Source of the DNA: Pararcticibacter amylolyticus
GTDB lineage: Bacteria; Bacteroidota; Bacteroidia; Sphingobacteriales; Sphingobacteriaceae
Assembly: GCF_003130405.1 (NCBI RefSeq)
Contig: NZ_QEAS01000005.1
Location: forward strand, 157,318-221,317
Length of the DNA: 64,000 nucleotides
Reading direction: 5' to 3'
The notes below the pieces were generated by a model. It searched no databases, was not told the origin of the DNA, and saw only the letters and a list, made by a program, of their open reading frames with translations. Both the position numbers and the translations under genes were made by a program. How positions within the stretch are numbered: position 1 is the stretch's first letter; each line of letters opens with the position of its first letter. Below, piece by piece: positions 1 to 64,000 of this stretch.

Positions 1-754
1 CACAGGGAATCATTTTGTGGAATGGGGAGAATTGACAGTTTCGGATAATGTCCTGGATGGAATACCGGCAGGAAAGTATCTGGCTCTCCTGTCGCACTCT
101 GGCTCCAGGGGATTTGGGGGAAGCATCGCCAGCCACTATTCGGAAATAGCTATGAAGAAAACGGAACTTCCGCCGGAAGCGAAACACCTGGCATGGCTGG
201 ATATGGGTACGGAAGAAGGACAGGAATACTGGATTGCGATGAACCTTGCCGGAGAATATGCTTCTGCAAACCATCATGAAATTCATAATAAAATTTCCAA
301 AGCACTCAATCTGTCTCCGGTTATGCGTATTGAAAATCACCACAATTTTGCATGGAAAGAAAGCCTGGCTGACGGTACTGAAGTGATGGTGCACCGTAAG
401 GGGGCTACCCCGGCCGGCAAAGGGGTATTGGGGGTGATTCCTGGTTCGATGAGTACCCCGGGATTTGTAGTTCGCGGGAAAGGAGAGACAAGTTCTATCA
501 ACTCCGCTTCACATGGTGCGGGAAGGTTAATGAGCCGGAGCGCTGCTTTCAAAACGATCAGGAAAGAGCTTGTGGAAGCTGAATTAGCCGATAAGAAAAT
601 TACTCTTTTAGGTTCCGACCTGGATGAAGCTCCGATGGTATATAAGGATATTCATGCGGTAATGGCGGCTCAAACTGATTTGGTAGAGGTACTGGCATCT
701 TTTCAGCCGCGTATTGTGAAGATGGCCGATCCTAAAGAAAGGCCGGAAGACTAG
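1..754 (+). CDS. rtcB: RNA-splicing ligase RtcB, 3' part (5' end outside window)
   Basis: This is the C-terminal part of the GTP- and Mn2+-dependent RNA ligase RtcB, which joins 2',3'-cyclic phosphate or 3'-phosphate ends to 5'-OH RNA ends in the cytoplasm. The frame is open to the left edge from base 2, so the GTG at 17 is internal. Before it the frame reads TGNHF, the GNHF metal-binding motif of the family. Other hallmarks follow in order: HSGSRGFG, HHNFAW, a block with RKGATPAGKG and IPGSMSTPGF, then SASHGAGRLMSR, whose His is the residue guanylylated during catalysis, and finally DEAPMVYKDI. About 250 residues of a usual 400-480 are present. The C-terminus is complete and the identification is secure. 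The neighbouring genes on the right are on other strands and seem functionally unrelated. Confidence 0.95.
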   Translation, partial: TGNHFVEWGELTVSDNVLDGIPAGKYLALLSHSGSRGFGGSIASHYSEIAMKKTELPPEAKHLAWLDMGTEEGQEYWIAMNLAGEYASANHHEIHNKISKALNLSPVMRIENHHNFAWKESLADGTEVMVHRKGATPAGKGVLGVIPGSMSTPGFVVRGKGETSSINSASHGAGRLMSRSAAFKTIRKELVEAELADKKITLLGSDLDEAPMVYKDIHAVMAAQTDLVEVLASFQPRIVKMADPKERPED

Positions 755-769
755 TTCTCGTAATATTTT

Positions 770-795
770 CAGCTGCACAAAACACTGCGCAGCTG
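770..795 (+). terminator. Possible terminator of rtcB
   Basis: A 7-bp inverted repeat (CAGCTGC/GCAGCTG) with a 12-nt loop is followed by TTTCTCTT, 16 bases after the rtcB stop codon. The stem is short, so this is only a moderate candidate. Confidence 0.4.
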
Positions 796-849
796 TTTCT
801 CTTATCCGTTTAGTAATAGCGGTGTTTATATTAAACCACCTGGATGCTT

Positions 850-1329
850 TTATTGGTTCAGCATCCGGTTAAGTTTGTTAAACATTTTAATCCAGCTTTG
901 GTAAGCTCCTGTCTTCTTAGCTTCTTCTTCTGCAACGGTTTGATGGATCGATACCTTAGTTTGTGAACCGACAGGCTCGAACGTAACGGTTGTTACGAGC
1001 TCTTCCGGCCAGTCTTCGGTCTTACCGGCATTAAGCGAACTGACCGAATTTCCATGTTCATCGGAGAGTACCATGGTGAAAACCAGTCTCTGCGGAGGCG
1101 TCACTTCCTGGTATTTACCCTTAATCCAGCAGTCTCCGTGCACGGGGTCATGAATGCAGGAATGGAACGTACCGCCTTGTGTGACGTCAATAGCTTTGAA
1201 TTCAATCGTACATCCATCCGGAGCATACCATTTTTCTAACTTTTCTTTTTCAGTCCACGCCTGGAATACGACTTCGGCAGGTGCATCAAACAAATGAGTG
1301 ATGAAGAGTTCTTTTTTGTCTGTTTTCAT
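850..1329 (-). CDS. SRPBCC / AHSA1-type domain protein
   Basis: A soluble single-domain START-like (SRPBCC) protein of the AHSA1 family, about 159 residues, expected to form a helix-grip fold with a hydrophobic ligand cavity. Family traits are the early FDAPAEVVFQAWTEKEKLEKWY block, the GGTFHSCIHDP and GKYQEVTPPQRLVFT strands, and a C-terminal helix (QSWIKMFNKLNRML). The frame extends upstream to 1374, but the ATG at 1329 is preferred: it begins right at the domain and lies 4 nt after the stop of the ArsR gene, the usual ArsR-SRPBCC operon layout. In such pairs the SRPBCC protein is often annotated as a stress or ligand-binding partner of the regulator, but its ligand is not known. Confidence 0.85.
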   Translation of the reverse strand: MKTDKKELFITHLFDAPAEVVFQAWTEKEKLEKWYAPDGCTIEFKAIDVTQGGTFHSCIHDPVHGDCWIKGKYQEVTPPQRLVFTMVLSDEHGNSVSSLNAGKTEDWPEELVTTVTFEPVGSQTKVSIHQTVAEEEAKKTGAYQSWIKMFNKLNRMLNQ

Positions 1330-1333
1330 AATA

Positions 1334-1651
1334 CTATTTCTTGGTTTCTTTAAGGAGCATGTCCAGCTTTTCAAAGCGCTGGTTCCATAGTTTTCGCGAT
1401 TCGGTCACCCAGTCTGCTACCTCATCAAGCTGGCTAAGTTTTGCCTCACAAAATTGTTCCCGCCCTTTCTGGACGACTGTTATAACCCCGCATTCGCTGA
1501 GGATCTTAATATGTTTCGCAACAGCCTGCCTGCTCATGTCAAAATCTTCGACTATCTGGCCAATGTTAAGCGGCCCTTTCGACAGTTTCTGAATGATCAT
1601 TCTCCTGGTCGGATCCGCTATCGCCTGAAAAACATCTCTTCTTTCAATCAT
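1334..1651 (-). CDS. ArsR-family winged-helix transcriptional regulator
   Basis: A 105-residue ArsR/SmtB-type repressor. The winged helix covers residues 5-85: DPTRRMIIQKLSKGPLNIGQI leads into the recognition helix (MSRQAVAKHIKILSECGVI) and a wing (VVQKGREQFCEA). There is no CxC-type metal site as in ArsR or CadC, so it is probably a non-metal sensor of the kind paired with SRPBCC genes. It is first in a two-gene operon with the SRPBCC gene 4 nt downstream. Two 16-bp palindrome-like sites begin 4 bp upstream of its start codon and overlap a plausible promoter, which suggests autorepression. Confidence 0.9.
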   Translation of the reverse strand: MIERRDVFQAIADPTRRMIIQKLSKGPLNIGQIVEDFDMSRQAVAKHIKILSECGVITVVQKGREQFCEAKLSQLDEVADWVTESRKLWNQRFEKLDMLLKETKK

Positions 1652-1654
1652 AAT

Positions 1655-1701
1655 ACAACCAAATGGTTGTCAAATATAAATACAACTATTTGGTTGTGCA
1701 A
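1655..1701 (-). promoter_or_regulatory. Promoter and paired operators of the ArsR-SRPBCC operon
   Basis: Two 16-bp sites, ACAACCAAATGGTTGT (1655-1670) and ACAACTATTTGGTTGT (1682-1697), differ at one position when the second is read on the opposite strand, and each has ACAAC/GTTGT arms. Between them on the minus strand is TATATTTG (1671-1678), an exact TAnnTTTG Bacteroidota -7 box, with a TTG about 20 nt upstream (1699-1701). The sites thus flank the -7 box, and one covers the spacer, as expected for a repressor operator. Confidence 0.7.
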
Positions 1702-1810
1702 TAGCTTGTCGTTTTTTTTCTTACAAGCAGAGGCTGCTCTGCCGTTTTCGACTGTAAGGGTGCAAAAACTTATTGATGTGAAGCTGGTTTATACACCATA
1801 TAACCCTAAA

Positions 1811-2470
1811 ATGAAAAAACATAGCTTTTTCTACCGGAACGGGCTGAGCATTGTGTTTCTGTGTTTGTTCGTGGCGGCAATGCTGGCCCAGTCTCTTACT
1901 GGCTGGAAGGAACATAACCAGGAGCGTGAAGATGAACACGCGATGCCGCTTGATTTTAGCACCTATCTTACGAGCGGACATTTCATTTCATCAACATTTG
2001 AAAACTTCCAGAGTGAGTTTCTCCAGATGGCTTTATACGTTCTGTTAACAGTTGGCTTGCGGCAGCAAGGCTCCGCGGAGTCCAAGAGTCTTGATGAAGA
2101 AGAAGAGGTTGACCGTGAACCTAAGGCTTCTGTCAATGCTCCCGGCCCCGTAAAGAAAGGCGGCTGGCAGCTTAGGCTTTACAGCAATTCATTGTCTATT
2201 GCCTTTTTTACATTGTTCTTTATTAGCTGGGGGCTGCATTTATATGGCAGCTGGCAGGATCATAACGCAGAACAGCTGCTCAAAGGAAAAGCACCTGAAA
2301 GCATCATTGCCTATCTTGCTGAACCAAACTTCTGGTTCGAAACTTTCCAAAACTGGCAGAGCGAGTTTTTGTCTGTACTTTCCATCGTGGTGCTGACGAT
2401 CTTCCTGAGGCAGAAAGGATCTCCTGAATCCAAGCCGGTAGACGCACCGCATATGGAAACAGGAAAATGA
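1811..2470 (+). CDS. DUF6766-type membrane protein (two tandem repeats)
   Basis: A 219-residue protein of unknown function made of two similar halves. Each half has an N-terminal NGLSI/NSLSI transmembrane helix, a loop with GW..HN or SW.DHN, and a second hydrophobic helix introduced by FENFQSEFLQM or FQNWQSEFLSV, ending LRQQGSAESK or LRQKGSPESK. This matches the DUF6766 pattern as I recall it. An acidic linker (DEEEEVDRE) joins the halves. The frame is open back to 1454, but that stretch overlaps the ArsR gene on the other strand, and the ATG at 1811 begins the conserved region. Four membrane segments are expected. No function is inferred. Confidence 0.8.
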   Translation: MKKHSFFYRNGLSIVFLCLFVAAMLAQSLTGWKEHNQEREDEHAMPLDFSTYLTSGHFISSTFENFQSEFLQMALYVLLTVGLRQQGSAESKSLDEEEEVDREPKASVNAPGPVKKGGWQLRLYSNSLSIAFFTLFFISWGLHLYGSWQDHNAEQLLKGKAPESIIAYLAEPNFWFETFQNWQSEFLSVLSIVVLTIFLRQKGSPESKPVDAPHMETGK

Positions 2471-2616
2471 AAGCAAAGTGAGATCGCTATATTTGATGTT
2501 ATATAATAACAACGCATTCTCCCATGTTCAGAAGATGTTTGTCGTTTCGGTATCCAGGCTTTTTCTTTGGCAGTACAGTACAAACTGTTCAGGCTCAGCA
2601 AAAGGAAGCAGCATTA

Positions 2617-2754
2617 ATGATTGAAAGGGAAGTTAAGACCCCGCTGAAGTTAACCCTTGCCGAAATGGGAACCTTTCCTCTTGCCTTGCTGATCTTAAAG
2701 GACAAAGACGAAAGAGAAAATACCTGTTTCACTAAAGATACATTATGCAGCTAA
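2617..2754 (+). CDS. Doubtful small ORF upstream of modA
   Basis: A 45-codon frame starting at the ATG at 2617 and overlapping the modA start by 10 nt. The product is short, partly hydrophobic (TFPLALLIL) and unlike anything I recognise. The overlap could reflect translational coupling, but it could equally be chance, and the frame is open further upstream to 2524. The 274-bp gap it occupies otherwise shows no clear motif. Confidence 0.2.
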   Translation: MIEREVKTPLKLTLAEMGTFPLALLILKDKDERENTCFTKDTLCS

Positions 2755-3518
2755 TTAATCCTGGGGTGAAACGATTCTACTGGTTTATCCTGATATTGCT
2801 GCTGCTTGCTTCCCTGGTTTATTCTCAACCTTTACGTATAGCAGCGGCAGCGAACACCCGGTATGTGATCCAGGAACTGCAGGCTGATTTTAAAAGAAAA
2901 ACCGGAATTGAGACGGTAGTTGTTGTCAGCTCCTCCGGTAAACTCACGGCGCAAATAAAGAATGGTGCACCGTTCGATATCTTTCTTTCTGCAGATACGC
3001 AGTTTCCCGATGCTTTGTATAAAGACGGCTTTTCAAATGTGAAGCCGCGGGTGTATGCCCTGGGAAGTCTTATTATTTGTTCCTCTTCAACAATCGACCT
3101 GAAGAGCTGGAAGACCCTGGCCGCAACCAGGACGATCGGCAAGATCGCAATTGCTAATCCGGTACTGGCACCTTACGGAAGAGCAGCCGAAGAAACTCTT
3201 CAAAAACTCGGTTTATGGGAAAAGGTCAAATCTAAAATAGTGTTCGGGGAAAGCATTGCCCAGGTCAATGCATATATTTCAGCAGGAGCCGTTTCTCTTG
3301 GCTTCACTACTGAAGCTTTCCTGTACGAAAATCATGGCATTCAGAAGCTTAAATGGATGAGGGTAGAGGATAAGATGTACGGTAAAATTGAACAGAGTAT
3401 GATCCTTTTGTCAAATGCAGCGAAAGGGAACCAACAGCATGCCTTAAAATTTTTTAATTATCTACAGTCTCCTGCGGCGAAAGCCATCCTTAAAAAAAGT
3501 GGATACAAGGTTCCTTAA
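2745..3518 (+). CDS. modA: Molybdate ABC transporter substrate-binding protein
   Basis: Periplasmic molybdate/tungstate-binding protein of 257 residues. An N-terminal hydrophobic segment (FYWFILILLLLASLVYS) is the signal peptide, and the mature chain begins QPLRIAAAANTRYVIQEL, a typical ModA N-terminus. Conserved ligand-site regions are SSSGKLTAQIKNGAPFDIFLSAD, the hinge strand IAIANPVLAPYG, and SLGFTTEAF near residue 185, where family members contact the oxyanion. It opens a tight modABC operon: modB starts 11 nt downstream and modB and modC overlap. The transporter would supply molybdenum for molybdopterin enzymes, none of which are encoded here. Confidence 0.92.
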   Translation: MQLINPGVKRFYWFILILLLLASLVYSQPLRIAAAANTRYVIQELQADFKRKTGIETVVVVSSSGKLTAQIKNGAPFDIFLSADTQFPDALYKDGFSNVKPRVYALGSLIICSSSTIDLKSWKTLAATRTIGKIAIANPVLAPYGRAAEETLQKLGLWEKVKSKIVFGESIAQVNAYISAGAVSLGFTTEAFLYENHGIQKLKWMRVEDKMYGKIEQSMILLSNAAKGNQQHALKFFNYLQSPAAKAILKKSGYKVP

Positions 3519-3529
3519 TCTCAAAAACA

Positions 3530-4201
3530 ATGGATTGGCTCCCTATTTTGCTTAGCATGAAACTCGCGGGTATCACTACCCTCATTCTTTTTTTTATCGG
3601 CCTTCCGGTTGCCTGGTGGCTTTCTGAAAAGAATTCAGTTTTCAGCGTCATTGTTGAAGCGGTTATTACCATGCCATTGGTGTTACCGCCATCTGTATTG
3701 GGTTTTTATTTGCTCCTGGCTTTTAGCCCTCAGCAGTCCTTAGGAAAGTGGCTGCAGGAAACGTTTGATATAAGTCTTGTTTTTTCCTTTAAAGGCTTAG
3801 TGATCGCTTCGGTTATTTACAGTCTCCCATTCATGATAAGTCCCCTTAAATCCGCTTTTATGCATTTGCCGAAGTCCATCAGTCAGGCATCTTATACAAT
3901 GGGGAAATCGAAGTTTCAAACATTATGGTATGTGTTGCTTCCCAACATCAAACCAGCTATGCTGACGGCGGCGGTATTGACCTTTGCTCATACCCTGGGA
4001 GAGTTTGGCGTTGTTCTGATGATCGGGGGGAATATTCCGGGAGTTACTAAAGTGGCTTCAATTGCCATTTACGACTCCGTGGAAAGTATGGACTACCAGC
4101 TTGCCCATTATTATTCCCTGGTTTTATTTGCCCTTACTTTCATTATCGTGATCACTGTTTTTATATTGAACCGACGTTTAGGAAAAAGTCCCCTGGAATG
4201 A
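3530..4201 (+). CDS. modB: Molybdate ABC transporter permease
   Basis: Inner-membrane permease of 223 residues with five to six hydrophobic helices. The C-terminal half carries the EAA-type loop that docks the ATPase (SQASYTMGKSKFQTLWYVLLP) and the ModB-typical TFAHTLGEFGVVLMIGGN and IPGVTKVASIAIYD. Its length matches ModB. The last four bases (ATGA) are shared with the modC start, so translation is coupled. Confidence 0.93.
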   Translation: MDWLPILLSMKLAGITTLILFFIGLPVAWWLSEKNSVFSVIVEAVITMPLVLPPSVLGFYLLLAFSPQQSLGKWLQETFDISLVFSFKGLVIASVIYSLPFMISPLKSAFMHLPKSISQASYTMGKSKFQTLWYVLLPNIKPAMLTAAVLTFAHTLGEFGVVLMIGGNIPGVTKVASIAIYDSVESMDYQLAHYYSLVLFALTFIIVITVFILNRRLGKSPLE

Positions 4202-4827
4202 TTGAAATTAACATCAGAAAACGAATCAGAACGTTTAATGAACTTGACTATATCCAGGTTAAAACATCCTTTATGCCTCGCGCTGTTACTCAGATCACAG
4301 GTCCTTCCGGTGCGGGAAAAACTACTCTGCTGAAGGTAATAGCGGGCCTGGTCCATCCCGAAGAAGGTACATTGTCAGTGAACGGAGAAGTGTGGTTTGA
4401 CAGGGCAAAGGGTATAAATTTCCGTCCCCGGGAAAGAAAAACCGGTATGGTTTTTCAGGATTATGCGCTCTTTCCACATATGACACTCAGGCAGCATTTA
4501 CTTTACGGAACCCGAGATGAGGAATATATTGAAAGGCTGATAGAGATAGGACAGCTCGGGAAATTTTGTAAACACAAGCCCCGGCATCTTTCTGGCGGAC
4601 AGCAGCAGCGCCTGGCAATTCTGAGAGCGCTCTCAACTAAACCGAAATTGCTCCTGATGGACGAGCCTTTTTCAGCCCTTAATAGCTCTTTAATAGAGGA
4701 TATGATGCGTGACCTGAAAACTCTGTTCAACGAGCTGCAGCTCACATGCCTGATTGTAAGTCATCAGCAAAGGATAACAGAAGCGTTTTCTGATTTTACT
4801 TTTTCGCTGGATACACCTGGGGAATGA
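4198..4827 (+). CDS. modC: Molybdate ABC transporter ATPase, short form
   Basis: ABC ATPase of 209 residues. Walker A is GPSGAGKTTLLK, the Q-loop is MVFQDYALFPHM, the signature is LSGGQQQRLAILRAL, Walker B is LLLMDEPFSAL, and the H-loop is LIVSHQQ. It is shorter than typical proteobacterial ModC (about 350 aa): the chain stops just after the nucleotide-binding domain, so the C-terminal molybdate-binding Mop/TOBE domain is absent. The gene overlaps modB by 4 nt. Its position makes the assignment firm even though the domain alone is generic. Confidence 0.9.
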   Translation: MIEINIRKRIRTFNELDYIQVKTSFMPRAVTQITGPSGAGKTTLLKVIAGLVHPEEGTLSVNGEVWFDRAKGINFRPRERKTGMVFQDYALFPHMTLRQHLLYGTRDEEYIERLIEIGQLGKFCKHKPRHLSGGQQQRLAILRALSTKPKLLLMDEPFSALNSSLIEDMMRDLKTLFNELQLTCLIVSHQQRITEAFSDFTFSLDTPGE

Positions 4828-4876
4828 GTGGGTATGGATAATTATTCGTATTCTTACATAACCAATATGATCTATT

Positions 4877-5338
4877 ATGAAACTTATAGCAAGAGCATCC
4901 ATTCAGATTCAAAAGCCGGTTGACGAAGTATTTGAGGGAATCGTTAATCCGGATAAAATGACCAGGTATTTCATTTCCGAAAGCACCGGGAGGTTGGAAA
5001 CGGGGCAGGAGCCGGTTTGGAAGTTTCCCGAGTTCTCCGACAAGTTTCCGGTAAAGGAGGTCCGGTCAGAGGTCAATCGGTCTGTTTCATTTGTATGGGA
5101 TGAGGAAACTGTTGTGAGTATTGTACTGGAAGAACAACCTGACAAAAGCACCGTGGTAAAAGTAACTGAAGATGGGAAACTGTACAATGACGCAAATTTG
5201 AAATGGGTAATAGGAAATACAGAAGGCTGGGCAAATTTTCTTGCGTGTATGAAAGCTTACCTGGAATATGGGGTAGAACTCCGGAAAGGAGCCTTTGATT
5301 TTTTGAAAGCAGCTGAACCGTCAGATGATAGTAAATGA
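4877..5338 (+). CDS. SRPBCC / AHSA1-type domain protein
   Basis: A 153-residue cytoplasmic START-like protein. The N-terminal strand and helix (ASIQIQKPVDEVFEGIVNPD, then MTRYFISESTG) and the late strands (VVKVTEDGK, then WANFLACMKAYLEYG) follow the AHSA1-like pattern. It is a different subfamily from the SRPBCC protein at 850-1329. It lies 49 bp after modC on the same strand, so read-through is possible, but no link to molybdate is evident. Confidence 0.8.
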   Translation: MKLIARASIQIQKPVDEVFEGIVNPDKMTRYFISESTGRLETGQEPVWKFPEFSDKFPVKEVRSEVNRSVSFVWDEETVVSIVLEEQPDKSTVVKVTEDGKLYNDANLKWVIGNTEGWANFLACMKAYLEYGVELRKGAFDFLKAAEPSDDSK

Positions 5339-5471
5339 GAAAGATCGTTTTATATGTTTATCAGGTTGTATAGGTAGCTGAAAACCTTTGTCTGAATCCT
5401 GAAGACGGCATAAGCTTAATTAACCGGTGTAAACAGATTCATGTCCGTCGTTACGCAGCTTATTGATAAAA

Positions 5472-5900
5472 ATGGAAAGTCAAAACAGAATATATAATTC
5501 TGCAGTGTTTTATAAATTTTTCATTTGTGCCATAATCCTTCAGTGCATATTTAAACGCCTGGCTGATACATTAAGGAGAATGGATATAGAGGCGTTTTTT
5601 TCAATAAAAAGATGGTATGTGAACCTGGCTATTACTGCTTTTATTGAAAGTTGGTCCTACCTGTTTGCTCTTGGATTATTTGTTGTGATATTCGACCGCT
5701 TAAAGGGTTTTATATTTCTGAAAATTGTTTATCTAATCGCAATAGCCTTCCTTTTTGCCTGGCTTTTTGATTTTAATCGCTGGGTGTTTTCATGGCCGGA
5801 AATAACGGAAAAGATACCCGCAGTTCTGTCTTATACACTAACGGGGACTGCTTTGCTGATCTCTTATGAGCTTTCGGTTTTTTCAAGAGCAAAAGTATAA
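5472..5900 (+). CDS. Small hypothetical membrane protein
   Basis: A 142-residue protein I do not recognise. Three to four hydrophobic segments are visible, roughly residues 10-27, 48-80 (AITAFIESWSYLFALGLFVVIF), 86-105 (IVYLIAIAFLFAWLF) and 120-135. The frame could start at a TTG at 5463, but the ATG at 5472 is more likely. It stands alone between the SRPBCC gene and a repeat-rich intergenic region. Composition is normal for a real gene, but no function can be suggested. Confidence 0.6.
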   Translation: MESQNRIYNSAVFYKFFICAIILQCIFKRLADTLRRMDIEAFFSIKRWYVNLAITAFIESWSYLFALGLFVVIFDRLKGFIFLKIVYLIAIAFLFAWLFDFNRWVFSWPEITEKIPAVLSYTLTGTALLISYELSVFSRAKV

Positions 5901-6057
5901 GATGCCTTTTCGGAAATGATTGACAGCGGTTGCCCCGGCAGGCTTCCAACAGAGTTGATTTTACAGGTGGAAAGTACTATACTTGTCAGAAGCCGGTTCA
6001 GAGAACTACGCTGACCCTGTCCTGCCCCGCGAGGGACCCGGTCCCGGATGCGGGCAC

Positions 6058-6150
6058 GATGAGAGAACTATGAGAGCACGGTGAGTGCACCTTTTTCCAG
6101 CAAAACGTGCACTCACCGTGCTCTCACCCTGCACTCACTGTGCTCTCATC
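6058..6150. repeat. Cruciform built from 11-bp tandem repeats
   Basis: Seven 11-bp units of consensus GTGCWCTCAYC. Four lie head to tail on the plus strand (6107-6117, 6118-6128, 6129-6139, 6140-6150) and three on the minus strand (6080-6090, 6069-6079, 6058-6068), separated by a 16-nt spacer. The units alternate GTGCACTCA and GTGCTCTCA, so the true period on the right is 22 bp. The inner part forms a perfect 20-bp inverted repeat (6071-6090 with 6107-6126). It fills much of the 367-bp gap between the small membrane protein and the 3' end of the GH2 gene, and nothing else in that gap looks functional. There is no U-tract, so it is not a simple terminator. Confidence 0.85.
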
Positions 6151-6267
6151 TCCCATAGAGGCCCCACAGAGGGCGAGGCGGGTAGGAAATATCCTGCCAA
6201 TCGTCTGCGTGTGAACCTTCCTGTGGTCAGTAAACCAGGGTGGAACACTGAAGGCCGGGCAAAGTCT

Positions 6268-9393
<3,126 letters not shown>

Positions 9394-9406
9394 CTAAGTG
9401 TCGGTT

Positions 9407-9438
9407 AGTATAAATATACTCCTGCAAAAGAAAATCAA
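9407..9438 (-). promoter_or_regulatory. Possible promoter of the GH2 gene
   Basis: On the minus strand a TTG (9436-9438) is followed after 17 nt by TATATTTA (9411-9418), close to the TAnnTTTG box, about 25 bp upstream of the start codon. A short palindrome, AGTATA-AA-TATACT (9407-9420), overlaps the -7 element. The rest of the 317-bp gap between 9388 and 9704 holds only the terminator at 9647-9680. Confidence 0.35.
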
Positions 9439-9646
9439 TCGGGACGTATGCAGGGGGGAGGAATTCATTATTTAAGCGGGGTATAATGGTTTTTGGGGCT
9501 TATTACTATAATTTAAGCAGTTCAATATAGGAATTTCAGGGCTTGGTCGGATAATGGAAGGGAGTTAATTGTTAGGTTTTGTCCGGGCAGGCGGAACGGG
9601 GTGATACTATGTTTTTCGTTTGGGCATCTTTATAAACGGGCATTAA

Positions 9647-9680
9647 ATAAGGGAGGTAAGCACGATAAAACCTCCCTTAT
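9647..9680 (-). terminator. Terminator of the heme cluster
   Basis: An 11-bp perfect inverted repeat (ATAAGGGAGGT/ACCTCCCTTAT) with a 12-nt loop lies 25 bp beyond the stop of the heme oxygenase gene. On the minus strand the stem runs on into TTTAATG. It would end the long minus-strand heme transcript. Confidence 0.75.
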
Positions 9681-9704
9681 CTGAATTGTCTGTTTGGTAA
9701 GAGA

Positions 9705-10265
9705 TCAGGCGGCTTTTACAGTGTCGAATGTATCTGCAAAGCAGCTGAACGTGTCATTTGCGGCCTTAATGGATACTTCTTCATCTTCAGGGGTTTGGGC
9801 GGTTTTGTTCATGACTTCCGTGAATAGAGCCCATTTTTCTCCGGTAGCTTCGCCATATCCTGAAAAGAAAGATACGCCTTGTGTAATTCCCATTTTTTCG
9901 AGCATCTTCACGATAATACTTCCGCCCATAATGGATCCTTCCATAACGTACAGGGCGCCGAGGGCTTGCAGTGTGTTGCCGATTTGCGGAATAATGGCGG
10001 GGGGAAGATCGTTTACATCTGCTCCCAGAGCTTCTATGTCAGCTTTTATAAAGGAAGAATTCCTGCGTTCTTTATAATCAGGAAGCAGTTCTTCCGTGAT
10101 GAACGGGCGGATCGCGTTCTCCACCCCACTAAAGTAAGCGTAAAAATATTTGAGAAGATCAGCATAGTCCTCATTGCTGTTAATCGTTTTTAAGCGGGTC
10201 ACGACCCTTTTTTCAAGATCCTGATGTGCTGTCCTGGTGGCTTCTTTGATTGATGTACTTAACAT
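9705..10265 (-). CDS. Biliverdin-producing heme oxygenase
   Basis: A 186-residue soluble, all-helical heme oxygenase that opens heme to biliverdin, CO and Fe2+. H14 in ATRTAHQDLEK is the expected proximal heme ligand. The distal-helix region LGALYVMEGSIMGGSII matches the family pattern LYVxEGSxxGG, and the length is typical of bacterial enzymes (180-220). It is the last gene of the minus-strand heme cluster, 30 bp after the S41 protease gene and just before a strong terminator. In this context it releases iron from imported heme. An electron donor is not encoded nearby. Confidence 0.92.
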   Translation of the reverse strand: MLSTSIKEATRTAHQDLEKRVVTRLKTINSNEDYADLLKYFYAYFSGVENAIRPFITEELLPDYKERRNSSFIKADIEALGADVNDLPPAIIPQIGNTLQALGALYVMEGSIMGGSIIVKMLEKMGITQGVSFFSGYGEATGEKWALFTEVMNKTAQTPEDEEVSIKAANDTFSCFADTFDTVKAA

Positions 10266-10295
10266 AGTGACTGGTATTGAATAATTTAATTATAG

Positions 10296-11549
10296 CTATT
10301 TTAATTTTAATCTGGTACTGATCATTCCGGCAGCGGACATCTTTACAGACGGAGCTGAAATTTGACTGAATGTTTTAATAACAGCAACCTGTTCTTTTTT
10401 GAATGATCTGCTACCTGCTTTTCTATTTATCAAAGCGAGTGTGGCGCTAAGGCATATTTCATCCGGATCACCTGATGCCGGTTCTCTTTCTCCTTTTACA
10501 TACAGGTCGGGATTCATCCCGCTAAAATAGCCGGACCACCCGGACGCATTTTTTATCAGGAAACCGGAAAACCATACGCTGTACTGATCAATATTAACGC
10601 CAAAAAAGCCAACCGGCTTTCCGTACGTCTTTTCGCCTACAATTGTTACCGGCAAATAGGGCTTCATACAACTGATTAACATTTCACTGGCAGAGGCCGT
10701 TGCTGTGGAAGTAATGAAATAAAGGTCGGTGATGCTTTCCAGACTTCCTTTTTTACTAAACCTGAAAGTATTTCCTGCTTCTGTGTAGTCCACATCGGCC
10801 AGTGTGGCATATCTTCCCTTGTAGATAACGGGTTTCCCGTTTTCATCGAGGTAAGGCTGATGTTTGAGAATTGCCGCTTTCCCGTTTTGCATCTGTGAAT
10901 TGAATTCTTCTGCGAACATGATCTTTCCGTCTAAAGAAGGCGGTGCGAGCAGGTTGGCAATGTATTCGGCGGCTTCAATAAAACCTCCGGAATTGTTTCT
11001 TAAATCAATGATCATATCATGCGGAGATGCCTGTGCGAACCGGGAAAAGATTGCATCGAGTTCCGCTTTACAACTGCTAAGCCTGGGAAAAGATCCGAAG
11101 GCGAGATATGCAATTTTATTTTCTCCTGCCCGGATAAGAGAGGCATGGAAGGCCGCCTGGTCTATATTCATACCGGCAACGCTGTTCCCGGGTGCCAGAG
11201 TCCCCTTCTCCAGATAAGAATATTTGGGGATACCCGCTGAATACGGGGTTTCGTATGGGTGGCCGGTAGCCGGATCGGTTGGCAACTGTGAAATATCAAA
11301 GAGTTCGGTTTTGAAAGCCTCGAGTTCATTTGCAAAGGTCCCATATCTGTTACGCGGGTTAAAAACGTCATAGGAAGGAAGCGCATGATTCCACAGATAG
11401 ATCTGCCTGGCATAAAGAAAAATTGAATCGAGGGTGAGCTCGGTTCGGCTTCCGCTACTTTCATCTTTTTTGCAGGATGCGTACAATAAGACCAGCAGCA
11501 GAATGCTGAAGGCAAGTTTTGCTGTACAGTTTTTGTCCCGCAGTTTCAT
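10296..11549 (-). CDS. S41-family (C-terminal processing) serine protease lipoprotein
   Basis: A 417-residue exported protease. The preferred start is the ATG at 11549, because it gives a clean lipoprotein signal (FSILLLVLLYASC, then KKDESS) and lies 4 nt after the preceding stop; the frame itself runs further upstream to 11690. The peptidase S41 core is at about 175-390, with DLRNNSGGFIEAAEYIANLL, then TATASASEMLISC with Ser286 as nucleophile and K311 in GEKTYGKPVG as general base. The 25-residue Ser-Lys spacing equals that of E. coli Prc. A PDZ domain, usual in CtpA/Prc, is not obvious. Placement between heme-binding lipoproteins and heme oxygenase suggests that it trims or degrades hemoproteins, or processes the HmuY-like lipoproteins; this is inference. 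Confidence 0.85.
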   Translation of the reverse strand: MKLRDKNCTAKLAFSILLLVLLYASCKKDESSGSRTELTLDSIFLYARQIYLWNHALPSYDVFNPRNRYGTFANELEAFKTELFDISQLPTDPATGHPYETPYSAGIPKYSYLEKGTLAPGNSVAGMNIDQAAFHASLIRAGENKIAYLAFGSFPRLSSCKAELDAIFSRFAQASPHDMIIDLRNNSGGFIEAAEYIANLLAPPSLDGKIMFAEEFNSQMQNGKAAILKHQPYLDENGKPVIYKGRYATLADVDYTEAGNTFRFSKKGSLESITDLYFITSTATASASEMLISCMKPYLPVTIVGEKTYGKPVGFFGVNIDQYSVWFSGFLIKNASGWSGYFSGMNPDLYVKGEREPASGDPDEICLSATLALINRKAGSRSFKKEQVAVIKTFSQISAPSVKMSAAGMISTRLKLK

Positions 11550-11553
11550 TTTA

Positions 11554-12555
11554 TTATTCTGTGATGGTGGTTGGGGCGCTGCTGTTTTGTTGCCACATAT
11601 ACATAAATATGCCGCCAGGTGATGCGTCATCTTCCTCTGTGTATAGCGTAACAGAGGCGATGTTGCCAGCTGGAATATCTGCGGGGACACGGAATTTGAG
11701 GGATGTTTGATCCTGACTTGTTACCGGGGCAGAATATATTCCATTTGAAGGGTCGCCGGTGATCATAATGTCTGCGCGGATAAATTTTCCATAGAAGTAT
11801 TTGCCGGCGGCCGCAGGCATTGAATATGTGAAACTTATTTCTGCTCCTTTCTTTATTGTTTGCCCTGCTTCGTTGAGTGAATAGGTGTCGTCTATATCTA
11901 AAACAAGGGGCTTCCCTATATGGTATGGACCCTTCACGGTAGTATTTCTGCCGCTTACCACTTTTACCTGATAATAGCCCGTGTCAAGCCTGCCGTCGAG
12001 GGGAATCTTTACCAGGATCCTGTTTGACCACAATTTGTCTGCATCCTTCAGGCTGACAGGAATATCGGTATTGGCGCTGTTAACCATATACAGCCTTGTC
12101 TGGGTTGTGTCGGGAATGAAGTATTGCCCGGAGAGGTTGATCGTACTTCCAAGGGTGAGAAAATCCGATCCTACGATTTCAAAAACCGGGGCCGGCTGGT
12201 TTATGGCCGTTTTCAGCTGATAGGTCTTTGTGCTTCCATCCTGCGCCGTTACGGTATAAACGGTGTTTTCATCAAAGGGTACCTCTGCTCCTGAAGCGGG
12301 GTTAATCTTAGCTCCTTCTGATATACTAATCACCGGCTTGATATGTCCGGGAACAGGTTGGAAGGGCGGCCAGTACAGAATAATGGAGTTCCCGGTTACC
12401 GATGCTTTCAGTTCGTTGCCTTCGGTATCGGTAATGATGAACTGTTCGATATTATTATATGGCATGCTGACATATTCTTTGCGGCAGGAGAGCAGGAACA
12501 TGCCTGATATAAGCAGTGATAAAAAGCAGAATTGATGGGGCGTATATTTTAACAT
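11554..12555 (-). CDS. TIG/DUF5018-like lipoprotein of the heme cluster
   Basis: A 333-residue lipoprotein (signal FLSLLISGMFLLSC, then RKEYVS). The N-terminal 120 residues resemble the DUF5018/cadherin-like sandwich of Bacteroidota surface proteins, ending in TVYTVTAQDGSTKTYQLK. Two Ig/TIG-like beta domains follow (about 125-215 and 215-325). It has the same architecture as the lipoprotein at 13538-14497, so the cluster holds two divergent copies. It lies 4 nt upstream of the S41 protease gene. A surface heme- or hemoprotein-binding role is possible from context but not shown by any motif. Confidence 0.65.
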   Translation of the reverse strand: MLKYTPHQFCFLSLLISGMFLLSCRKEYVSMPYNNIEQFIITDTEGNELKASVTGNSIILYWPPFQPVPGHIKPVISISEGAKINPASGAEVPFDENTVYTVTAQDGSTKTYQLKTAINQPAPVFEIVGSDFLTLGSTINLSGQYFIPDTTQTRLYMVNSANTDIPVSLKDADKLWSNRILVKIPLDGRLDTGYYQVKVVSGRNTTVKGPYHIGKPLVLDIDDTYSLNEAGQTIKKGAEISFTYSMPAAAGKYFYGKFIRADIMITGDPSNGIYSAPVTSQDQTSLKFRVPADIPAGNIASVTLYTEEDDASPGGIFMYMWQQNSSAPTTITE

Positions 12556-12643
12556 TTTTGAATGATTTACTGTATTCTATTAATCAGGGACAGGCTATTA
12601 AGCCTGTCCCTGCCGGGGCTGAATGGATACCGTGAGATTTTAA

Positions 12644-13273
12644 TTAAAGAACCTGACCACGGTTAAACCAGTAGACTCCCCTGTTATTAACAGCTACGCC
12701 CTGGCCTTCCGCGTCTGTAAACTGAACGGCATAGGTTACGCCGGTTGAATTGTTCCTCACGAAAATGATGAGGTTTTCAACAACTGCGATATCTCCTTCA
12801 GGCTGGTAGGTATACCATCCGGTGGCATTCAGATCTGCATTTGCAGGATCGGTAGTTGAACTTTCTCCAAGAGACGTTACGGGAACAGCATTTGTATAGT
12901 CACTCAGGCTAATGGATGACAATGCTGTAGTTGTATTCAAATATCTCAGGCTATATCCCGTGGCGGGATTTATAACCGAGTTATTATAGCTGTTGAAAAA
13001 CAAGTGGTGGGTGAAACCACTTGAGGAAGCCGACTGAGCACCGGTAACCAGGTTGGCATATACGGTTCCGTAGGTTGCCGGCCCTCCTGTTGGCGGAATT
13101 GGATTGCCCCAGTTGCCTACTAATGTATCAGCCGCAGGCGATACGGTCGCTTTTGCATTCTTTAAACTTAACGGAGAGCTTGTATCGTTTTCCTTTTTGC
13201 AGGAAGCCAGGACAAAAGATAAAGCGATCACCGCAAAGGTTATTCTTGCAAAGTTTCTGATGGTATTTTTCAT
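12644..13273 (-). CDS. HmuY-like heme-binding lipoprotein (divergent)
   Basis: A 209-residue lipoprotein (FAVIALSFVLASC, then KKEND). The C-terminal 60 residues (GWYTYQPEGDIAVVENLIIFVRN, then YAVQFTDAEGQG) follow the HmuY pattern of GW-aromatic-Y, a strand of the form xxxVRxxxG, and YAxxxxxxxxxG. It is shorter and more divergent than the two HmuY proteins encoded upstream, so the assignment rests partly on position. It sits between the two TIG/DUF5018-like lipoprotein genes, with 88 bp and 264 bp gaps on its sides. The 264-bp upstream gap (13274-13537) is GC-rich with no clear promoter. Confidence 0.6.
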   Translation of the reverse strand: MKNTIRNFARITFAVIALSFVLASCKKENDTSSPLSLKNAKATVSPAADTLVGNWGNPIPPTGGPATYGTVYANLVTGAQSASSSGFTHHLFFNSYNNSVINPATGYSLRYLNTTTALSSISLSDYTNAVPVTSLGESSTTDPANADLNATGWYTYQPEGDIAVVENLIIFVRNNSTGVTYAVQFTDAEGQGVAVNNRGVYWFNRGQVL

Positions 13274-13537
13274 AATGGACTTATTTTAATGTTGTTATTA
13301 AATTGAAGGTTGATATTCCGATTGCGTTTCTGAGCGTGATGAATGAGCGCGGGCATTGTCCGTCCGGTTATGGCGCCTTATACCGGCGGATGCTTTTATT
13401 CATTCAACCTGAGGTCGTTTTTACCCGGGCCAACGCAGCGGTCATGTAAAGACCAGCCCGGGCAAACTATTCAGCCCCGTGATAATAAACCTCATTTGTC
13501 TTAATATTCCATAGGCGATCTTTAATGTTTCTGTGAA

Positions 13538-14497
13538 CTATCTGGCTGTAACGGTCAGGCTCATCCTGCGGGTGCTTGCTGCCCAGTTACCGAACTGAAA
13601 TACAAAAGGTGAGCTGCTGAAAGATCCTGCGGGGAAGTTCTCCGGGATCTTTACTGTTATCTGCAGCCTGTCAAAATTATCTACCGGCAGATCGTAAGTG
13701 GTTCCCTGGACGGTGACCCTGACAGATTTAAGGTCTACAAACACATAACCCGGGGAGGGAGCGAAGCTGATTGTTCCGCCCTGGACACCGGTCTTGCCCT
13801 GCAACGCTACCTGGGGAGATTTGTAAACGATATGTACTGGTTTTTCCAGCGTTACCTGGTGCCCGAGGAAGCTGATCTTTACATCGTAATACCCGCTGTC
13901 GATGCTAGCAGGCAAGGTGCCCGCGGATAATATGTAGCTGTCTTCCGTGGTATTATTCGGATTGATATTAGCGGTGCTGAGATCGGTCTTAAATACCTGG
14001 CCCGACTTTTTGCTTACCAGGGTGGCGTCGAGACTTGCAATACTGGTGCTCTGAAGATTGCCGCGCAGTCCTCCAAGAGATGCGTTGGGAGAGGCTTCCG
14101 GGTTGCCGGTAGCCCAGTACAAATTGAGAGAAGGGGGATTCTGCTGTACAATTTCAAGTGAATAGACCCGCATGCTGCCATCTGTTCCGGTAACGGTATA
14201 TGTATGATCTTTCTCTGAAACGGCAACCGGCGCTGTTTCTCCACTCAATAATGCTCCCTGATCAAGGATAATTTCGGGCTGGATCACATCCAATGCATAA
14301 TAATAGGGAATGTAGACAGTGATGGTATTCTCTATATTGTCTATCGCTCCGTAAATAACAGTATCCCGGAGGTTGATCACTTTATATGTACTGATCCTGT
14401 TTTGGGGAATGGGGGCATAATCTACTGTTTTTTTGCAGGCTGAAAATATAAAGGCGGCTATCAGAGATATGAAGAAGAGGGTATATTTCGTTTTCAT
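13538..14497 (-). CDS. TIG/DUF5018-like lipoprotein of the heme cluster
   Basis: A 319-residue lipoprotein (LFFISLIAAFIFSAC, then KKTVDYAPIPQN). A DUF5018-like N-terminal sandwich ends DHTYTVTGTDGSMRVYSLEI and is followed by two beta-rich domains. It is the paralogue of the protein at 11554-12555. It lies 18 bp after the HmuY gene upstream on the same strand and is probably co-transcribed. The role is unknown; it is likely an outer-membrane-anchored accessory of heme capture. Confidence 0.65.
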   Translation of the reverse strand: MKTKYTLFFISLIAAFIFSACKKTVDYAPIPQNRISTYKVINLRDTVIYGAIDNIENTITVYIPYYYALDVIQPEIILDQGALLSGETAPVAVSEKDHTYTVTGTDGSMRVYSLEIVQQNPPSLNLYWATGNPEASPNASLGGLRGNLQSTSIASLDATLVSKKSGQVFKTDLSTANINPNNTTEDSYILSAGTLPASIDSGYYDVKISFLGHQVTLEKPVHIVYKSPQVALQGKTGVQGGTISFAPSPGYVFVDLKSVRVTVQGTTYDLPVDNFDRLQITVKIPENFPAGSFSSSPFVFQFGNWAASTRRMSLTVTAR

Positions 14498-14515
14498 TGA
14501 TTTAAATGAGAGAAG

Positions 14516-15301
14516 TTATTTTAATTCAAATTTTGTGCTTCCTGCCGGCACGATCACATATTCGAAGGTGAAATACATGTGGGGTGTATTCCTGAGCATC
14601 TTTTCCGGTGTATAGGAATCTTTATAGCAGCTGATCATTTTGATCTTCGCATAATTGCCTTTAGCTGTGCGCAGTACAACAGTGCGTATGGGGGCAGGTT
14701 GCCCATTGGCTTTAGTGAGGGCATTTCCCAATGCATATGCCACGTGCTGTTTGTCGAAGCTGCCGTCGCCCATGACCATGCCTCCGAAATCATAAAGATA
14801 CCAGCCAGTGCCCTCCCCGAAAGCGCCGGAATCATCTGTTCCAATCAGGCCCTTCGCTGTTTTGAATTCTGAATCAGCCGGAATACTGATCACTTCGTCA
14901 AAGGGCTTATCCAGGATCATAATTCCGCCTTTGCCAGGCCCTCCGCTACCGTAGTTTGAGCTGTTGCTACCATTGTTGCTGCCCATAAAGCTATTATAGA
15001 GGCCACTTAGAGAAAGGTCCCATAGGTTGGTCCTGGCGTAAGAAAGAGGCTGTTCTTTTTTGAATTCAAGGCTAAAGAGCACTTCCGTTTTTTCGGCGGT
15101 AGGGTTCTCATCATCTGTTTCCACTGCGAGATTTTCCACCCGCTGGAGTTTGTAAAATGGGACGGCAGTTCCTGTTCCTTCCTGCTCTTCCGCCTCTGCT
15201 CCGTCACCTTTAGAGCAGGCGGAGAAAATGAGAATGACAGCTGCAAGCAGTATTGGGATTGTTTGAAGGAGAGAGCTTTTTAGTCGTTTGGTCCGGTTCA
15301 T
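14516..15301 (-). CDS. HmuY-family heme-binding lipoprotein
   Basis: A 261-residue lipoprotein (ILLAAVILIFSAC, then SKGDGAEAEEQ). The core fits the HmuY family: LSYARTNLWDLSLSG at about 85-100, a low-complexity G/S/N insertion (about 104-125), GWYLYDFGG, VVLRTAKGNYAKIKMISCYK and a closing strand HMYFTFEYV. HmuY proteins are hemophore-like lipoproteins that take heme from host or environmental hemoproteins and pass it to a TonB receptor; which residues ligate heme here cannot be told without alignment. It is the second of two adjacent HmuY genes behind the TonB receptor, 18 bp downstream of the first. Confidence 0.82.
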   Translation of the reverse strand: MNRTKRLKSSLLQTIPILLAAVILIFSACSKGDGAEAEEQEGTGTAVPFYKLQRVENLAVETDDENPTAEKTEVLFSLEFKKEQPLSYARTNLWDLSLSGLYNSFMGSNNGSNSSNYGSGGPGKGGIMILDKPFDEVISIPADSEFKTAKGLIGTDDSGAFGEGTGWYLYDFGGMVMGDGSFDKQHVAYALGNALTKANGQPAPIRTVVLRTAKGNYAKIKMISCYKDSYTPEKMLRNTPHMYFTFEYVIVPAGSTKFELK

Positions 15302-15319
15302 CTTTGCTGATATTTGTAA

Positions 15320-16069
15320 TTATTGTTTGTTCGTATCCAGATTCCTGCTTCCGTCCTGTTGTACATAATATCTGAATGTCAGGTAGGGGGCAGGCCAGTA
15401 GAGGTCGGTTACAGCCGGCGGGTTTCCCTTGTACACATTCAGGAGTTCGAGCTTGGCATATTTTCCATCGGGAAGCTTTAGTACATAAGTCCTGTTTTTC
15501 AATGGTATGGCCAGGTGGGAGTTGAGACTATAGGTGAACCAGCCGGAAGAGTTGTCTCCGGAAGACCAGCCAATCTTCATAATGTCGCTGGCTTCAAATT
15601 CGGAGTCAGCCGGAGCGCCGGTTACTTCATTATAGGGCTTGTCGTATTTTACTACACCCGTGTTGCGGGCAGGTCCCTGATACCCGGGATTATATGGGTT
15701 TTCAGCGTTGTTCAGATATATTTCACTGTTGTACGGCCCTGTAAAGGCAATATCCCAGTCCCCGGTTTTTAAATACTGTGAGGAGTCGGAACCCGAGCGG
15801 ATCCAGATCTGTTTCTTATCCCTGAAGCGGAAGAGGAAGGTATGGAAAGGCCTTTTTTCTTTTCCGTCTACTCCGGCAGACATAGAAGCATTAGTATCAC
15901 CGGCCAGGTCGTATATCACTGTGCTTTTTCCGTCTTCCAGTAAAGGCTGGACGTCGTCTTTGCTGCATGAGATCATGGCGGTCAGCAACAGGGGCAACAA
16001 CAATCGTCTGCTGTGATGTGTTCTTATGCTCTGCCGGGTGTTGTTACTTCCTGTGTTCATTATCTTCAT
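15320..16069 (-). CDS. HmuY-family heme-binding lipoprotein
   Basis: A 249-residue lipoprotein. The start is uncertain: the frame opens at ATG 16093, with further ATGs at 16069 and 16060. The later ones give a shorter basic n-region before LLLPLLLTAMISC (then SKDDVQP). HmuY features are TGDWDIAFTGPYNSEIYLNN, GVVKYDKPYNEVTGAPADSEF, GWFTYSLNSHLAIP, YVLKLPDGKYAKLELLNVYK and the final strand YLTFRYYVQ. It follows the TonB receptor gene on the same strand, as hmuY does with its receptor gene elsewhere, although the gene order is reversed relative to Porphyromonas hmuYR. Confidence 0.85.
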   Translation of the reverse strand: MKIMNTGSNNTRQSIRTHHSRRLLLPLLLTAMISCSKDDVQPLLEDGKSTVIYDLAGDTNASMSAGVDGKEKRPFHTFLFRFRDKKQIWIRSGSDSSQYLKTGDWDIAFTGPYNSEIYLNNAENPYNPGYQGPARNTGVVKYDKPYNEVTGAPADSEFEASDIMKIGWSSGDNSSGWFTYSLNSHLAIPLKNRTYVLKLPDGKYAKLELLNVYKGNPPAVTDLYWPAPYLTFRYYVQQDGSRNLDTNKQ

Positions 16070-16121
16070 GTTCTTATTATATGGATATACCATTTGTCTG
16101 TATTTAATGCCGGTTGTTCTG

Positions 16122-18473
16122 TTACTTATAAAACCGGTAGGTTAATCCGCCAAGGATCACCCTGCCTGGTTGTCCGGGCATCAGTTGAGCGGTGTAGTCA
16201 AAGAGGTTATCTCCTGTAAGCTGTATGCTGAGGCGCTGATGAAGCAGTTTTTTCTCTGCTGAGGCATTGACAAGAAAGTATCCGTCGACAAATGTGTCGT
16301 AACGGTCGATGTAGTAATTGCCATTTGCGTCGCCGAAGGGATACTTTCCGCGGTAGTTTACCCGGAAAGAGAGGCCGAGGCCTGGTTTCCTGAAGTTGTA
16401 AAAGATCCTCAGGTTCCCCATATGCACGGAGCGGTTTTCAATTCCCCAGTAGTCAGAGGCTCTGGAAACTGTAGTCTGGCCTGTGGTGTTATTTCGTAGA
16501 CTGTTGTAAGGCCAGCTGCCATTTCGGATACTATCCTCTACGCTAAGGTCTTTAGCTCTCAGGTACTGATAGCCGAGTGAGATTTCAATGTCTTTTGAAG
16601 CCCGGAGAGACAAGGATGCGTCTGCGCCCTTGTTTACTACAACCGGAAGATTAATATAGGAATAGATCCATCTTCCTCCCGTTGCCGTTGCTACCTGGAA
16701 ACTGTTGATCTGGTTACTGATCCGGTGCCTGTAGGCACTCACTTCTATCTTTATTGATTTCAATGGTTCCATAACTGCTGTCAGGTTGAGCGTCTTGCTC
16801 CGCTCCGGCTGCAGTCCCCCCCGCAGTTTATTCAAGGTGTAATTACGAAGTTCGCTGATCTCTCCGGCTGCCTGCATTTCATTCAGAACCTGCCTGGCTA
16901 CATCTGCGCCCAGTACGGTATAGCCCACGAGGGCGTTTGTGAACATCTGGTATCTCTGTTTAAAGTCAGGTGTTTTAAACCCTGAACCCAGGGCTCCCTT
17001 TAGGGTCAGCCAGTGTAAAGGAGAATAACTTAACCCGATGCCTGGGTTTAGTCTGCCACCATAATTACTGTGCTGGTCGTACCGTGCGCCCCCCGTGATG
17101 CTGACAGCCTGAAAAGCTTTCCAGTCGCCCTGAAGATATATGAAGCCATTTTTCATGGCCTCGGTATCGCCAAAACGATGGTTGGTCATCTGCTCAACGG
17201 CAAAGCCGGCTCCTCCCGTGAGGTTGAGGTTATAGACCTTGTTATACGCAAATTGTTGTTCTGCACGGTGTACAGTCTGACGGAAAGTATTGGGGTCTGC
17301 GGTGCCGCCGTTTGGATATAGGATTTCCGATTTCCACCGGTAATGGGTGAGATAATAACGGCTCAGAGCCTGTAATCCGCTTTCATAGATGCTGTTCAAC
17401 GAAACTGATGCATTGACGTCGGCCTCATCCATGTGATCTTCATAGGTATTTGTGCCATAAGCTCTTGTCATCTGCGACTTGCGTAAGGCATACCTGCCGG
17501 TTGCACCCAGGGTACTTGCCTTGTTTACCCTGTACTTGACTCTGCCCTGCAGGGTGTAATTGTCATAGGGCGGGAGAGTAGTGCCGCTTGTCTGATAACG
17601 GGTATTGACGTTAAATCCATCTGTCCTGTAATAATTCGCCCCAATATTAAAGGTGCCATTGCCCGAAGAGAAGGGACTTTCAGCTTCGAGGGTGGCATCT
17701 GTCATGTTAAGGGAACCATAGCGCAATGATGCCAGTCCCTGCGGGGTATTAACGCCATGGCGGGTTATGATATTAATTGCCCCTCCCATGGCTTCGCTTC
17801 CGAAAAGGCAGGATGCTGCACCTTTGATGATCTCTATCCGTTCAATATTGGTAACGCTGATCCTCGAAAGGTCCAGGCTGCCTGAATTTCTGCCGATCAT
17901 GGGTTGTCCGTCTATCAGGATCATGATATATTCTGAAGAAAATCCCTGGACCTGTACGCCTGCCGAACGGTTGCCCCCGGCAAGGTCATTTACAATGGCA
18001 ATACCTGTTTGTTCTTTTAATATTTCGTCGAGCCTGCGGCTCCCCATTAGTTCGATTGTACGGCGGCTGATAACGGTAACCGGCATGGCGCTGAATTCAG
18101 CCCTGATCAGGTTGTCGGGATTGCTTTTGGAACCTGTAATACTTACTTCGTTCAGTTCGCTGCTGCCTGCGGGCAGCCGTACGTTCAGGGTCGCGGCTGA
18201 GCCGGCATTGACTGTGGTTTTGCCAATCCAGGTCTTATATCCGATGGAACTGATCTCTATGTTGTAGACACCTGCAAACAGGTCTTTCACAAGGAAATTT
18301 CCATCTTTGTCGCATTGCACCCGTATATGGTCGGGTTCGAGCAATACAGTTGCCCCGGCAAGCGGATGGCCGCTTTCGTTTTCGATGTGCCCCCGGAGGC
18401 TGCCCCTGCTTTGGGCCGCCGCACATACCGGTAATGTCAGCATGAACATTGACAGCATAATAATTTCTCTCAT
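16122..18473 (-). CDS. TonB-dependent outer-membrane receptor, probable heme receptor (HmuR-type)
   Basis: A 783-residue outer-membrane receptor counted from the ATG at 18473, which begins the signal peptide (MLSMFMLTLPVCAAAQS); the frame extends upstream to 18536. A CarboxypepD_reg-like beta domain (about 25-105) precedes the plug (about 115-230, with IERIEIIKGAASCLFGSEAM and GGAINIITR), then a 22-strand barrel ending in LGGLTYRFYK. It heads the minus-strand cluster whose later genes are HmuY proteins and a heme oxygenase, and it faces hmuTUV across a 373-bp divergent region holding a Fur-like box and a tandem repeat. Heme as substrate is therefore well supported by context. Confidence 0.88.
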   Translation of the reverse strand: MREIIMLSMFMLTLPVCAAAQSRGSLRGHIENESGHPLAGATVLLEPDHIRVQCDKDGNFLVKDLFAGVYNIEISSIGYKTWIGKTTVNAGSAATLNVRLPAGSSELNEVSITGSKSNPDNLIRAEFSAMPVTVISRRTIELMGSRRLDEILKEQTGIAIVNDLAGGNRSAGVQVQGFSSEYIMILIDGQPMIGRNSGSLDLSRISVTNIERIEIIKGAASCLFGSEAMGGAINIITRHGVNTPQGLASLRYGSLNMTDATLEAESPFSSGNGTFNIGANYYRTDGFNVNTRYQTSGTTLPPYDNYTLQGRVKYRVNKASTLGATGRYALRKSQMTRAYGTNTYEDHMDEADVNASVSLNSIYESGLQALSRYYLTHYRWKSEILYPNGGTADPNTFRQTVHRAEQQFAYNKVYNLNLTGGAGFAVEQMTNHRFGDTEAMKNGFIYLQGDWKAFQAVSITGGARYDQHSNYGGRLNPGIGLSYSPLHWLTLKGALGSGFKTPDFKQRYQMFTNALVGYTVLGADVARQVLNEMQAAGEISELRNYTLNKLRGGLQPERSKTLNLTAVMEPLKSIKIEVSAYRHRISNQINSFQVATATGGRWIYSYINLPVVVNKGADASLSLRASKDIEISLGYQYLRAKDLSVEDSIRNGSWPYNSLRNNTTGQTTVSRASDYWGIENRSVHMGNLRIFYNFRKPGLGLSFRVNYRGKYPFGDANGNYYIDRYDTFVDGYFLVNASAEKKLLHQRLSIQLTGDNLFDYTAQLMPGQPGRVILGGLTYRFYK

Positions 18474-18504
18474 TAAGTATTCGGTACGGTAAAAATGTAT
18501 TGTG

Positions 18505-18527
18505 TTATTTTTAATGATTCTAAATAA
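18505..18527 (-). promoter_or_regulatory. Fur-like operator of the heme receptor operon
   Basis: A 23-bp palindrome of the form TTATTT-N11-AAATAA; one further base pair outside (G504/C528) also matches. It lies 31 bp upstream of the receptor start codon. A TACATTTT box on the minus strand (18492-18499) could be the -7 element, which would place the palindrome over the -10 to -33 region. A near copy stands on the promoter of the AraC-family gene at 22603-22625. Confidence 0.7.
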
Positions 18528-18568
18528 CAGCAGCAAATCTTGAAATTGTTTTCGGGAAAGGCTGTATT

Positions 18569-18610
18569 AAATCCAAAGTATTTTGTATGAAATCCGAAGT
18601 ATTTTGTATG
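18569..18610. repeat. 21-bp tandem direct repeat in the divergent heme promoter region
   Basis: Two head-to-tail 21-bp units (18569-18589 and 18590-18610), AAATCCAAAGTATTTTGTATG and its copy with one change (CCGAAG for CCAAAG). The two-helical-turn period suggests a dimeric activator site. The likely reader is the AraC-family protein encoded at 21586-22560. The remainder of the 18474-18846 gap is AT-rich; a weak plus-strand promoter for hmuT (TTG, 20 nt, TTCTTTTG at 18795-18802) may be present. Confidence 0.75.
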
Positions 18611-18846
18611 AATTACGTGAATAAAAACACGGGTAATAATCTGTTGTAATGCTGTGATAAGAATTTTCTCATTTTTAAATTGTTGATTTTTAATGTTTTG
18701 TGTAAGTGTCAGGATCGGTGCCGGACCTTCGGTTTTCTTTTCTCAAAAAACATACAGAGATACCTGCTTTTTTGTAATTAGTCTTAATAACTACTTCTTT
18801 TGTGCCGTCCTCCTTTATTAAAAGAGGATTTACTGATACTTATTTC

Positions 18847-19692
18847 ATGAAGGTTTTCTTTTTTGCTGTATTCATTATATGGGGAAGCTCGTCTGTAAAG
18901 GCAGCAATGCCTCCTGAAAGGATTATTACACTAAGCGGAGCGCTGACGGAAACTGTTGATGCTCTTGGTTTAGGAAAGAATATTGTGGGTACCGATGTTA
19001 CGAGCACATACCCTGCGTCTTTGAGCAGGGTGCCGAAGGTGAGCCGCAACCGCTCTGTTTCGGCAGAAGGCTTAATGGCGTTTCGGCCCGGCCTGGTTCT
19101 GGCTCCTGAAGGAGATGTGCCGAAAGAGATACAATATCAGCTGAAGGAAGCCGGGATCCGGTTTGTCAGTATCAGGCAGGAATACTCGGTAAACGGGGCA
19201 CTTAACTTTATCCGAAAAGTAGCTGCAGCCTGCGGGGTTCAGGCAAGGGGAGAGACCCTGGCAAAACAAACCTTTGTCAGGGTTCAGGCAGCTCTTAGCA
19301 AGGTAAAGAGCAACCCGGTTACCAAAGGCAGGGTATTGTTTATTTATGCAAGGGGCAGCGGTACGATGCTTGTCGCCGGGAAGGGGAGCAGCCTGGACGC
19401 GATTATCAGGCTCGCCGGTGCCCGCAATGCTATTCAGGAATTTACCGATTTCAAACCTTACACAACTGAGGCCCTGGTAAAGGCAAACCCGGATGCGATT
19501 TTGATGTTCGACTTTGGCCTGAGCAGCCTGGGGGGCCGTCAGGCTGTCCTGGCGATGCCTGGCGTGTCTCTTACAAATGCCGGTAAAAGCAGCCGGGTGA
19601 TCGATATGGATGGTTCGTTGCTGACCAGTTTCAGTACCCGTCTTCCGGATGCAATTGCCGGATTGAATGAAAGGCTTACAGCAAGCAGGTGA
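18847..19692 (+). CDS. hmuT: Heme ABC transporter periplasmic binding protein
   Basis: A 281-residue periplasmic binding protein of the Peripla_BP_2 (helical-backbone) type. The ATG at 18847 begins a signal peptide (FFFAVFIIWGSSSVKA), so the upstream GTG at 18802 is rejected. Conserved blocks are PERIITLSGALTETVDALGLG, VGTDVTSTYPASL, LMAFRPGLVLA and MLVAGKGSSLDAIIRLAGA, the last typical of HmuT/ShuT. It is first in a tight operon with the permease gene (14-nt gap) and the ATPase gene (9-nt gap), divergent from the heme receptor cluster. Confidence 0.88.
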   Translation: MKVFFFAVFIIWGSSSVKAAMPPERIITLSGALTETVDALGLGKNIVGTDVTSTYPASLSRVPKVSRNRSVSAEGLMAFRPGLVLAPEGDVPKEIQYQLKEAGIRFVSIRQEYSVNGALNFIRKVAAACGVQARGETLAKQTFVRVQAALSKVKSNPVTKGRVLFIYARGSGTMLVAGKGSSLDAIIRLAGARNAIQEFTDFKPYTTEALVKANPDAILMFDFGLSSLGGRQAVLAMPGVSLTNAGKSSRVIDMDGSLLTSFSTRLPDAIAGLNERLTASR

Positions 19693-19706
19693 ACCGGTAA
19701 ATAATA

Positions 19707-20747
19707 ATGAAGAAAACGTTTATTTATTCAAGCCTCATGGGGGCGCTTTTTATAGCTCTTGCTTCCTCGCTCGCTATGGGGGCAATGCAGGTGCCGTTGA
19801 GAGATGTATTGATTATACTGGCAAAATACGGGGGACTAATGAAAAACATTGCGGTGGATCCTTCATACGAGGGGGTGATTCATATAGTCAGGTTGCCGCG
19901 AGTCTTACTCGGCGTGCTGGTAGGGGCGGCTCTTGGGGTTTCGGGGGCGGCTATTCAGGGAATCTTCAGGAATCCGCTTGCAGAACCCGGACTGATCGGT
20001 ATCTCCGCAGGTGCGTCACTTTTTGCTGTTGCGATCATTGCCCTTGAAGTGTCGCTTCTGTCCGTGCTGAGCAACGTTCTGGGATATTATTTGCTCGCGA
20101 TCGGTGCATTCACGGGAGCCGGTATAGCGGCATTAACCGTTTATCAGCTTTCGAGAACTGAAGGCAGGCCGAACGTGGCCACTATGCTGCTTGCAGGTAT
20201 TGCAATCAACGCGCTGGCGGGAGCTCTGACGGGGCTTATTACCTATATGGCGGAGGAGCAGCAGCTCCGCTCGATCACTTTCTGGATGCTGGGAAGCCTG
20301 GGAGGCGCTACATGGCAGTCAGTAGGCTGTATTGCACCGTTCGTTCTGATCCCTGTCTTCATATTGCCGCTTCTGGGTAAGAGCCTCAATGCTTTTGCAC
20401 TTGGCGAAACGCAGGCCGATTTGCTGGGACTCCGCACGGACAGGGTAAAGCTCCAGGTCGTTCTGCTGGCTACCATGGCCGTTGGCGCATCTGTTGCAGT
20501 ATCGGGCATTATCGGGTTTGTAGGCTTACTCGTGCCGCACACGATACGGCTTATCGGCGGGGTGGATAATAAGTATGTTTTACCTGCTTCCGCTCTGCTG
20601 GGCGCACTTATCATGACCGTTGCCGACCTGATCGCGAGAACCCTGGCGGCACCTGTAGAGCTTCCTATCGGGGTAATTACAGCCTTGCTGGGCACCCCAA
20701 TGTTCCTGTATATCCTGGTGAGAGATAAGAAAAAGGTGTTATATTAA
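19707..20747 (+). CDS. hmuU: Heme ABC transporter permease (FecCD family)
   Basis: A 346-residue FecCD/BtuC-type permease with about ten membrane helices. The family blocks RLPRVLLGVLVGAALGVSGA, IQGIFRNPLAEPGLIGISAGA, FWMLGSLGGATW, GIIGFVGLLVPHTIRLI and the C-terminal ELPIGVITALLGTPMFLYIL are all intact. It forms the inner-membrane channel of HmuTUV. Membership of the heme rather than the ferric siderophore branch rests on neighbours: the HmuT-like protein, HmuY proteins and heme oxygenase. Confidence 0.9.
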   Translation: MKKTFIYSSLMGALFIALASSLAMGAMQVPLRDVLIILAKYGGLMKNIAVDPSYEGVIHIVRLPRVLLGVLVGAALGVSGAAIQGIFRNPLAEPGLIGISAGASLFAVAIIALEVSLLSVLSNVLGYYLLAIGAFTGAGIAALTVYQLSRTEGRPNVATMLLAGIAINALAGALTGLITYMAEEQQLRSITFWMLGSLGGATWQSVGCIAPFVLIPVFILPLLGKSLNAFALGETQADLLGLRTDRVKLQVVLLATMAVGASVAVSGIIGFVGLLVPHTIRLIGGVDNKYVLPASALLGALIMTVADLIARTLAAPVELPIGVITALLGTPMFLYILVRDKKKVLY

Positions 20748-20756
20748 AATCTCAAT

Positions 20757-21629
20757 ATGCTTACACTTCATTCAGTCGGTTATAGTATCCAGAACAGGGC
20801 GCTGCTTAAGGACATCAGTTTTCATCTGGGACAGGGTGAAATGATGGCTGTACTTGGCGCCAACGGAGCCGGGAAATCTACCCTTCTCCGGTTGTTAAGT
20901 GCCGAACGCAGCCCTTCCCGCGGTGTGATCCATTTTCGCCGGAAAGATCTCGCGGCTTACAGTCACCGCGAACTCGCATCCCTTCGTGCGGTCCTGAGCC
21001 AGCAAAACGCTCTGAGTATGCCCTTCCAGGTAGAAGAGGTGGTGATGATGGGACGCTATCCGCACTTCAGCCACCGTCCGGGCAGAAAAGACGCAGTAGC
21101 TGTTGCAGAAACAATGGAAGTCTGCGGTCTTAGTCACCTGGCCGACCGGAATGTTCTCACGCTGTCGGGCGGTGAGCAGCAACGTGTCCAGTTTGCGAGA
21201 GCGCTGGCGCAGATATGGGACCGGCCGCAATCCCTCATTCTGATGGATGAGCCGGTGGCAGCACTGGATCCCGAATACCAGCAGCAGCTGCTCGCTATTA
21301 CAAAAGCACTTTGCAGTCACGGGTTCACTTCTGTGGCGGTTTTACATGAGATCAACCTGGCGGCACAGTATGCCGACCGGATCCTGATGCTTAAAAACGG
21401 GAGAAAATGGCACGACGGTACTCCTGCTGAGGTATTAACCCCTTCGCATATTTATACCGTGTTTAATGCCGAGACAGAGGTGTTTATCAACCCCAAGACC
21501 CTGCGTCCGTATGTGATGCAAAAAGAAGTTAAACTAGATGCCTCCCGGTTTAATTCCCTGCTTCCACTGAAGCCGGCTGCATCTCTTACATTTTCAGATC
21601 GCTCGGAGCAATACCAAAATATTTCTTGA
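20757..21629 (+). CDS. hmuV: Heme ABC transporter ATP-binding protein
   Basis: A 290-residue ABC ATPase. Walker A is GANGAGKSTLLR, the Q-loop region is VLSQQNALSMPFQVEEVVMMGRYPH (typical of HmuV), the signature is LSGGEQQRVQFARAL, Walker B is LILMDEPVAALD, and the H-loop is VLHEINLAA. The chain is 25-30 residues longer than usual, ending in a tail (LPLKPAASLTFSDRSEQYQNIS). The last 44 bases of this tail overlap the 3' end of the convergent AraC-family gene, so the extension may be a late-stop run-on. Confidence 0.92.
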   Translation: MLTLHSVGYSIQNRALLKDISFHLGQGEMMAVLGANGAGKSTLLRLLSAERSPSRGVIHFRRKDLAAYSHRELASLRAVLSQQNALSMPFQVEEVVMMGRYPHFSHRPGRKDAVAVAETMEVCGLSHLADRNVLTLSGGEQQRVQFARALAQIWDRPQSLILMDEPVAALDPEYQQQLLAITKALCSHGFTSVAVLHEINLAAQYADRILMLKNGRKWHDGTPAEVLTPSHIYTVFNAETEVFINPKTLRPYVMQKEVKLDASRFNSLLPLKPAASLTFSDRSEQYQNIS

Positions 21630-22560
21630 AAGCTACACTGAAATTCTGCTGGTGATTGTATCCGGTCAGCTGCGCCACTTCAAAAATACTTTTACGTTCG
21701 TCGAGCAATAAATTGCGGGCTTTTTCCATCCTGACGCGGGTGAGGTAATCGTGAATAGTGACCGAAAAGTAATCCTTAAAGAGCTGTCTCAGCTTGAACT
21801 CGTTCATGGTCACTTCAGCTGCCAGTTCTTTTTGCGTAGGCGCTTCGGCATAATGTTCATCCAGTATGTTCCGTGCTTTCAGCAGCTTGTTGACATCCTC
21901 TTTAGGGTACAATTGTTCCTTTTTATCCTTACTATCCTGTAATTGCTCAAACTGGTATAAAAGCAGTTCTGAAATCTTCGACTCCGTATGGATTCTCCTG
22001 GCTTCACCGCTTCTGCGGGTATCTTTGAGGTCGCTGATCACCCGTTGCATTTCATAGGTGACGACCATATCATCCTTAGCAAAAGAAGTATACCGGCCTT
22101 CCATAATGGCCTGTACAAAATGTTCGTGTAAACTCGACGCGGGGTCTATCAGTTTGAAATAGAATTCTTTTGAGAGTACCATCAGGAAATAAGAGTATTC
22201 CAGTCCCGCCTGTAATTCATATTCCTCTGCTGAAGAAGGAATATACCGGACATTGTGCCTGCTGCGTCCGGGGCCCGGGTCTTTCTGTTTGCTTCCGGAA
22301 ATCTTCCGGTAAAAAACGAACTGACTGGTAATGGTTTCTCCTTTTACCTCTGTATGGATCTTTACCGGCCGGTCGAAACTCATATCCGAATGCAGCAGAA
22401 ACATTCCCCCGGTGGAGATCTGGTAGCTTTCCATTTTTACGGGAGTACGCTGCAAACCTGTCCGTTTTTCACTTATGGGACTGTTAGGGGCGCACTTATC
22501 AGGGACGTCTTCTATAAACAACCACTCGGGGAGTCCCACTATTTTGCTCTTTATGATCAT
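21586..22560 (-). CDS. AraC-family transcriptional regulator (PchR-like context)
   Basis: A 324-residue regulator. The C-terminal 100 residues form the two-HTH AraC domain: ARNILDEHYAEAPTQKELAA, then MNEFKLRQLFKDYF in the first HTH and FEVAQLTGYNHQQNFSVAFKKYFGIAPSDLK in the second. The N-terminal 210 residues would be the sensor domain, similar in layout to PchR/YbtA-type siderophore regulators. It lies tail to tail with hmuV, sharing 44 bp. Its promoter carries a Fur-like palindrome nearly identical to the one on the heme receptor promoter. It probably activates the heme genes when the cognate substrate is present and iron is low. Confidence 0.88.
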   Translation of the reverse strand: MIIKSKIVGLPEWLFIEDVPDKCAPNSPISEKRTGLQRTPVKMESYQISTGGMFLLHSDMSFDRPVKIHTEVKGETITSQFVFYRKISGSKQKDPGPGRSRHNVRYIPSSAEEYELQAGLEYSYFLMVLSKEFYFKLIDPASSLHEHFVQAIMEGRYTSFAKDDMVVTYEMQRVISDLKDTRRSGEARRIHTESKISELLLYQFEQLQDSKDKKEQLYPKEDVNKLLKARNILDEHYAEAPTQKELAAEVTMNEFKLRQLFKDYFSVTIHDYLTRVRMEKARNLLLDERKSIFEVAQLTGYNHQQNFSVAFKKYFGIAPSDLKM

Positions 22561-22591
22561 GGCACACGCATCAAAGGACTTAAGTTCAGCT

Positions 22592-22629
22592 CAAATATAA
22601 TATTATTTATAATCTTTCTAAATAATATT
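22592..22629 (-). promoter_or_regulatory. Promoter and Fur-like operator of the AraC-family gene
   Basis: The minus strand carries TATATTTG (22592-22599), an exact TAnnTTTG -7 box, 32 bp from the start codon. Immediately upstream is a palindrome with perfect 11-bp arms (22599-22609 and 22619-22629) and a 9-nt centre. Its inner 23 bp (22603-22625) follow TTATTT-N11-AAATAA, as at 18505-18527. The operator would cover the promoter spacer and the -33 region. Confidence 0.75.
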
Positions 22630-22684
22630 GTGATTGATTTGTGTTTCCTGATGCGCTGCCTGAAGGAAGGTTTTATTTAGCCTT

Positions 22685-24583
22685 TCAGATCTTAGCCCAT
22701 GTCCATTTCACTCCGAAGGTGTACCATCTGCCCGGCATTGGAGATGCGCCGGCCTCCACGTATTCCTTGTTGGTTAAATTCGTGGCGTCAATATAGACTG
22801 TAAATGCTCCCGGAGTAACGGAAAGCCTGTTATCGATGAGCAGGTACCCTTTAGCAGCTGAGTTAATCCGTTCTGCGTACCGAAGGCCCAGGCTCATATT
22901 TAAGAGGTTGCGGTAGTTAAGGATGATGTTGCCGGTTATCTGGTGGCGCAGGCTGTTGATGGCATAATTGGAAATCAGGCCAGCAGCATTTTTGACGGAT
23001 ACCTCCGGCGATAGCCATGTATAGGAGGCCCGGGTGATCACTCCCCATTTCTGGCTGCTGTTAATTTCAGTAAAGCGATAATCTGCATTTAGCGAAAGTC
23101 CCCGGGTGTTAATCATTGTCGAGTTCATCGGCTGCCACGGATCTTCTATCCTGTATTTGATCCAGTCGATAAAGTTGCTGGTATGCCGGTAGAAGCCACT
23201 CAAAGATGCATTCAGACGCGATGATGACCATTTCACTCCGGCTTCTGACGACACCGAGTGTTCGGGCCGGAGTTCGCTGTTTCCGATATTCGTGGGGCCG
23301 GTATAATAAAGGTCGGTAAACGTGGGAAGCCGCTGGCCTGTCCCGACATTGGCAAATAACCTGACCTGATCCACAACCTGCCAGCCAGCGTCTATTCCTG
23401 GGAAGATTTCCCACCCGTAATCAGAATTGTAATTAAGATAGGCGCCGGCATTGACCAGTACCGAAGGAATGGCAGTAAAGCTGTATTCTGCTGAGATCCC
23501 CGCGTTGTTTCGTTTGCGGTCTCCAAGGTTATTGCTGTTGATCTGTTCACTGCGAAATTCAAATCCGGCGCCGATGGTTCCCAGCGAGGTATGGAACGTG
23601 TTGTTTAGTTCAGCGCCGGTCACGTCCGTTTTATGAATATTATGGAAAGCGTCGGGGTTTTGCCTGACGAAGATATAATCATCCTTATTGTGCCGGAAGC
23701 TCAGACGAGGTTTCATCACCCAACCTTCCGTCACCTGCCAGGTGCTGCTGACACCGCCGGTGAAAGTTGTGACGGCCTCTTTCGATTCCTTGTCTTTGGG
23801 GGCGGCGTAGAAGAAGCTGGCCCCGAAGTCGTTATTGATGAAGCCCGCCATGACATCGATCGTATTTCGGTCTGAAACTTTAAAAGAGCTTTGATAATAG
23901 GCCTTTGTGTTATTGAATGATGTATTATAACGATAGCCGGAGGCGGCGTCATTTGAAAAGGCGAGCATGTGTTTTGATGCCTTACCCGCCAAAGTGCCTC
24001 CGATCCGTATGCCATTTCCACCGTAGGGTGCCTGATTGGAAGTGTCTCTTTTAAAATTGCTTCCGGTATATGCGTTCGCGTAAAATTCTGTTTGATCAGG
24101 TTTTCTTGTGACAATGTTAATGGCTCCGTTCAGAGCGTTCAGCCCGAAGATTCTGGCTGCTGCCCCTTTCAGGATTTCTATACGCTCGATTTCATCGACC
24201 GACACCGGCAGGTTCATGGTGAGGTGCCCGGTCTGGGGATCATTTACTTTTACACCGTTCAGCAGAACCAGTGTCTGATCGAAAGTGCCGCCATCTATCC
24301 CGATATCTGTCTGAACGCCCCAGGGGCCTCTTTGCCTCACATCCAATCCGGCTACATAGGTTAATAATTCATTCAGTGATTTTACAGGCATCGTATTAAT
24401 GACAGCCCGGTCGAGCACCTGGATGTTGCGGTTCTGCTTTTTAAAAGGGATTTGGATCCGGCTCTCGCTCACCACGATTTCATTTAATGTCTGACCGTTT
24501 TCCTGGGCTATTGAAAGAATCGGAAACAGAAGGACGGATAGTAACCATAAAGGCATGTAATAAGCCTGGTATAAACTTTTCAT
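22685..24583 (-). CDS. TonB-dependent receptor, BtuB-like
   Basis: A 632-residue outer-membrane receptor with a signal peptide (LLSVLLFPILSIAQ) and no CarboxypepD_reg domain. The TonB-box region may be EIVVSES, the plug (about 50-160) contains VDEIERIEILKGAAARIFG and LNALNGAINIVTRKP, and the barrel ends PMPGRWYTFGVKWTWAKI. Size and layout recall BtuB/FepA-type receptors for small cofactors or siderophores. It is transcribed away from a MocR/PdxR-type regulator across a shared 114-bp region, which hints that its substrate is tied to that regulator's effector. It is separate from the heme operon. The substrate is unknown. Confidence 0.85.
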   Translation of the reverse strand: MKSLYQAYYMPLWLLSVLLFPILSIAQENGQTLNEIVVSESRIQIPFKKQNRNIQVLDRAVINTMPVKSLNELLTYVAGLDVRQRGPWGVQTDIGIDGGTFDQTLVLLNGVKVNDPQTGHLTMNLPVSVDEIERIEILKGAAARIFGLNALNGAINIVTRKPDQTEFYANAYTGSNFKRDTSNQAPYGGNGIRIGGTLAGKASKHMLAFSNDAASGYRYNTSFNNTKAYYQSSFKVSDRNTIDVMAGFINNDFGASFFYAAPKDKESKEAVTTFTGGVSSTWQVTEGWVMKPRLSFRHNKDDYIFVRQNPDAFHNIHKTDVTGAELNNTFHTSLGTIGAGFEFRSEQINSNNLGDRKRNNAGISAEYSFTAIPSVLVNAGAYLNYNSDYGWEIFPGIDAGWQVVDQVRLFANVGTGQRLPTFTDLYYTGPTNIGNSELRPEHSVSSEAGVKWSSSRLNASLSGFYRHTSNFIDWIKYRIEDPWQPMNSTMINTRGLSLNADYRFTEINSSQKWGVITRASYTWLSPEVSVKNAAGLISNYAINSLRHQITGNIILNYRNLLNMSLGLRYAERINSAAKGYLLIDNRLSVTPGAFTVYIDATNLTNKEYVEAGASPMPGRWYTFGVKWTWAKI

Positions 24584-24640
24584 GCCGCAAATGTAGAGTC
24601 TGCAACTTTTGCTACAGGCTGCCGGATTTTACTTTTGTGA

Positions 24641-24710
24641 TAGTCCGGTTTGGGAAAATTAGCCATTTTTTATATTTTTCCGGACTATATAAATTTAATG
24701 GGTAGTCCGG
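24641..24710. promoter_or_regulatory. Shared divergent control region with three TAGTCCGG sites
   Basis: TAGTCCGG occurs at 24641-24648 (plus), 24680-24687 (minus) and 24703-24710 (plus); the last covers codons 2-4 of the MocR-type gene. A plus-strand promoter, TTTG (24649-24652), 18 nt, TATATTTT (24671-24678), lies between the first two sites. MocR regulators are known to bind repeated short motifs in their own divergent promoters, so these are probable operator units. Confidence 0.6.
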
Positions 24711-26182
24711 ATAGGGTTCTTTTCGCGGGTTTAGTCTCCATCGACAGAGACAGTAGTATTGCGGTGTATTTGCAGATTGCGAGGCAGATTGCAGGGGCGG
24801 TAAAGCAGGGTATCCTGCAGCCCGGCTTACGTTTGCCTGGTTCCAGGACATTATCGCTGGAGCTGAACGTTCACCGAAAGACGGTTGTAGCGGCATACGA
24901 TGAGCTGGAGTCGCAGGGATGGATTGAAATGAAACCCAATAAGGGCGCCTATATTCATTCCGAACCGCCGTCGGCAAGCTCCGTGACAGCCGGATCTTCC
25001 GGTCGTCGCGCTGAATTTGCTTCCCAGACGGGTTATACTTTCAGGCGGAGTATCCTGCTGGATAAGCCGCAGGAGCCTAATCCGGGCTGGCTGACATTTT
25101 CCGATGGTATGCCGGACATACGGCTTGCGCCTACCAGCAGGCTTGCACATACCTTCAGCGGGATTATGAAACGGAAGAACAACCGGAAATATCTTGGCTA
25201 TTCCGGTGTTGAGGGGAATGTTTTTTACCGCGAGACCCTGGCAGATTACCTGAATAACACGAGGGGCCTCCATATTACGAAAGATAACATACTCACAACG
25301 CGCGGTACCCAGATGGCGATTTTCCTCACGTCAAGCCTGCTTCTTGCTCCTGGTGACCTCGTCATTGTTGGCAAACTTGGGTATTATGAGGCCAACATGA
25401 TCTTTCAGCATTTTGGTGCTTCGCTTATGCAGGTCCCTGTCGACAAGGACGGGATCTCCGCAGATGCTGTCGCGGAGCTCTGCCAGGCAAACCGCATCCG
25501 GATGATCTATCTTACGCCAAGTCATCATTATCCAACGACCGTTACGCTAAGTCAGCGAAGGCGAAATGAACTTCTGGAGCTCTCTGCAAAGTATGGATTT
25601 ATAATCCTGGAGGACGATTACGATCACGATTTTCATTATAATCCAGGGCTCCCCTTACCGCTCGCCAGTTCCGACCAGCAGGGAATGACCATTTACACCG
25701 GTTCATTTTGCAAGGCCCTGGCGCCCGGATTGCGGATGGGCTACCTGGTTGCGCCTCTTAACCTGATAGATGAACTGGGGAGGTTAAGGCAGATCGTGGA
25801 CCGCCAGGGAGACGTAACCATGGAACAGGCGATAGCAGAAATGCTGGCCGAAGGAGAGATCCTGCGGCAGTTAAAAAAGAATCAGAAAATATACAGGGAA
25901 CGGCGGGATGCTTTTTGTTCTTTATTGCAGAACGAACTGAAAGGTGATGTGGATTTTATTACACCTCCCGGAGGGTTGTCTGTGTGGACGGAATGGGACA
26001 GGAGAATGAACCTCATGCGGATCAGTAAGCAATGTACGAAATATGGCTTGCTTCTTCCGCCGATGCTTCTTTATCAGAACGAATCAGTAACTGCCATGAA
26101 GCTGGGCTTTGCCGATCTTAACGACACGGAGATGCAGGAAGCTGTCGGGATACTTTCGCGCGTGGTACGGGAATCAGCTTAA
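24698..26182 (+). CDS. MocR/PdxR-type regulator (GntR HTH fused to aminotransferase fold)
   Basis: A 494-residue fusion regulator. An N-terminal GntR winged helix (about 10-85: SIAVYLQIARQIAGAVKQGI, then LPGSRTLSLELNVHRKTVVAAYDEL) is joined to a class I aminotransferase fold (about 130-490). PLP-site residues are in LEDDYDHDF and in FCKALAPGLRMG, where K339 is the expected Schiff-base lysine. The frame is open to a TTG at 24650, but the ATG at 24698 follows a plausible promoter at the right distance. PdxR members control pyridoxal phosphate synthesis, others control transporters; here the only divergent partner is a TonB receptor gene, and no pdx genes are nearby. Confidence 0.9.
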   Translation: MGSPDRVLFAGLVSIDRDSSIAVYLQIARQIAGAVKQGILQPGLRLPGSRTLSLELNVHRKTVVAAYDELESQGWIEMKPNKGAYIHSEPPSASSVTAGSSGRRAEFASQTGYTFRRSILLDKPQEPNPGWLTFSDGMPDIRLAPTSRLAHTFSGIMKRKNNRKYLGYSGVEGNVFYRETLADYLNNTRGLHITKDNILTTRGTQMAIFLTSSLLLAPGDLVIVGKLGYYEANMIFQHFGASLMQVPVDKDGISADAVAELCQANRIRMIYLTPSHHYPTTVTLSQRRRNELLELSAKYGFIILEDDYDHDFHYNPGLPLPLASSDQQGMTIYTGSFCKALAPGLRMGYLVAPLNLIDELGRLRQIVDRQGDVTMEQAIAEMLAEGEILRQLKKNQKIYRERRDAFCSLLQNELKGDVDFITPPGGLSVWTEWDRRMNLMRISKQCTKYGLLLPPMLLYQNESVTAMKLGFADLNDTEMQEAVGILSRVVRESA

Positions 26183-26266
26183 TTATCACGATCTTTTTGT
26201 TTTGTTGATGAAAATATTTATCATAGCGTTCCAAAAGAACCAATTGATATTTAACCATATAATTCC

Positions 26267-27985
26267 ATGAAAGCTAAGCTGACCATATGCCTTCTCGCAC
26301 TTGCCTGGAGCTCCTATGCACAGGTAAAAAAAGATTTATCGCCGGATGGCTGGAAAAAGCTTAGCCTGAGAGAAAAGATCGGTCAGACCATGCTTATGCT
26401 GCCCGACAGGGAGTCGGAACTGCGGTTGGGAGGAGGCAGTCTGGAGGGCTTTTTCAGACGGTATCCGGTCACCGGGTTTTTCATGGGGTGGAAGCTCTTT
26501 ACGGGGATCCCGGAAAACAGACAGGCAGAACATCTTAAGAATGCTGCGGCAGAGTATCAGAGGGCAAGCCGGTTGCCTCTTATCTTTCAGCAGGACTACG
26601 AATATGGCGTCGATCTCCCGGGAATGACTTCACTTCCCAAAGAAATGACGCTGGGAGCCGCAAACTCGCCTGCTCTCGCATATGATTACGGAGCCAGTCT
26701 CGCAAAAGAAGCCAGGTCTGTGGGTGTAAAATGGGTGCTCCATCCGGTTGCCGACCTGAATATTAACCCTCTTAATCCTATTGTTAATACAAGGGCGATT
26801 TCAGACGACCCTGATAAAGCCATCAGGCTGCTGGGGCGGCAAATAAAAGGCTTGCAGGAGAATGGCGTGGCGGCTACTATTAAACATTTTCCGGGAGATG
26901 GGATGGACTCCCGTGACCAGCACCTCACGACAACCACGAACTCCCTGAGCATGGAGCAATGGAAGCAGTATCATGGTAAGGTTTTCCAGGCCCTGATTGA
27001 CAGCGGTGTTGCGGCTATCATGCCGGGACACATTACGTTGCCGGCATATCAGAAAGAAAAGTTAAACGGCTTCTTCCCCCCTGCAACCTTGTCGAAAGAA
27101 CTGTTAACCGGTCTTCTGAAAGGAGAGATGCATTTTAACGGCGTCATTGTGTCTGATGCGATGACTATGGGAGGCTTCAGGGGCTGGTATCCCAACCAGT
27201 TGGAAGGTGAGATCCAGAGTTTTCTGGCGGGAGTGGATGTTTTGTTATGGCCCTCTCCTGAATTTATGGATACTGTGGAGGTGAGGATAAAACGGGGTGA
27301 AATTCCGATGGCCCGGCTCGATGACGCCGTAAGCCGGATCTGGCGAATGAAGAAGCATTATGGTTTGTTCGACCGGAATAACCAGCTGCTGCGTGAAATG
27401 ACAGGCCAGGAGAAGGAGTTTGCGCAGAATACAGCAAGAAAGATCGCAGAAAATGCTGTGACATTGGTGCGGGACCGCTACAATGCAATTCCGGTGAGTC
27501 CGGCCAGAAGTAAAAAAATACTGGTGATCGGTGTAACGACTGAAAGCCGGAAAGGAGGGGATGGAGGGCTTGCTGTACTAAAGAACTTCCCCGAAGCTCT
27601 GAAGAAAAAGGGATTTGAAGTAGATTTTCAGCGGAACCTTCTTTATGAAACTCAGGGATGGACGGAGGATGTTACCTCAAAGTATGATAAAATAATTGTG
27701 GCAGTGGTTCGCCAGACCCATACACCTTTCGGCCCTCTTCAATTATATGATGACGAAGCCCAGACTGCCTGGGGCATTAATGCAATGGCCAAGGATAAGA
27801 TTATCGTAGTGTCGTTCGGCAGTCCGTATATTTTAAATGAATACTTCGAGAGGGTAAATACCTGCCTCAATGCTTATTCAAACAGCCCGGAAATGCATGA
27901 GGCTGTAGTGAAGGTACTCACCGGCGAGATTCAGGCAAAAGGGGTGTCTCCGGTAGTATTGGACAGGAAGTTGCCCGGCTTATAA
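26267..27985 (+). CDS. Secreted GH3 enzyme, NagZ-like (beta-N-acetylhexosaminidase branch)
   Basis: A 572-residue GH3 protein with a signal peptide (LTICLLALAWSSYAQ). The barrel (about 25-385) has KHFPGDGMDSRDQH, the Asp-His catalytic dyad loop of NagZ-type GH3 enzymes (D217-H219), and the nucleophile D297 in VIVSDAMTMGGF. A C-terminal alpha/beta domain (about 390-565) resembles GH3_C. The NagZ loop is replaced in true beta-glucosidases, so N-acetylglucosaminidase or muropeptide activity is more likely than hemicellulose cleavage. It starts 84 bp after the MocR gene and may not belong to the PUL that follows. Confidence 0.8.
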   Translation: MKAKLTICLLALAWSSYAQVKKDLSPDGWKKLSLREKIGQTMLMLPDRESELRLGGGSLEGFFRRYPVTGFFMGWKLFTGIPENRQAEHLKNAAAEYQRASRLPLIFQQDYEYGVDLPGMTSLPKEMTLGAANSPALAYDYGASLAKEARSVGVKWVLHPVADLNINPLNPIVNTRAISDDPDKAIRLLGRQIKGLQENGVAATIKHFPGDGMDSRDQHLTTTTNSLSMEQWKQYHGKVFQALIDSGVAAIMPGHITLPAYQKEKLNGFFPPATLSKELLTGLLKGEMHFNGVIVSDAMTMGGFRGWYPNQLEGEIQSFLAGVDVLLWPSPEFMDTVEVRIKRGEIPMARLDDAVSRIWRMKKHYGLFDRNNQLLREMTGQEKEFAQNTARKIAENAVTLVRDRYNAIPVSPARSKKILVIGVTTESRKGGDGGLAVLKNFPEALKKKGFEVDFQRNLLYETQGWTEDVTSKYDKIIVAVVRQTHTPFGPLQLYDDEAQTAWGINAMAKDKIIVVSFGSPYILNEYFERVNTCLNAYSNSPEMHEAVVKVLTGEIQAKGVSPVVLDRKLPGL

Positions 27986-28201
27986 GGAATGCTTCCCGGC
28001 GGCAGAATTGCGTTGCGGCCGGAATTGAAACAAGCTCTTAGAATTGCCGGTATCTTCCGGGAGACGTTTTGCAGGAGGATGCGGCCTTATTTTGAACATT
28101 TCTGCCAGAAACTTCTACAATTGTATCATACCGTCAGGTCTTATCCTGTTAGTTTTACGAGGTTTGACAGGCCTTCTTTATTTTGAAGCTGACCAGACCT
28201 G

Positions 28202-30967
28202 ATGTTTGTAAACCAATTAGAAGATTATATGATGATACGATCCCTTTTTTCTACGTTCGTGGCGGACGATGTTTCCCCGGAACGGAGATGCAACCCCGGA
28301 AGGAATGCGCAGCCGGTAGCGTGCAGTACCCGCCTAAAGACCATTTGCAAACATCTCTGCGTCCTGTCGGCCCTGGTTCTTCCGGCGGTCTTCCAGGTAA
28401 GTTTTGCTCAAAAAAAAGAATATCCTTTTAATGACTTCCGGCTGTCTTTTGAAAAGCGTGCAGATGACCTGGTGTCCCGTCTCACCCTGGAGGAAAAAGT
28501 ATCACAGATGCTCAACTCTGCACCAGCAATCCCACGTCTTGGAATACCCGCTTATGACTGGTGGAATGAAACGCTGCATGGGGTCGCACGCACACCTTTT
28601 AAGGTAACCGTTTACCCCCAGGCTATTGGAATGGCAGCTACATTTGATCCAGCTTCACTTTTTAAGATGGCGCAGTTCAGTGCACTTGAAGGCCGGGCGA
28701 TCTATAACAAGGCAGTGGAAACGGGAAGAACGAATGAGCGGTATCTTGGATTAACCTATTGGACACCCAATATCAATATCTTTCGTGATCCGCGATGGGG
28801 ACGGGGGCAGGAAACTTATGGAGAAGATCCCTTTCTGACTGCTTCCCTCGGGGATGCTTTTGTCCGCGGCCTGCAGGGCAACGATCCGAAATACCTGCTG
28901 GCAGCAGCTTGTGCAAAGCACTACGCTGTACATAGCGGGCCTGAGCCTCTCCGGCATGTATTTGATGTAGATGTAAGTGCTTATGATCTCTGGGATACCT
29001 ATCTGCCCGCCTTTAAGAAGCTGGTGGTGGATTCGAAAGTAGCAGGTGTAATGTGCGCTTATAATGCTTTCAGGACGCAGCCATGCTGTGCCAGTGATAT
29101 CCTGATGACAGATATTCTACGCAATCAATGGAAGTTTACAGGGTATGTTACATCGGACTGCTGGGCTATCGATGATTTCTTTAAAAACCATAAGACCCAT
29201 CCGGATGCGGCGTCGGCTTCTGCCGATGCGGTGTTTCACGGAACGGATATAGATTGCGGGACAGATGCTTACAAGGCACTTGTGCAGGCTGTCAGGGAGG
29301 GAAAGATCACAGAAAAGCAGATCGATGTTTCGGTAAAGCGCTTGTTTATGATCAGGCTGAGGCTGGGGATGTTTGATCCGCCATCCATGGTAAAATATGC
29401 ACAAACGCCTTTTTCTGTACTGGAGAAGCCGGAGCATGGACAGCACGCGCTGAAAATGGCACGCCAGTCTATTGTTTTGTTAAGGAATGAAAATAATACC
29501 CTTCCTCTGAAAAAGACGTTGAAAAAGATCGTGGTGCTGGGGCCGAACGCCGATAACTCTATTTCTATACTGGGAAACTATAATGGTGTCCCGTCCAAAT
29601 TGTCTACCATCCTTCAGGGTATAAAAGATAAGGTTGGGAAAACCACTGAAGTGGTATACGAGAAGGCGATCAACTTCACTAATGACACCCTTCTGATTTA
29701 CGAAGATGTCAGCCGCCAGTATTCGATTGACGGGGCGCAGGGCTTCCGTGCAGAGTATTTTTCGAATAAGGAATTGACGGGTGAACCCCTGCTGGTCAGG
29801 AAGGAGCATGAAGTAAACCATTTGTGGCAGGAAGGCGAGCTGCTTACTGCAGGGGTTCGTGCGAACAATTTTTCGGCGCGCTATACTACCGGTTTCAAAG
29901 CGGAGGCAACGGGTTCTTTGACGTTTGAACTGGAAGCAGATGATGGATACCGCTTTTTTGTGAACGGCAAAGAAGAAGTAGATGCATGGACACGGAACAG
30001 GTGGGGCAGCAGGACATTCACCCTGGAAACCCGTAAAGATTCTGTTTATAAGCTGGTGCTTGAATACTGGCAGGGAGAAGGGAAAGGAAATGTCCGGCTA
30101 AGTACAGGAAACTACCGCCGCACGGATTTTGCCGCTTTGGCGCAGCGGCATAAAGATGCAGATGTATTTATCGTTGCGGGGGGAATCTCTCCGCAACTGG
30201 AAGGAGAGGAGATGAAAGTGGATTATCCTGGATTTGAAGGCGGAGACCGTACATCTATTCTGCTCCCGGCAGTTCAAACCAGCTTAATGAAGGCTCTTTC
30301 TGCCGCAGGAAAACCAGTCGTGTTCGTCATGATGACGGGAAGCGCAATCGCTACGCCATGGGAGGCTAAGAATGTCCCTGCCATTGTCAACGCCTGGTAT
30401 GGCGGCCAGGCAGCCGGAACTGCAGTGGCTGATGTCATTTTTGGCGATTATAATCCCGCAGGCAGGCTGCCCGTTACTTTTTACGAGAGTGATACCGATC
30501 TGGCTCCGTTTGATAATTACAGCATGGAAAACCGTACCTACCGGTATTTTAAAGGCAAGCCTCTGTATGGATTTGGATATGGGTTGAGTTATACATCTTT
30601 CCGTTACGATCAGCTTACTATACCATCTGCGGTTGCTAAAGGTAAACCTGTGACCGTGAGTGTGCGGGTTACGAATACCGGGAAAACCATAGGAGAAGAG
30701 GTTGCCCAACTGTATTTTAGGAGTGGTGATCAATCTGTTAAGACAGCATTAAAGTCACTTAAGGGATTTGACCGGGTGAGCCTGAAGCCCGGAGAGAGTA
30801 AGGTTGTTGCCTTCAGACTTAATGCGGAGGATCTGACCTATGTGAATGGGGACGGGCAAAGGGTGCCATTCACTGGAAAGTTGAGTATATCTGTTGGCGG
30901 CAGCCAGCCTGATGAAACAAACCGGACAAGCGGCAATATTCTTTCCGGGACATTGCATATAAAATAG
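28202..30967 (+). CDS. GH3 beta-xylosidase/beta-glucosidase with PA14 insert
   Basis: A 921-residue GH3 enzyme. The N-terminal barrel (about 80-400) contains GVARTPFKVTVYPQAIGMAA, DPRWGRGQETYGEDP, CAKHYAVHSGPE and the nucleophile D319 in YVTSDCWAIDDFF. A PA14 module is inserted at about 520-640 (FRAEYFSNKELTG to DDGYRFFVNGKE), then GH3_C and a fibronectin-III-like domain close the chain. The start is awkward: the hydrophobic signal segment (LCVLSALVLPAVFQVSFAQ) begins only at residue 52, after a Cys/Arg-rich lead. ATGs at 28229 and 28232 are alternatives, and a non-ATG start nearer the signal is possible. A strong terminator follows. It likely releases beta-linked xylose or glucose in the periplasm. 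Confidence 0.88.
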   Translation: MFVNQLEDYMMIRSLFSTFVADDVSPERRCNPGRNAQPVACSTRLKTICKHLCVLSALVLPAVFQVSFAQKKEYPFNDFRLSFEKRADDLVSRLTLEEKVSQMLNSAPAIPRLGIPAYDWWNETLHGVARTPFKVTVYPQAIGMAATFDPASLFKMAQFSALEGRAIYNKAVETGRTNERYLGLTYWTPNINIFRDPRWGRGQETYGEDPFLTASLGDAFVRGLQGNDPKYLLAAACAKHYAVHSGPEPLRHVFDVDVSAYDLWDTYLPAFKKLVVDSKVAGVMCAYNAFRTQPCCASDILMTDILRNQWKFTGYVTSDCWAIDDFFKNHKTHPDAASASADAVFHGTDIDCGTDAYKALVQAVREGKITEKQIDVSVKRLFMIRLRLGMFDPPSMVKYAQTPFSVLEKPEHGQHALKMARQSIVLLRNENNTLPLKKTLKKIVVLGPNADNSISILGNYNGVPSKLSTILQGIKDKVGKTTEVVYEKAINFTNDTLLIYEDVSRQYSIDGAQGFRAEYFSNKELTGEPLLVRKEHEVNHLWQEGELLTAGVRANNFSARYTTGFKAEATGSLTFELEADDGYRFFVNGKEEVDAWTRNRWGSRTFTLETRKDSVYKLVLEYWQGEGKGNVRLSTGNYRRTDFAALAQRHKDADVFIVAGGISPQLEGEEMKVDYPGFEGGDRTSILLPAVQTSLMKALSAAGKPVVFVMMTGSAIATPWEAKNVPAIVNAWYGGQAAGTAVADVIFGDYNPAGRLPVTFYESDTDLAPFDNYSMENRTYRYFKGKPLYGFGYGLSYTSFRYDQLTIPSAVAKGKPVTVSVRVTNTGKTIGEEVAQLYFRSGDQSVKTALKSLKGFDRVSLKPGESKVVAFRLNAEDLTYVNGDGQRVPFTGKLSISVGGSQPDETNRTSGNILSGTLHIK

Positions 30968-30985
30968 TACTTATATCTTATGAGG

Positions 30986-31021
30986 AAAGGGCCAGAAAGC
31001 GCGGACGCTTTCTGGCCCTTT
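30986..31021 (+). terminator. Strong intrinsic terminator after GH3
   Basis: A 16-bp perfect stem (AAAGGGCCAGAAAGCG and its complement) with a 4-nt loop CGGA, followed by TTCG. It lies 18 bp after the GH3 stop codon and separates that gene from the SusC/SusD operon. Confidence 0.9.
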
Positions 31022-31514
31022 TCGTTACATCTTTAATGGCGGATTTTTAAGGTTTTACCTATGAAAAACGATCGTGTAAAATAATGTATTTTGTTAAGTG
31101 TTTGATATTTAGTGTTTTTTGGCGGGTTTGACCGTATTTTTGAACAATTGTTGTTGAACATCTCTCCCATTAAAATGATGATTATTCCCCTCCTGCAGCC
31201 GCCTCTCAAACTAATTTAGCTTTCATTATAAACCAGAGTTGACCAATAAGTTGACGCTTGCTTCGATTAGAGTTACGGCGTATTTATAAAAAGATAACCA
31301 TAAAATAACCAGGATTAATTTAAAGTGCTGACCCGGATCAGCGCAACAAACAGAAAAAATAAATGATTATGAAAAGCTTTATTAGAGGTCCCAACTACCG
31401 GTTGGTTGACGAATCTTTATTATATTTTCATTTTAAGGTATTAACTCTTCAATTAGAAGCCATGATAAATTACTATTTAATATTACAGACGCCTGAATAA
31501 AAAATTTCAATACA
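31022..31514. other. Long leader region upstream of susC
   Basis: Part of a 650-bp AT-rich gap. A 45-codon frame (31363-31500) is present but has no recognisable features and is probably chance. No tRNA or known riboswitch is apparent. The useful site is the palindrome that follows at 31515-31532. Confidence 0.4.
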
Positions 31515-31532
31515 AATGCAAACGTTTGCATT
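31515..31532. promoter_or_regulatory. LacI-family-type operator upstream of susC
   Basis: AATGCAAACGTTTGCATT is a perfect 18-bp palindrome with a central CG, the classic form of LacI/PurR/CcpA-family operators. It lies 86 bp upstream of the SusC start codon. No LacI-family gene occurs in the window, so the reader would be encoded elsewhere. Confidence 0.75.
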
Positions 31533-31617
31533 GTTTCGGACAGCGTGATTATTCAAGCTGTATTAAAAATATCCTCATTTAGTAAAAACTAGTTATTTAT
31601 AACTTTTAAAACCAATT

Positions 31618-34600
31618 ATGAAAAAGTTAGACTTTCAAAAAGTATTTGGATGGATTTTGCTTTTGCTGATCTTTCCAATGCTGACTTTTGCTCAGAATGT
31701 GACTGTTACCGGCAAGGTAATCGACGAGAATGGGTTAGCATTACCTGGTGCCAGTGTCAAAGTAGGCACAGGCTCCGGAAGCACGTCAACGGATGTGAAT
31801 GGGAATTTTAAATTTAATGTGCCTGCAAGTGCTACAACGCTCATAGTTACCTTTTTAGGGTATCAACAAAAGAAAGTATCAATACCTCAAAACAAAACCA
31901 ATATAACTATCAGTTTAACGCCTTCTGCTCAAAGCTTAAATGAGGTCGTAGTGATCGGTTATGGAAGTCAGCGGAGAGAGGCTGTTACAGGTTCTGTTTC
32001 TTCAATAGGAGGCGAGGCTTTGCGGGAAGTGCCTTCAGCCAACATTACACAGGCCCTGCAGGGACGCTTGCCGGGAATAGACATGACACAAACATCAAGC
32101 CGGCCTGGTTCTGGTATGCAAATTCGAATTCGCGGGACTCGCTCCCTAAACCCAGATCCAAATTCCGGGCAGGATGCTCCGTTAGTGGTGCTGGATGGTA
32201 TCCCGTTTTCCGGCTCTATAAATGATATTGATCCAAACAACATAAAAAGTATAGACGTCTTGAAGGACGCTTCTGCAACTGCTATATATGGCTCGCGTGG
32301 TGCTAACGGAGTAATTCTGGTTACCTCTTTCAGGGGGCAAAAAGGGCAGCCGGCAAGATTATCATACAACTCATTTTATGGGCTAAAGAATGTATTTTCA
32401 GAATTCCCCATGATGGATGGACCTCAGCTAAACAAGTTGAGAGCCGAAGCTCTGCGGACCGTTGATGAATTAAAAAGAGGTCCTGTCTTCGGCCCCTCTG
32501 CTGATGAACAGGCTAATGCTAACACGGATTGGCAAGATTTGCTATATCGTACAGGAAAGACAATGAGTCATGACGTGAGTCTTTCTAAAGGTTCCGAAAA
32601 AGGGAATTTTTCCGTTGGGGTTGGCTATTATCGTGATGAATCTGTTTTGCCAACAAACGACTTCAGCCGGTATTCTTTGAGGGCATCTGTAGACCAGGAA
32701 GCTGGAAAATACTTCCGTTTTGGACTCACATCAAATAATAGCTATGGTGTTACTCAAGGTAACCAGGTTGGTGTGGGTGATGCGCTTGGAGCCTCTCCTT
32801 TAGCTTCTCCTTATGATGAGCAGGGGAATTTAAAAAGGGCTACTCAAGCTTCAACTACAGATTTCTACAGGGTTTGGACGAAGGAATCGATTGAAGCTCT
32901 TAAAGACGATTGGATAAGTGAGTCCAAAGGTTTGGGGTCATACAACAGTCTATACGGAGAAGTTAGTGTTCCATGGGTAAATGGTTTAAAAGCACGTGTG
33001 AATGTAGGGTTAAATATTCGGCAAACAACGGGTGGCTTTTTCACCGGAAGAGGAGTAACAAGTCCTACAAACCCCGATGAGCTTTCTTCAGCGGGCATAA
33101 ATAACTCGACAATGACTGACTGGACAATAGAGAACCTTCTGACCTACAACCGTAATTTCGGAAAGCATGAAATTAATGTAGTTGGTTTGTATTCGGCAGA
33201 GGAGAATACATTTTATCGGTCAGATATTTCCGCTGTAGATATTGCTGGCGAACATTTTCAATATTATAACCTTGGGCAAGCACTTGGGAATATTACTATT
33301 AATCCTGATAATCAAGGCCACACGGTATGGGGCTTGCAATCATGGATGGGACGTGTCATGTACAACTATGATAACCGCTATATGCTTTCTGCCACTTTGC
33401 GGGCAGACGGATCTTCAAGGCTGGCTCCGGGGCATAAGTGGCATACGTATCCTGCCGTATCATTAGGATGGAATATAGCCCAGGAGTCCTTTATGCAAAG
33501 TATTCCATATATAAGTAATTTAAAATTACGCGTTGGATACGGCGTAACATCAAATCAGGCGGTTGCCCCATACGCTACTTTGGGTCGTCTGGCCAACAGA
33601 TACTATAACTTTGGAGATACAGGGGAGGATAGCTATCAGAACGGCTATATCATTTCTGAACTTCCTAATGAAAATTTGGGATGGGAATTCACGAATACCT
33701 GGAACTTTGCACTGGACTTTGGATTATTCGGGGGACGACTTAGTGGTACCATGGAATATTACAGACAGCATACCAAAGATATTCTTTTAGGTGTCGATTT
33801 ACCTCCTACGGCCGGAGTTCCCCGCTATACAAATAACATTGGTGAAACCGAAAATAAAGGTTTTGAACTCTCACTTAATGGCATCATTATAGATAATCCC
33901 AAAGGGTTTAGATGGGAAGCGGGTTTTAACATTTATACCAACCGTAATAAATTATTATCGCTTACTTCCGGCAGGCTTCGTGATGAGGGAAACTGGTGGT
34001 TTGTGGGACAACCGATTAATGTAATTTTCGATTACGAAAGGATCGGTCTTTGGCAACCTGGTGATCAATATATGGATGTTCTTGAACCGGGGGGGAATAC
34101 AGGTATGATCAAAGTTAAATATACCGGAGATTATGATGAAAATGGCGTTCCTGTGAGAGCTATTAACGCTGACGACCGGCAAATTTTGAAATATGATCCA
34201 GATTTTCAGGGTGGATTTAATACTCGCCTGACATATAAAGGGTGGGATTTAAGCTTGGTAGCGGCATTCAAAAAAGGAGGAACTCTTATTTCTACTTTAC
34301 ATGGAGCTACAGGTTATCTCAATTTATTAAATGCGCGTCATAACAATGTCGATGTAGATTATTGGACACCAGAGAATACTAATGCAAAGTATCCGCGTCC
34401 GGGAGGTATAATCTCAGGTGACAACCCAAAATACATGAGTACAATGGGTTATTTTGATGCATCTTATCTGAAGCTGAGAACAATTTCTTTAGGTTATAGC
34501 CTCAGCGGTAAATGGATGCAAAAAGCAGGCATAAATCAGGCAAGGGTATATTTTACGGCACAGAATCCATTTGTATTATTTTCTCCTTATCATAAGGAAT

Positions 34601-34740
34601 CAGGTATGGATCCTGAACCGAATTCTTACGGAAATCAAAATCAAGCAGTTACATCTCAGATTGTGCAGAGGCTACCCGTTGTAGCGAACAACGTTCCTTC
34701 AACTCGCAATTATGTGTTCGGACTCAATTTCACTTTCTAA
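31618..34740 (+). CDS. SusC/RagA-family TonB-linked outer-membrane transporter (PUL)
   Basis: A 1040-residue SusC-type receptor: signal peptide (GWILLLLIFPMLTFAQ), CarboxypepD_reg-like domain (about 28-115), plug (about 125-240, with SIDVLKDASATAIYGSRGAN and GVILVTS) and a barrel ending VFGLNFTF. It imports oligosaccharides delivered by its SusD partner, encoded 12 bp downstream. A LacI-type palindrome lies upstream. This gene, its susD and the SurA-like gene after it look more AT-rich by eye than the flanking hydrolase genes, which may indicate separate origin. Confidence 0.95.
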   Translation: MKKLDFQKVFGWILLLLIFPMLTFAQNVTVTGKVIDENGLALPGASVKVGTGSGSTSTDVNGNFKFNVPASATTLIVTFLGYQQKKVSIPQNKTNITISLTPSAQSLNEVVVIGYGSQRREAVTGSVSSIGGEALREVPSANITQALQGRLPGIDMTQTSSRPGSGMQIRIRGTRSLNPDPNSGQDAPLVVLDGIPFSGSINDIDPNNIKSIDVLKDASATAIYGSRGANGVILVTSFRGQKGQPARLSYNSFYGLKNVFSEFPMMDGPQLNKLRAEALRTVDELKRGPVFGPSADEQANANTDWQDLLYRTGKTMSHDVSLSKGSEKGNFSVGVGYYRDESVLPTNDFSRYSLRASVDQEAGKYFRFGLTSNNSYGVTQGNQVGVGDALGASPLASPYDEQGNLKRATQASTTDFYRVWTKESIEALKDDWISESKGLGSYNSLYGEVSVPWVNGLKARVNVGLNIRQTTGGFFTGRGVTSPTNPDELSSAGINNSTMTDWTIENLLTYNRNFGKHEINVVGLYSAEENTFYRSDISAVDIAGEHFQYYNLGQALGNITINPDNQGHTVWGLQSWMGRVMYNYDNRYMLSATLRADGSSRLAPGHKWHTYPAVSLGWNIAQESFMQSIPYISNLKLRVGYGVTSNQAVAPYATLGRLANRYYNFGDTGEDSYQNGYIISELPNENLGWEFTNTWNFALDFGLFGGRLSGTMEYYRQHTKDILLGVDLPPTAGVPRYTNNIGETENKGFELSLNGIIIDNPKGFRWEAGFNIYTNRNKLLSLTSGRLRDEGNWWFVGQPINVIFDYERIGLWQPGDQYMDVLEPGGNTGMIKVKYTGDYDENGVPVRAINADDRQILKYDPDFQGGFNTRLTYKGWDLSLVAAFKKGGTLISTLHGATGYLNLLNARHNNVDVDYWTPENTNAKYPRPGGIISGDNPKYMSTMGYFDASYLKLRTISLGYSLSGKWMQKAGINQARVYFTAQNPFVLFSPYHKESGMDPEPNSYGNQNQAVTSQIVQRLPVVANNVPSTRNYVFGLNFTF

Positions 34741-34752
34741 ATTTCTACTGTC

Positions 34753-36684
34753 ATGCAAAGAATATATAAGATTTTAATGATTGCCACCCTGTTTGTTGCA
34801 GGTGGATGTAAAGATATACTGGAAGAAACTCCACGAGATCGTTTTGAACCGGGCTTCTTTAAAACAGAAGCTGGAATAAGAGGGGGGCTGACAGGTCTTT
34901 ATTCTGGATTACGAAGGCTTTACGGGCAACCATATTATTATAATGCCACTGAAACCGGAACGGATGAATATACTTACGGACAACAAGCAGATGATAATTT
35001 TCGTAAAGCGGATTTATCCGGTTTAGGCATTCCCGATGCCCAGAATAGCCGCTGGGATGTCCTGTGGAATACCGCATATGCCAACATCAACTCAGCAAGC
35101 GGTATTATCACTAATGGCACTGAAGCCAATATGCCAGCTGCGCTTATAGCTGAGGCCCGGTTCTTTCGCTCTTTTAGTTATTTCTTATTAGTGCAGACAT
35201 TTGGAGGAGTTCCATTGGATTTAGGAAGCGGTATATTAACATATAACACTAAGCCGACCCTTAGTTCTGTCCGTAATACTGTTCCTGAAGTGTATACTAT
35301 CGGCATTTTTCCTGACCTAAAGCAAGCTGTCGAGGAGCTGCCTGATAATCCCCGTGATATAGGTGCTGTTACGAAAAATGTAGCACGCCTTACATTAGCA
35401 AAAGCTTATTTAACGTATGCGTGGTGGCTTCAGAACCCCAATAATGTGCCTACATATCCTGAAACTCCAAGGACCGACCCTGATGGGCATGATGCACAAT
35501 GGTATTTTCAAAATGCCTATAACATCGCCTTGGATGGGATAAATAACCCCGGCCCCTATGCTTTGCAACCGACATTCTACGATGTGAATTTAGCACAGAA
35601 TGACCGGAACAAGGAAATTATGTTGTGGGCAGACCATACGGAAGCTAATGCTCAGTATAGCGAGAGCAATATTACTGGCTGGGACGGAGGTGACGGTCAA
35701 AATCAAGCGGTTTGGATGGTAACATGGTATTTTCAGAACCTTAAAGCCAGTAGTGACCCGGCGAGCTGGAAGCCAGCCGATGTAATGTTTCGCACTGTGC
35801 AGGCAGGACAGTCTTATAGCCGTCCCTGGATGAGAATGACCCCGCCAGTTGACGTGTTTACCAAAACATTTTCTAATAAAACAGAGGATTCGCGTTTTAA
35901 CGGTACCTTCACTACTGTATATAGAGGTACCTGGTATCTTAACACTCAACGGACAGAAGCCAGACTCTATGGTGCTAACTTAATGCCAATAGAAAAGAAC
36001 GGTAAGGTGCTTTCTTTTCTATCTGCTGATCCTGGTGGCATTAATTACTCAAATTCAACCTATAATGATAATACTGAAGCGGGACAATTACCCGGACGGG
36101 CTGACTATGTAGTTCCGTTGGATAAAATCTCCAGAAGTATTTACCCGGGCTTATGGAAACTTGGTTCTTACAGAAAATCAACTGATTATAACGATGACAA
36201 AATAGCGAGTTCTCGTCCGTATAATATTTTGAAGTATTCTGAGTTTTATTTTGTTGCAGCTGAAGCTGCTGTTAAGGGAGCATCTGTTCAAGCTGGGAGG
36301 AGTGCAAGGGAGTTAATTAATGTAATTCGTTCACGTGCAGGTAAATGGAAATTTGATGTGGCTGAAAATGTTGAAAAAGTAGAAGATAATTCCGCTGCAA
36401 TGGTTGCTGCAACTCCTGCCTCAATTGACATAAATTATATTTTAGACGAGCGTTCCAGGGAGTTTTTCGGCGAAGGGTACCGCTGGCATGATCTTGCACG
36501 TACCCAGAAGTGGGAAGAGTATGCGGGATCTTATCGTATCTCCCAAACAGCCGGAGCTTCGCCTGTTACAATAACCCGTCAGTTGCCTAAATACCTTTAT
36601 CTGCGGCCTATTCCGCAAGGGCAGCTGGATAGGATGAGTGGAGATGCTGACTTTAAAAAGGCTTATCAGAATCCAGGTTATTGA
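34753..36684 (+). CDS. SusD/RagB-family glycan-binding lipoprotein
   Basis: A 643-residue surface lipoprotein (LMIATLFVAGGC, then KDILEETPRDRF) with the SusD TPR-like helical fold. The family-typical LIAEARFFRSFSYFLLVQTF occurs near 135-155 and NVARLTLAKAYLTYAWWL near 215-232. The C-terminus holds LDERSREFFGEGYRWHDLART, the hallmark of SusD proteins. It is at the long end for the family. It caps the SusC barrel and binds glycan, and is followed by a terminator-like hairpin. Confidence 0.94.
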   Translation: MQRIYKILMIATLFVAGGCKDILEETPRDRFEPGFFKTEAGIRGGLTGLYSGLRRLYGQPYYYNATETGTDEYTYGQQADDNFRKADLSGLGIPDAQNSRWDVLWNTAYANINSASGIITNGTEANMPAALIAEARFFRSFSYFLLVQTFGGVPLDLGSGILTYNTKPTLSSVRNTVPEVYTIGIFPDLKQAVEELPDNPRDIGAVTKNVARLTLAKAYLTYAWWLQNPNNVPTYPETPRTDPDGHDAQWYFQNAYNIALDGINNPGPYALQPTFYDVNLAQNDRNKEIMLWADHTEANAQYSESNITGWDGGDGQNQAVWMVTWYFQNLKASSDPASWKPADVMFRTVQAGQSYSRPWMRMTPPVDVFTKTFSNKTEDSRFNGTFTTVYRGTWYLNTQRTEARLYGANLMPIEKNGKVLSFLSADPGGINYSNSTYNDNTEAGQLPGRADYVVPLDKISRSIYPGLWKLGSYRKSTDYNDDKIASSRPYNILKYSEFYFVAAEAAVKGASVQAGRSARELINVIRSRAGKWKFDVAENVEKVEDNSAAMVAATPASIDINYILDERSREFFGEGYRWHDLARTQKWEEYAGSYRISQTAGASPVTITRQLPKYLYLRPIPQGQLDRMSGDADFKKAYQNPGY

Positions 36685-36733
36685 GCATTCAGATGAAGCG
36701 AGTATAATTTAATACCGAATGTGTTTTTCCTAA

Positions 36734-36768
36734 GTGGATGCCACCCTGTCGTCAGGGTGGCTATCCAC
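36734..36768 (+). terminator. Terminator-like hairpin after susD
   Basis: Stem CCACCCTG/CAGGGTGG with a TCGT loop, extended by GTGGAT/ATCCAC after a small bulge. The total is 14 paired bases, 50 bp after the susD stop. No long U-tract follows. Confidence 0.6.
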
Positions 36769-36812
36769 TATATTCTAATTAAAGTTGATAGCACCAGTTT
36801 GATAACTTAACG

Positions 36813-38483
36813 ATGAATAATAAATGTTTCTTAGTTGTTGTGATCGTATCATTACTATTTTCATGCACTCATAGCACTAAAGACGAGAGCTTCGCTGCTA
36901 ATAAGGTCGTGCTGAGTGTTGGCAAGGTTGGCATAACGGAATATGAACTTGAAAAAAACCTTAAGCTGTTTAAGGATGCTTATCGTGATACCGCCAATCA
37001 ACAACCCAGTGTTGTTGAGATTAAGAAATGGATAGAAGGATTTGTTGACCGTACTTATTTTCTGGCTGATGCCTATGAAAAGGGTTATTATAAGAGACAG
37101 GAAGTGACACAAGGAGTAGCCAGTATGGAGAGACTGATCATATCCCAACGGAAAGGCCTGCTGGAGCAATTTATGCTAAATGGAAAACTAACCATCAATA
37201 AAAAGGAGCTTGAACTGGCCCGGGAGAGGAGCCGGAAGAAGATCAGTATAGAATACCTCAGGTTCGAAGACTTCGATGCCGCGAAACACTTTATTGGAGG
37301 AGTGGAGATAAAAGGAAGTGAGAAATTTCGTGAAGCTGTAGATAACAGCAGGAAACACAATGCCATTTTTTACGAAGAAAAGATAATTGAATGGCCCTTT
37401 ACGGACTTTTCACAATATCATGAATACTTATTTAATTTGAAAGAAGGCGAAGTGACGCCCATCCTGACTATGCTGGATGGATGTTACCTGTTTTATATTA
37501 AAGATATCGCTATATCAAAGAATGGAACGCCGGATAATGAAATAATTCAAAAGCTGAAATTTCAGAAAGAGGCTGAGATAATAGCGGGATATAAAAAAGA
37601 GGTTGATTCGAATACCAATGTTATTTACAATTCTGATGTGCTTTCCAAATTTGGAGGTATCTTATCGTCAAGAGCTCCCCTTCATAAATTTGAAAAGAAG
37701 GATTTTAGCGATATACTAAGCCTGGATGCGTTTACCTATATTTTGAAACAAAAAAGGATCCGCTACACTGTGTCGGATTTAATAAACTATTATAACTACC
37801 TGCCCCTGAAACCTGAAATAAGAAACATAGAACAAATAGGTGAAATTATAAGATCTATGGTTTACAGCGAGTATTCATATCTAAAGGCTAAGGAGTGCGG
37901 CATAACAGCCGATCCTAAATTTATACTCGACCGGGAAAATTACCAGAAGAATCTTATCTACGATTATTATGAAACCGAACAACTGAAAAGTTCTGTTAAG
38001 TTGTCAAAGGAGGATATATCAGGTTGGTATAACAAGCATCGAAGCGAATATGTCCAGCCTGTGGGGGTAAATGTGTCTATTTTCTCTTTTAAGGATTCAC
38101 TAGATCGGAACAAGGGGTTTTCGGACATCTTGCGATATCACAATGACAAACTGAGAGCCAGTCAGATAAAAGTTGCCGAAAGCATTCAATGGAATATTAA
38201 TTCCAGCTATAGAAAACCTGTCTTATCTGAAAGGGTAATGCAACGGTTATTACTTTCAAAAAATGGACAGGTTCTGCCTCCGATAGAACTTGCCGGGAAA
38301 TATTCGGTAATAATAAAAAATTACGATTACGGGCAGCTTAATATGCAATTGGACGAAGTGAAAGAGTTGATTGCAGGACACATAAAATCAGCAAAGCTAA
38401 AGGAAGTGAAAGAAGGGTGCTTAACACTTTTAAAGCCTAAATACCCTTGTGAAAACAAGATAGAGTATAAGAAATATCTCTAA
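36813..38483 (+). CDS. SurA/PrsA-like peptidyl-prolyl isomerase lipoprotein (divergent)
   Basis: A 556-residue lipoprotein (VVVIVSLLFSC, then THSTKDE). The N-terminal part (VVLSVGKVGITEYELEKNL) is the chaperone arm seen in SurA/PrsA. Two parvulin-like segments can be traced: about 140-240 (SIEYLRFEDFDAAKHFI to LKEGEVTPILTMLDG) and about 405-515 (YVQPVGVNVSIFSFKD to SKNGQVLPPIELAGKYSVII). Parvulin active-site residues are not obvious, so it may be only a chaperone. It stands between a susD gene and a small secreted-protein gene 56 bp downstream, which could be its client. Unusual within a PUL. Confidence 0.7.
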   Translation: MNNKCFLVVVIVSLLFSCTHSTKDESFAANKVVLSVGKVGITEYELEKNLKLFKDAYRDTANQQPSVVEIKKWIEGFVDRTYFLADAYEKGYYKRQEVTQGVASMERLIISQRKGLLEQFMLNGKLTINKKELELARERSRKKISIEYLRFEDFDAAKHFIGGVEIKGSEKFREAVDNSRKHNAIFYEEKIIEWPFTDFSQYHEYLFNLKEGEVTPILTMLDGCYLFYIKDIAISKNGTPDNEIIQKLKFQKEAEIIAGYKKEVDSNTNVIYNSDVLSKFGGILSSRAPLHKFEKKDFSDILSLDAFTYILKQKRIRYTVSDLINYYNYLPLKPEIRNIEQIGEIIRSMVYSEYSYLKAKECGITADPKFILDRENYQKNLIYDYYETEQLKSSVKLSKEDISGWYNKHRSEYVQPVGVNVSIFSFKDSLDRNKGFSDILRYHNDKLRASQIKVAESIQWNINSSYRKPVLSERVMQRLLLSKNGQVLPPIELAGKYSVIIKNYDYGQLNMQLDEVKELIAGHIKSAKLKEVKEGCLTLLKPKYPCENKIEYKKYL

Positions 38484-38539
38484 ACTGCCAGGAAAAGACT
38501 AACTCCCAATAAATCAATAACTTTTAAAATTTGAAGATT

Positions 38540-38929
38540 ATGAAAAAGAAAATCCATTTGATTTTAGTTTTGTGTCCTTTATTTTTAGCTATTAGTATTA
38601 CTTCAGTAAAAGCGCAAGGGACTTACTGCAATTCTAGTTTACGTTTTTGTATGGCTACCTCATACTCTTCCGGGGATATGCAAACATCAAATACGGCATT
38701 TTATGCCACCGTCACTTCTGGTATTTATTATAGCGCATCTATCGAACCTTACGGATCAGATCATTATGGATTTGTTTGGATACAATATGGAGGAGGAAGC
38801 TACATCCTTGAAAGTAATGATGAAGGCTTTAAATCCCAGAATGGGGTGTTTAGCTCTTCTGGCGAACAGTGGATTGATATATTTGCAGAAGCCAACCGGG
38901 CTCATTCTTATGTATCGGTTTCCTGGTAA
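38540..38929 (+). CDS. Small secreted protein of unknown function
   Basis: A 129-residue protein with a clear signal peptide (ILVLCPLFLAISITSVKAQ). The mature part is about 104 residues, beta-rich and hydrophilic, beginning with a close Cys pair (GTYCNSSLRFCMATS) likely to form a disulfide, then Y/S/G-rich strands (YYSASIEPYGSDHYGFVWIQ, SSGEQWIDIFAEA). The ATG at 38540 is preferred over a TTG at 38531. I do not recognise the family; the composition recalls small lectin- or bacteriocin-like secreted proteins, but no motif proves this. It follows the SurA-like gene and is bounded by inverted repeats. Confidence 0.7.
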   Translation: MKKKIHLILVLCPLFLAISITSVKAQGTYCNSSLRFCMATSYSSGDMQTSNTAFYATVTSGIYYSASIEPYGSDHYGFVWIQYGGGSYILESNDEGFKSQNGVFSSSGEQWIDIFAEANRAHSYVSVSW

Positions 38930-38938
38930 ATAAAACAG

Positions 38939-38965
38939 AATTTCAACTATGACAATAGTGAAATT
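38939..38965 (+). terminator. Weak terminator-like hairpin after the small secreted-protein gene
   Basis: AATTTCAACTAT pairs with ATAGTGAAATT across a GACA loop, with one bulged base, and is followed by TTGATT. The stem is AT-rich. Confidence 0.4.
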
Positions 38966-39279
38966 TTGATTAACAGACGAAATCTTACGTTGTCTTTTTT
39001 TATTTAATACTTTGGGAGTTAGTCTTTCCCTTTGAATAATTCGGCACCAGCCACTAGCGGGGAAGGCTAATCGTTCCTCGTTCTAGACGGTAGATGGGGC
39101 AATATAATCCTGTTTTTTGCCCCTTCCCACAATTTGACATTTCTGCCTGATAATTAAACATTCGTGCGGGGAGTAAATCCTGTGGACCGGTATATTTGCT
39201 GCTTATGGTTGCTTTTTTTACGAAGAACCGCCAGCTTTTATAAACTGCAAAACAACACACATAACCATAATTTCATCGA

Positions 39280-41229
39280 ATGAAGAGAATCTTTCTTACC
39301 CCAATTCTTAGCCTTCTTGTCGCTTTTACTTATGCTCAGGATGCAACCATCTTTAGTCCGGATAAACATCTAAAGCTTGATCTTGCTGTTAGCGCTGGCA
39401 AAGTTTCTTATTCTGTGTTTTATAAAGGCAAGGTCATGATAGAAAACTCACCGCTTGGCCTTAAAACGAACGAGGGTAATTTTACCTCAGAAATGAAGTT
39501 TCTTGGCAAATCGGAAGGGAACGTCGATAAAAAATATACCGAAGAAAAAATAAAGAAATCTGAAGTTCACTATGTTGCAAATAAGCTCATTTGTACGTTG
39601 GAGAATGCAGCTAATAAGACAATCAGCATTGTGTTCCAGGTAAGCAATAATAATATAGCTTTCCGTTATGAGATCCCGGCCTGGGGAGAACGCATGGCCT
39701 GTGTGGTTGAAAAAGAGGAGACAGGATTCAGGTTCCCGGCTGTTACTACCACTTTCCTTTCCGGCATGATGAGCCCTATGGTGGGGTTTGCAAGAACAAC
39801 TCCGAGTTATGAAAATGCTTATACAGCTGATGCACCGTTGATAAAAGCACGGCCGAATAAGGACGGGTATGTTTTCCCGGGACTCTTTCGCGTGGGAGAA
39901 AACGGATGGGTTCTCCTGTCGGAGACCGGGGTGAGCAGTCTTTACTGTGCTTCGCATTTAAGTGAGCGTTCCGAAGAGGGTGTCTATTCGATTGAGTACC
40001 CAGACGTCAGACAAAATAATGGGTTTGGGAGTACTGGTGCCGCAATTGCGCTGCCCGGTGTGACACCCTGGAGAACGATTACAGTAGGCGAAAACCTTAA
40101 GCCAATTGTTGAAACCACCATTCCTTTTGATGTTGTAGATCCGCTTTATAAAGCGTCAGCTAAATTCAAATATGGGCGGTCTGTATGGAGCTGGATCATA
40201 TGGCAGGACAACAGCATGAACTATGATGACCAGGTAAAATACATTGATCTGGCAGCGGCGCTGAAATATGAATACATCCTTATTGACGCCTTGTGGGATA
40301 CGAATATAGGAAAGGACCGCATGAAGGATCTGATAAAATATGCGAATTCCAAAGGTGTAGACGTGTTTTTGTGGTACAATTCGAATGGGCCGTTTAACGA
40401 TGCGCCGCAAGGTCCCAGGAATAAGATGAATACATCTATAGCCCGGAAAGAAGAGATGAAGTGGCTGAGGGATGCCGGAGTGAAAGGCCTGAAGGTGGAC
40501 TTCTTCGGGGGGGATAAGCAGCAAACCATGCAACTGTATGAAGATATCCTGTCTGATGCGAATGATTATAGTTTAATGATCATTTTTCACGGAACTACTT
40601 TGCCGCGGGGATGGGAAAGGATGTATCCGAACTTTGCCGGAAGCGAGGCGGTTGTCGCTTCAGAAATGCTGGTCTTTTCACAGGGAGTGCGGGATACAGA
40701 AGCTTATAATGCGTCGTTGCATCCCTTTATCCGGAATGCCGTTGGAAGTATGGAATTTGGAGGTGTAGTACTGAATAAATACCTGGTTAAGGATAATGCT
40801 ACAAGGAATAAGCGTCTAACTACTGATGTGTTTCAGCTTGCTACTGCTGTTTTGTTCCAGAATCCTGTGCAAATGTTTGCACTTACTCCGAACAATCTGA
40901 CGGACGTTCCTGCGTTCGAGATAGATTTTATGAAGCAGGTGCCTGTTACCTGGGACGAGACCGTCTTCATCGATGGATATCCGGGCCAATATTGCGTCCT
41001 GGCACGTCGTCATGGGAACGATTGGTATGTGAGCGGAGTAAACGCAAAAAAGGAAGCTCTAAAGCTGAATCTTAAACTTCCGATGCTTGCCGGGAAGAAA
41101 GTCCGTCTCTATAATGACGATAAGAATAAGGCTGTCTTTATGAGCGAAGTGATGATTGAGAAAAATGGAACGTTTAAAACAGTGATCCAGTCGGGGGGAG
41201 GAATCGTTTTGGTGTCAGCGAATAAGTAG
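39280..41229 (+). CDS. GH97 glycoside hydrolase, retaining type (probable alpha-galactosidase)
   Basis: A 649-residue GH97 enzyme: signal peptide (TPILSLLVAFTYAQ), N-terminal beta-super-sandwich (about 20-285), TIM barrel (about 290-560) and a C-terminal beta domain. D407 in GLKVDFFGGD is placed like the nucleophile of the retaining GH97 branch; the inverting SusB branch lacks an Asp there. Further marks are RSVWSWIIWQDN, DVFLWYNSNG and HGTTLPRGWERMYPNFAGSEAV. Known retaining members are alpha-galactosidases, so removal of terminal alpha-galactose (or beta-L-arabinopyranose) is the best guess. A second GH97 lies at 52580-54547. Confidence 0.88.
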   Translation: MKRIFLTPILSLLVAFTYAQDATIFSPDKHLKLDLAVSAGKVSYSVFYKGKVMIENSPLGLKTNEGNFTSEMKFLGKSEGNVDKKYTEEKIKKSEVHYVANKLICTLENAANKTISIVFQVSNNNIAFRYEIPAWGERMACVVEKEETGFRFPAVTTTFLSGMMSPMVGFARTTPSYENAYTADAPLIKARPNKDGYVFPGLFRVGENGWVLLSETGVSSLYCASHLSERSEEGVYSIEYPDVRQNNGFGSTGAAIALPGVTPWRTITVGENLKPIVETTIPFDVVDPLYKASAKFKYGRSVWSWIIWQDNSMNYDDQVKYIDLAAALKYEYILIDALWDTNIGKDRMKDLIKYANSKGVDVFLWYNSNGPFNDAPQGPRNKMNTSIARKEEMKWLRDAGVKGLKVDFFGGDKQQTMQLYEDILSDANDYSLMIIFHGTTLPRGWERMYPNFAGSEAVVASEMLVFSQGVRDTEAYNASLHPFIRNAVGSMEFGGVVLNKYLVKDNATRNKRLTTDVFQLATAVLFQNPVQMFALTPNNLTDVPAFEIDFMKQVPVTWDETVFIDGYPGQYCVLARRHGNDWYVSGVNAKKEALKLNLKLPMLAGKKVRLYNDDKNKAVFMSEVMIEKNGTFKTVIQSGGGIVLVSANK

Positions 41230-41282
41230 TTCGCGTTCCTGAGCCTGTAAGGTTTTCTGAAAAATTGTATTGATAAGAAAAG

Positions 41283-41321
41283 AAGGCGTGCAATATCTGG
41301 TTCTGAGATATTACACGCCTT
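41283..41321 (+). terminator. Intrinsic terminator after GH97
   Basis: AAGGCGTG-C-AATATCT pairs with AGATATT-A-CACGCCTT (one mismatch) over a 7-nt loop and is followed by TATTGTTG. It lies 54 bp after the GH97 stop. Confidence 0.85.
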
Positions 41322-41685
41322 TATTGTTGCTTAATTGCGGATCATATTATCCGGTATTGTGACAGAATTTTTTTGCCAAGGTATTATTAATTGATTTGTG
41401 TTGTGAGTGTTTGAACTGCAGGTTTTTAGTGTTCGCTTTTAGAATGTGGTATACTTTCGGTAGTATGTAGAACCTTTACCTGAACAGGAGTTTGGTAAAC
41501 ATTTTTGACATGAATTTAGTCAATTGTGCTAGGTCTGCCTGCTATATAATGATAGATTTGTTTTGCGGGCGAGTAATGCAAGCCGGCTTAACCAGTGATA
41601 AATTTAAAAGGAGCGTCAAATCCTTTCTTTTTTAGGAGAGGATCGTTATCTTTAAAAAAACCAAAATTATAGACAAGACTTCTAC
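41322..41685. other. Intergenic region upstream of the HTCS gene
   Basis: 364 bp, AT-rich. No gene, repeat or clear operator is seen. It must contain the HTCS promoter, but I cannot place it with confidence. Confidence 0.5.
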
Positions 41686-44600
41686 ATGCGAAAGGATATA
41701 ATTTTAAGAAAGGCCGGACTTTTGTTCCTCGGGTTTATTTTCTCTTTGCAATTGCTGGGAGAAAAACCAGATCTCAGTTTTACTACTTTTACATCACGGG
41801 ATGGCTTATCTGCCAACACTGTTTATGCAATTCTCAAGGATCATTTTGGCTTTTTGTGGGTGGCGACAGAAGATGGCCTTAACCGTTTTGACGGTACCTC
41901 TTTTAAGGTATACCGGCATATCAGCGGCAAGCCTGCTTCTTTGCCTGCAAATCATGTCAGTTCACTTTTTGAAGATTCTGAAGGGAATCTGTGGATCGGA
42001 ACTAACGGTGGGTCGGTGAGTATTTATGACAGGAACAAGGATGAATTTATAGATTTAGTCAAGGACAACCCCTCTATTGCCGGCCTCGCTGCAACTTCGA
42101 TCTCGGAGGATGACGGGGGCAATATCTGGGTCGCTTCCTATAACGGGCTGTATGTTCTGGATCGGGGAACCCGTAAAGTCAGTCGTGTTTATAAACAAGA
42201 GAAATCTCCGGGAAAATTTCACAGCAATACGATCATCTCGCTTCTCCGTGATTCGCGCAAAACGATGTGGGTAGGCACGAGCGCCGGGTTATACCGTTAT
42301 GACAAGAGGAAGGATGCCTTTATCCCGGTGCTGTATTCTGCGGCCGGACCTTGTTTTATTCTTTCTTTGTCGCAGGATAATAAGGGACGTATTCTGGCGG
42401 GAACGCAGAGCGGACTCCATATATTAAGCCCAGCCGGAAAAAGGATAAAAACGATCAGTCATGACGGGGTCCCCTCTATCAGCAGTGATATTATTTATGA
42501 TGTGAAGAGTGCCAGGAATGGACTTGTGTGGCTTGGAACTGAAGAAGGATTGAATCTTGTTGATATCGACAAGGGATTCGTGTATAAATATCCGGCAGAC
42601 CGTAGGAGTAGAAACAGCCTGAAAGCCAAGTCAATACGATCTATATGCTTTGATGAAGACGGAATTGGCTGGATCGGGATGTTTCAGGGAGGTATAAGCA
42701 AGTATGATCAGAATTATACCAGCTTTAAGCTTGCAGAGAGTAATCCTTTTGATCATAAAGGCCTGAGTGCCCCGGTGGTAACATCATTTGCAGAATATCC
42801 GGGAAAAGGAGTGTTTGTGGGTACTGACGGTGGGGGGGTGGATTTGTTTCAGCCCGCAGGCGGGAGTTTTACTCATTACCAGCTTTTACCGGAAAATTCG
42901 GCAAAAGGAGATAAAACACTTTCAGTGCTCGCTCTGGCAATGACCCGGGATAAGAAGTTGTGGGTTGGAACCTATCTGGATGGGGTATATGTGGTTGACC
43001 TGACAAATGGTAAAAAAAGACACCTGGTTAAAGGAACAGGTCCGGAGAACCTGAATTTTAGTGACGTTTTTTCTATCCGCGAAGACAGGAGCGGACTTAT
43101 CTGGATTGGTACAAACGGCGGAGGAGTTAACCTTTATGACCCATCGAATGGCAATATCCGTAAATTGCTGAACAGCCCGGGAAACCCGGCGGATCCCGGT
43201 CATCTTTCTCACCCTGTAATAAGAGCCCTGGAGGAGGATCACAGCGGAAATATGTGGATCGGTTCTTTTGGCGGGGGAATTTCAGTATGGCATCCGCAGA
43301 CGCAGAAATTCAGCTTCTACTCGAGGGAGAAAAACGGGCTCCCCAGTAATTATATCATTACAATCTGTGAAGACAGAAAGGGCAATATCTGGGTGGGAAC
43401 TAACGGAGGAGGGCTCAGCCTGTTAAACCGGAAAACAGGCCGTTTTGTCACTTTTTCTGAAAAGGACGGACTTGCTAATGACGCTGTACAGAAGATTATT
43501 GAAGATAAGGAAGGAAAGATATGGGTGAGCACGAACAGGGGGATCAGCAGTTTTGATCCCGCAACCAGGAAGTTCAAAAATTACTCTCATCACAATGGAC
43601 TTCAAAACAGTCCGTTTGTTCTGGGCGCGGGCCTGTGTCTGGCAGACGGCACTTTGTTTTTCGGAGGGCAGGAAGGATTCAATTATTTTGACCCCTCTGT
43701 TTTGAGAATGAACCGCAATGTGCCATCCGTGGTGCTTACTGACCTTAGAGTAAACAACGCTGCTGTTATTCCTTCGGATAAAGGACCTCTCAAACAGTCG
43801 GTATTGCTTGCTAAAGAGATCGATCTGAAGTACAAGGATAATTTTTCAATCAGTTTCGTAGCACTGAACTATACAATTTCAGAGCAGAATCAGTATGAGT
43901 ACCGCCTGAAAGGGATAGATAAGGACTGGATAATGGCAGGGAAGGAGCATACTGCCTATTACACAAACCTTGATCCCGGACAATATATATTTGAGGTAAG
44001 AGCAAGTAATAATGACGGGGTGTGGAACAGGGAAGGAAGATCTGTCATTATTAATGTATCGCCCCCGTTCTGGCGTACGATCTATGCGTACGTTTTCTAT
44101 TTGCTGAGTATACTGGGATTTATCTTCTGGATCCGGTATCGAGGGATAAAGAAACTGGAAATGAAGTTTGCCCTGGAGAAGGAACGTATTGAAGCGAAAC
44201 AACTGATTGAACAGGAGCGCCGGCATGCAGAGCATTTGCACCAGATGGATTTGATGAAAATTAAGTTCCTGACCAACCTCAGCCACGAATTCAGAACGCC
44301 ATTATCACTGATAGTGGGGCCTGTGGAGACTCTGATAGAAAAAATTAAAGAGCCCGTGCATGCTACCCAACTTGGCCTGATCAAGCGTAACGGCCGCAGA
44401 CTGATGAACCTGGTAAATCAGCTCCTGGACTTCAGGAAGATGGAAGAGCAGGAGCTAAAGCTTCATCTTGCGGAAGGAGATATCGTGTCGTTTGTCAGGG
44501 ATGCCGCTGATTCATTTGCTGACGTGGCAGTAAGAAAAAAAATATCTTTTAAGTTCTCTTCTGACATTGTGAGCGCTTATGTCCTGTTTGATTATGATAA

Positions 44601-45828
44601 GATAGAACGGATCCTGTTTAACCTGCTTTCAAATGCATTCAAATTTACACAGGAAGATGGCGAAGTAATGGTAAAGATCGCCACGCGCGGAGAACAGGCA
44701 GGAGATGGACAACTTTTACTGGATATTGTGGTGGCTGATACGGGAATCGGGATTCCGGACGATGTACAGATGAAACTTTTTGAACGGTTTTTCCAGCACG
44801 ACCCTGGCCCTTCAGTGCTGAACCAGGGAACTGGAATTGGCCTTTCTATTGTCAGGGAGTTTGCCAGAATGCATGGTGGATCTGTTGACGTCCAGAGCCG
44901 CCAGGGAAAAGGCAGCAGCTTTATCGTTTCTGTCCCTTTCGTTCTGCCGGAATCGAGAACCGAGACCATTACTGTCCCCGAATGCGCTTTACACGCTTTA
45001 TCTGCAGATACTGAAGAGCTGCCGCAGGAAACCCCGGGACACGCCGTAGAGACTGCATCGGTTCTTATCGTGGAAGATGATGACGACTTCAGGTTCTATA
45101 TTAAAGATAACCTAAAATTATCATACAGGATCCTGGAAGCTTCGAACGGGAAGGAGGGCTGGCAGCGCGCGCTTGCATGTCACCCTGACGTGATAGTATG
45201 TGACGTTAATATGCCTGTCATGAATGGGATAGAGCTGAGCCGGAAGCTTAAGGCTGACAAGAGGACCTGCCATATTCCGGTTATACTGCTGACTGCTTCG
45301 ACCGGAGAAGATGAACAGATAAGGGGCCTGGAATCGGGAGCAAACGACTATATGACCAAGCCTTTTAACTTTGTAGTTCTCAATGTCAAACTTAAAAACC
45401 TGCTTACTCTGAATCAGGTACTCAAGGATACTTATGTGAAACAGGTGAAGGTATTGCCTTCTGCTGTTAAGATCGAGTCTGAGAATGAAAAGCTTATTAA
45501 TAAGGTGCTTGTCTATATAGAGGAAAACCTGAACAACCCGCAGTTGTCGGTTGAAGCTATGGCCCGGAGCCTTTTAATGAGCAGGGCATCGCTCTATAAC
45601 AAGATCCTTGAAATTACGGGAATGAGCCCGGTGGAATTTATCCGGTCAGTGAAACTTGAGCGTGCAGTTGTGTTACTGGAGCAAAGCGACTTTACGATCG
45701 CACAGATTGCTTACAACGTTGGCTTCTCGACGCCGAATTATTTCGCCAGAGCATTTAAAGCTAAATACAATATGGTACCTTCCGAGTATCTGACCAAAAA
45801 GAGAAAACTGCAGCTGGAAGAGTGCTGA
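41686..45828 (+). CDS. Hybrid two-component system regulator (HTCS) of the PUL
   Basis: A 1380-residue one-protein two-component system. After a signal segment, a periplasmic double propeller of Reg_prop repeats (about 25-670, repeated NLWIGTNGGG-like motifs) and a Y_Y_Y domain (about 740-800) form the sensor. One helix (IYAYVFYLLSILGFIFW) crosses the membrane. Then come HisKA with H867 in LSHEFRTPLSL, an HATPase_c (about 970-1085, DTGIGIP), a receiver with D1173 in VIVCDVNMPVMNG, and an AraC-type DNA-binding domain (about 1280-1375). HTCS proteins bind the oligosaccharide produced by their PUL and activate it. It sits between the susCD/GH97 part and the GH43-GH31 run. Confidence 0.96.
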   Translation: MRKDIILRKAGLLFLGFIFSLQLLGEKPDLSFTTFTSRDGLSANTVYAILKDHFGFLWVATEDGLNRFDGTSFKVYRHISGKPASLPANHVSSLFEDSEGNLWIGTNGGSVSIYDRNKDEFIDLVKDNPSIAGLAATSISEDDGGNIWVASYNGLYVLDRGTRKVSRVYKQEKSPGKFHSNTIISLLRDSRKTMWVGTSAGLYRYDKRKDAFIPVLYSAAGPCFILSLSQDNKGRILAGTQSGLHILSPAGKRIKTISHDGVPSISSDIIYDVKSARNGLVWLGTEEGLNLVDIDKGFVYKYPADRRSRNSLKAKSIRSICFDEDGIGWIGMFQGGISKYDQNYTSFKLAESNPFDHKGLSAPVVTSFAEYPGKGVFVGTDGGGVDLFQPAGGSFTHYQLLPENSAKGDKTLSVLALAMTRDKKLWVGTYLDGVYVVDLTNGKKRHLVKGTGPENLNFSDVFSIREDRSGLIWIGTNGGGVNLYDPSNGNIRKLLNSPGNPADPGHLSHPVIRALEEDHSGNMWIGSFGGGISVWHPQTQKFSFYSREKNGLPSNYIITICEDRKGNIWVGTNGGGLSLLNRKTGRFVTFSEKDGLANDAVQKIIEDKEGKIWVSTNRGISSFDPATRKFKNYSHHNGLQNSPFVLGAGLCLADGTLFFGGQEGFNYFDPSVLRMNRNVPSVVLTDLRVNNAAVIPSDKGPLKQSVLLAKEIDLKYKDNFSISFVALNYTISEQNQYEYRLKGIDKDWIMAGKEHTAYYTNLDPGQYIFEVRASNNDGVWNREGRSVIINVSPPFWRTIYAYVFYLLSILGFIFWIRYRGIKKLEMKFALEKERIEAKQLIEQERRHAEHLHQMDLMKIKFLTNLSHEFRTPLSLIVGPVETLIEKIKEPVHATQLGLIKRNGRRLMNLVNQLLDFRKMEEQELKLHLAEGDIVSFVRDAADSFADVAVRKKISFKFSSDIVSAYVLFDYDKIERILFNLLSNAFKFTQEDGEVMVKIATRGEQAGDGQLLLDIVVADTGIGIPDDVQMKLFERFFQHDPGPSVLNQGTGIGLSIVREFARMHGGSVDVQSRQGKGSSFIVSVPFVLPESRTETITVPECALHALSADTEELPQETPGHAVETASVLIVEDDDDFRFYIKDNLKLSYRILEASNGKEGWQRALACHPDVIVCDVNMPVMNGIELSRKLKADKRTCHIPVILLTASTGEDEQIRGLESGANDYMTKPFNFVVLNVKLKNLLTLNQVLKDTYVKQVKVLPSAVKIESENEKLINKVLVYIEENLNNPQLSVEAMARSLLMSRASLYNKILEITGMSPVEFIRSVKLERAVVLLEQSDFTIAQIAYNVGFSTPNYFARAFKAKYNMVPSEYLTKKRKLQLEEC

Positions 45829-45858
45829 ACGAATAGTGGCATTACATGCAGATAGACA

Positions 45859-45893
45859 AAACCCGCAGTCTGGCATATCCAGGCTGCGGGTTT
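45859..45893 (+). terminator. Intrinsic terminator after HTCS
   Basis: AAACCCGCAG-T-CTGG pairs with CCAG-G-CTGCGGGTTT (one mismatch) across a 5-nt loop, 30 bp after the HTCS stop. It isolates HTCS from the hydrolase operon downstream. Confidence 0.88.
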
Positions 45894-46031
45894 ATACATT
45901 ATACCTTATTTTTTAGACAAATTTGCTATATCGCACTGCCTTTTCATCCTACTTTTGACCAGTAACGAACGAGTTAGAAACCGGCTGTATTATTAGCATA
46001 GCTTAATATAGCGCAACGCCTCCTTTGACAC

Positions 46032-47822
46032 ATGAACACAGCAATAAAAAAGATTCCAGCACTAGTCCTCCTTTTTTTTACCGGTTTTGCCGGGCTTATG
46101 GACGCGAAAGCACAAAATCCCATTGTTCAAACAAGATATACTGCTGATCCGGCCCCAATGGTATATAAGGATACGCTATTTTTATATACCAGCCACGATG
46201 AGGACAATTCAACCTGGTTTGTGATGAAAGACTGGCATGTGTATTCAACAACGGATATGGTGAATTGGGTTGACCGTGGAAGCCCTCTGTCTCTTGGTAC
46301 TTTTAAATGGGCTGAGAAAGATGCCTGGGCTTCCCAGTGCATCGAGCGCAACGGGAAGTTCTACTGGTACATTTGTGCAAATGATAAGGATTCCCATGGG
46401 ATGGCCATTGGGGTGGCGGTATCCGACAGCCCTGCCGGTCCTTTTAAGGACGCACTGGGGAAACCTCTTGTTTCCGGCGGATGGGGCTTTATCGATCCGA
46501 CGGTCTTCATTGATGACGATGGTCAGGCCTATTTATATTGGGGAAATCCTCATCTGTACTATGTGAAGCTCAATAGCGATATGGTTTCATATGAGGAGGG
46601 TACAGGAGTTGTGAAAGTTCCTCTGACAGAAGAGGGGTTTAAGCTACGTATTCATAACGCGCACAATACGTTTGAATGGGCTGAGTCGATAGACGGCCTG
46701 GCTTCGCATGTTGTGAAGAGCAAGGCAGGGGATAAGTATTACTGGTATGTAAGCGCAACGGAAAAGAATAGCAACAGGAAGGTGATCGGAGTGGCGGTAG
46801 GAGACAGGGCCATCGGGCCTTTCTCTGATGTATTGGGTAAGCCTTTCATTACGGAGTATTGTGATGGGGCAAATATCAATCCGACTGTTATATGGGATGA
46901 AGCAAAGCAGGCCTGGCTTACCTGGGGGGCATCTGATCTGTGGTATACGAAACTGAACAGTGATATGATATCATCCGCCGCAGGGTTTGGACCGGAGAAG
47001 ATCCCGGATGGGAGGAAAGAGTGGTTTCGTAACCAGATCAATGGTACGGTAAACAGCACTGAAAAGAGATTTACGACCTATGAAGAAGGGCCGTGGGTTT
47101 ATAAGCGAAACCAGCGTTATTACCTGTTCTATCCGGCGGGTGGTGTGCCGGAACACCTGGCGTATTCGACGAGTGAGAGCCTTTCAAATCCAGACTGGAA
47201 GTATGGAGATACCGTCATGGCGATCATTAAGAAGGGCGGTGCCTTTACTAATCATCCGGGAGTAGTGGATTACAAGGGAAAAACCTATCTTTTTTACCAC
47301 AATGGGGCATTGCCGGGTGGCGGTGGGTTTAACCGTTCTGTTTGTGTGGACGAACTGCTTTTTAATGATGACGGATCGGTTCGGGAAGTTACTCCGACAG
47401 CGGGGATAGAAGATGCAGTGGGAACTCTTAATCCTTTTAATCGTGTTGAGGCTGAAACTATCGCCTGGTCTTCCGGCCTTAAAACTGCCAGGGACAGTGA
47501 AAACGGGGGGATATATGTAACTGATGTCCATAATGGGGATTATATCAAAATAAGGGGAGTTGATTTCAAAAAAGGTGCTTCGTCTTTTAGCGCGGGTGCA
47601 GCGGCTGAGGCCGGAGGGATAATTGAAGTGAGGCTTGACAGCCTGAGCGGGCCTCTCGCCGGGGCACTGCAGGTTAAAAGTACAGGTGGGACGAACAAAT
47701 GGAAATCTTTTTCTGCGAAGATGAAAAATATTGAGGGCTTACATGATATTTTTCTCGTTTTCAGGGGGAAGGACGGAGAGTTATTCAATTTCGACTGGTG
47801 GCGTTTTGCGCCGGTCAAATAG
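46032..47822 (+). CDS. GH43 enzyme with internal propeller duplication and C-terminal CBM6
   Basis: A 596-residue secreted enzyme (signal ALVLLFFTGFAGLMDAKAQ). GH43 catalytic residues are D39 (ADPAP, base), D155 (FIDPT, pKa modulator) and E352 (EEGPW, acid). A CBM6-like domain fills about 450-595 (FNRVEAETIAWSSG to FNFDWWRF). Oddly, residues 90-190 and 213-315 are a duplicated two-blade unit: TFKWAE/TFEWAE, IGVAVSDSPAGPF/IGVAVGDRAIGPF, YYVKLNSDMVS/WYTKLNSDMIS. In copy 2 the modulator Asp is Asn283 (NINPT). The related GH43 at 63054-64000 lacks the second copy. Arabinofuranosidase or xylosidase activity is likely. First gene of the GH43-GH27-GH3-GH97-GH31 run. Confidence 0.88.
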   Translation: MNTAIKKIPALVLLFFTGFAGLMDAKAQNPIVQTRYTADPAPMVYKDTLFLYTSHDEDNSTWFVMKDWHVYSTTDMVNWVDRGSPLSLGTFKWAEKDAWASQCIERNGKFYWYICANDKDSHGMAIGVAVSDSPAGPFKDALGKPLVSGGWGFIDPTVFIDDDGQAYLYWGNPHLYYVKLNSDMVSYEEGTGVVKVPLTEEGFKLRIHNAHNTFEWAESIDGLASHVVKSKAGDKYYWYVSATEKNSNRKVIGVAVGDRAIGPFSDVLGKPFITEYCDGANINPTVIWDEAKQAWLTWGASDLWYTKLNSDMISSAAGFGPEKIPDGRKEWFRNQINGTVNSTEKRFTTYEEGPWVYKRNQRYYLFYPAGGVPEHLAYSTSESLSNPDWKYGDTVMAIIKKGGAFTNHPGVVDYKGKTYLFYHNGALPGGGGFNRSVCVDELLFNDDGSVREVTPTAGIEDAVGTLNPFNRVEAETIAWSSGLKTARDSENGGIYVTDVHNGDYIKIRGVDFKKGASSFSAGAAAEAGGIIEVRLDSLSGPLAGALQVKSTGGTNKWKSFSAKMKNIEGLHDIFLVFRGKDGELFNFDWWRFAPVK

Positions 47823-47863
47823 CGGTTTAATAGTTTTTTTTCTTACATAATCTTGTTATCTGA

Positions 47864-49909
47864 ATGATTTTGAAAAGCAATATGAATCAGGCTGTCTTTG
47901 CAGTCATCTTTTCTCTGATTGGTCTTCTTTGGACAGATGTGCTCCGGGCTCAGACTGTGTGGCTGGATGAACTCGATCTAAGTGTGGCGACCCAGGGGTA
48001 TGGTATGCCGGGGAAGAAAAAGTCTGTTGAGGGTAAACCTATTACCATCGCGGGAAAGACTTTTGAACGTGGTTTCGGAACTCATGCGGAAAGTTCGCTT
48101 TTTATACAGCTGGATGGAAAAGCATCTTCTTTCAACGCCATGGTGGGCATAGATGATGAGGTTGCGGGCCATGAGCCTGCAGCAGAGTTTCATGTGATTG
48201 GGGACGGAAAAAAACTCTGGTCAAGCGGGGTGATGCGCCTGGGCGACTCAGCCAGGCCGTGTTCTGTTGCCCTTGCCGGTGTTAAGAAGCTCGAACTGGT
48301 AGTTAGTGACGGAGGGAATGGAAACTATTATGATCATGCCGACTGGGCTGACGCTAAATTTGAGGCTTCAGGTGTAAACTCCTTTGTTACTACTAACCCG
48401 GTATCCAGCGTGCCCTATATACTTACTCCCGCACCGCCAGCATCACCAAGGATTAATGGGGCGACTGTATTTGGGGTGAGGCCTGGCTCTCCTTTCTTAT
48501 TCCGTATCCCCGCTACAGGCGATCGGCCAATGACCTTCTCGGCATCCGGCTTGCCGAAAGGCTTGAAAATAGATGCAAAAACGGGGATTATTACGGGACA
48601 GATTTCGAAAGCCGGGACCTTTAATGTTATGCTCGGCGCGAAAAATGCCAAAGGTACAGCATCAAAGAAATTCCGGATCGTTTGTGGTGACCGTATCGGC
48701 CTCACTCCTCCGATGGGCTGGAATAGCTGGAACTGCTTCGCCGGAGAGGTTTCGGCTGATAAAGTAAAGAGGGCCGCTGATGCGCTGGTAAAGAGCGGCC
48801 TGGTTAATCATGGCTGGACGTATATCAATATTGATGATTTCTGGCAGAACCACCGGGATTCCAAGGATCAGACACTGCGGGGCAAGCTGCGTGACGACTC
48901 CGGCAGGATCGTTCCAAATGCGAGGTTTGGCGATATGAAGCCGCTGGCAGATTATGTTCATGACCTTGGCCTGAAGATAGGGATCTATTCAAGCCCGGGT
49001 CCATGGACCTGTGGTGGTTGTGCGGGTAGTTACGGGTATGAAAAACAGGATGCGGAAAGTTATGCCAAATGGGGATTTGATTACCTTAAGTATGACTGGT
49101 GCAGTTATGGTGGTGTTATCAACGGCATGCCGGATAATGATCCCTATAAAGTAGGCTCTTTATCGTATCAGGGCGGCGGCGATTTGCCAACCGCTGTTAA
49201 GCCCTTTAAGATAATGGGAGATTTTCTTCGTGACCAACCACGTGACATTATTTATAGTTTATGCCAGTATGGGATGTCGGATGTATGGAAATGGGGCGGT
49301 TCGGTTGGAGGGACTTCCTGGCGTACCACAAATGATATTACTGATACCTGGGTAAGTGTAAAGAATATTGCTCTGGACCAGGACAAGGCTGCAGCCTGGG
49401 CAAAGCCCGGAAACTGGAATGACCCCGATATGCTGGTGGTAGGTACGGTGGGTTGGGGAAATCCTCATCCCAGTCGCCTTAAGCCAGACGAACAGTATCT
49501 TCACATCAGCTTGTGGAGCCTGTTTTCGTCACCTCTTCTGATTGGCTGTGATATGGAAAAACTGGATGATTTTACGTTGAACCTGCTCACTAATGATGAA
49601 GTGATTGCAATCAACCAGGATCCGCTTGGCAGGCAAGCCACTTGTGTGTATACAGACGGAGACCTTCGCGTGTATGTGAAGGAACTGGAAGATGGCAGCC
49701 GTGTGGCTGGTTTCTGCAATTTTGGTCTGGAGAAAGTAAGTCTGTCGTTCCGCAATTTTGCGAAGCTGGGTATTTCAGGCCGGCAGAAAGTGCGCGATCT
49801 ATGGAGGCAGAAAGATGTTGTCACCCTTGAAGACGGGCAAAGTGAGCTGTCGTTAAATATCCCTGTACACGGAGTTCTGTTATATAAGTTTACGTCTTCG
49901 AACAAGTAA
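47864..49909 (+). CDS. GH27 alpha-galactosidase / beta-L-arabinopyranosidase with NPCBM domain
   Basis: A 681-residue secreted enzyme. An N-terminal NPCBM domain (about 30-170: ERGFGTHAESSLFIQLDG) and a putative Ig domain (about 185-275: GLPKGLKIDAKTGIITG) precede the GH27 barrel (about 280-585) and a beta-sandwich. The nucleophile is D411 in YLKYDWCS and the acid/base D491 in WRTTNDITDTW; GWNSWNCF and NWNDPDMLVVG are also present. ATG at 47864 is taken, with 47882 an alternative. GH27 enzymes remove alpha-galactose or beta-L-arabinopyranose; choosing between them needs a subsite comparison. It lies 41 bp after GH43 and 11 bp before GH3, so it is in one operon with them. Confidence 0.92.
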   Translation: MILKSNMNQAVFAVIFSLIGLLWTDVLRAQTVWLDELDLSVATQGYGMPGKKKSVEGKPITIAGKTFERGFGTHAESSLFIQLDGKASSFNAMVGIDDEVAGHEPAAEFHVIGDGKKLWSSGVMRLGDSARPCSVALAGVKKLELVVSDGGNGNYYDHADWADAKFEASGVNSFVTTNPVSSVPYILTPAPPASPRINGATVFGVRPGSPFLFRIPATGDRPMTFSASGLPKGLKIDAKTGIITGQISKAGTFNVMLGAKNAKGTASKKFRIVCGDRIGLTPPMGWNSWNCFAGEVSADKVKRAADALVKSGLVNHGWTYINIDDFWQNHRDSKDQTLRGKLRDDSGRIVPNARFGDMKPLADYVHDLGLKIGIYSSPGPWTCGGCAGSYGYEKQDAESYAKWGFDYLKYDWCSYGGVINGMPDNDPYKVGSLSYQGGGDLPTAVKPFKIMGDFLRDQPRDIIYSLCQYGMSDVWKWGGSVGGTSWRTTNDITDTWVSVKNIALDQDKAAAWAKPGNWNDPDMLVVGTVGWGNPHPSRLKPDEQYLHISLWSLFSSPLLIGCDMEKLDDFTLNLLTNDEVIAINQDPLGRQATCVYTDGDLRVYVKELEDGSRVAGFCNFGLEKVSLSFRNFAKLGISGRQKVRDLWRQKDVVTLEDGQSELSLNIPVHGVLLYKFTSSNK

Positions 49910-49920
49910 AAATTATTGTC

Positions 49921-52530
49921 ATGAAACCCGGAAATACGATTACAATATTTTGTTTTTTGCTGGTTATTTTGTCAGCAGGCAGGCTTTCCGGCCAGGTACT
50001 TCCATATAAAAATCCTTCCCTGTCTTCCGAAGAAAGGGCCAGGGATCTGATCTCCCGTCTGACGCTGGAGGAAAAGGCTTTACTAATGATGGATGAATCA
50101 AAGCCTGTCCCGAGGCTTGGTATCAAGAAGTTCAGTTGGTGGAGTGAGGCGCTCCACGGACTGGCTAACACGGATAGCGTGACCGTTTTTCCGGAACCTA
50201 TAGGGATGGCGGCATCATTTAATGATTCCCTCGTCTACAGAATATTTGATGCTGCTTCAGACGAAGTACGCGCAAAATATCATGCGGCTCAGAGACGGGG
50301 GCAGGAGAGCCGGCGGTTCCTGGGGCTTTCTGTCTGGACACCCAACGTGAATATTTTCAGGGATCCGAGGTGGGGACGGGGACAGGAAACTTACGGAGAA
50401 GATCCTTACCTGACATCTCGCATGGGAGTGGCAGTGGTGAAGGGATTACAAGGCCCGGCAAATTCGAAGTACAGAAAACTTCTTGCATGCGCGAAGCACT
50501 ATGCAGTGCATTCAGGCCCGGAATGGAGCCGTCATGAGCTGAACCTGAACAACGTTAGTCCCCGGGACTTGTGGGAGACTTATTTGCCGGCATTTAAGTC
50601 ATTGGTGCAGGAAGCGGACGTAAGGCAGGTAATGTGTGCCTATCAGCGGCTCGATGACGAGCCTTGCTGCGGAAATAATCGTTTGTTACAGACAATTCTA
50701 CGCGACGACTGGGGATTTAAACATCTTGTGGTATCCGACTGCGGGGCCATAACCGACTTCTTTACGAGCCACAAGGTTTCATCTGATTCCGTTCATGCTG
50801 CCGCAAAAGGTGTTATTGCAGGTACCGACGTTGAGTGCGTGTGGGACAGATATGCCTATGGAACATTGCCTGACGCGGTTAAGCGGGGCCTGATACCAGA
50901 GGATAAGATTGATAAAAGTTTACTCCGGGTTCTGACAGCCCGTTTCGATCTGGGTGAAATGGATGATGACTCACTGGTGCCATGGTCAAAAATTCCGGCA
51001 TCGGTCATCAATAATGACGAACACAGGAGGCTGGCGTTGGAAATGTCACGTGAATCAATGACACTCCTGCAGAACCGGAACAGGCTGTTGCCTCTTTCAG
51101 TCAGAAAGAGAAAAATTGCGGTGATAGGTCCGAATGCAGATAACGAACCCATGTTATGGGGAAACTATAATGGTAAGCCAATAAGAACGATTACTATCCT
51201 GAAGGGGATTCAATCGAAGCTTGGAGATGGGAACGTGGTGTATGACAAGGCCTGTGATCTTGTTGAAAACAAAGTGATGGAGAGTTATTTCTCAAAGACC
51301 TCTGCCGGCGGCAAAACTGGATTTAAAGCGTCTTACTGGAATAACCGGGATATGAAGGGTGAGGTGGTTACCACGCGGCAGATCGGCGAGCCGGTAAAGT
51401 TAACAACTGCGGGTCAGCATGAGTTTGCCTCGGGGGTACGGCTGGAAGCCTTTTCAGCAAAGTACGAAACTGAGTTTCAAGCGCCGGAAACCGAAGAAAT
51501 CGTGTTTAAATGCGGAGCCACAGGTTACTTTGAACTGCTCGTAAACGACAGCTCTCTTGTTAAATACAATAATTGGAGGACCCTGCCTTCCAGAGTTCCC
51601 TATAAAGTGGAGAAGGGTCGAAAGTATGCAATTGAAATCCGGTATGCCCAACTGAATAACTGGCAGGCAAACCTGGAGTTTGATTTTGGTAAGGAGCTGG
51701 ATGTTGATTTTACAGGCTTGATCAATAAATTGAAAGGGATAGATGAGGTTGTGTTTGTGGGTGGGCTCTCTACACTTCTTGAGGGCGAAGAAATGCCGGT
51801 ATCTTATCCTGGTTTTAAAGGAGGCGACCGCACAGATATAGAGTTGCCTGAAGTGCAGCGAAATTGCTTAAAAGCACTGAAGGCCGCCGGGAAGAAAGTC
51901 GTTTTCGTGAATTGCTCGGGTTCGCCCGTGGCGCTGGTTCCGGAGACCCAGACATGCGATGCTATTCTTCAGGCCTGGTATGGAGGAGAGTCGGGAGGGC
52001 TGGCTGTTGCCGATGTGCTGTTTGGAGATTATAATCCCTCCGGAAAACTGCCGGTTACATTTTACAAAAGTACGTCTCAGCTTGCGGGATTTGAAGACTA
52101 CTCGATGAAGGGCCGCACGTACCGGTTTATGTCTGATCCACTCTTTTCGTTCGGGCACGGGCTTAGTTACACAACCTTCTCGATCGGCAATGCGCATATC
52201 AGCAAACAGATAATAGACAAGGGAGAAACAGTTACTCTGAACCTGCCTGTAAAAAACACGGGAAAGATGAATGGAACTGAAATCTTACAGGTATATGTGA
52301 GAAAGGGAAATGATCAGGGCGGACCTCTGAAGACTCTCAGGGGATTTAAAAGAGTGAGCGTTGCAGCCGGAAAGAGTGCCAGTGAAACGGTTGAACTCCC
52401 TTATTCTGCTTTTGAATTTTATAATGAGGAGAAACTAAAAATGGAGGTAACTCCGGGTGAGTACGAACTTTTGTATGGAAACAGTTCTGACGACCGGAGT
52501 TTGAAGAAGATTAAAGTGTCCGTATTGTAA
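49921..52530 (+). CDS. GH3 beta-xylosidase/beta-glucosidase with PA14 insert
   Basis: An 869-residue GH3 enzyme with a signal peptide (ITIFCFLLVILSAGRLSGQ). The barrel contains DPRWGRGQETYGEDP, CAKHYAVHSGPEWSRH and the nucleophile D273 in LVVSDCGAITDFF. A PA14-like module is inserted at about 475-595 (FKASYWNNRDMKGE to GYFELLVNDS), then GH3_C (LEGEEMPVSYPGFKGGDRT) and a C-terminal fibronectin-III-like domain. It is a paralogue of the GH3 at 28202-30967. GAEMPV-like and GDRT motifs are shared with Bacteroidota enzymes annotated as xylan 1,4-beta-xylosidases. It lies 11 bp after GH27. Confidence 0.92.
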   Translation: MKPGNTITIFCFLLVILSAGRLSGQVLPYKNPSLSSEERARDLISRLTLEEKALLMMDESKPVPRLGIKKFSWWSEALHGLANTDSVTVFPEPIGMAASFNDSLVYRIFDAASDEVRAKYHAAQRRGQESRRFLGLSVWTPNVNIFRDPRWGRGQETYGEDPYLTSRMGVAVVKGLQGPANSKYRKLLACAKHYAVHSGPEWSRHELNLNNVSPRDLWETYLPAFKSLVQEADVRQVMCAYQRLDDEPCCGNNRLLQTILRDDWGFKHLVVSDCGAITDFFTSHKVSSDSVHAAAKGVIAGTDVECVWDRYAYGTLPDAVKRGLIPEDKIDKSLLRVLTARFDLGEMDDDSLVPWSKIPASVINNDEHRRLALEMSRESMTLLQNRNRLLPLSVRKRKIAVIGPNADNEPMLWGNYNGKPIRTITILKGIQSKLGDGNVVYDKACDLVENKVMESYFSKTSAGGKTGFKASYWNNRDMKGEVVTTRQIGEPVKLTTAGQHEFASGVRLEAFSAKYETEFQAPETEEIVFKCGATGYFELLVNDSSLVKYNNWRTLPSRVPYKVEKGRKYAIEIRYAQLNNWQANLEFDFGKELDVDFTGLINKLKGIDEVVFVGGLSTLLEGEEMPVSYPGFKGGDRTDIELPEVQRNCLKALKAAGKKVVFVNCSGSPVALVPETQTCDAILQAWYGGESGGLAVADVLFGDYNPSGKLPVTFYKSTSQLAGFEDYSMKGRTYRFMSDPLFSFGHGLSYTTFSIGNAHISKQIIDKGETVTLNLPVKNTGKMNGTEILQVYVRKGNDQGGPLKTLRGFKRVSVAAGKSASETVELPYSAFEFYNEEKLKMEVTPGEYELLYGNSSDDRSLKKIKVSVL

Positions 52531-52579
52531 ACGTAGGATTGTGCCGCTGCACGTGAATATCAACAAGAATTGCCTGAAT

Positions 52580-54547
52580 ATGAGCTCAACTAACCAATAT
52601 AATACTGCGACGAAGCTGCGGATTCTTACTGCACTGATCCTTTTACTGATTGCTTTCCCCGGTGTCGCACAGAAGATGAATGTGTCATCGCCTAACGGAA
52701 AAATAAAAGTCTCTTTGTATTCCGCAAGCGGAACAGATGCCGGAGCCTGGTATCTGAAAGTGTTTTATTCGGACAGCGGTAAGGTACAGGACGTTATCTC
52801 ACGAATCGATCTTGGCCTGGTACGCAGTGACCAGGATTTTTCGAAGGAACTGCGTTTTGTAAAGGCAGGAAAACCGTTGGCAATAGAAGATCACTATGAA
52901 GTGACGCATGGCAAACGGAAAATCTGCGATAACAAAGGAAATGAGGTGACCGTTTCTTTTCTTAACCAGGCGAAGTCGCGTTTGAATATCATTGTCAGAG
53001 CTTACAACGATGGTATGGTATTCAGGTATGAATTTCCGGAAAAGGCCGGCACTTTCACTGTTAAGGACGAACTGACCTCTTATTCTGTGCATGATTCGGT
53101 TACACGATGGATGGAACGCTGGAACCCCGCAAACGAGGGACTGTATAATCAGATGAAGGGAGAGAATATTCAGCAGAGAGAGTGGTGTTATCCGGCTCTT
53201 TTCAATACTGCCGGTAAAAGTTGCTGGTTTCTGCTGCATGAAGCAGATGTGAACAGGGCTTATTGTGGATCCAAACTAAGCAATATGCAGGACAGGTCCG
53301 GGTATAAGATCACTTTTCCTGATCAGCGGGATGGCAATGGTATGGGATCTTCTTTACCTGTCATAAAACTTCCATGGAAATCACCCTGGAGGGTAGCGAT
53401 CATTGGCAGCCTGGCAAAAGTCGCAGAATCGACCTTAGTGCAGGATGTTTCTCCGGCATCCGTGCTAAAAAATACAAACTGGATCAAGCCAGGACTGGTT
53501 TCCTGGAATTACTGGTCTGACAACCACGGAACAAAAGATTATAAGACAGTATGTGCGTTTGCTGATCTTGCCGCGCGCATGAACTGGCCATACACCTTGC
53601 TTGACTGGGAATGGGATGCCATGGCTAATGGAGGGAACCTGGAAGACGCAGTCAGATATATTTTGTCCAAAGGCGTGAAGCCCCTGATCTGGTATAACTC
53701 GGGGGGAAAGCACACTTATGTACCCGCAACACCAAGAGACCGGATGCTGACACATGAGAATCGTGTGGAAGAATTTACAAAGCTAAAGAAGATGGGCTTT
53801 GCCGGAGTGAAAGTAGATTTTTTTGAAAGTGAGAAGCAGGATATGATCAATTATTACCTGGATATCCTGGAAGATGCAGCAAAATTTGAAATGATGGTGT
53901 ATTTTCATGGGTGTATAGTTCCGAGGGGCTGGGAGAGAACGTATCCTAATCTCATGACATCTGAAGCAGTGCGAGGGGCGGAGTGGTACAATAACGGGCC
54001 GGAGTTTACCAACACAGCTCCCGAGCATAACTGCATCTTACCCTTTACCCGGAATGTTGTGGGACCGATGGATTATACGCCTGTTACCTTTACGAATTCT
54101 CAATTTCCTCATCTTACTTCCTACGGACATGAACTGGCTTTAAGCGTTTTGTTTGAATCAGGATTACAACATTTTGCCGATCGCCCGGAGGGCTATGACG
54201 CCCTGCCTGATGCTGCGAGAGCATTCCTTAAGGATGTTCCCAATGCCTGGGATGATATCAGGCTGCTGGACGGTTACCCCGGGAAAGATGCCATCGTAGC
54301 ACGCCGGAAAGGGAATAAGTGGTACATCGGCGGTATTAATTCGGAGCTTAGGGAAAAAAGGAAAACCTTAAAGCTTGATTTTTTACCCGAAGGTGTTCGT
54401 TTTAAACTGACGCTCATAGCGGATGGAAAGCACGATAAAGTTTTGGATACCCAATATATGGTGACTGACAGCAAAGGATCTCTGGACGTGAAAATGCTTC
54501 GGAGAGGAGGTTTTGCAGCCGTATTGATACCAATGAACGAAGGTTAA
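52580..54547 (+). CDS. GH97 glycoside hydrolase, retaining type (second copy)
   Basis: A 655-residue GH97 enzyme counted from the ATG at 52580; a GTG at 52541 is possible but gives a long lead before the signal peptide (ILTALILLLIAFPGVAQ). The nucleophile position is D413 in FAGVKVDFFESEKQD, the retaining-type pattern. Other marks are LVSWNYWSDNHGTKDYKT, PLIWYNSGG, YFHGCIVPRGWERTYPNLMTSEA and YPGKDAIVARRKGNKWYIGG. It is clearly diverged from the GH97 at 39280-41229, suggesting different linkage or acceptor preference. It lies in the hydrolase operon, 49 bp after GH3 and 28 bp before GH31. Confidence 0.9.
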   Translation: MSSTNQYNTATKLRILTALILLLIAFPGVAQKMNVSSPNGKIKVSLYSASGTDAGAWYLKVFYSDSGKVQDVISRIDLGLVRSDQDFSKELRFVKAGKPLAIEDHYEVTHGKRKICDNKGNEVTVSFLNQAKSRLNIIVRAYNDGMVFRYEFPEKAGTFTVKDELTSYSVHDSVTRWMERWNPANEGLYNQMKGENIQQREWCYPALFNTAGKSCWFLLHEADVNRAYCGSKLSNMQDRSGYKITFPDQRDGNGMGSSLPVIKLPWKSPWRVAIIGSLAKVAESTLVQDVSPASVLKNTNWIKPGLVSWNYWSDNHGTKDYKTVCAFADLAARMNWPYTLLDWEWDAMANGGNLEDAVRYILSKGVKPLIWYNSGGKHTYVPATPRDRMLTHENRVEEFTKLKKMGFAGVKVDFFESEKQDMINYYLDILEDAAKFEMMVYFHGCIVPRGWERTYPNLMTSEAVRGAEWYNNGPEFTNTAPEHNCILPFTRNVVGPMDYTPVTFTNSQFPHLTSYGHELALSVLFESGLQHFADRPEGYDALPDAARAFLKDVPNAWDDIRLLDGYPGKDAIVARRKGNKWYIGGINSELREKRKTLKLDFLPEGVRFKLTLIADGKHDKVLDTQYMVTDSKGSLDVKMLRRGGFAAVLIPMNEG

Positions 54548-54575
54548 AGACTTTAGTTATTTCTCTTTCTTAAAC

Positions 54576-57197
54576 ATGATGAAGAGCAGGATTAAAAATT
54601 CCATTTTTATGCTCCTGATGCCTCTTATGGGCATGGGGCAATCTTATACAGGACACCGTTTGCAAACCGACCGTCTATCCATCAGCCTCACTGACGGGGT
54701 GATGGATGTTATTCCCTTGTCTGACAAGGCGGTAAGAATTCAATGGCATAAGGGGCAATTGAGGGAGGAACGGGAGCTGATCTTTACGGAAAATGTCTCT
54801 CATCCTGTATTTAAGGTTGATGAAACTGGTTCAAAGCTTGTTCTCCGGCTAAAGGATATGTCCGTGTTTTTTGATAAAAAGAGTGGTGCAATCGACTACA
54901 GGGATGCAGGAGGGAAGATATTTCTGAGCGAGAAGGCGGGAGGTCGGAAGCTTACAGAATCTTCAGTCGCAGGGGAACCTTGTCTGGTGGCGGAGCAGCG
55001 GTTTAATTCTCCTGCCGGCGAACATCTCTTTGGGCTTGGCCAGTTCCAGGACGGCCAGTTTAACCTCCGCAATATAAGCCGGAAACTGATCCAGGTGAAT
55101 AGTCAGATTGCTATTCCATTTTTGTATTCCAGCAAAGGTTATGGGATCCTTTGGCATCAATATGGTCTCACTTATTTCAACCCTGCGGATAATATTGTGC
55201 CGCTTGAGAAACAGAGTAGTGCAACAGGTGAAAATAAGGAGGTTGAGGTGACCACTACTTCAGGAACTCAACGGGTATCGCAACAGCAATCGTTATATAC
55301 AGGTAAGTTTAAAGTTGAAAGGGATGGCGAGTACTCTTTTATGCTTGACCTGGGAGATATGGCCAGCCGTCATCTGCTGATTATTGATGGAGTCAGCTGT
55401 ATTGATCAGTCTAACCTGTGGCTGCCTCCTGCTGCAGGAATGCTCACTCGCCTGAAGGCAGGAGAGCACACGGTGCAGGTTGTTTGCAGGGCTTCTAATA
55501 AACCGGTATTGTCCTGGAATATGGCGGAAAATGAGACGACTTTCCGGTCGCCGAACGCCCGTGCTCTGGATTATGTTGTGTTTCATGGCAAGAACGCCGA
55601 CGAGGTGATTGCCGCTTACCGGAATTTGTCGGGAAATGTGCCGATGCTGCCTTTATGGGCTTATGGCTTTTGGCAGTGCCGGGAACGGTATACCTCGGGT
55701 AAGCATCTGGTTAGTACGGTTGAAGAGTTCCGGAAGAGAAAATTGCCGGTAGATGTGATTGTACAGGACTGGCAATACTGGGGGAAGCACGGTTGGGGAG
55801 TGCCGCAATTTGACACGGCTAACTATCCCAATCCGGCAGGATTTATCAGGCAACTGCATGACCTGAACGCCCGTTTTTCCATTTCTGTATGGGAAAACCT
55901 GGATAAGAAATCGGAAGTAGCAAAGGATTACATTTCCGCAAACCTTTACATCCCCAATAGTCCCTGGATTGATATCTTTAATCCGGCCACTCAAAAGACT
56001 CATTGGAATGCGCTGGATAAAAATCTTTTTAGCTTAGGCGTTGATTCCTGGTGGATGGATGCTACAGAACCGGAAAATGATGCACTCGCGGGAAAACAGA
56101 CCTGGTTTGGTACCGGTGAGTTTTACAGGCTGACGTACCCGCTTTTTGTAAGTAAGGCAGTGTATGAAGGGCAAAGGGCAACGAATGATCAGAAGCGGGT
56201 AACTATACTCACGCGCTCAGCTTTTGCAGGGCAGCAGCGTTTCGGGACGATTAACTGGTCGGGCGATATAGGCTGGAACTGGGATACTTTCAGAAGGCAG
56301 ATTAAGGCCGGACTTAATTTTTCGCTTACCGGTATGCCGTTCTGGACTACAGATATTGGTGGGTTTTTCCGTCCGGGAGCTACTCAGTACACCGATGAAA
56401 AGTATCATGAAATTCTTACCAGATGGTTTCAGTGGGGGGCGTTTAACCCGGTTTTCCGGATACACGGTTATCAGACGGAAACAGAACCCTGGAAGTATGG
56501 GGAGAAGGTGGAATCCGATATGCGAAAAATGCTGAATCTTCGTTACAGGCTGTTGCCTTATATCTATTCAGAAGGGTGGCAGGTTTCAAGCAAGGGAAGT
56601 ACGATGATGCGGCCTCTTGTGATGGATTTCAGCGAGGATTCACGGGCTTTAGCCCAACCATATGAATACATGTTTGGAAGAGCTTTCCTTGTGGCCCCGG
56701 TTACAGAAGCAGGAATAAAAGAGAGTTCCGTTTATTTGCCCGGAGGTAATGATTGGTATGACTTCTGGACAGGATCACGGCTGAAGGGCGGACAGACCGT
56801 TAAAGCAAATACTCCGGCAGATCAGATTCCCCTTTTTGTGAAAGCCGGTTCGATCTTGCCTCTTGGAAAGGTGACACAGTATGCCACGGTGAAGGCAATG
56901 GATTCACTGGAGATAAGAGTTTACAGGGGAGCTAACGGGAAATTTACGCTTTATGCGGATGAAGGCGATAATTACAATTATGAAAAGGGAAAATACAGGC
57001 TTATTCCTTTTACCTGGAACGAGCAGAAGAATACCCTGACGATAGATGCGATGAAAGGGGACTATCCCGGAGCCCCAGGGAGATATGTTTTTGATGTTGT
57101 CTGGGTTAGCCCGTCGGCGGGAAAAGGAGATAGTTTTCCAGTAAGGAAAGAGCGGGTGATTTATAATGGAGCCAGAATACAAGTGAAAAGAAACTAG
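54576..57197 (+). CDS. GH31 alpha-xylosidase-like enzyme with PA14 insert
   Basis: An 873-residue GH31 enzyme with a short signal peptide (FMLLMPLMGMGQS). An N-terminal beta-sandwich carries a PA14-like insertion (about 225-330, SLYTGKFKVERDGEYSFMLD), as in PA14-bearing alpha-xylosidases that act on xyloglucan oligosaccharides. The barrel has the nucleophile D495 in WWMDATEPE and acid/base D564 in SGDIGWNWD. The C-terminal region includes the DUF5110-like LYADEGDNYNYEKGKY. Alpha-xylosidase is the preferred call, alpha-glucosidase the alternative. Last gene of the operon, followed by a strong terminator. Confidence 0.9.
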   Translation: MMKSRIKNSIFMLLMPLMGMGQSYTGHRLQTDRLSISLTDGVMDVIPLSDKAVRIQWHKGQLREERELIFTENVSHPVFKVDETGSKLVLRLKDMSVFFDKKSGAIDYRDAGGKIFLSEKAGGRKLTESSVAGEPCLVAEQRFNSPAGEHLFGLGQFQDGQFNLRNISRKLIQVNSQIAIPFLYSSKGYGILWHQYGLTYFNPADNIVPLEKQSSATGENKEVEVTTTSGTQRVSQQQSLYTGKFKVERDGEYSFMLDLGDMASRHLLIIDGVSCIDQSNLWLPPAAGMLTRLKAGEHTVQVVCRASNKPVLSWNMAENETTFRSPNARALDYVVFHGKNADEVIAAYRNLSGNVPMLPLWAYGFWQCRERYTSGKHLVSTVEEFRKRKLPVDVIVQDWQYWGKHGWGVPQFDTANYPNPAGFIRQLHDLNARFSISVWENLDKKSEVAKDYISANLYIPNSPWIDIFNPATQKTHWNALDKNLFSLGVDSWWMDATEPENDALAGKQTWFGTGEFYRLTYPLFVSKAVYEGQRATNDQKRVTILTRSAFAGQQRFGTINWSGDIGWNWDTFRRQIKAGLNFSLTGMPFWTTDIGGFFRPGATQYTDEKYHEILTRWFQWGAFNPVFRIHGYQTETEPWKYGEKVESDMRKMLNLRYRLLPYIYSEGWQVSSKGSTMMRPLVMDFSEDSRALAQPYEYMFGRAFLVAPVTEAGIKESSVYLPGGNDWYDFWTGSRLKGGQTVKANTPADQIPLFVKAGSILPLGKVTQYATVKAMDSLEIRVYRGANGKFTLYADEGDNYNYEKGKYRLIPFTWNEQKNTLTIDAMKGDYPGAPGRYVFDVVWVSPSAGKGDSFPVRKERVIYNGARIQVKRN

Positions 57198-57224
57198 ATT
57201 TCCGGGCTTCGCTTTCGGAGAAAG

Positions 57225-57280
57225 AAAAAGCCTTGCAGGGTACTTCTATATAAGTAATGAAGTATCCCGCAAGGCTTTTT
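57225..57280. terminator. Bidirectional terminator between the two PULs
   Basis: AAAAAGCCTTGC-A-GGGTACTT pairs with AAGTA-TCCC-GCAAGGCTTTTT around a 14-nt loop. Runs of A on the left and T on the right make it work on both strands, ending the GH31 operon (plus) and the susD gene (minus), whose stop is 22 bp away. Confidence 0.9.
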
Positions 57281-57301
57281 TATGTCCGTTCGGCAAAACA
57301 T

Positions 57302-58909
57302 TTAATTGTTCATTGCATTCCCTCTCAGGTTTTTATTATTATCCAGTTCTGCCTGTGGAAATGGATAGTAAGTAGCGCGTTCGGTCCAGCCCAGTTGTTT
57401 TAGAGGTTCAAGCCATTTCGGATCGGCGCTTCCCCAGCGAAGTAAGTCGAAATAACGGAGATATTCTCCTGTGAATTCTACATATCGTTCATGGGCGATG
57501 ACGTTTTTGATGTTATTCAGCCTCACGCCATTGATAGTGGTATCTTTTGCCAGGAGGCCATCAACATCCGGAATGGTCCCGCGGGAATGCTGGTACCATA
57601 AATGAGGTTGTTCTGATGGTACGATGTTGTTTGCACGTTTTCTCACCTCGTTGATGTAAAACTTTGCCCCCGTAATGTCTCCTTTTTCATTCAGGCATTC
57701 CGCGTACATTAAGTATACATCTGCGTAGCGGAGCAGGCGGTCATTGATGCCATTGTCGAAGTCGGCAACCTGAACATCAGGGCAATATTTCCGGGTACCG
57801 TACAGATCTTTATTGGTGGCCAGGTTATTCATCCAGTCCGGATAACTTGTGACCTTACCATCCACCTGGGTATGTTTAGCACCATTTTCGCACCAGAGTG
57901 TCATATACTTACGCGGGTCTCCGGGTTCGAACTCGTCATGAGTTTTCTTGTTAGGTGCCAGGTTCCACCAGGAGCCGCCGGTGCCGTCAAACATACCGAT
58001 TTCCTGCCAGCGCCATGAAGATGATATATCGTCTCCAAGCCAGCCTGGTCCATTGTGCATCTGTATTTCGAAAACAGATTCGGCGTTGTTTTCAGTGGAC
58101 TCTGCGAAGTTGTCTTTAAAGTAATCGACAAGTCTGTACTCGTTGCTTTCAATTACTTTCTTTAGTTCTGCTTCCGCTTTTGCAAATTCCGCTTTCTGGC
58201 CACTTTCGAGAATCGGACGATACAGATAAGCTTTTGCGAGGTAGGCCTGCGCTGCCCCCTTTGTAGCCCGCCCTTTTTGAGCTGCATTGGCGTACAAGAC
58301 GCTTCGTACAGGCAACAGCTCTGCTGCTTTCTGAAAATCGCTCACGATAAGAGCGAACACCTGTCCCTTTTCCGAATTAGTGGGATAATAGTCGGCATCA
58401 GAACTGAATGGTTTTTCGACAAGTGGAACCGTTTCTCCAAATAAGCAGGCAAGATGCATATAATGCAGTGCTCTTAGAAAATGTGCCTCACCAAGCATCC
58501 GATTGCGGCGCTGTTCATCAATCTGACCTGTGAAATTTGTTATCTTATCGATCGCCAGGTTGGAGGCGGCAACACCATTCCAGAGATCTTTCCAGGTACC
58601 TGATGCCATTCCGTCGCTGGCAGGTGTGTTGTATGTGTCCTGATACATCGGTTCCCATTTAAACGTGTGGTTAAAGTCGTCGCCGGGAGCCAGGAGCTCA
58701 TAATACAAAGAGCGGGCATATCCGCCCTGCACTCTGCCGATCAGAGCCTGGTAAGCGGGTATGATAGTGGTCTCTAATTGATCTGCTGTCAGGTAATACG
58801 TATCCGTAGAAAGTTCCTGGGGGTTCAGCAGGTCCAGGTTGGGCTTACACCCTGCAGAAAGAGCCAGGGTAAGTAAAAGTATATTTCTGGTTTTTATCAG
58901 CTTCTTCAT
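57302..58909 (-). CDS. SusD/RagB-family lipoprotein (second PUL)
   Basis: A 535-residue lipoprotein (NILLLTLALSAGC, then KPNLDLLNPQEL). SusD features are MLGEAHFLRALHYMHLACLFG (about 138-158), RATKGAAQAYLAKAYLY (about 213-229) and the C-terminal IAHERYVEFTGEYLRYFDLLRWG. It lies 9 bp downstream of its susC partner on the minus strand and ends at the bidirectional terminator. It is only distantly similar to the SusD at 34753-36684. Confidence 0.94.
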   Translation of the reverse strand: MKKLIKTRNILLLTLALSAGCKPNLDLLNPQELSTDTYYLTADQLETTIIPAYQALIGRVQGGYARSLYYELLAPGDDFNHTFKWEPMYQDTYNTPASDGMASGTWKDLWNGVAASNLAIDKITNFTGQIDEQRRNRMLGEAHFLRALHYMHLACLFGETVPLVEKPFSSDADYYPTNSEKGQVFALIVSDFQKAAELLPVRSVLYANAAQKGRATKGAAQAYLAKAYLYRPILESGQKAEFAKAEAELKKVIESNEYRLVDYFKDNFAESTENNAESVFEIQMHNGPGWLGDDISSSWRWQEIGMFDGTGGSWWNLAPNKKTHDEFEPGDPRKYMTLWCENGAKHTQVDGKVTSYPDWMNNLATNKDLYGTRKYCPDVQVADFDNGINDRLLRYADVYLMYAECLNEKGDITGAKFYINEVRKRANNIVPSEQPHLWYQHSRGTIPDVDGLLAKDTTINGVRLNNIKNVIAHERYVEFTGEYLRYFDLLRWGSADPKWLEPLKQLGWTERATYYPFPQAELDNNKNLRGNAMNN

Positions 58910-58918
58910 CTCAAAATA

Positions 58919-61900
58919 TTATAATGTGAACTGTGCTCCTAAAAAGAATTCTCTTGAATTGGGGAAGGTTCGCCCCCAGGGCCTTTGCGCATCAATACCA
59001 CGGGCAAGGTTATACCGTGTCTCGTCTGATCCTACTTCAGGGTCGTAACCGGAGTAGTCAGTAAATGTCAGCAGGTTTTTTGCGCCGATGTATATGCGTA
59101 AGCGATCCACTTTAAGTCTCTTTGTAACATGCTCCGGAAAGGTATATCCCAGGTTCACGGTTTTGAGCCTTAAATAAGAACCATCTTCAATGAAACGGCT
59201 TGATGCCCGCAGGTTCTGGTTTGGGTCGCCAAGGATTGCCCTTGGCATGTCGGTATCAACGTTGCGGGGATAAACCGTTTTTGCACCTGAAACCGGATTC
59301 GTGAAGACGAGTTCTTCAGCCCTGTAGCGGTTGAGGGTAGTGGCGAAGTTATTGTAATAGTGGTACATCCCTTCACCCCAGTATTTGCTGTTATTGTAAA
59401 TCTCGTTGCCCTGAACTCCCTGCCAGATCATTGAGAAGTCCAGGGTGCCGAATCTCGCGGCGTAGCTGGCATCAATGTTGAATCCATAACTGAAGTCGGG
59501 GATTGGGCTGCCAATAAACGCTTTGTCCTTGTCATTTAATACATTATCTCCGTTCAGGTCTTTGAACCGGATATCGCCCAAACCCGCTTTAGGGGCAAAT
59601 GCTTTGTCCTGTTCCAGCTGTTGTGGCGTGGTATAGAGGCCATTGGCTACATAGCCCCAGAACTCACCGATAGACCGTCCTACTGCAGTTCTGGTGACAT
59701 TGTCGCCGCCCGGGTTTACCGCACCAAAAAGTATCTCATTATTATTACCAAGGCTTAATACTTCATTCTTCACTAATGACAAATTTGCGGAGGCGGAGTA
59801 ATTGAATTTTCTCGCTGAATTCCGGTAAGTAGCAATGAAGTCCCATCCGCGGTTCCTGATATTTCCTGCATTTAGTACAGGGAAATTATCGACATAGCCG
59901 GGCACATAAGATATCGGTACATTGACCAGCATATCTTCAGTCTTTTTATTGTAGTAGTCGAGAGTAAATGACAGTTTGTTGCGGAACATTGACAAGTCTA
60001 AACCCAGATCTGTGGAGTACTGGCTTTCCCACTTTACATTTGGATTGGAAGGAGTGAGCGGAAGTGCCCCGGTGACCATTACATCATTGAGGTAATACCA
60101 TACATGGTCGAAACTGACGGTCCGCTGATATTGATACTGTGCGATGTCTGAATTTCCGAGCAACCCATAACTGCCCCTGAGTTTCAGATCATCAATGAAG
60201 GAAACGTTCTTCATGAAATTCTCCTGGCTGATCCTCCAGCCTGCTGAAATGGAAGGGAAGTTTCCATACCGGTAGGCCTTACTAAAGTTGGCGGACCCGT
60301 CACGGCGGAAGTTGAACGTTAACAAATATTTGCTCTCATAGCTATAATTAAGGCGTCCGAGCATCGAATACATGGCAAACTGGCCGAGGCCCGATCCCAC
60401 GACTTTGGACGAAGACATCGTGGTCAATCCGAGAATTAACACGTCCTGGCTGGGAAGCGCTCTTGCCCCGGCATTGACAGCTTTATATCTGGACTCTTCA
60501 GAGGTGATACCAGCCAGGGCGCTGAAACTGTGTTTCCCTATACTTTTATCATACGACAGAGTGTGCTCAAACAGCCACCTGTTATTCTGATTGCTTGAAA
60601 TATTCAGTTCATCCGGATCGTGGTTTTGATACTGGCCAACTGAATAGGCTGAAATATAGCCCTGTCCCCGGAATCGGTTTAGATCCAAACCTAAATTAAA
60701 CTTATACTTCAGTCCGGGAATAAACTCATAGGATGCCCATATATTTCCGTTTGCAAAGAAAGTCTCGTTATTGTTTTCATTGAGATAAGCATTTGCGAGG
60801 GCACTCGCAACGTCTGTTCCGTTTCCTGCTCCGGCAAAGCCTGTGGTGCTATTAGGATCGTAAAGGGGCAATGTGGAGGACCATCTCTGGGCATCAATCA
60901 GGTTCTTATCACTCCAGGTGCGGCTGTTAAAGTTGAGCAAAACGGTTTCGCCAACCTTTAACTTTCCTTTAGTAAAATCGGAGATGAACTGGGTGGCATA
61001 GGTCTTTGAGTTATCCCGGATGAGAATGGGCTTATCTGTTGAATAAATGCCATTGATACGGAATGTCGCGTTCTCGGCACCGCCGCTTATAGAAAGATTA
61101 TGCTTCTGATAGGAGCCTGTACGCAGAAGAGCATCCACCATATTATATCCCTGACCAATAGATTCGGGGTTTGATAAAGCGGGAAGATAATCGGTTCTTG
61201 ACGGGTTTTGATTATACATTTCCTCATTGATCAGCTCCGCCAGTTGCTGGCCATTAAGTGTTTCCACGTTGTTCGAGATGGCTTTGGTGCCACCAAAGCC
61301 GAAATAATCGATTTTAACAGGTCCTGTAGCTCCGCGTTTGGTCGTGATCAGGATAACGCCGTTTGCTCCACGTGAACCATAGATTGCACTAGAGGCTGCA
61401 TCTTTCAGGATCTGGATGCTGGCGATGTTGTTGTCGTCTGGAATAGCACCGCCAATCATTCCATCGACAACATATAAAGGGTCCGTATTATTAATTGATC
61501 CTACCCCTCTGATCCTGATGGTACCTGCGTTAACCTGAACACCCGGTACAGAACTCTGCATGACCGCCTGAAAGCCTCCGGGCACTTTTAACAGATCTTT
61601 TGTTTCAACAGTGGCAATAGAGGAGGAGAGATCGACCTTCTTTTGTGTACCGTAACCGATAACCACTACTTCCTCCAGTGTTTTTTCGTCGGTTTTCATC
61701 ACAACGTCAATTACTGTCCTTCCTCTTACCGGAATTTCGAGTCTTGTGAATCCGATGCTTACAAATTCAAGTGTTGACGTCGCCGGAGCGCTAATCCGGT
61801 ACTTTCCTTCCTGATTGGAGACCGTTCCTTTAGATGTACCTTTAATTTTGATACTTACTCCGGGAAGTGCGCCCGAGGAGTCGCGTATTGTTCCGCTTAC

Positions 61901-62005
61901 GGTAATTTCGTTCCCCTGGGCATTTACTCTGCAGGGGTAAAGCAGTGGCAGGATAGCCACAAAAAATGTCAGGACAAACCCTGAGCCAGGTTTTAGCTTT
62001 AGCAT
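58919..62005 (-). CDS. SusC/RagA-family TonB-linked outer-membrane transporter (second PUL)
   Basis: A 1028-residue SusC-type receptor: signal peptide (LTFFVAILPLLYPCRVNAQG), CarboxypepD_reg-like domain (about 34-115, TVSGTIRDSSGALPGVSIKI), plug (about 125-225, with IQILKDAASSAIYGSRGANG and ITTKRG) and a barrel ending EFFLGAQFTL. It imports an unknown glycan together with the SusD 9 bp downstream. The 228 bp upstream (62006-62233) are AT-rich with no clear operator; the LacI-type palindrome seen before the other susC is absent, so the two systems are probably controlled differently. Confidence 0.95.
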   Translation of the reverse strand: MLKLKPGSGFVLTFFVAILPLLYPCRVNAQGNEITVSGTIRDSSGALPGVSIKIKGTSKGTVSNQEGKYRISAPATSTLEFVSIGFTRLEIPVRGRTVIDVVMKTDEKTLEEVVVIGYGTQKKVDLSSSIATVETKDLLKVPGGFQAVMQSSVPGVQVNAGTIRIRGVGSINNTDPLYVVDGMIGGAIPDDNNIASIQILKDAASSAIYGSRGANGVILITTKRGATGPVKIDYFGFGGTKAISNNVETLNGQQLAELINEEMYNQNPSRTDYLPALSNPESIGQGYNMVDALLRTGSYQKHNLSISGGAENATFRINGIYSTDKPILIRDNSKTYATQFISDFTKGKLKVGETVLLNFNSRTWSDKNLIDAQRWSSTLPLYDPNSTTGFAGAGNGTDVASALANAYLNENNNETFFANGNIWASYEFIPGLKYKFNLGLDLNRFRGQGYISAYSVGQYQNHDPDELNISSNQNNRWLFEHTLSYDKSIGKHSFSALAGITSEESRYKAVNAGARALPSQDVLILGLTTMSSSKVVGSGLGQFAMYSMLGRLNYSYESKYLLTFNFRRDGSANFSKAYRYGNFPSISAGWRISQENFMKNVSFIDDLKLRGSYGLLGNSDIAQYQYQRTVSFDHVWYYLNDVMVTGALPLTPSNPNVKWESQYSTDLGLDLSMFRNKLSFTLDYYNKKTEDMLVNVPISYVPGYVDNFPVLNAGNIRNRGWDFIATYRNSARKFNYSASANLSLVKNEVLSLGNNNEILFGAVNPGGDNVTRTAVGRSIGEFWGYVANGLYTTPQQLEQDKAFAPKAGLGDIRFKDLNGDNVLNDKDKAFIGSPIPDFSYGFNIDASYAARFGTLDFSMIWQGVQGNEIYNNSKYWGEGMYHYYNNFATTLNRYRAEELVFTNPVSGAKTVYPRNVDTDMPRAILGDPNQNLRASSRFIEDGSYLRLKTVNLGYTFPEHVTKRLKVDRLRIYIGAKNLLTFTDYSGYDPEVGSDETRYNLARGIDAQRPWGRTFPNSREFFLGAQFTL

Positions 62006-62233
62006 AATTTGCGAATTTAGATTAGTTTAAAGTAGCTGAATGTAATGGTATAGTTTTCGGGATAATGGTTCGGAAAGTATCAGGGGCCTTCATTCCACTT
62101 TACGTCTGATAACGTTTTTTTGTCCGGATCATCATTCAAGTTATGGTTCTGTTTGACAGTTGTAAATCGGGTAGAATTCATGGTTATGTTGTTTAAGGTG
62201 ACTGCACAAAAAGGTATTATATGATTTTAGAGA

Positions 62234-62272
62234 GCGTGGTTGGTTTTTTTGTATAAACAAAGCTAACCACGC
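62234..62272 (-). terminator. Terminator candidate after the DinB-like gene
   Basis: GCGTGGTT pairs with AACCACGC over a 23-nt loop that adds further partial pairing (GGTTTTTT against AAAGCT). It is 55 bp downstream of the DinB-like stop and lies in the 322-bp gap before susC. Confidence 0.5.
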
Positions 62273-62327
62273 CGGGTGAAGGCACCGGATATAAATGATT
62301 AAAAAGGTAGCAAAAATGTTTAGGTGG

Positions 62328-63014
62328 TTAGCTTCTTACAGTCTTCCTGTTGTTGCTTTTTGCTTCCATTGATTCGTTTATATGAACAAGCTGATGCCGG
62401 AGACACGGCATGAGAATAATACCTGCAACATCTTTCTTTCTCCAGAAGTCTATCAGCCAGTTTGCGGATTCTACATTGTCAACGGCGCCTTCATCGAGTA
62501 TCCGTTTAAGGTTGTCCTTGTAAATCTTTCTGTGCAGATCTTCCTGCTTCAGGTTCCGAATTATGTTCTCCGAATTTCTTCCTACTTCTGTTCTGTATGC
62601 CTTAAGTTCCGTTATATCTATTAATGAAGAGAAATTCATGATTTCAGTGCTGCTTAAAGAATTTCCTGTATGCCGGACCGGTGATTTGATCTTTTCCTCC
62701 CATTTGTCTTTTTCAAAAAGCTGATCCCTGCCTGCAACCAGAAGATTCATAGTGATATCCTCAATCCTGGCTGAATGCCATAGGCCGTATACAATCGTTC
62801 TTCCTTTTTTATTTACGGCGAAGCGTAGTGTTTCTTCATCCAGTCCATCCCACAATTCGTCTTCGAACGTGGTATGGACTGTTCCTGACATTTCTGAAGT
62901 AAAAACCATTGCATGGAGCTTTAAAGCAAGCTGCTTTGCTGCGTCTATGTTCTCTTTACTTTTAAACATCGAACGAAGTTCCCCAAGGGCTGAGTTCCAG
63001 GCTGGTTTATTCAT
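62328..63014 (-). CDS. DinB-like (DinB_2) protein
   Basis: A 228-residue soluble protein, mostly helical. YGLWHSARIEDITMNLLVAG at about 75-95 and a late LMPCLRHQLVHINESM supply the spaced His residues expected of the DinB/YfiT metal-binding four-helix fold. Such proteins are thiol transferases or metal-dependent enzymes of mostly unknown substrate. It sits between a truncated GH43 gene (40 bp upstream) and the second susC on the same strand, but looks unrelated to glycan use. The family call is moderate. Confidence 0.6.
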   Translation of the reverse strand: MNKPAWNSALGELRSMFKSKENIDAAKQLALKLHAMVFTSEMSGTVHTTFEDELWDGLDEETLRFAVNKKGRTIVYGLWHSARIEDITMNLLVAGRDQLFEKDKWEEKIKSPVRHTGNSLSSTEIMNFSSLIDITELKAYRTEVGRNSENIIRNLKQEDLHRKIYKDNLKRILDEGAVDNVESANWLIDFWRKKDVAGIILMPCLRHQLVHINESMEAKSNNRKTVRS

Positions 63015-63053
63015 TTTACAAAAATAAGGCGAATAAATATATTTGTGTGGAGG

Positions 63054-64000
63054 CTATCGCTTAAAGATCCAGCTGCCGAAATTAAAGAGCTTCCTGCCTG
63101 CGGTAATGTTCTGGCCCTTGAAAACAAAATAGAGATCATGGATTCCCGTTACCTGCTGACTTACCTTCTCGTTAAGTGTTTCCCATGAGTTCCAGCCACC
63201 AGTTCTTGGTATGTTAACAGAAGCTATTTTAAGGCCATTCAAGCTGTCAGTATGCACTTCCAGGATTCCCCCGTCAAGGCCGGCAGCGACAGAAGCGTGA
63301 AAGCTTGCTGGTGCCGTTGTTCCGAAATCGACAGAGCGGACTTTAATAAAACCGCCTGTCCGGATGTCAGACACAAACACGTTGCCCTTTACGTCTTGTT
63401 CTGTTCTGCATTTTTCTGCCCAGGCTATCGTTGCAGCTTTTATGAGTTGGTAAGGATCAAGAGTGCCAAGGGGCTGTACTCCTTCTTTTGTAGCGCTGAT
63501 TAAGGGTATAGTTCCGTCGGTATTATACCTAAACTCTTCTATGGATGTTGCACGTCCATAGCTGCCGCCGCCGGGCAGCAACCCTGTATGGTAGAACAAG
63601 TAGGATTTGCCCTTAAAGTCGATAATGCCTCCATGGTTGGTAAAACTATTTGTGGCTTGTTCTGTCATGATCTTTCCCTGATATTTCCAGGGGCCGGTTG
63701 GATTGTCGCTCATTGAGTACGATAAGCTTTCGCCTCCCTTGCTCATGCCTGCAAACATTTGGTAGTATTTACCACCTCTTTTATAGAACCATGGACCTTC
63801 CACAAATACATCCTTAGGCCTCTCGGCGTCTTTGTTATCAGGGACCCTGGCTGTCCTAACTCCTCCAAAAGATTCAACAGTTTGAGGCACTTCCACGATA
63901 TTTCCAGACCATGAGACCATATCTTTATTTAATTTTACATAGTAGAGACTGCCGTTTCCCCAGTACAAATAAGCCTGACCGTCGTCGTCAATGAAAACTG
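63054..64000 (-). CDS. GH43 enzyme with C-terminal CBM6, 5' part outside window
   Basis: The frame is open to the right edge; the codons next to the edge read VFIDDDGQAYLYWGN, so the TTG at 63968 is internal. The pKa-modulator strand (FIDDDG region), then YYVKLNKDMVSW, the acid Glu in VEGPWFYKRGGKYY, FTNHGGIIDFKGKSYLFYHT and a CBM6-like C-terminus (AATIAWAEKCRTEQD to LFNFGSWIFKR) are visible. It is a homologue of the GH43 at 46032-47822 but passes directly from the YWGN-YYVKLN blade to EGPW, without the duplicated unit. Its N-terminus and catalytic base lie beyond the window. Confidence 0.9.
   Translation of the reverse strand, partial: VFIDDDGQAYLYWGNGSLYYVKLNKDMVSWSGNIVEVPQTVESFGGVRTARVPDNKDAERPKDVFVEGPWFYKRGGKYYQMFAGMSKGGESLSYSMSDNPTGPWKYQGKIMTEQATNSFTNHGGIIDFKGKSYLFYHTGLLPGGGSYGRATSIEEFRYNTDGTIPLISATKEGVQPLGTLDPYQLIKAATIAWAEKCRTEQDVKGNVFVSDIRTGGFIKVRSVDFGTTAPASFHASVAAGLDGGILEVHTDSLNGLKIASVNIPRTGGWNSWETLNEKVSQQVTGIHDLYFVFKGQNITAGRKLFNFGSWIFKR

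Follow-up and report, generated by a model that had tools for sequence, protein, structure and literature searches.

Gene content and extent of the locus

Eight co-directional open reading frames (ORFs) occupy positions 9705-18473 on the minus strand of the window, the whole stretch of 64,000 nucleotides analysed here, according to the ORF listing. The gene order is TonB receptor, HmuY-A, HmuY-B, X1, HmuY-C, X2, S41 and heme oxygenase, followed by a terminator hairpin (Table 1). A preliminary description of this DNA had already reported the eight genes and a strong terminator, and both were recovered, although the hairpin was absent from our first hairpin scan because its loop exceeds the 8-nt limit of that scan.

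Table 1. Positions in the window, strand and supporting evidence of the features of the locus.
Feature	Position	Strand	Evidence
TonB receptor	16122..18473	-	Pfam plug and barrel above cut-off
HmuY-A, hemophore-like lipoprotein	15320..16093	-	Pfam HmuY, E 1e-5
HmuY-B, second hemophore-like lipoprotein	14516..15301	-	Pfam HmuY, E 1e-5; hhalign to HmuY-A, E 9e-38
X1, Ig-type lipoprotein, X2 paralog	13538..14497	-	hhalign X1/X2, E 3e-29; AF2 model
HmuY-C, diverged third HmuY-like lipoprotein	12644..13273	-	hhalign to HmuY-A, 97.4%, E 1e-11
X2, DUF5018-like lipoprotein	11554..12555	-	DUF5018 touched by 10/11 X2 proteins; window copy below cut-off
S41 lipoprotein protease without PDZ	10296..11549	-	Pfam Peptidase_S41, 56.9 bits; alignment; Ser286/Lys311; AF2 model
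Heme oxygenase	9705..10265	-	PF01126 above cut-off; His14 and GSIMGG motif conserved
Terminator-like hairpin downstream of heme oxygenase	9646..9680	-	MFE -19.2 kcal/mol, z -4.0
Strong hairpin between HmuY-C and X2	12585..12612	-	z -4.4; 0/200 shuffles equally stable
21-bp tandem direct repeat, divergent promoter, candidate AraC operator	18569..18609	-	Shuffles, genome scan, relatives
Periplasmic binding protein, heme/B12-type ABC transporter	18802..19692	+	Pfam Peripla_BP_2, 103 bits
FecCD-type permease	19707..20747	+	Pfam, 297 bits
ABC transporter ATPase	20757..21629	+	Pfam ABC_tran, 96.8 bits
AraC-family regulator	21586..22560	-	Pfam HTH_18 and HTH_AraC above cut-off

Five of the intergenic gaps among the eight genes measure 4-30 bp, but X1 is separated from HmuY-C by 264 bp and HmuY-C from X2 by 88 bp, so that a single transcript, as predicted from these gaps, is likely rather than certain. 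The 264-bp gap 5' of HmuY-C is wide enough for a separate transcript to start there, and the hairpin between HmuY-C and X2 is possibly a partial terminator or an RNA end. A scan for sigma-70 promoters was uninformative (19 sites versus 21.7 expected).

The unit extends past these genes to include a divergent ABC transporter of the heme/B12 type and an AraC regulator. Its look of heme capture, import and degradation had been recognized correctly, but the extent first given was too small, missing the ABC transporter, the AraC gene and the 21-bp repeat. To follow these genes in relatives, 109 distinct HmuY-A operons were tabulated, leaving out the window and G015/L054 (partial HmuY-A); gene counts are lower bounds because loci were cut at about 20 kb. 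A TonB receptor counterpart was present in 109 of 109, heme oxygenase in at least 78, the ABC binding protein in at least 84 and AraC in at least 79. The binding protein was IsdE- and BtuF-like in NCBIfam, with scores below the cut-offs.

The heme oxygenase scored 54.3 bits against PF01126 (cut-off 23) and is the only PF01126 match in the genome. Its His14, which we take from the family motif to be the proximal histidine, occurs in at least 95% of 83 proteins, and the GSIMGG motif is conserved. Since the genome, 97.7% complete, has no HmuS/CobN (PF02514) match, iron is probably freed from heme by this single heme oxygenase.

Two matches to the 21-bp repeat were found in 0 of 100 shuffles, and its two copies are the only matches in the genome with fewer than three mismatches. 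Of 81 non-redundant promoters, 41 reached the score, and in about 33.5 of these the spacing was exactly 21 bp; in the control, 217 of 1620 shuffles reached it at any spacing; the 21-bp spacing is conserved in the relatives' shared promoters. Both arms are probably under the control of the AraC-type regulator, acting via this tandem repeat, a candidate operator that it is predicted to bind.

HmuY-type and Ig-type lipoproteins

HmuY-A and HmuY-B matched Pfam HmuY (PF14064) in hmmscan with 26.2 and 26.0 bits, falling short of the curated cut-off of 27 by about 1 bit, and one of them rose to 27.5 bits once same-frame neighbours were added. The two HmuY proteins previously named are upheld, as is the third, HmuY-like one. 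The latter, HmuY-C, had no match in the Pfam scan but resembles HmuY-A by profile-profile comparison. In sequence searches of the PDB, HmuY-A matched only 8b6a (E 2e-4), and HmuY-B matched 8b6a (E 6e-9) and 8b61 (E 0.29). Alignments revealed conserved histidines in HmuY-A, HmuY-B, heme oxygenase and the TonB receptor. His193 of HmuY-A is conserved in 102 of 105 distinct proteins, and His186 of HmuY-B, which aligns with it, in 87 of 87; this pattern is suggestive of heme binding by both. The five other genomes of the window's genus gave no HmuY-A match at E 1e-15, and two of them (G066 and G076) have, among the matches listed, a PF14064 match of another kind.

X1 and X2 had been described as two paralogous TIG/DUF5018-like lipoproteins. 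Their paralogy is clear (hhalign 99.8%), and the DUF5018 likeness stands for X2, where 10 of 11 proteins touched the family at E 0.01 or better and the window's copy fell under the curated cut-off, and for X1 was seen in 2 of 12 proteins, the window's X1 having no Pfam match. The AF2 model of X1 is rich in beta strands (pLDDT 91), its structure matches are mostly Ig-type proteins, and these (SGBP-B and numerous Ig proteins, with TMq at most 0.27 among the 50 matches listed) name no ligand. The lipoproteins of the locus are presumably located at the cell surface. Taken as a whole, the locus is very probably a heme-acquisition regulon of Sphingobacteriaceae, with heme as the predicted ligand.

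The S41 lipoprotein and its distribution

S41 comprises 417 aa from an ATG, a longer GTG start also being offered by the ORF list, and its gene begins 4 bp after X2. Pfam Peptidase_S41 (PF03572, cut-off 24) was matched above the cut-off, while scores were below the Ctp/Prc NCBIfam cut-offs (among others TIGR00225, 46.2 versus 218.6 bits, and NF058627, 111.9 versus 455 bits). A lipobox Cys26 is present, as is the intact Ser286-Lys311 dyad first described, its residues 25 apart as in the S41 catalytic pair. When 51 distinct S41 proteins were scored, Cys26 and Ser286 were found in 51 and Lys311 in 50; the lone exception (L079) lies outside any heme operon, and every operon-linked copy scored keeps the dyad. 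The window's S41 has no PDZ match in the Pfam scan and no PDZ-length insert in the alignment. PDZ is usually missing; an insert of 115-138 residues occurs in 6 of the 51 aligned proteins, and S41 proteins with such an insert are found in the same kind of heme operon (L076, L077 and L148). The Gln four residues past the Lys in H. pylori CtpA is Phe in 46 of the 51, which leaves the dyad as the sole ground for presuming activity. S41 is rather likely to be an active accessory of the heme regulon.

The closest structure to the S41 AF2 model is 3k50 from Bacteroides fragilis, annotated as an S41 protease (Z 25.0); 4l8k_A (315 residues) matches model residues 34-381 and 8vcb_A (312 residues) residues 34-376. 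The three structures share the fold, at a sequence identity of 16-22%. The model also resembles IRBP modules (Z 20.5-21.0 over 272-279 residues), as would be expected if S41 were a former protease now serving as a binding protein, like the retinoid-binding IRBP modules of related fold. Against the near-invariant dyad and the protease annotation of 3k50, such a change of function is highly improbable, and a dead enzyme or binding protein was set aside as unlikely.

Linkage of S41 to HmuY in relatives, a check fixed beforehand, was found: among the matches listed from 251 Sphingobacteriaceae genomes, S41 lies close to 27 of 62 HmuY-A operons, window included, and 35 are without S41 in the fetched 20 kb. 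Of the named loci (best 80 of 133), 24 of 80 carry S41, or 24 of 75 minus five short loci; these five, with less than 9.5 kb downstream, were excluded from the S41 state on the tree and retained in the 24/80. L100 has, 9 kb downstream, a distant S41 of 94 bits that fell below the threshold and was not counted, whereas those of L061 and L157 were counted despite a sigma-factor gene between S41 and heme oxygenase. No S41 was found at the threshold used in the 24 Flavobacteriaceae-titled loci among the best 80 of 133 (L099 being short). The link between protease and HmuY is genuine. At least six S41-less operons (L165, L167, L186, L189, L190 and L191) keep X1, HmuY-C and X2, so that the full lipoprotein set occurs without S41.

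S41 had been placed within a self-contained pathway; we rejected an obligatory role in it because 35 of the 62 operons are without it, and 10 of 36 short S41 copies lie elsewhere. A requirement for S41 in heme release is unsupported. The S41 state changes 15 times on the HmuY-A tree, a quick tree with long branches, and at least 6 changes are forced by well-supported branches. Judged from the sequences, S41 is a recurrent yet optional part, repeatedly gained or lost across the HmuY tree. Among the matches listed, 25 of the 36 short copies lie in HmuY-A operons and 1 in a partial operon; the 10 others are outside full or partial heme operons, and 7 of the 36 adjoin MACPF pore-former genes. In the S41 tree (built from 49 rows, among which are 7 of the 24 S41 proteins of the named loci and, on a very long branch, the distant S41 of L100; unrooted, bootstrap unsettled; the broken L073 left out), MACPF-linked copies group with heme-operon copies, from which they probably derive. 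Occurrence of the same clade next to MACPF genes would point to a shared surface-processing job. The repeated gain and loss and the copies outside heme operons would also fit a mobile surface-protease cassette that shares the heme promoter and serves peptide scavenging or self-protection, with no specific heme role; this is unlikely, given that most copies are in HmuY-A operons, that the MACPF-linked copies fall with the heme-linked ones and that the dyad is strictly conserved.

A CCP_MauG-family lipoprotein gene (133 bits against Pfam for the scanned member) accompanies 11 of 36 S41-bearing versus 3 of 73 S41-less operons among the 109, as counted with a profile built from six loci, three of them S41-bearing (L101, L107 and L131). 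An association of HmuY-C with S41 (29/36 versus 10/73 operons) was set aside because the HmuY-C profile was built from S41-bearing loci, a bias shared by the X1 and X2 counts.

Proposed role of S41 and comparison with known systems

In the scheme that we propose, HmuY-type surface lipoproteins would catch heme, the TonB receptor would take it in, the divergent ABC transporter would move it across the inner membrane and the iron would be released by the single heme oxygenase, with both arms governed by the AraC-type regulator via the 21-bp tandem repeat. S41 would be an optional accessory acting at the cell surface, an active Ser-Lys protease without a PDZ gate that trims co-made surface lipoproteins and, for example, detaches hemophores from their lipid anchor. 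We infer that its substrates are surface lipoproteins, or hemoproteins, and it may help to free heme or to release heme-catching proteins. Trimming is favoured by the other exported lipoprotein genes (MACPF) that the same clade adjoins, and a precedent is the gingipain Kgp, reported in the cited passages to free HmuY from its anchor in P. gingivalis (PMC10100897). Lipoprotein trimming as the main job of S41 is put forward tentatively; for the explanation as a whole, a heme regulon with an optional surface S41 trimming co-made lipoproteins, we consider the balance even.

The preliminary description, which also allowed for maturation of the lipoproteins, favoured a different task, in which S41 breaks down foreign hemoproteins at the surface and the HmuY proteins take the heme; in some relatives the ferrous heme proteins would first be oxidised by a surface diheme peroxidase, and lysed prey would come from MACPF pore-formers at other loci. 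The operon linkage, the excess of CCP_MauG lipoproteins in S41-bearing operons and the MACPF neighbours agree with this, but S41 is absent from most operons, and most of the evidence for the peroxidase link is from loci that are closely related, the shorter frames in L068, L096 and L103 being maybe damaged or mis-called. Moreover, the usual targets of known S41 enzymes are the tails of specific or unfolded proteins, not folded hemoglobin. In favour of hemoprotein breakdown, gingipains are reported in the cited passages to degrade hemoproteins and to join in hemoglobin oxidation, easing transfer to HmuY (PMC10100897). On the whole we regard hemoprotein breakdown as doubtful. A broader version, a detachable surface kit for dismantling hemoproteins, in which a PDZ-less S41 arose in the heme operon, was joined by a surface diheme peroxidase that oxidises heme iron in some Sphingobacteriaceae and moved to MACPF loci in others, seems improbable; if true, it would couple lysis of neighbour cells to digestion of their hemoproteins at the MACPF loci and would be an operon-encoded counterpart of the gingipain service to HmuY in Porphyromonas.

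Most known HmuY systems come from anaerobes of the mouth and gut, with some in Flavobacterium. The version described here includes heme oxygenase and a linked regulator whose candidate operator is recognisable, and its protease is optional; natural S41-plus and S41-minus operons let the question whether proteolysis helps hemophores be tested directly in harmless soil bacteria. Use of an S41 enzyme had been called not described, which holds among the literature matches listed, where no S41-HmuY operon link is described; a protease in the HmuY pathway is not a new idea, since gingipains are reported in the passages cited both to release HmuY and to degrade hemoproteins (PMC10100897), and the operon-encoded S41 enzyme may be one.

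In the hmuYRSTUV operon of P. gingivalis and B. thetaiotaomicron, as given in the cited passages, a HmuY-family lipoprotein likewise adjoins a heme TonB receptor (PMC12583661, PMC10434189). Here, in contrast, heme oxygenase replaces the HmuS dechelatase, the genome having no CobN-family match, and a FecCD-type ABC transporter, three HmuY-type proteins, extra lipoproteins and S41 are present; the eight genes and the divergent ABC genes gave no Pfam match to the MotA/TolQ/ExbB and DUF2149 membrane proteins of the classical operon. The hfpR-DoxX-hfpY transcript of Flavobacterium psychrophilum, induced by iron scarcity, also combines a TonB receptor with a HmuY-like hemophore, but as described in the cited passages it consists of three genes and lacks S41, heme oxygenase and extra lipoproteins (PMC9331221). 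The hemO locus of Acinetobacter baumannii likewise brings hemophore work and a heme-degrading enzyme together, its hemophore being reportedly Slam-dependent and not HmuY (PMC8560813). Surface proteolysis in the service of a HmuY heme system is shared with the gingipains of P. gingivalis, which according to the passages cited are cysteine proteases unlinked to the hmu operon (PMC10100897), whereas here the protease is an operon-encoded S41 lipoprotein.

Operon content, heme pathway and divergent promoter

All eight genes of the heme operon were found at the positions assigned in the preliminary description, and the paralogy claimed for its two lipoproteins, X1 and X2, was borne out by their alignment (E 3e-29). 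Pfam supported the TonB receptor, the S41 core and the heme oxygenase, and two HmuY proteins scored about 1 bit under the curated cut-off. HmuY-A and HmuY-B were clear relatives (E 9e-38), and HmuY-C, which had no Pfam match, was aligned with HmuY-A by profile comparison (97.4%, E 1e-11). DUF5018 was touched by 10 of 11 X2 proteins and 2 of 12 X1 proteins, and the predicted structure of the window's X1 was rich in beta-strands, with structural matches mostly to Ig-type proteins.

The heme oxygenase of the operon was the sole heme oxygenase match in the genome, in which the CobN/HmuS family gave no match. Its His14 and GSIMGG motif were kept in at least 95% of 83 sequences. HmuY-A carried His193 in 102 of 105 proteins, the other 3 having Lys, HmuY-B kept His186 in 87/87, and His684 was conserved in at least 97% of 112 receptors; heme is therefore the probable ligand. 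The strong terminator noted earlier corresponds to a significantly stable final hairpin (z -4.0), and the eight genes are probably transcribed together. A second strong hairpin follows HmuY-C (z -4.4) and a gap of 264 bp precedes it, which suggests separate RNA levels for HmuY-C; a gap of about 250-270 bp occurs at the same position in the related loci L047 and L049. In a second operon type the heme oxygenase comes first and the HmuY and X proteins are longer (about 290-490 aa), with one or two receptors in the visible stretch. Members of one unassigned lipoprotein cluster lie between X1 and X2 in twelve loci, mostly of Flavobacterium, and the single member scanned (L148) had no Pfam match.

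Features of the heme locus and of related loci (L numbers denote loci in relatives)
Feature	Location	Position	Remark
S41 C-terminus	Window	10296-10420	Disordered linker, then basic tail (like RLKLK) in many S41 copies
Hairpin	Window	12585-12612	Between HmuY-C and X2
Intergenic gap	Window	13274-13537	Between X1 and HmuY-C
21-bp repeat, two copies	Window	18569-18609	Divergent promoter
Periplasmic binding protein, FecCD permease, ABC ATPase	Window	18802-21629	Divergent to operon
AraC-family gene	Window	21586-22560	Follows the ABC ATPase
Second TonB receptor	Window	22685-24583	Beyond the AraC gene
Diheme CCP_MauG-type lipoprotein gene	L107	15135-16274	Between X2 and S41 or heme oxygenase; equivalents in L051, L052, L065-L069, L087, L093, L096, L101, L103, L112, L131
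Extra lipoprotein between X1 and X2	L148	12485-13276	Also L085, L091, L100, L106, L109, L123, L134, L136, L143, L147, L153
Heme oxygenase-first operons			L084, L140, L154, L156, L171, L174-L176
Short S41 adjoining MACPF gene		about 9.3-10.7 kb into locus	L043, L045, L046, L048, L055, L058, L073

Collapsing 140 loci by HmuY-A sequence gave 109 distinct HmuY-A operons, the window and one partial locus not being counted. Within the fetched stretch, all 109 had the receptor, 84 the binding protein, 79 AraC and 78 the heme oxygenase (sums of the rows with and without S41). The 21-bp repeat of the window had 2 further matches elsewhere in the genome, with 3 mismatches each, which did not exceed the reversed-pattern control. 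Among 81 non-redundant promoters of such operons, which are related by descent and thus do not represent independent trials, 41 carried a 20-nt direct repeat (at least 15 matches, spacing 15-30) and 40 had none at the 15-match threshold. About 33.5 of the 41 were spaced at exactly 21 bp (ties split, window included); Markov-type shuffles reached the repeat score in 217 of 1620 cases, and spacing 21 accounted for 0.65 per set. The 21-bp repeat is a conserved operator-like element and, most simply, the putative site of the linked AraC protein.

Distribution and evolution of the S41 gene

The linkage of S41 to HmuY, proposed for checking in other Bacteroidota, recurs in relatives. In 251 genomes of Sphingobacteriaceae, 62 HmuY-A places were obtained (61 with more than 280 bits and 1 partial), and S41 was present within the fetched 20 kb at 27 and absent from it at 35; at least 6 of these 35 operons kept X1, HmuY-C and X2. 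Within the best 80 of 133 named HmuY-A loci, S41 was found in 24, all titled Sphingobacteriaceae or its genera, and in none of the 24 titled Flavobacteriaceae. Across 395 genomes of the class, with at most four candidates scored per genome, at least 14 gave a match that reached E 1e-40, every one of them from the same family.

Among the matches listed for the 251 genomes, 36 near full-length copies of the short S41 were identified in 33 genomes, with identities of 45-59% (window's own copy excepted), together with many longer S41 proteins, mostly of 500-600 aa. The latter matched mostly from about residue 134 on, because the short form is without the PDZ region, as seen in the alignment. Twenty-five short copies lie in HmuY-A-bearing heme operons (window included), one in a partial operon (L042) and seven beside MACPF genes; the copy in L070 overlaps a gene for a diheme peroxidase, and the remaining two lie elsewhere. 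The operon S41 is longer, with a PDZ-length insert, in L076 and L077 of the 251-genome set and in the named locus L148.

On the HmuY-A tree, a quick tree with long branches, the presence and absence of S41 require 15 changes, of which at least 6 are forced; S41 is thus, on this phylogeny, an accessory repeatedly gained or lost. One MACPF neighbour was scanned per S41 copy, and 7/7 matched PF01823 above the cut-off; six of the seven also carried a C-terminal DUF5648. The S41 copy of L073 is broken. In the S41 tree, which is unrooted and whose bootstrap had not settled, the other six copies linked to MACPF genes cluster together (95/94), and this cluster joins six copies from heme operons (95/91); the simplest reading would be one recruitment from a heme operon. 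MACPF and S41 peptidase together were not found in the literature searched.

Structure and possible function of the S41 protease

In the S41 model, whose mean pLDDT is 79, N-terminal helices precede the catalytic core. Most of the core has a pLDDT close to 85 or higher, and the last 38 residues of the model are below 50. The closest structure was 3k50 from B. fragilis, which is annotated as a putative S41 protease (Z 25.0, 275 residues, rmsd 4.2), followed by IRBP modules (Z 20.5-21.0), 4l8k (19.0) and 8vcb (18.2). Since IRBP modules are not known to carry a PDZ domain and 4l8k and 8vcb, as judged by chain length, are without one, PDZ-less S41 folds appear to be already known. The dyad described as intact is conserved among 51 distinct S41 proteins (Ser286 in 51, Lys311 in 50). 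H. pylori CtpA (9ku3, titled S300/K325/Q329) has Gln at Lys+4, whereas Phe is found here in 46 of 51. The lipobox Cys26 is present in 51/51 and is followed in many copies by a Lys/acidic stretch resembling a Bacteroidota surface-export signal; both features point to a surface location.

Gingipains of P. gingivalis are said to free HmuY from its lipid anchor, to degrade hemoproteins and to take part in hemoglobin oxidation (PMC10100897). Either lipoprotein trimming or hemoprotein digestion would fit S41, both having precedent in P. gingivalis. We lean to the former, in which S41 would trim the surface lipoproteins encoded alongside, because this S41 clade also accompanies other exported lipoproteins and because tail processing is the usual role of S41 enzymes. 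Digestion of hemoproteins by S41 is nearly as good an explanation, a CCP_MauG-type lipoprotein being encoded in 11 of 36 S41 operons vs 3 of 73 others. The CCP_MauG-bearing heme operons belong to Sphingobacterium and relatives; in L068, L096 and L103 the frame is shorter and possibly damaged.

The use of an S41 enzyme in such a heme pathway had been called undescribed, and this agrees with the literature searched, where the matches listed (titles and abstract openings, with subscription journals largely outside) contained no description of an S41/HmuY-heme operon linkage. As far as the account in PMC10434189 goes, an S41 peptidase of P. gingivalis belongs to an iron-responsive gene group with flavodoxin and not to the hmu group. 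In hmuYRSTUV, as outlined in PMC12583661, HmuS removes iron anaerobically; the heme pathway of the window differs from it in having a heme oxygenase and no CobN/HmuS match. We regard the locus as a new form of Hmu-type heme system in which the protease is an accessory.
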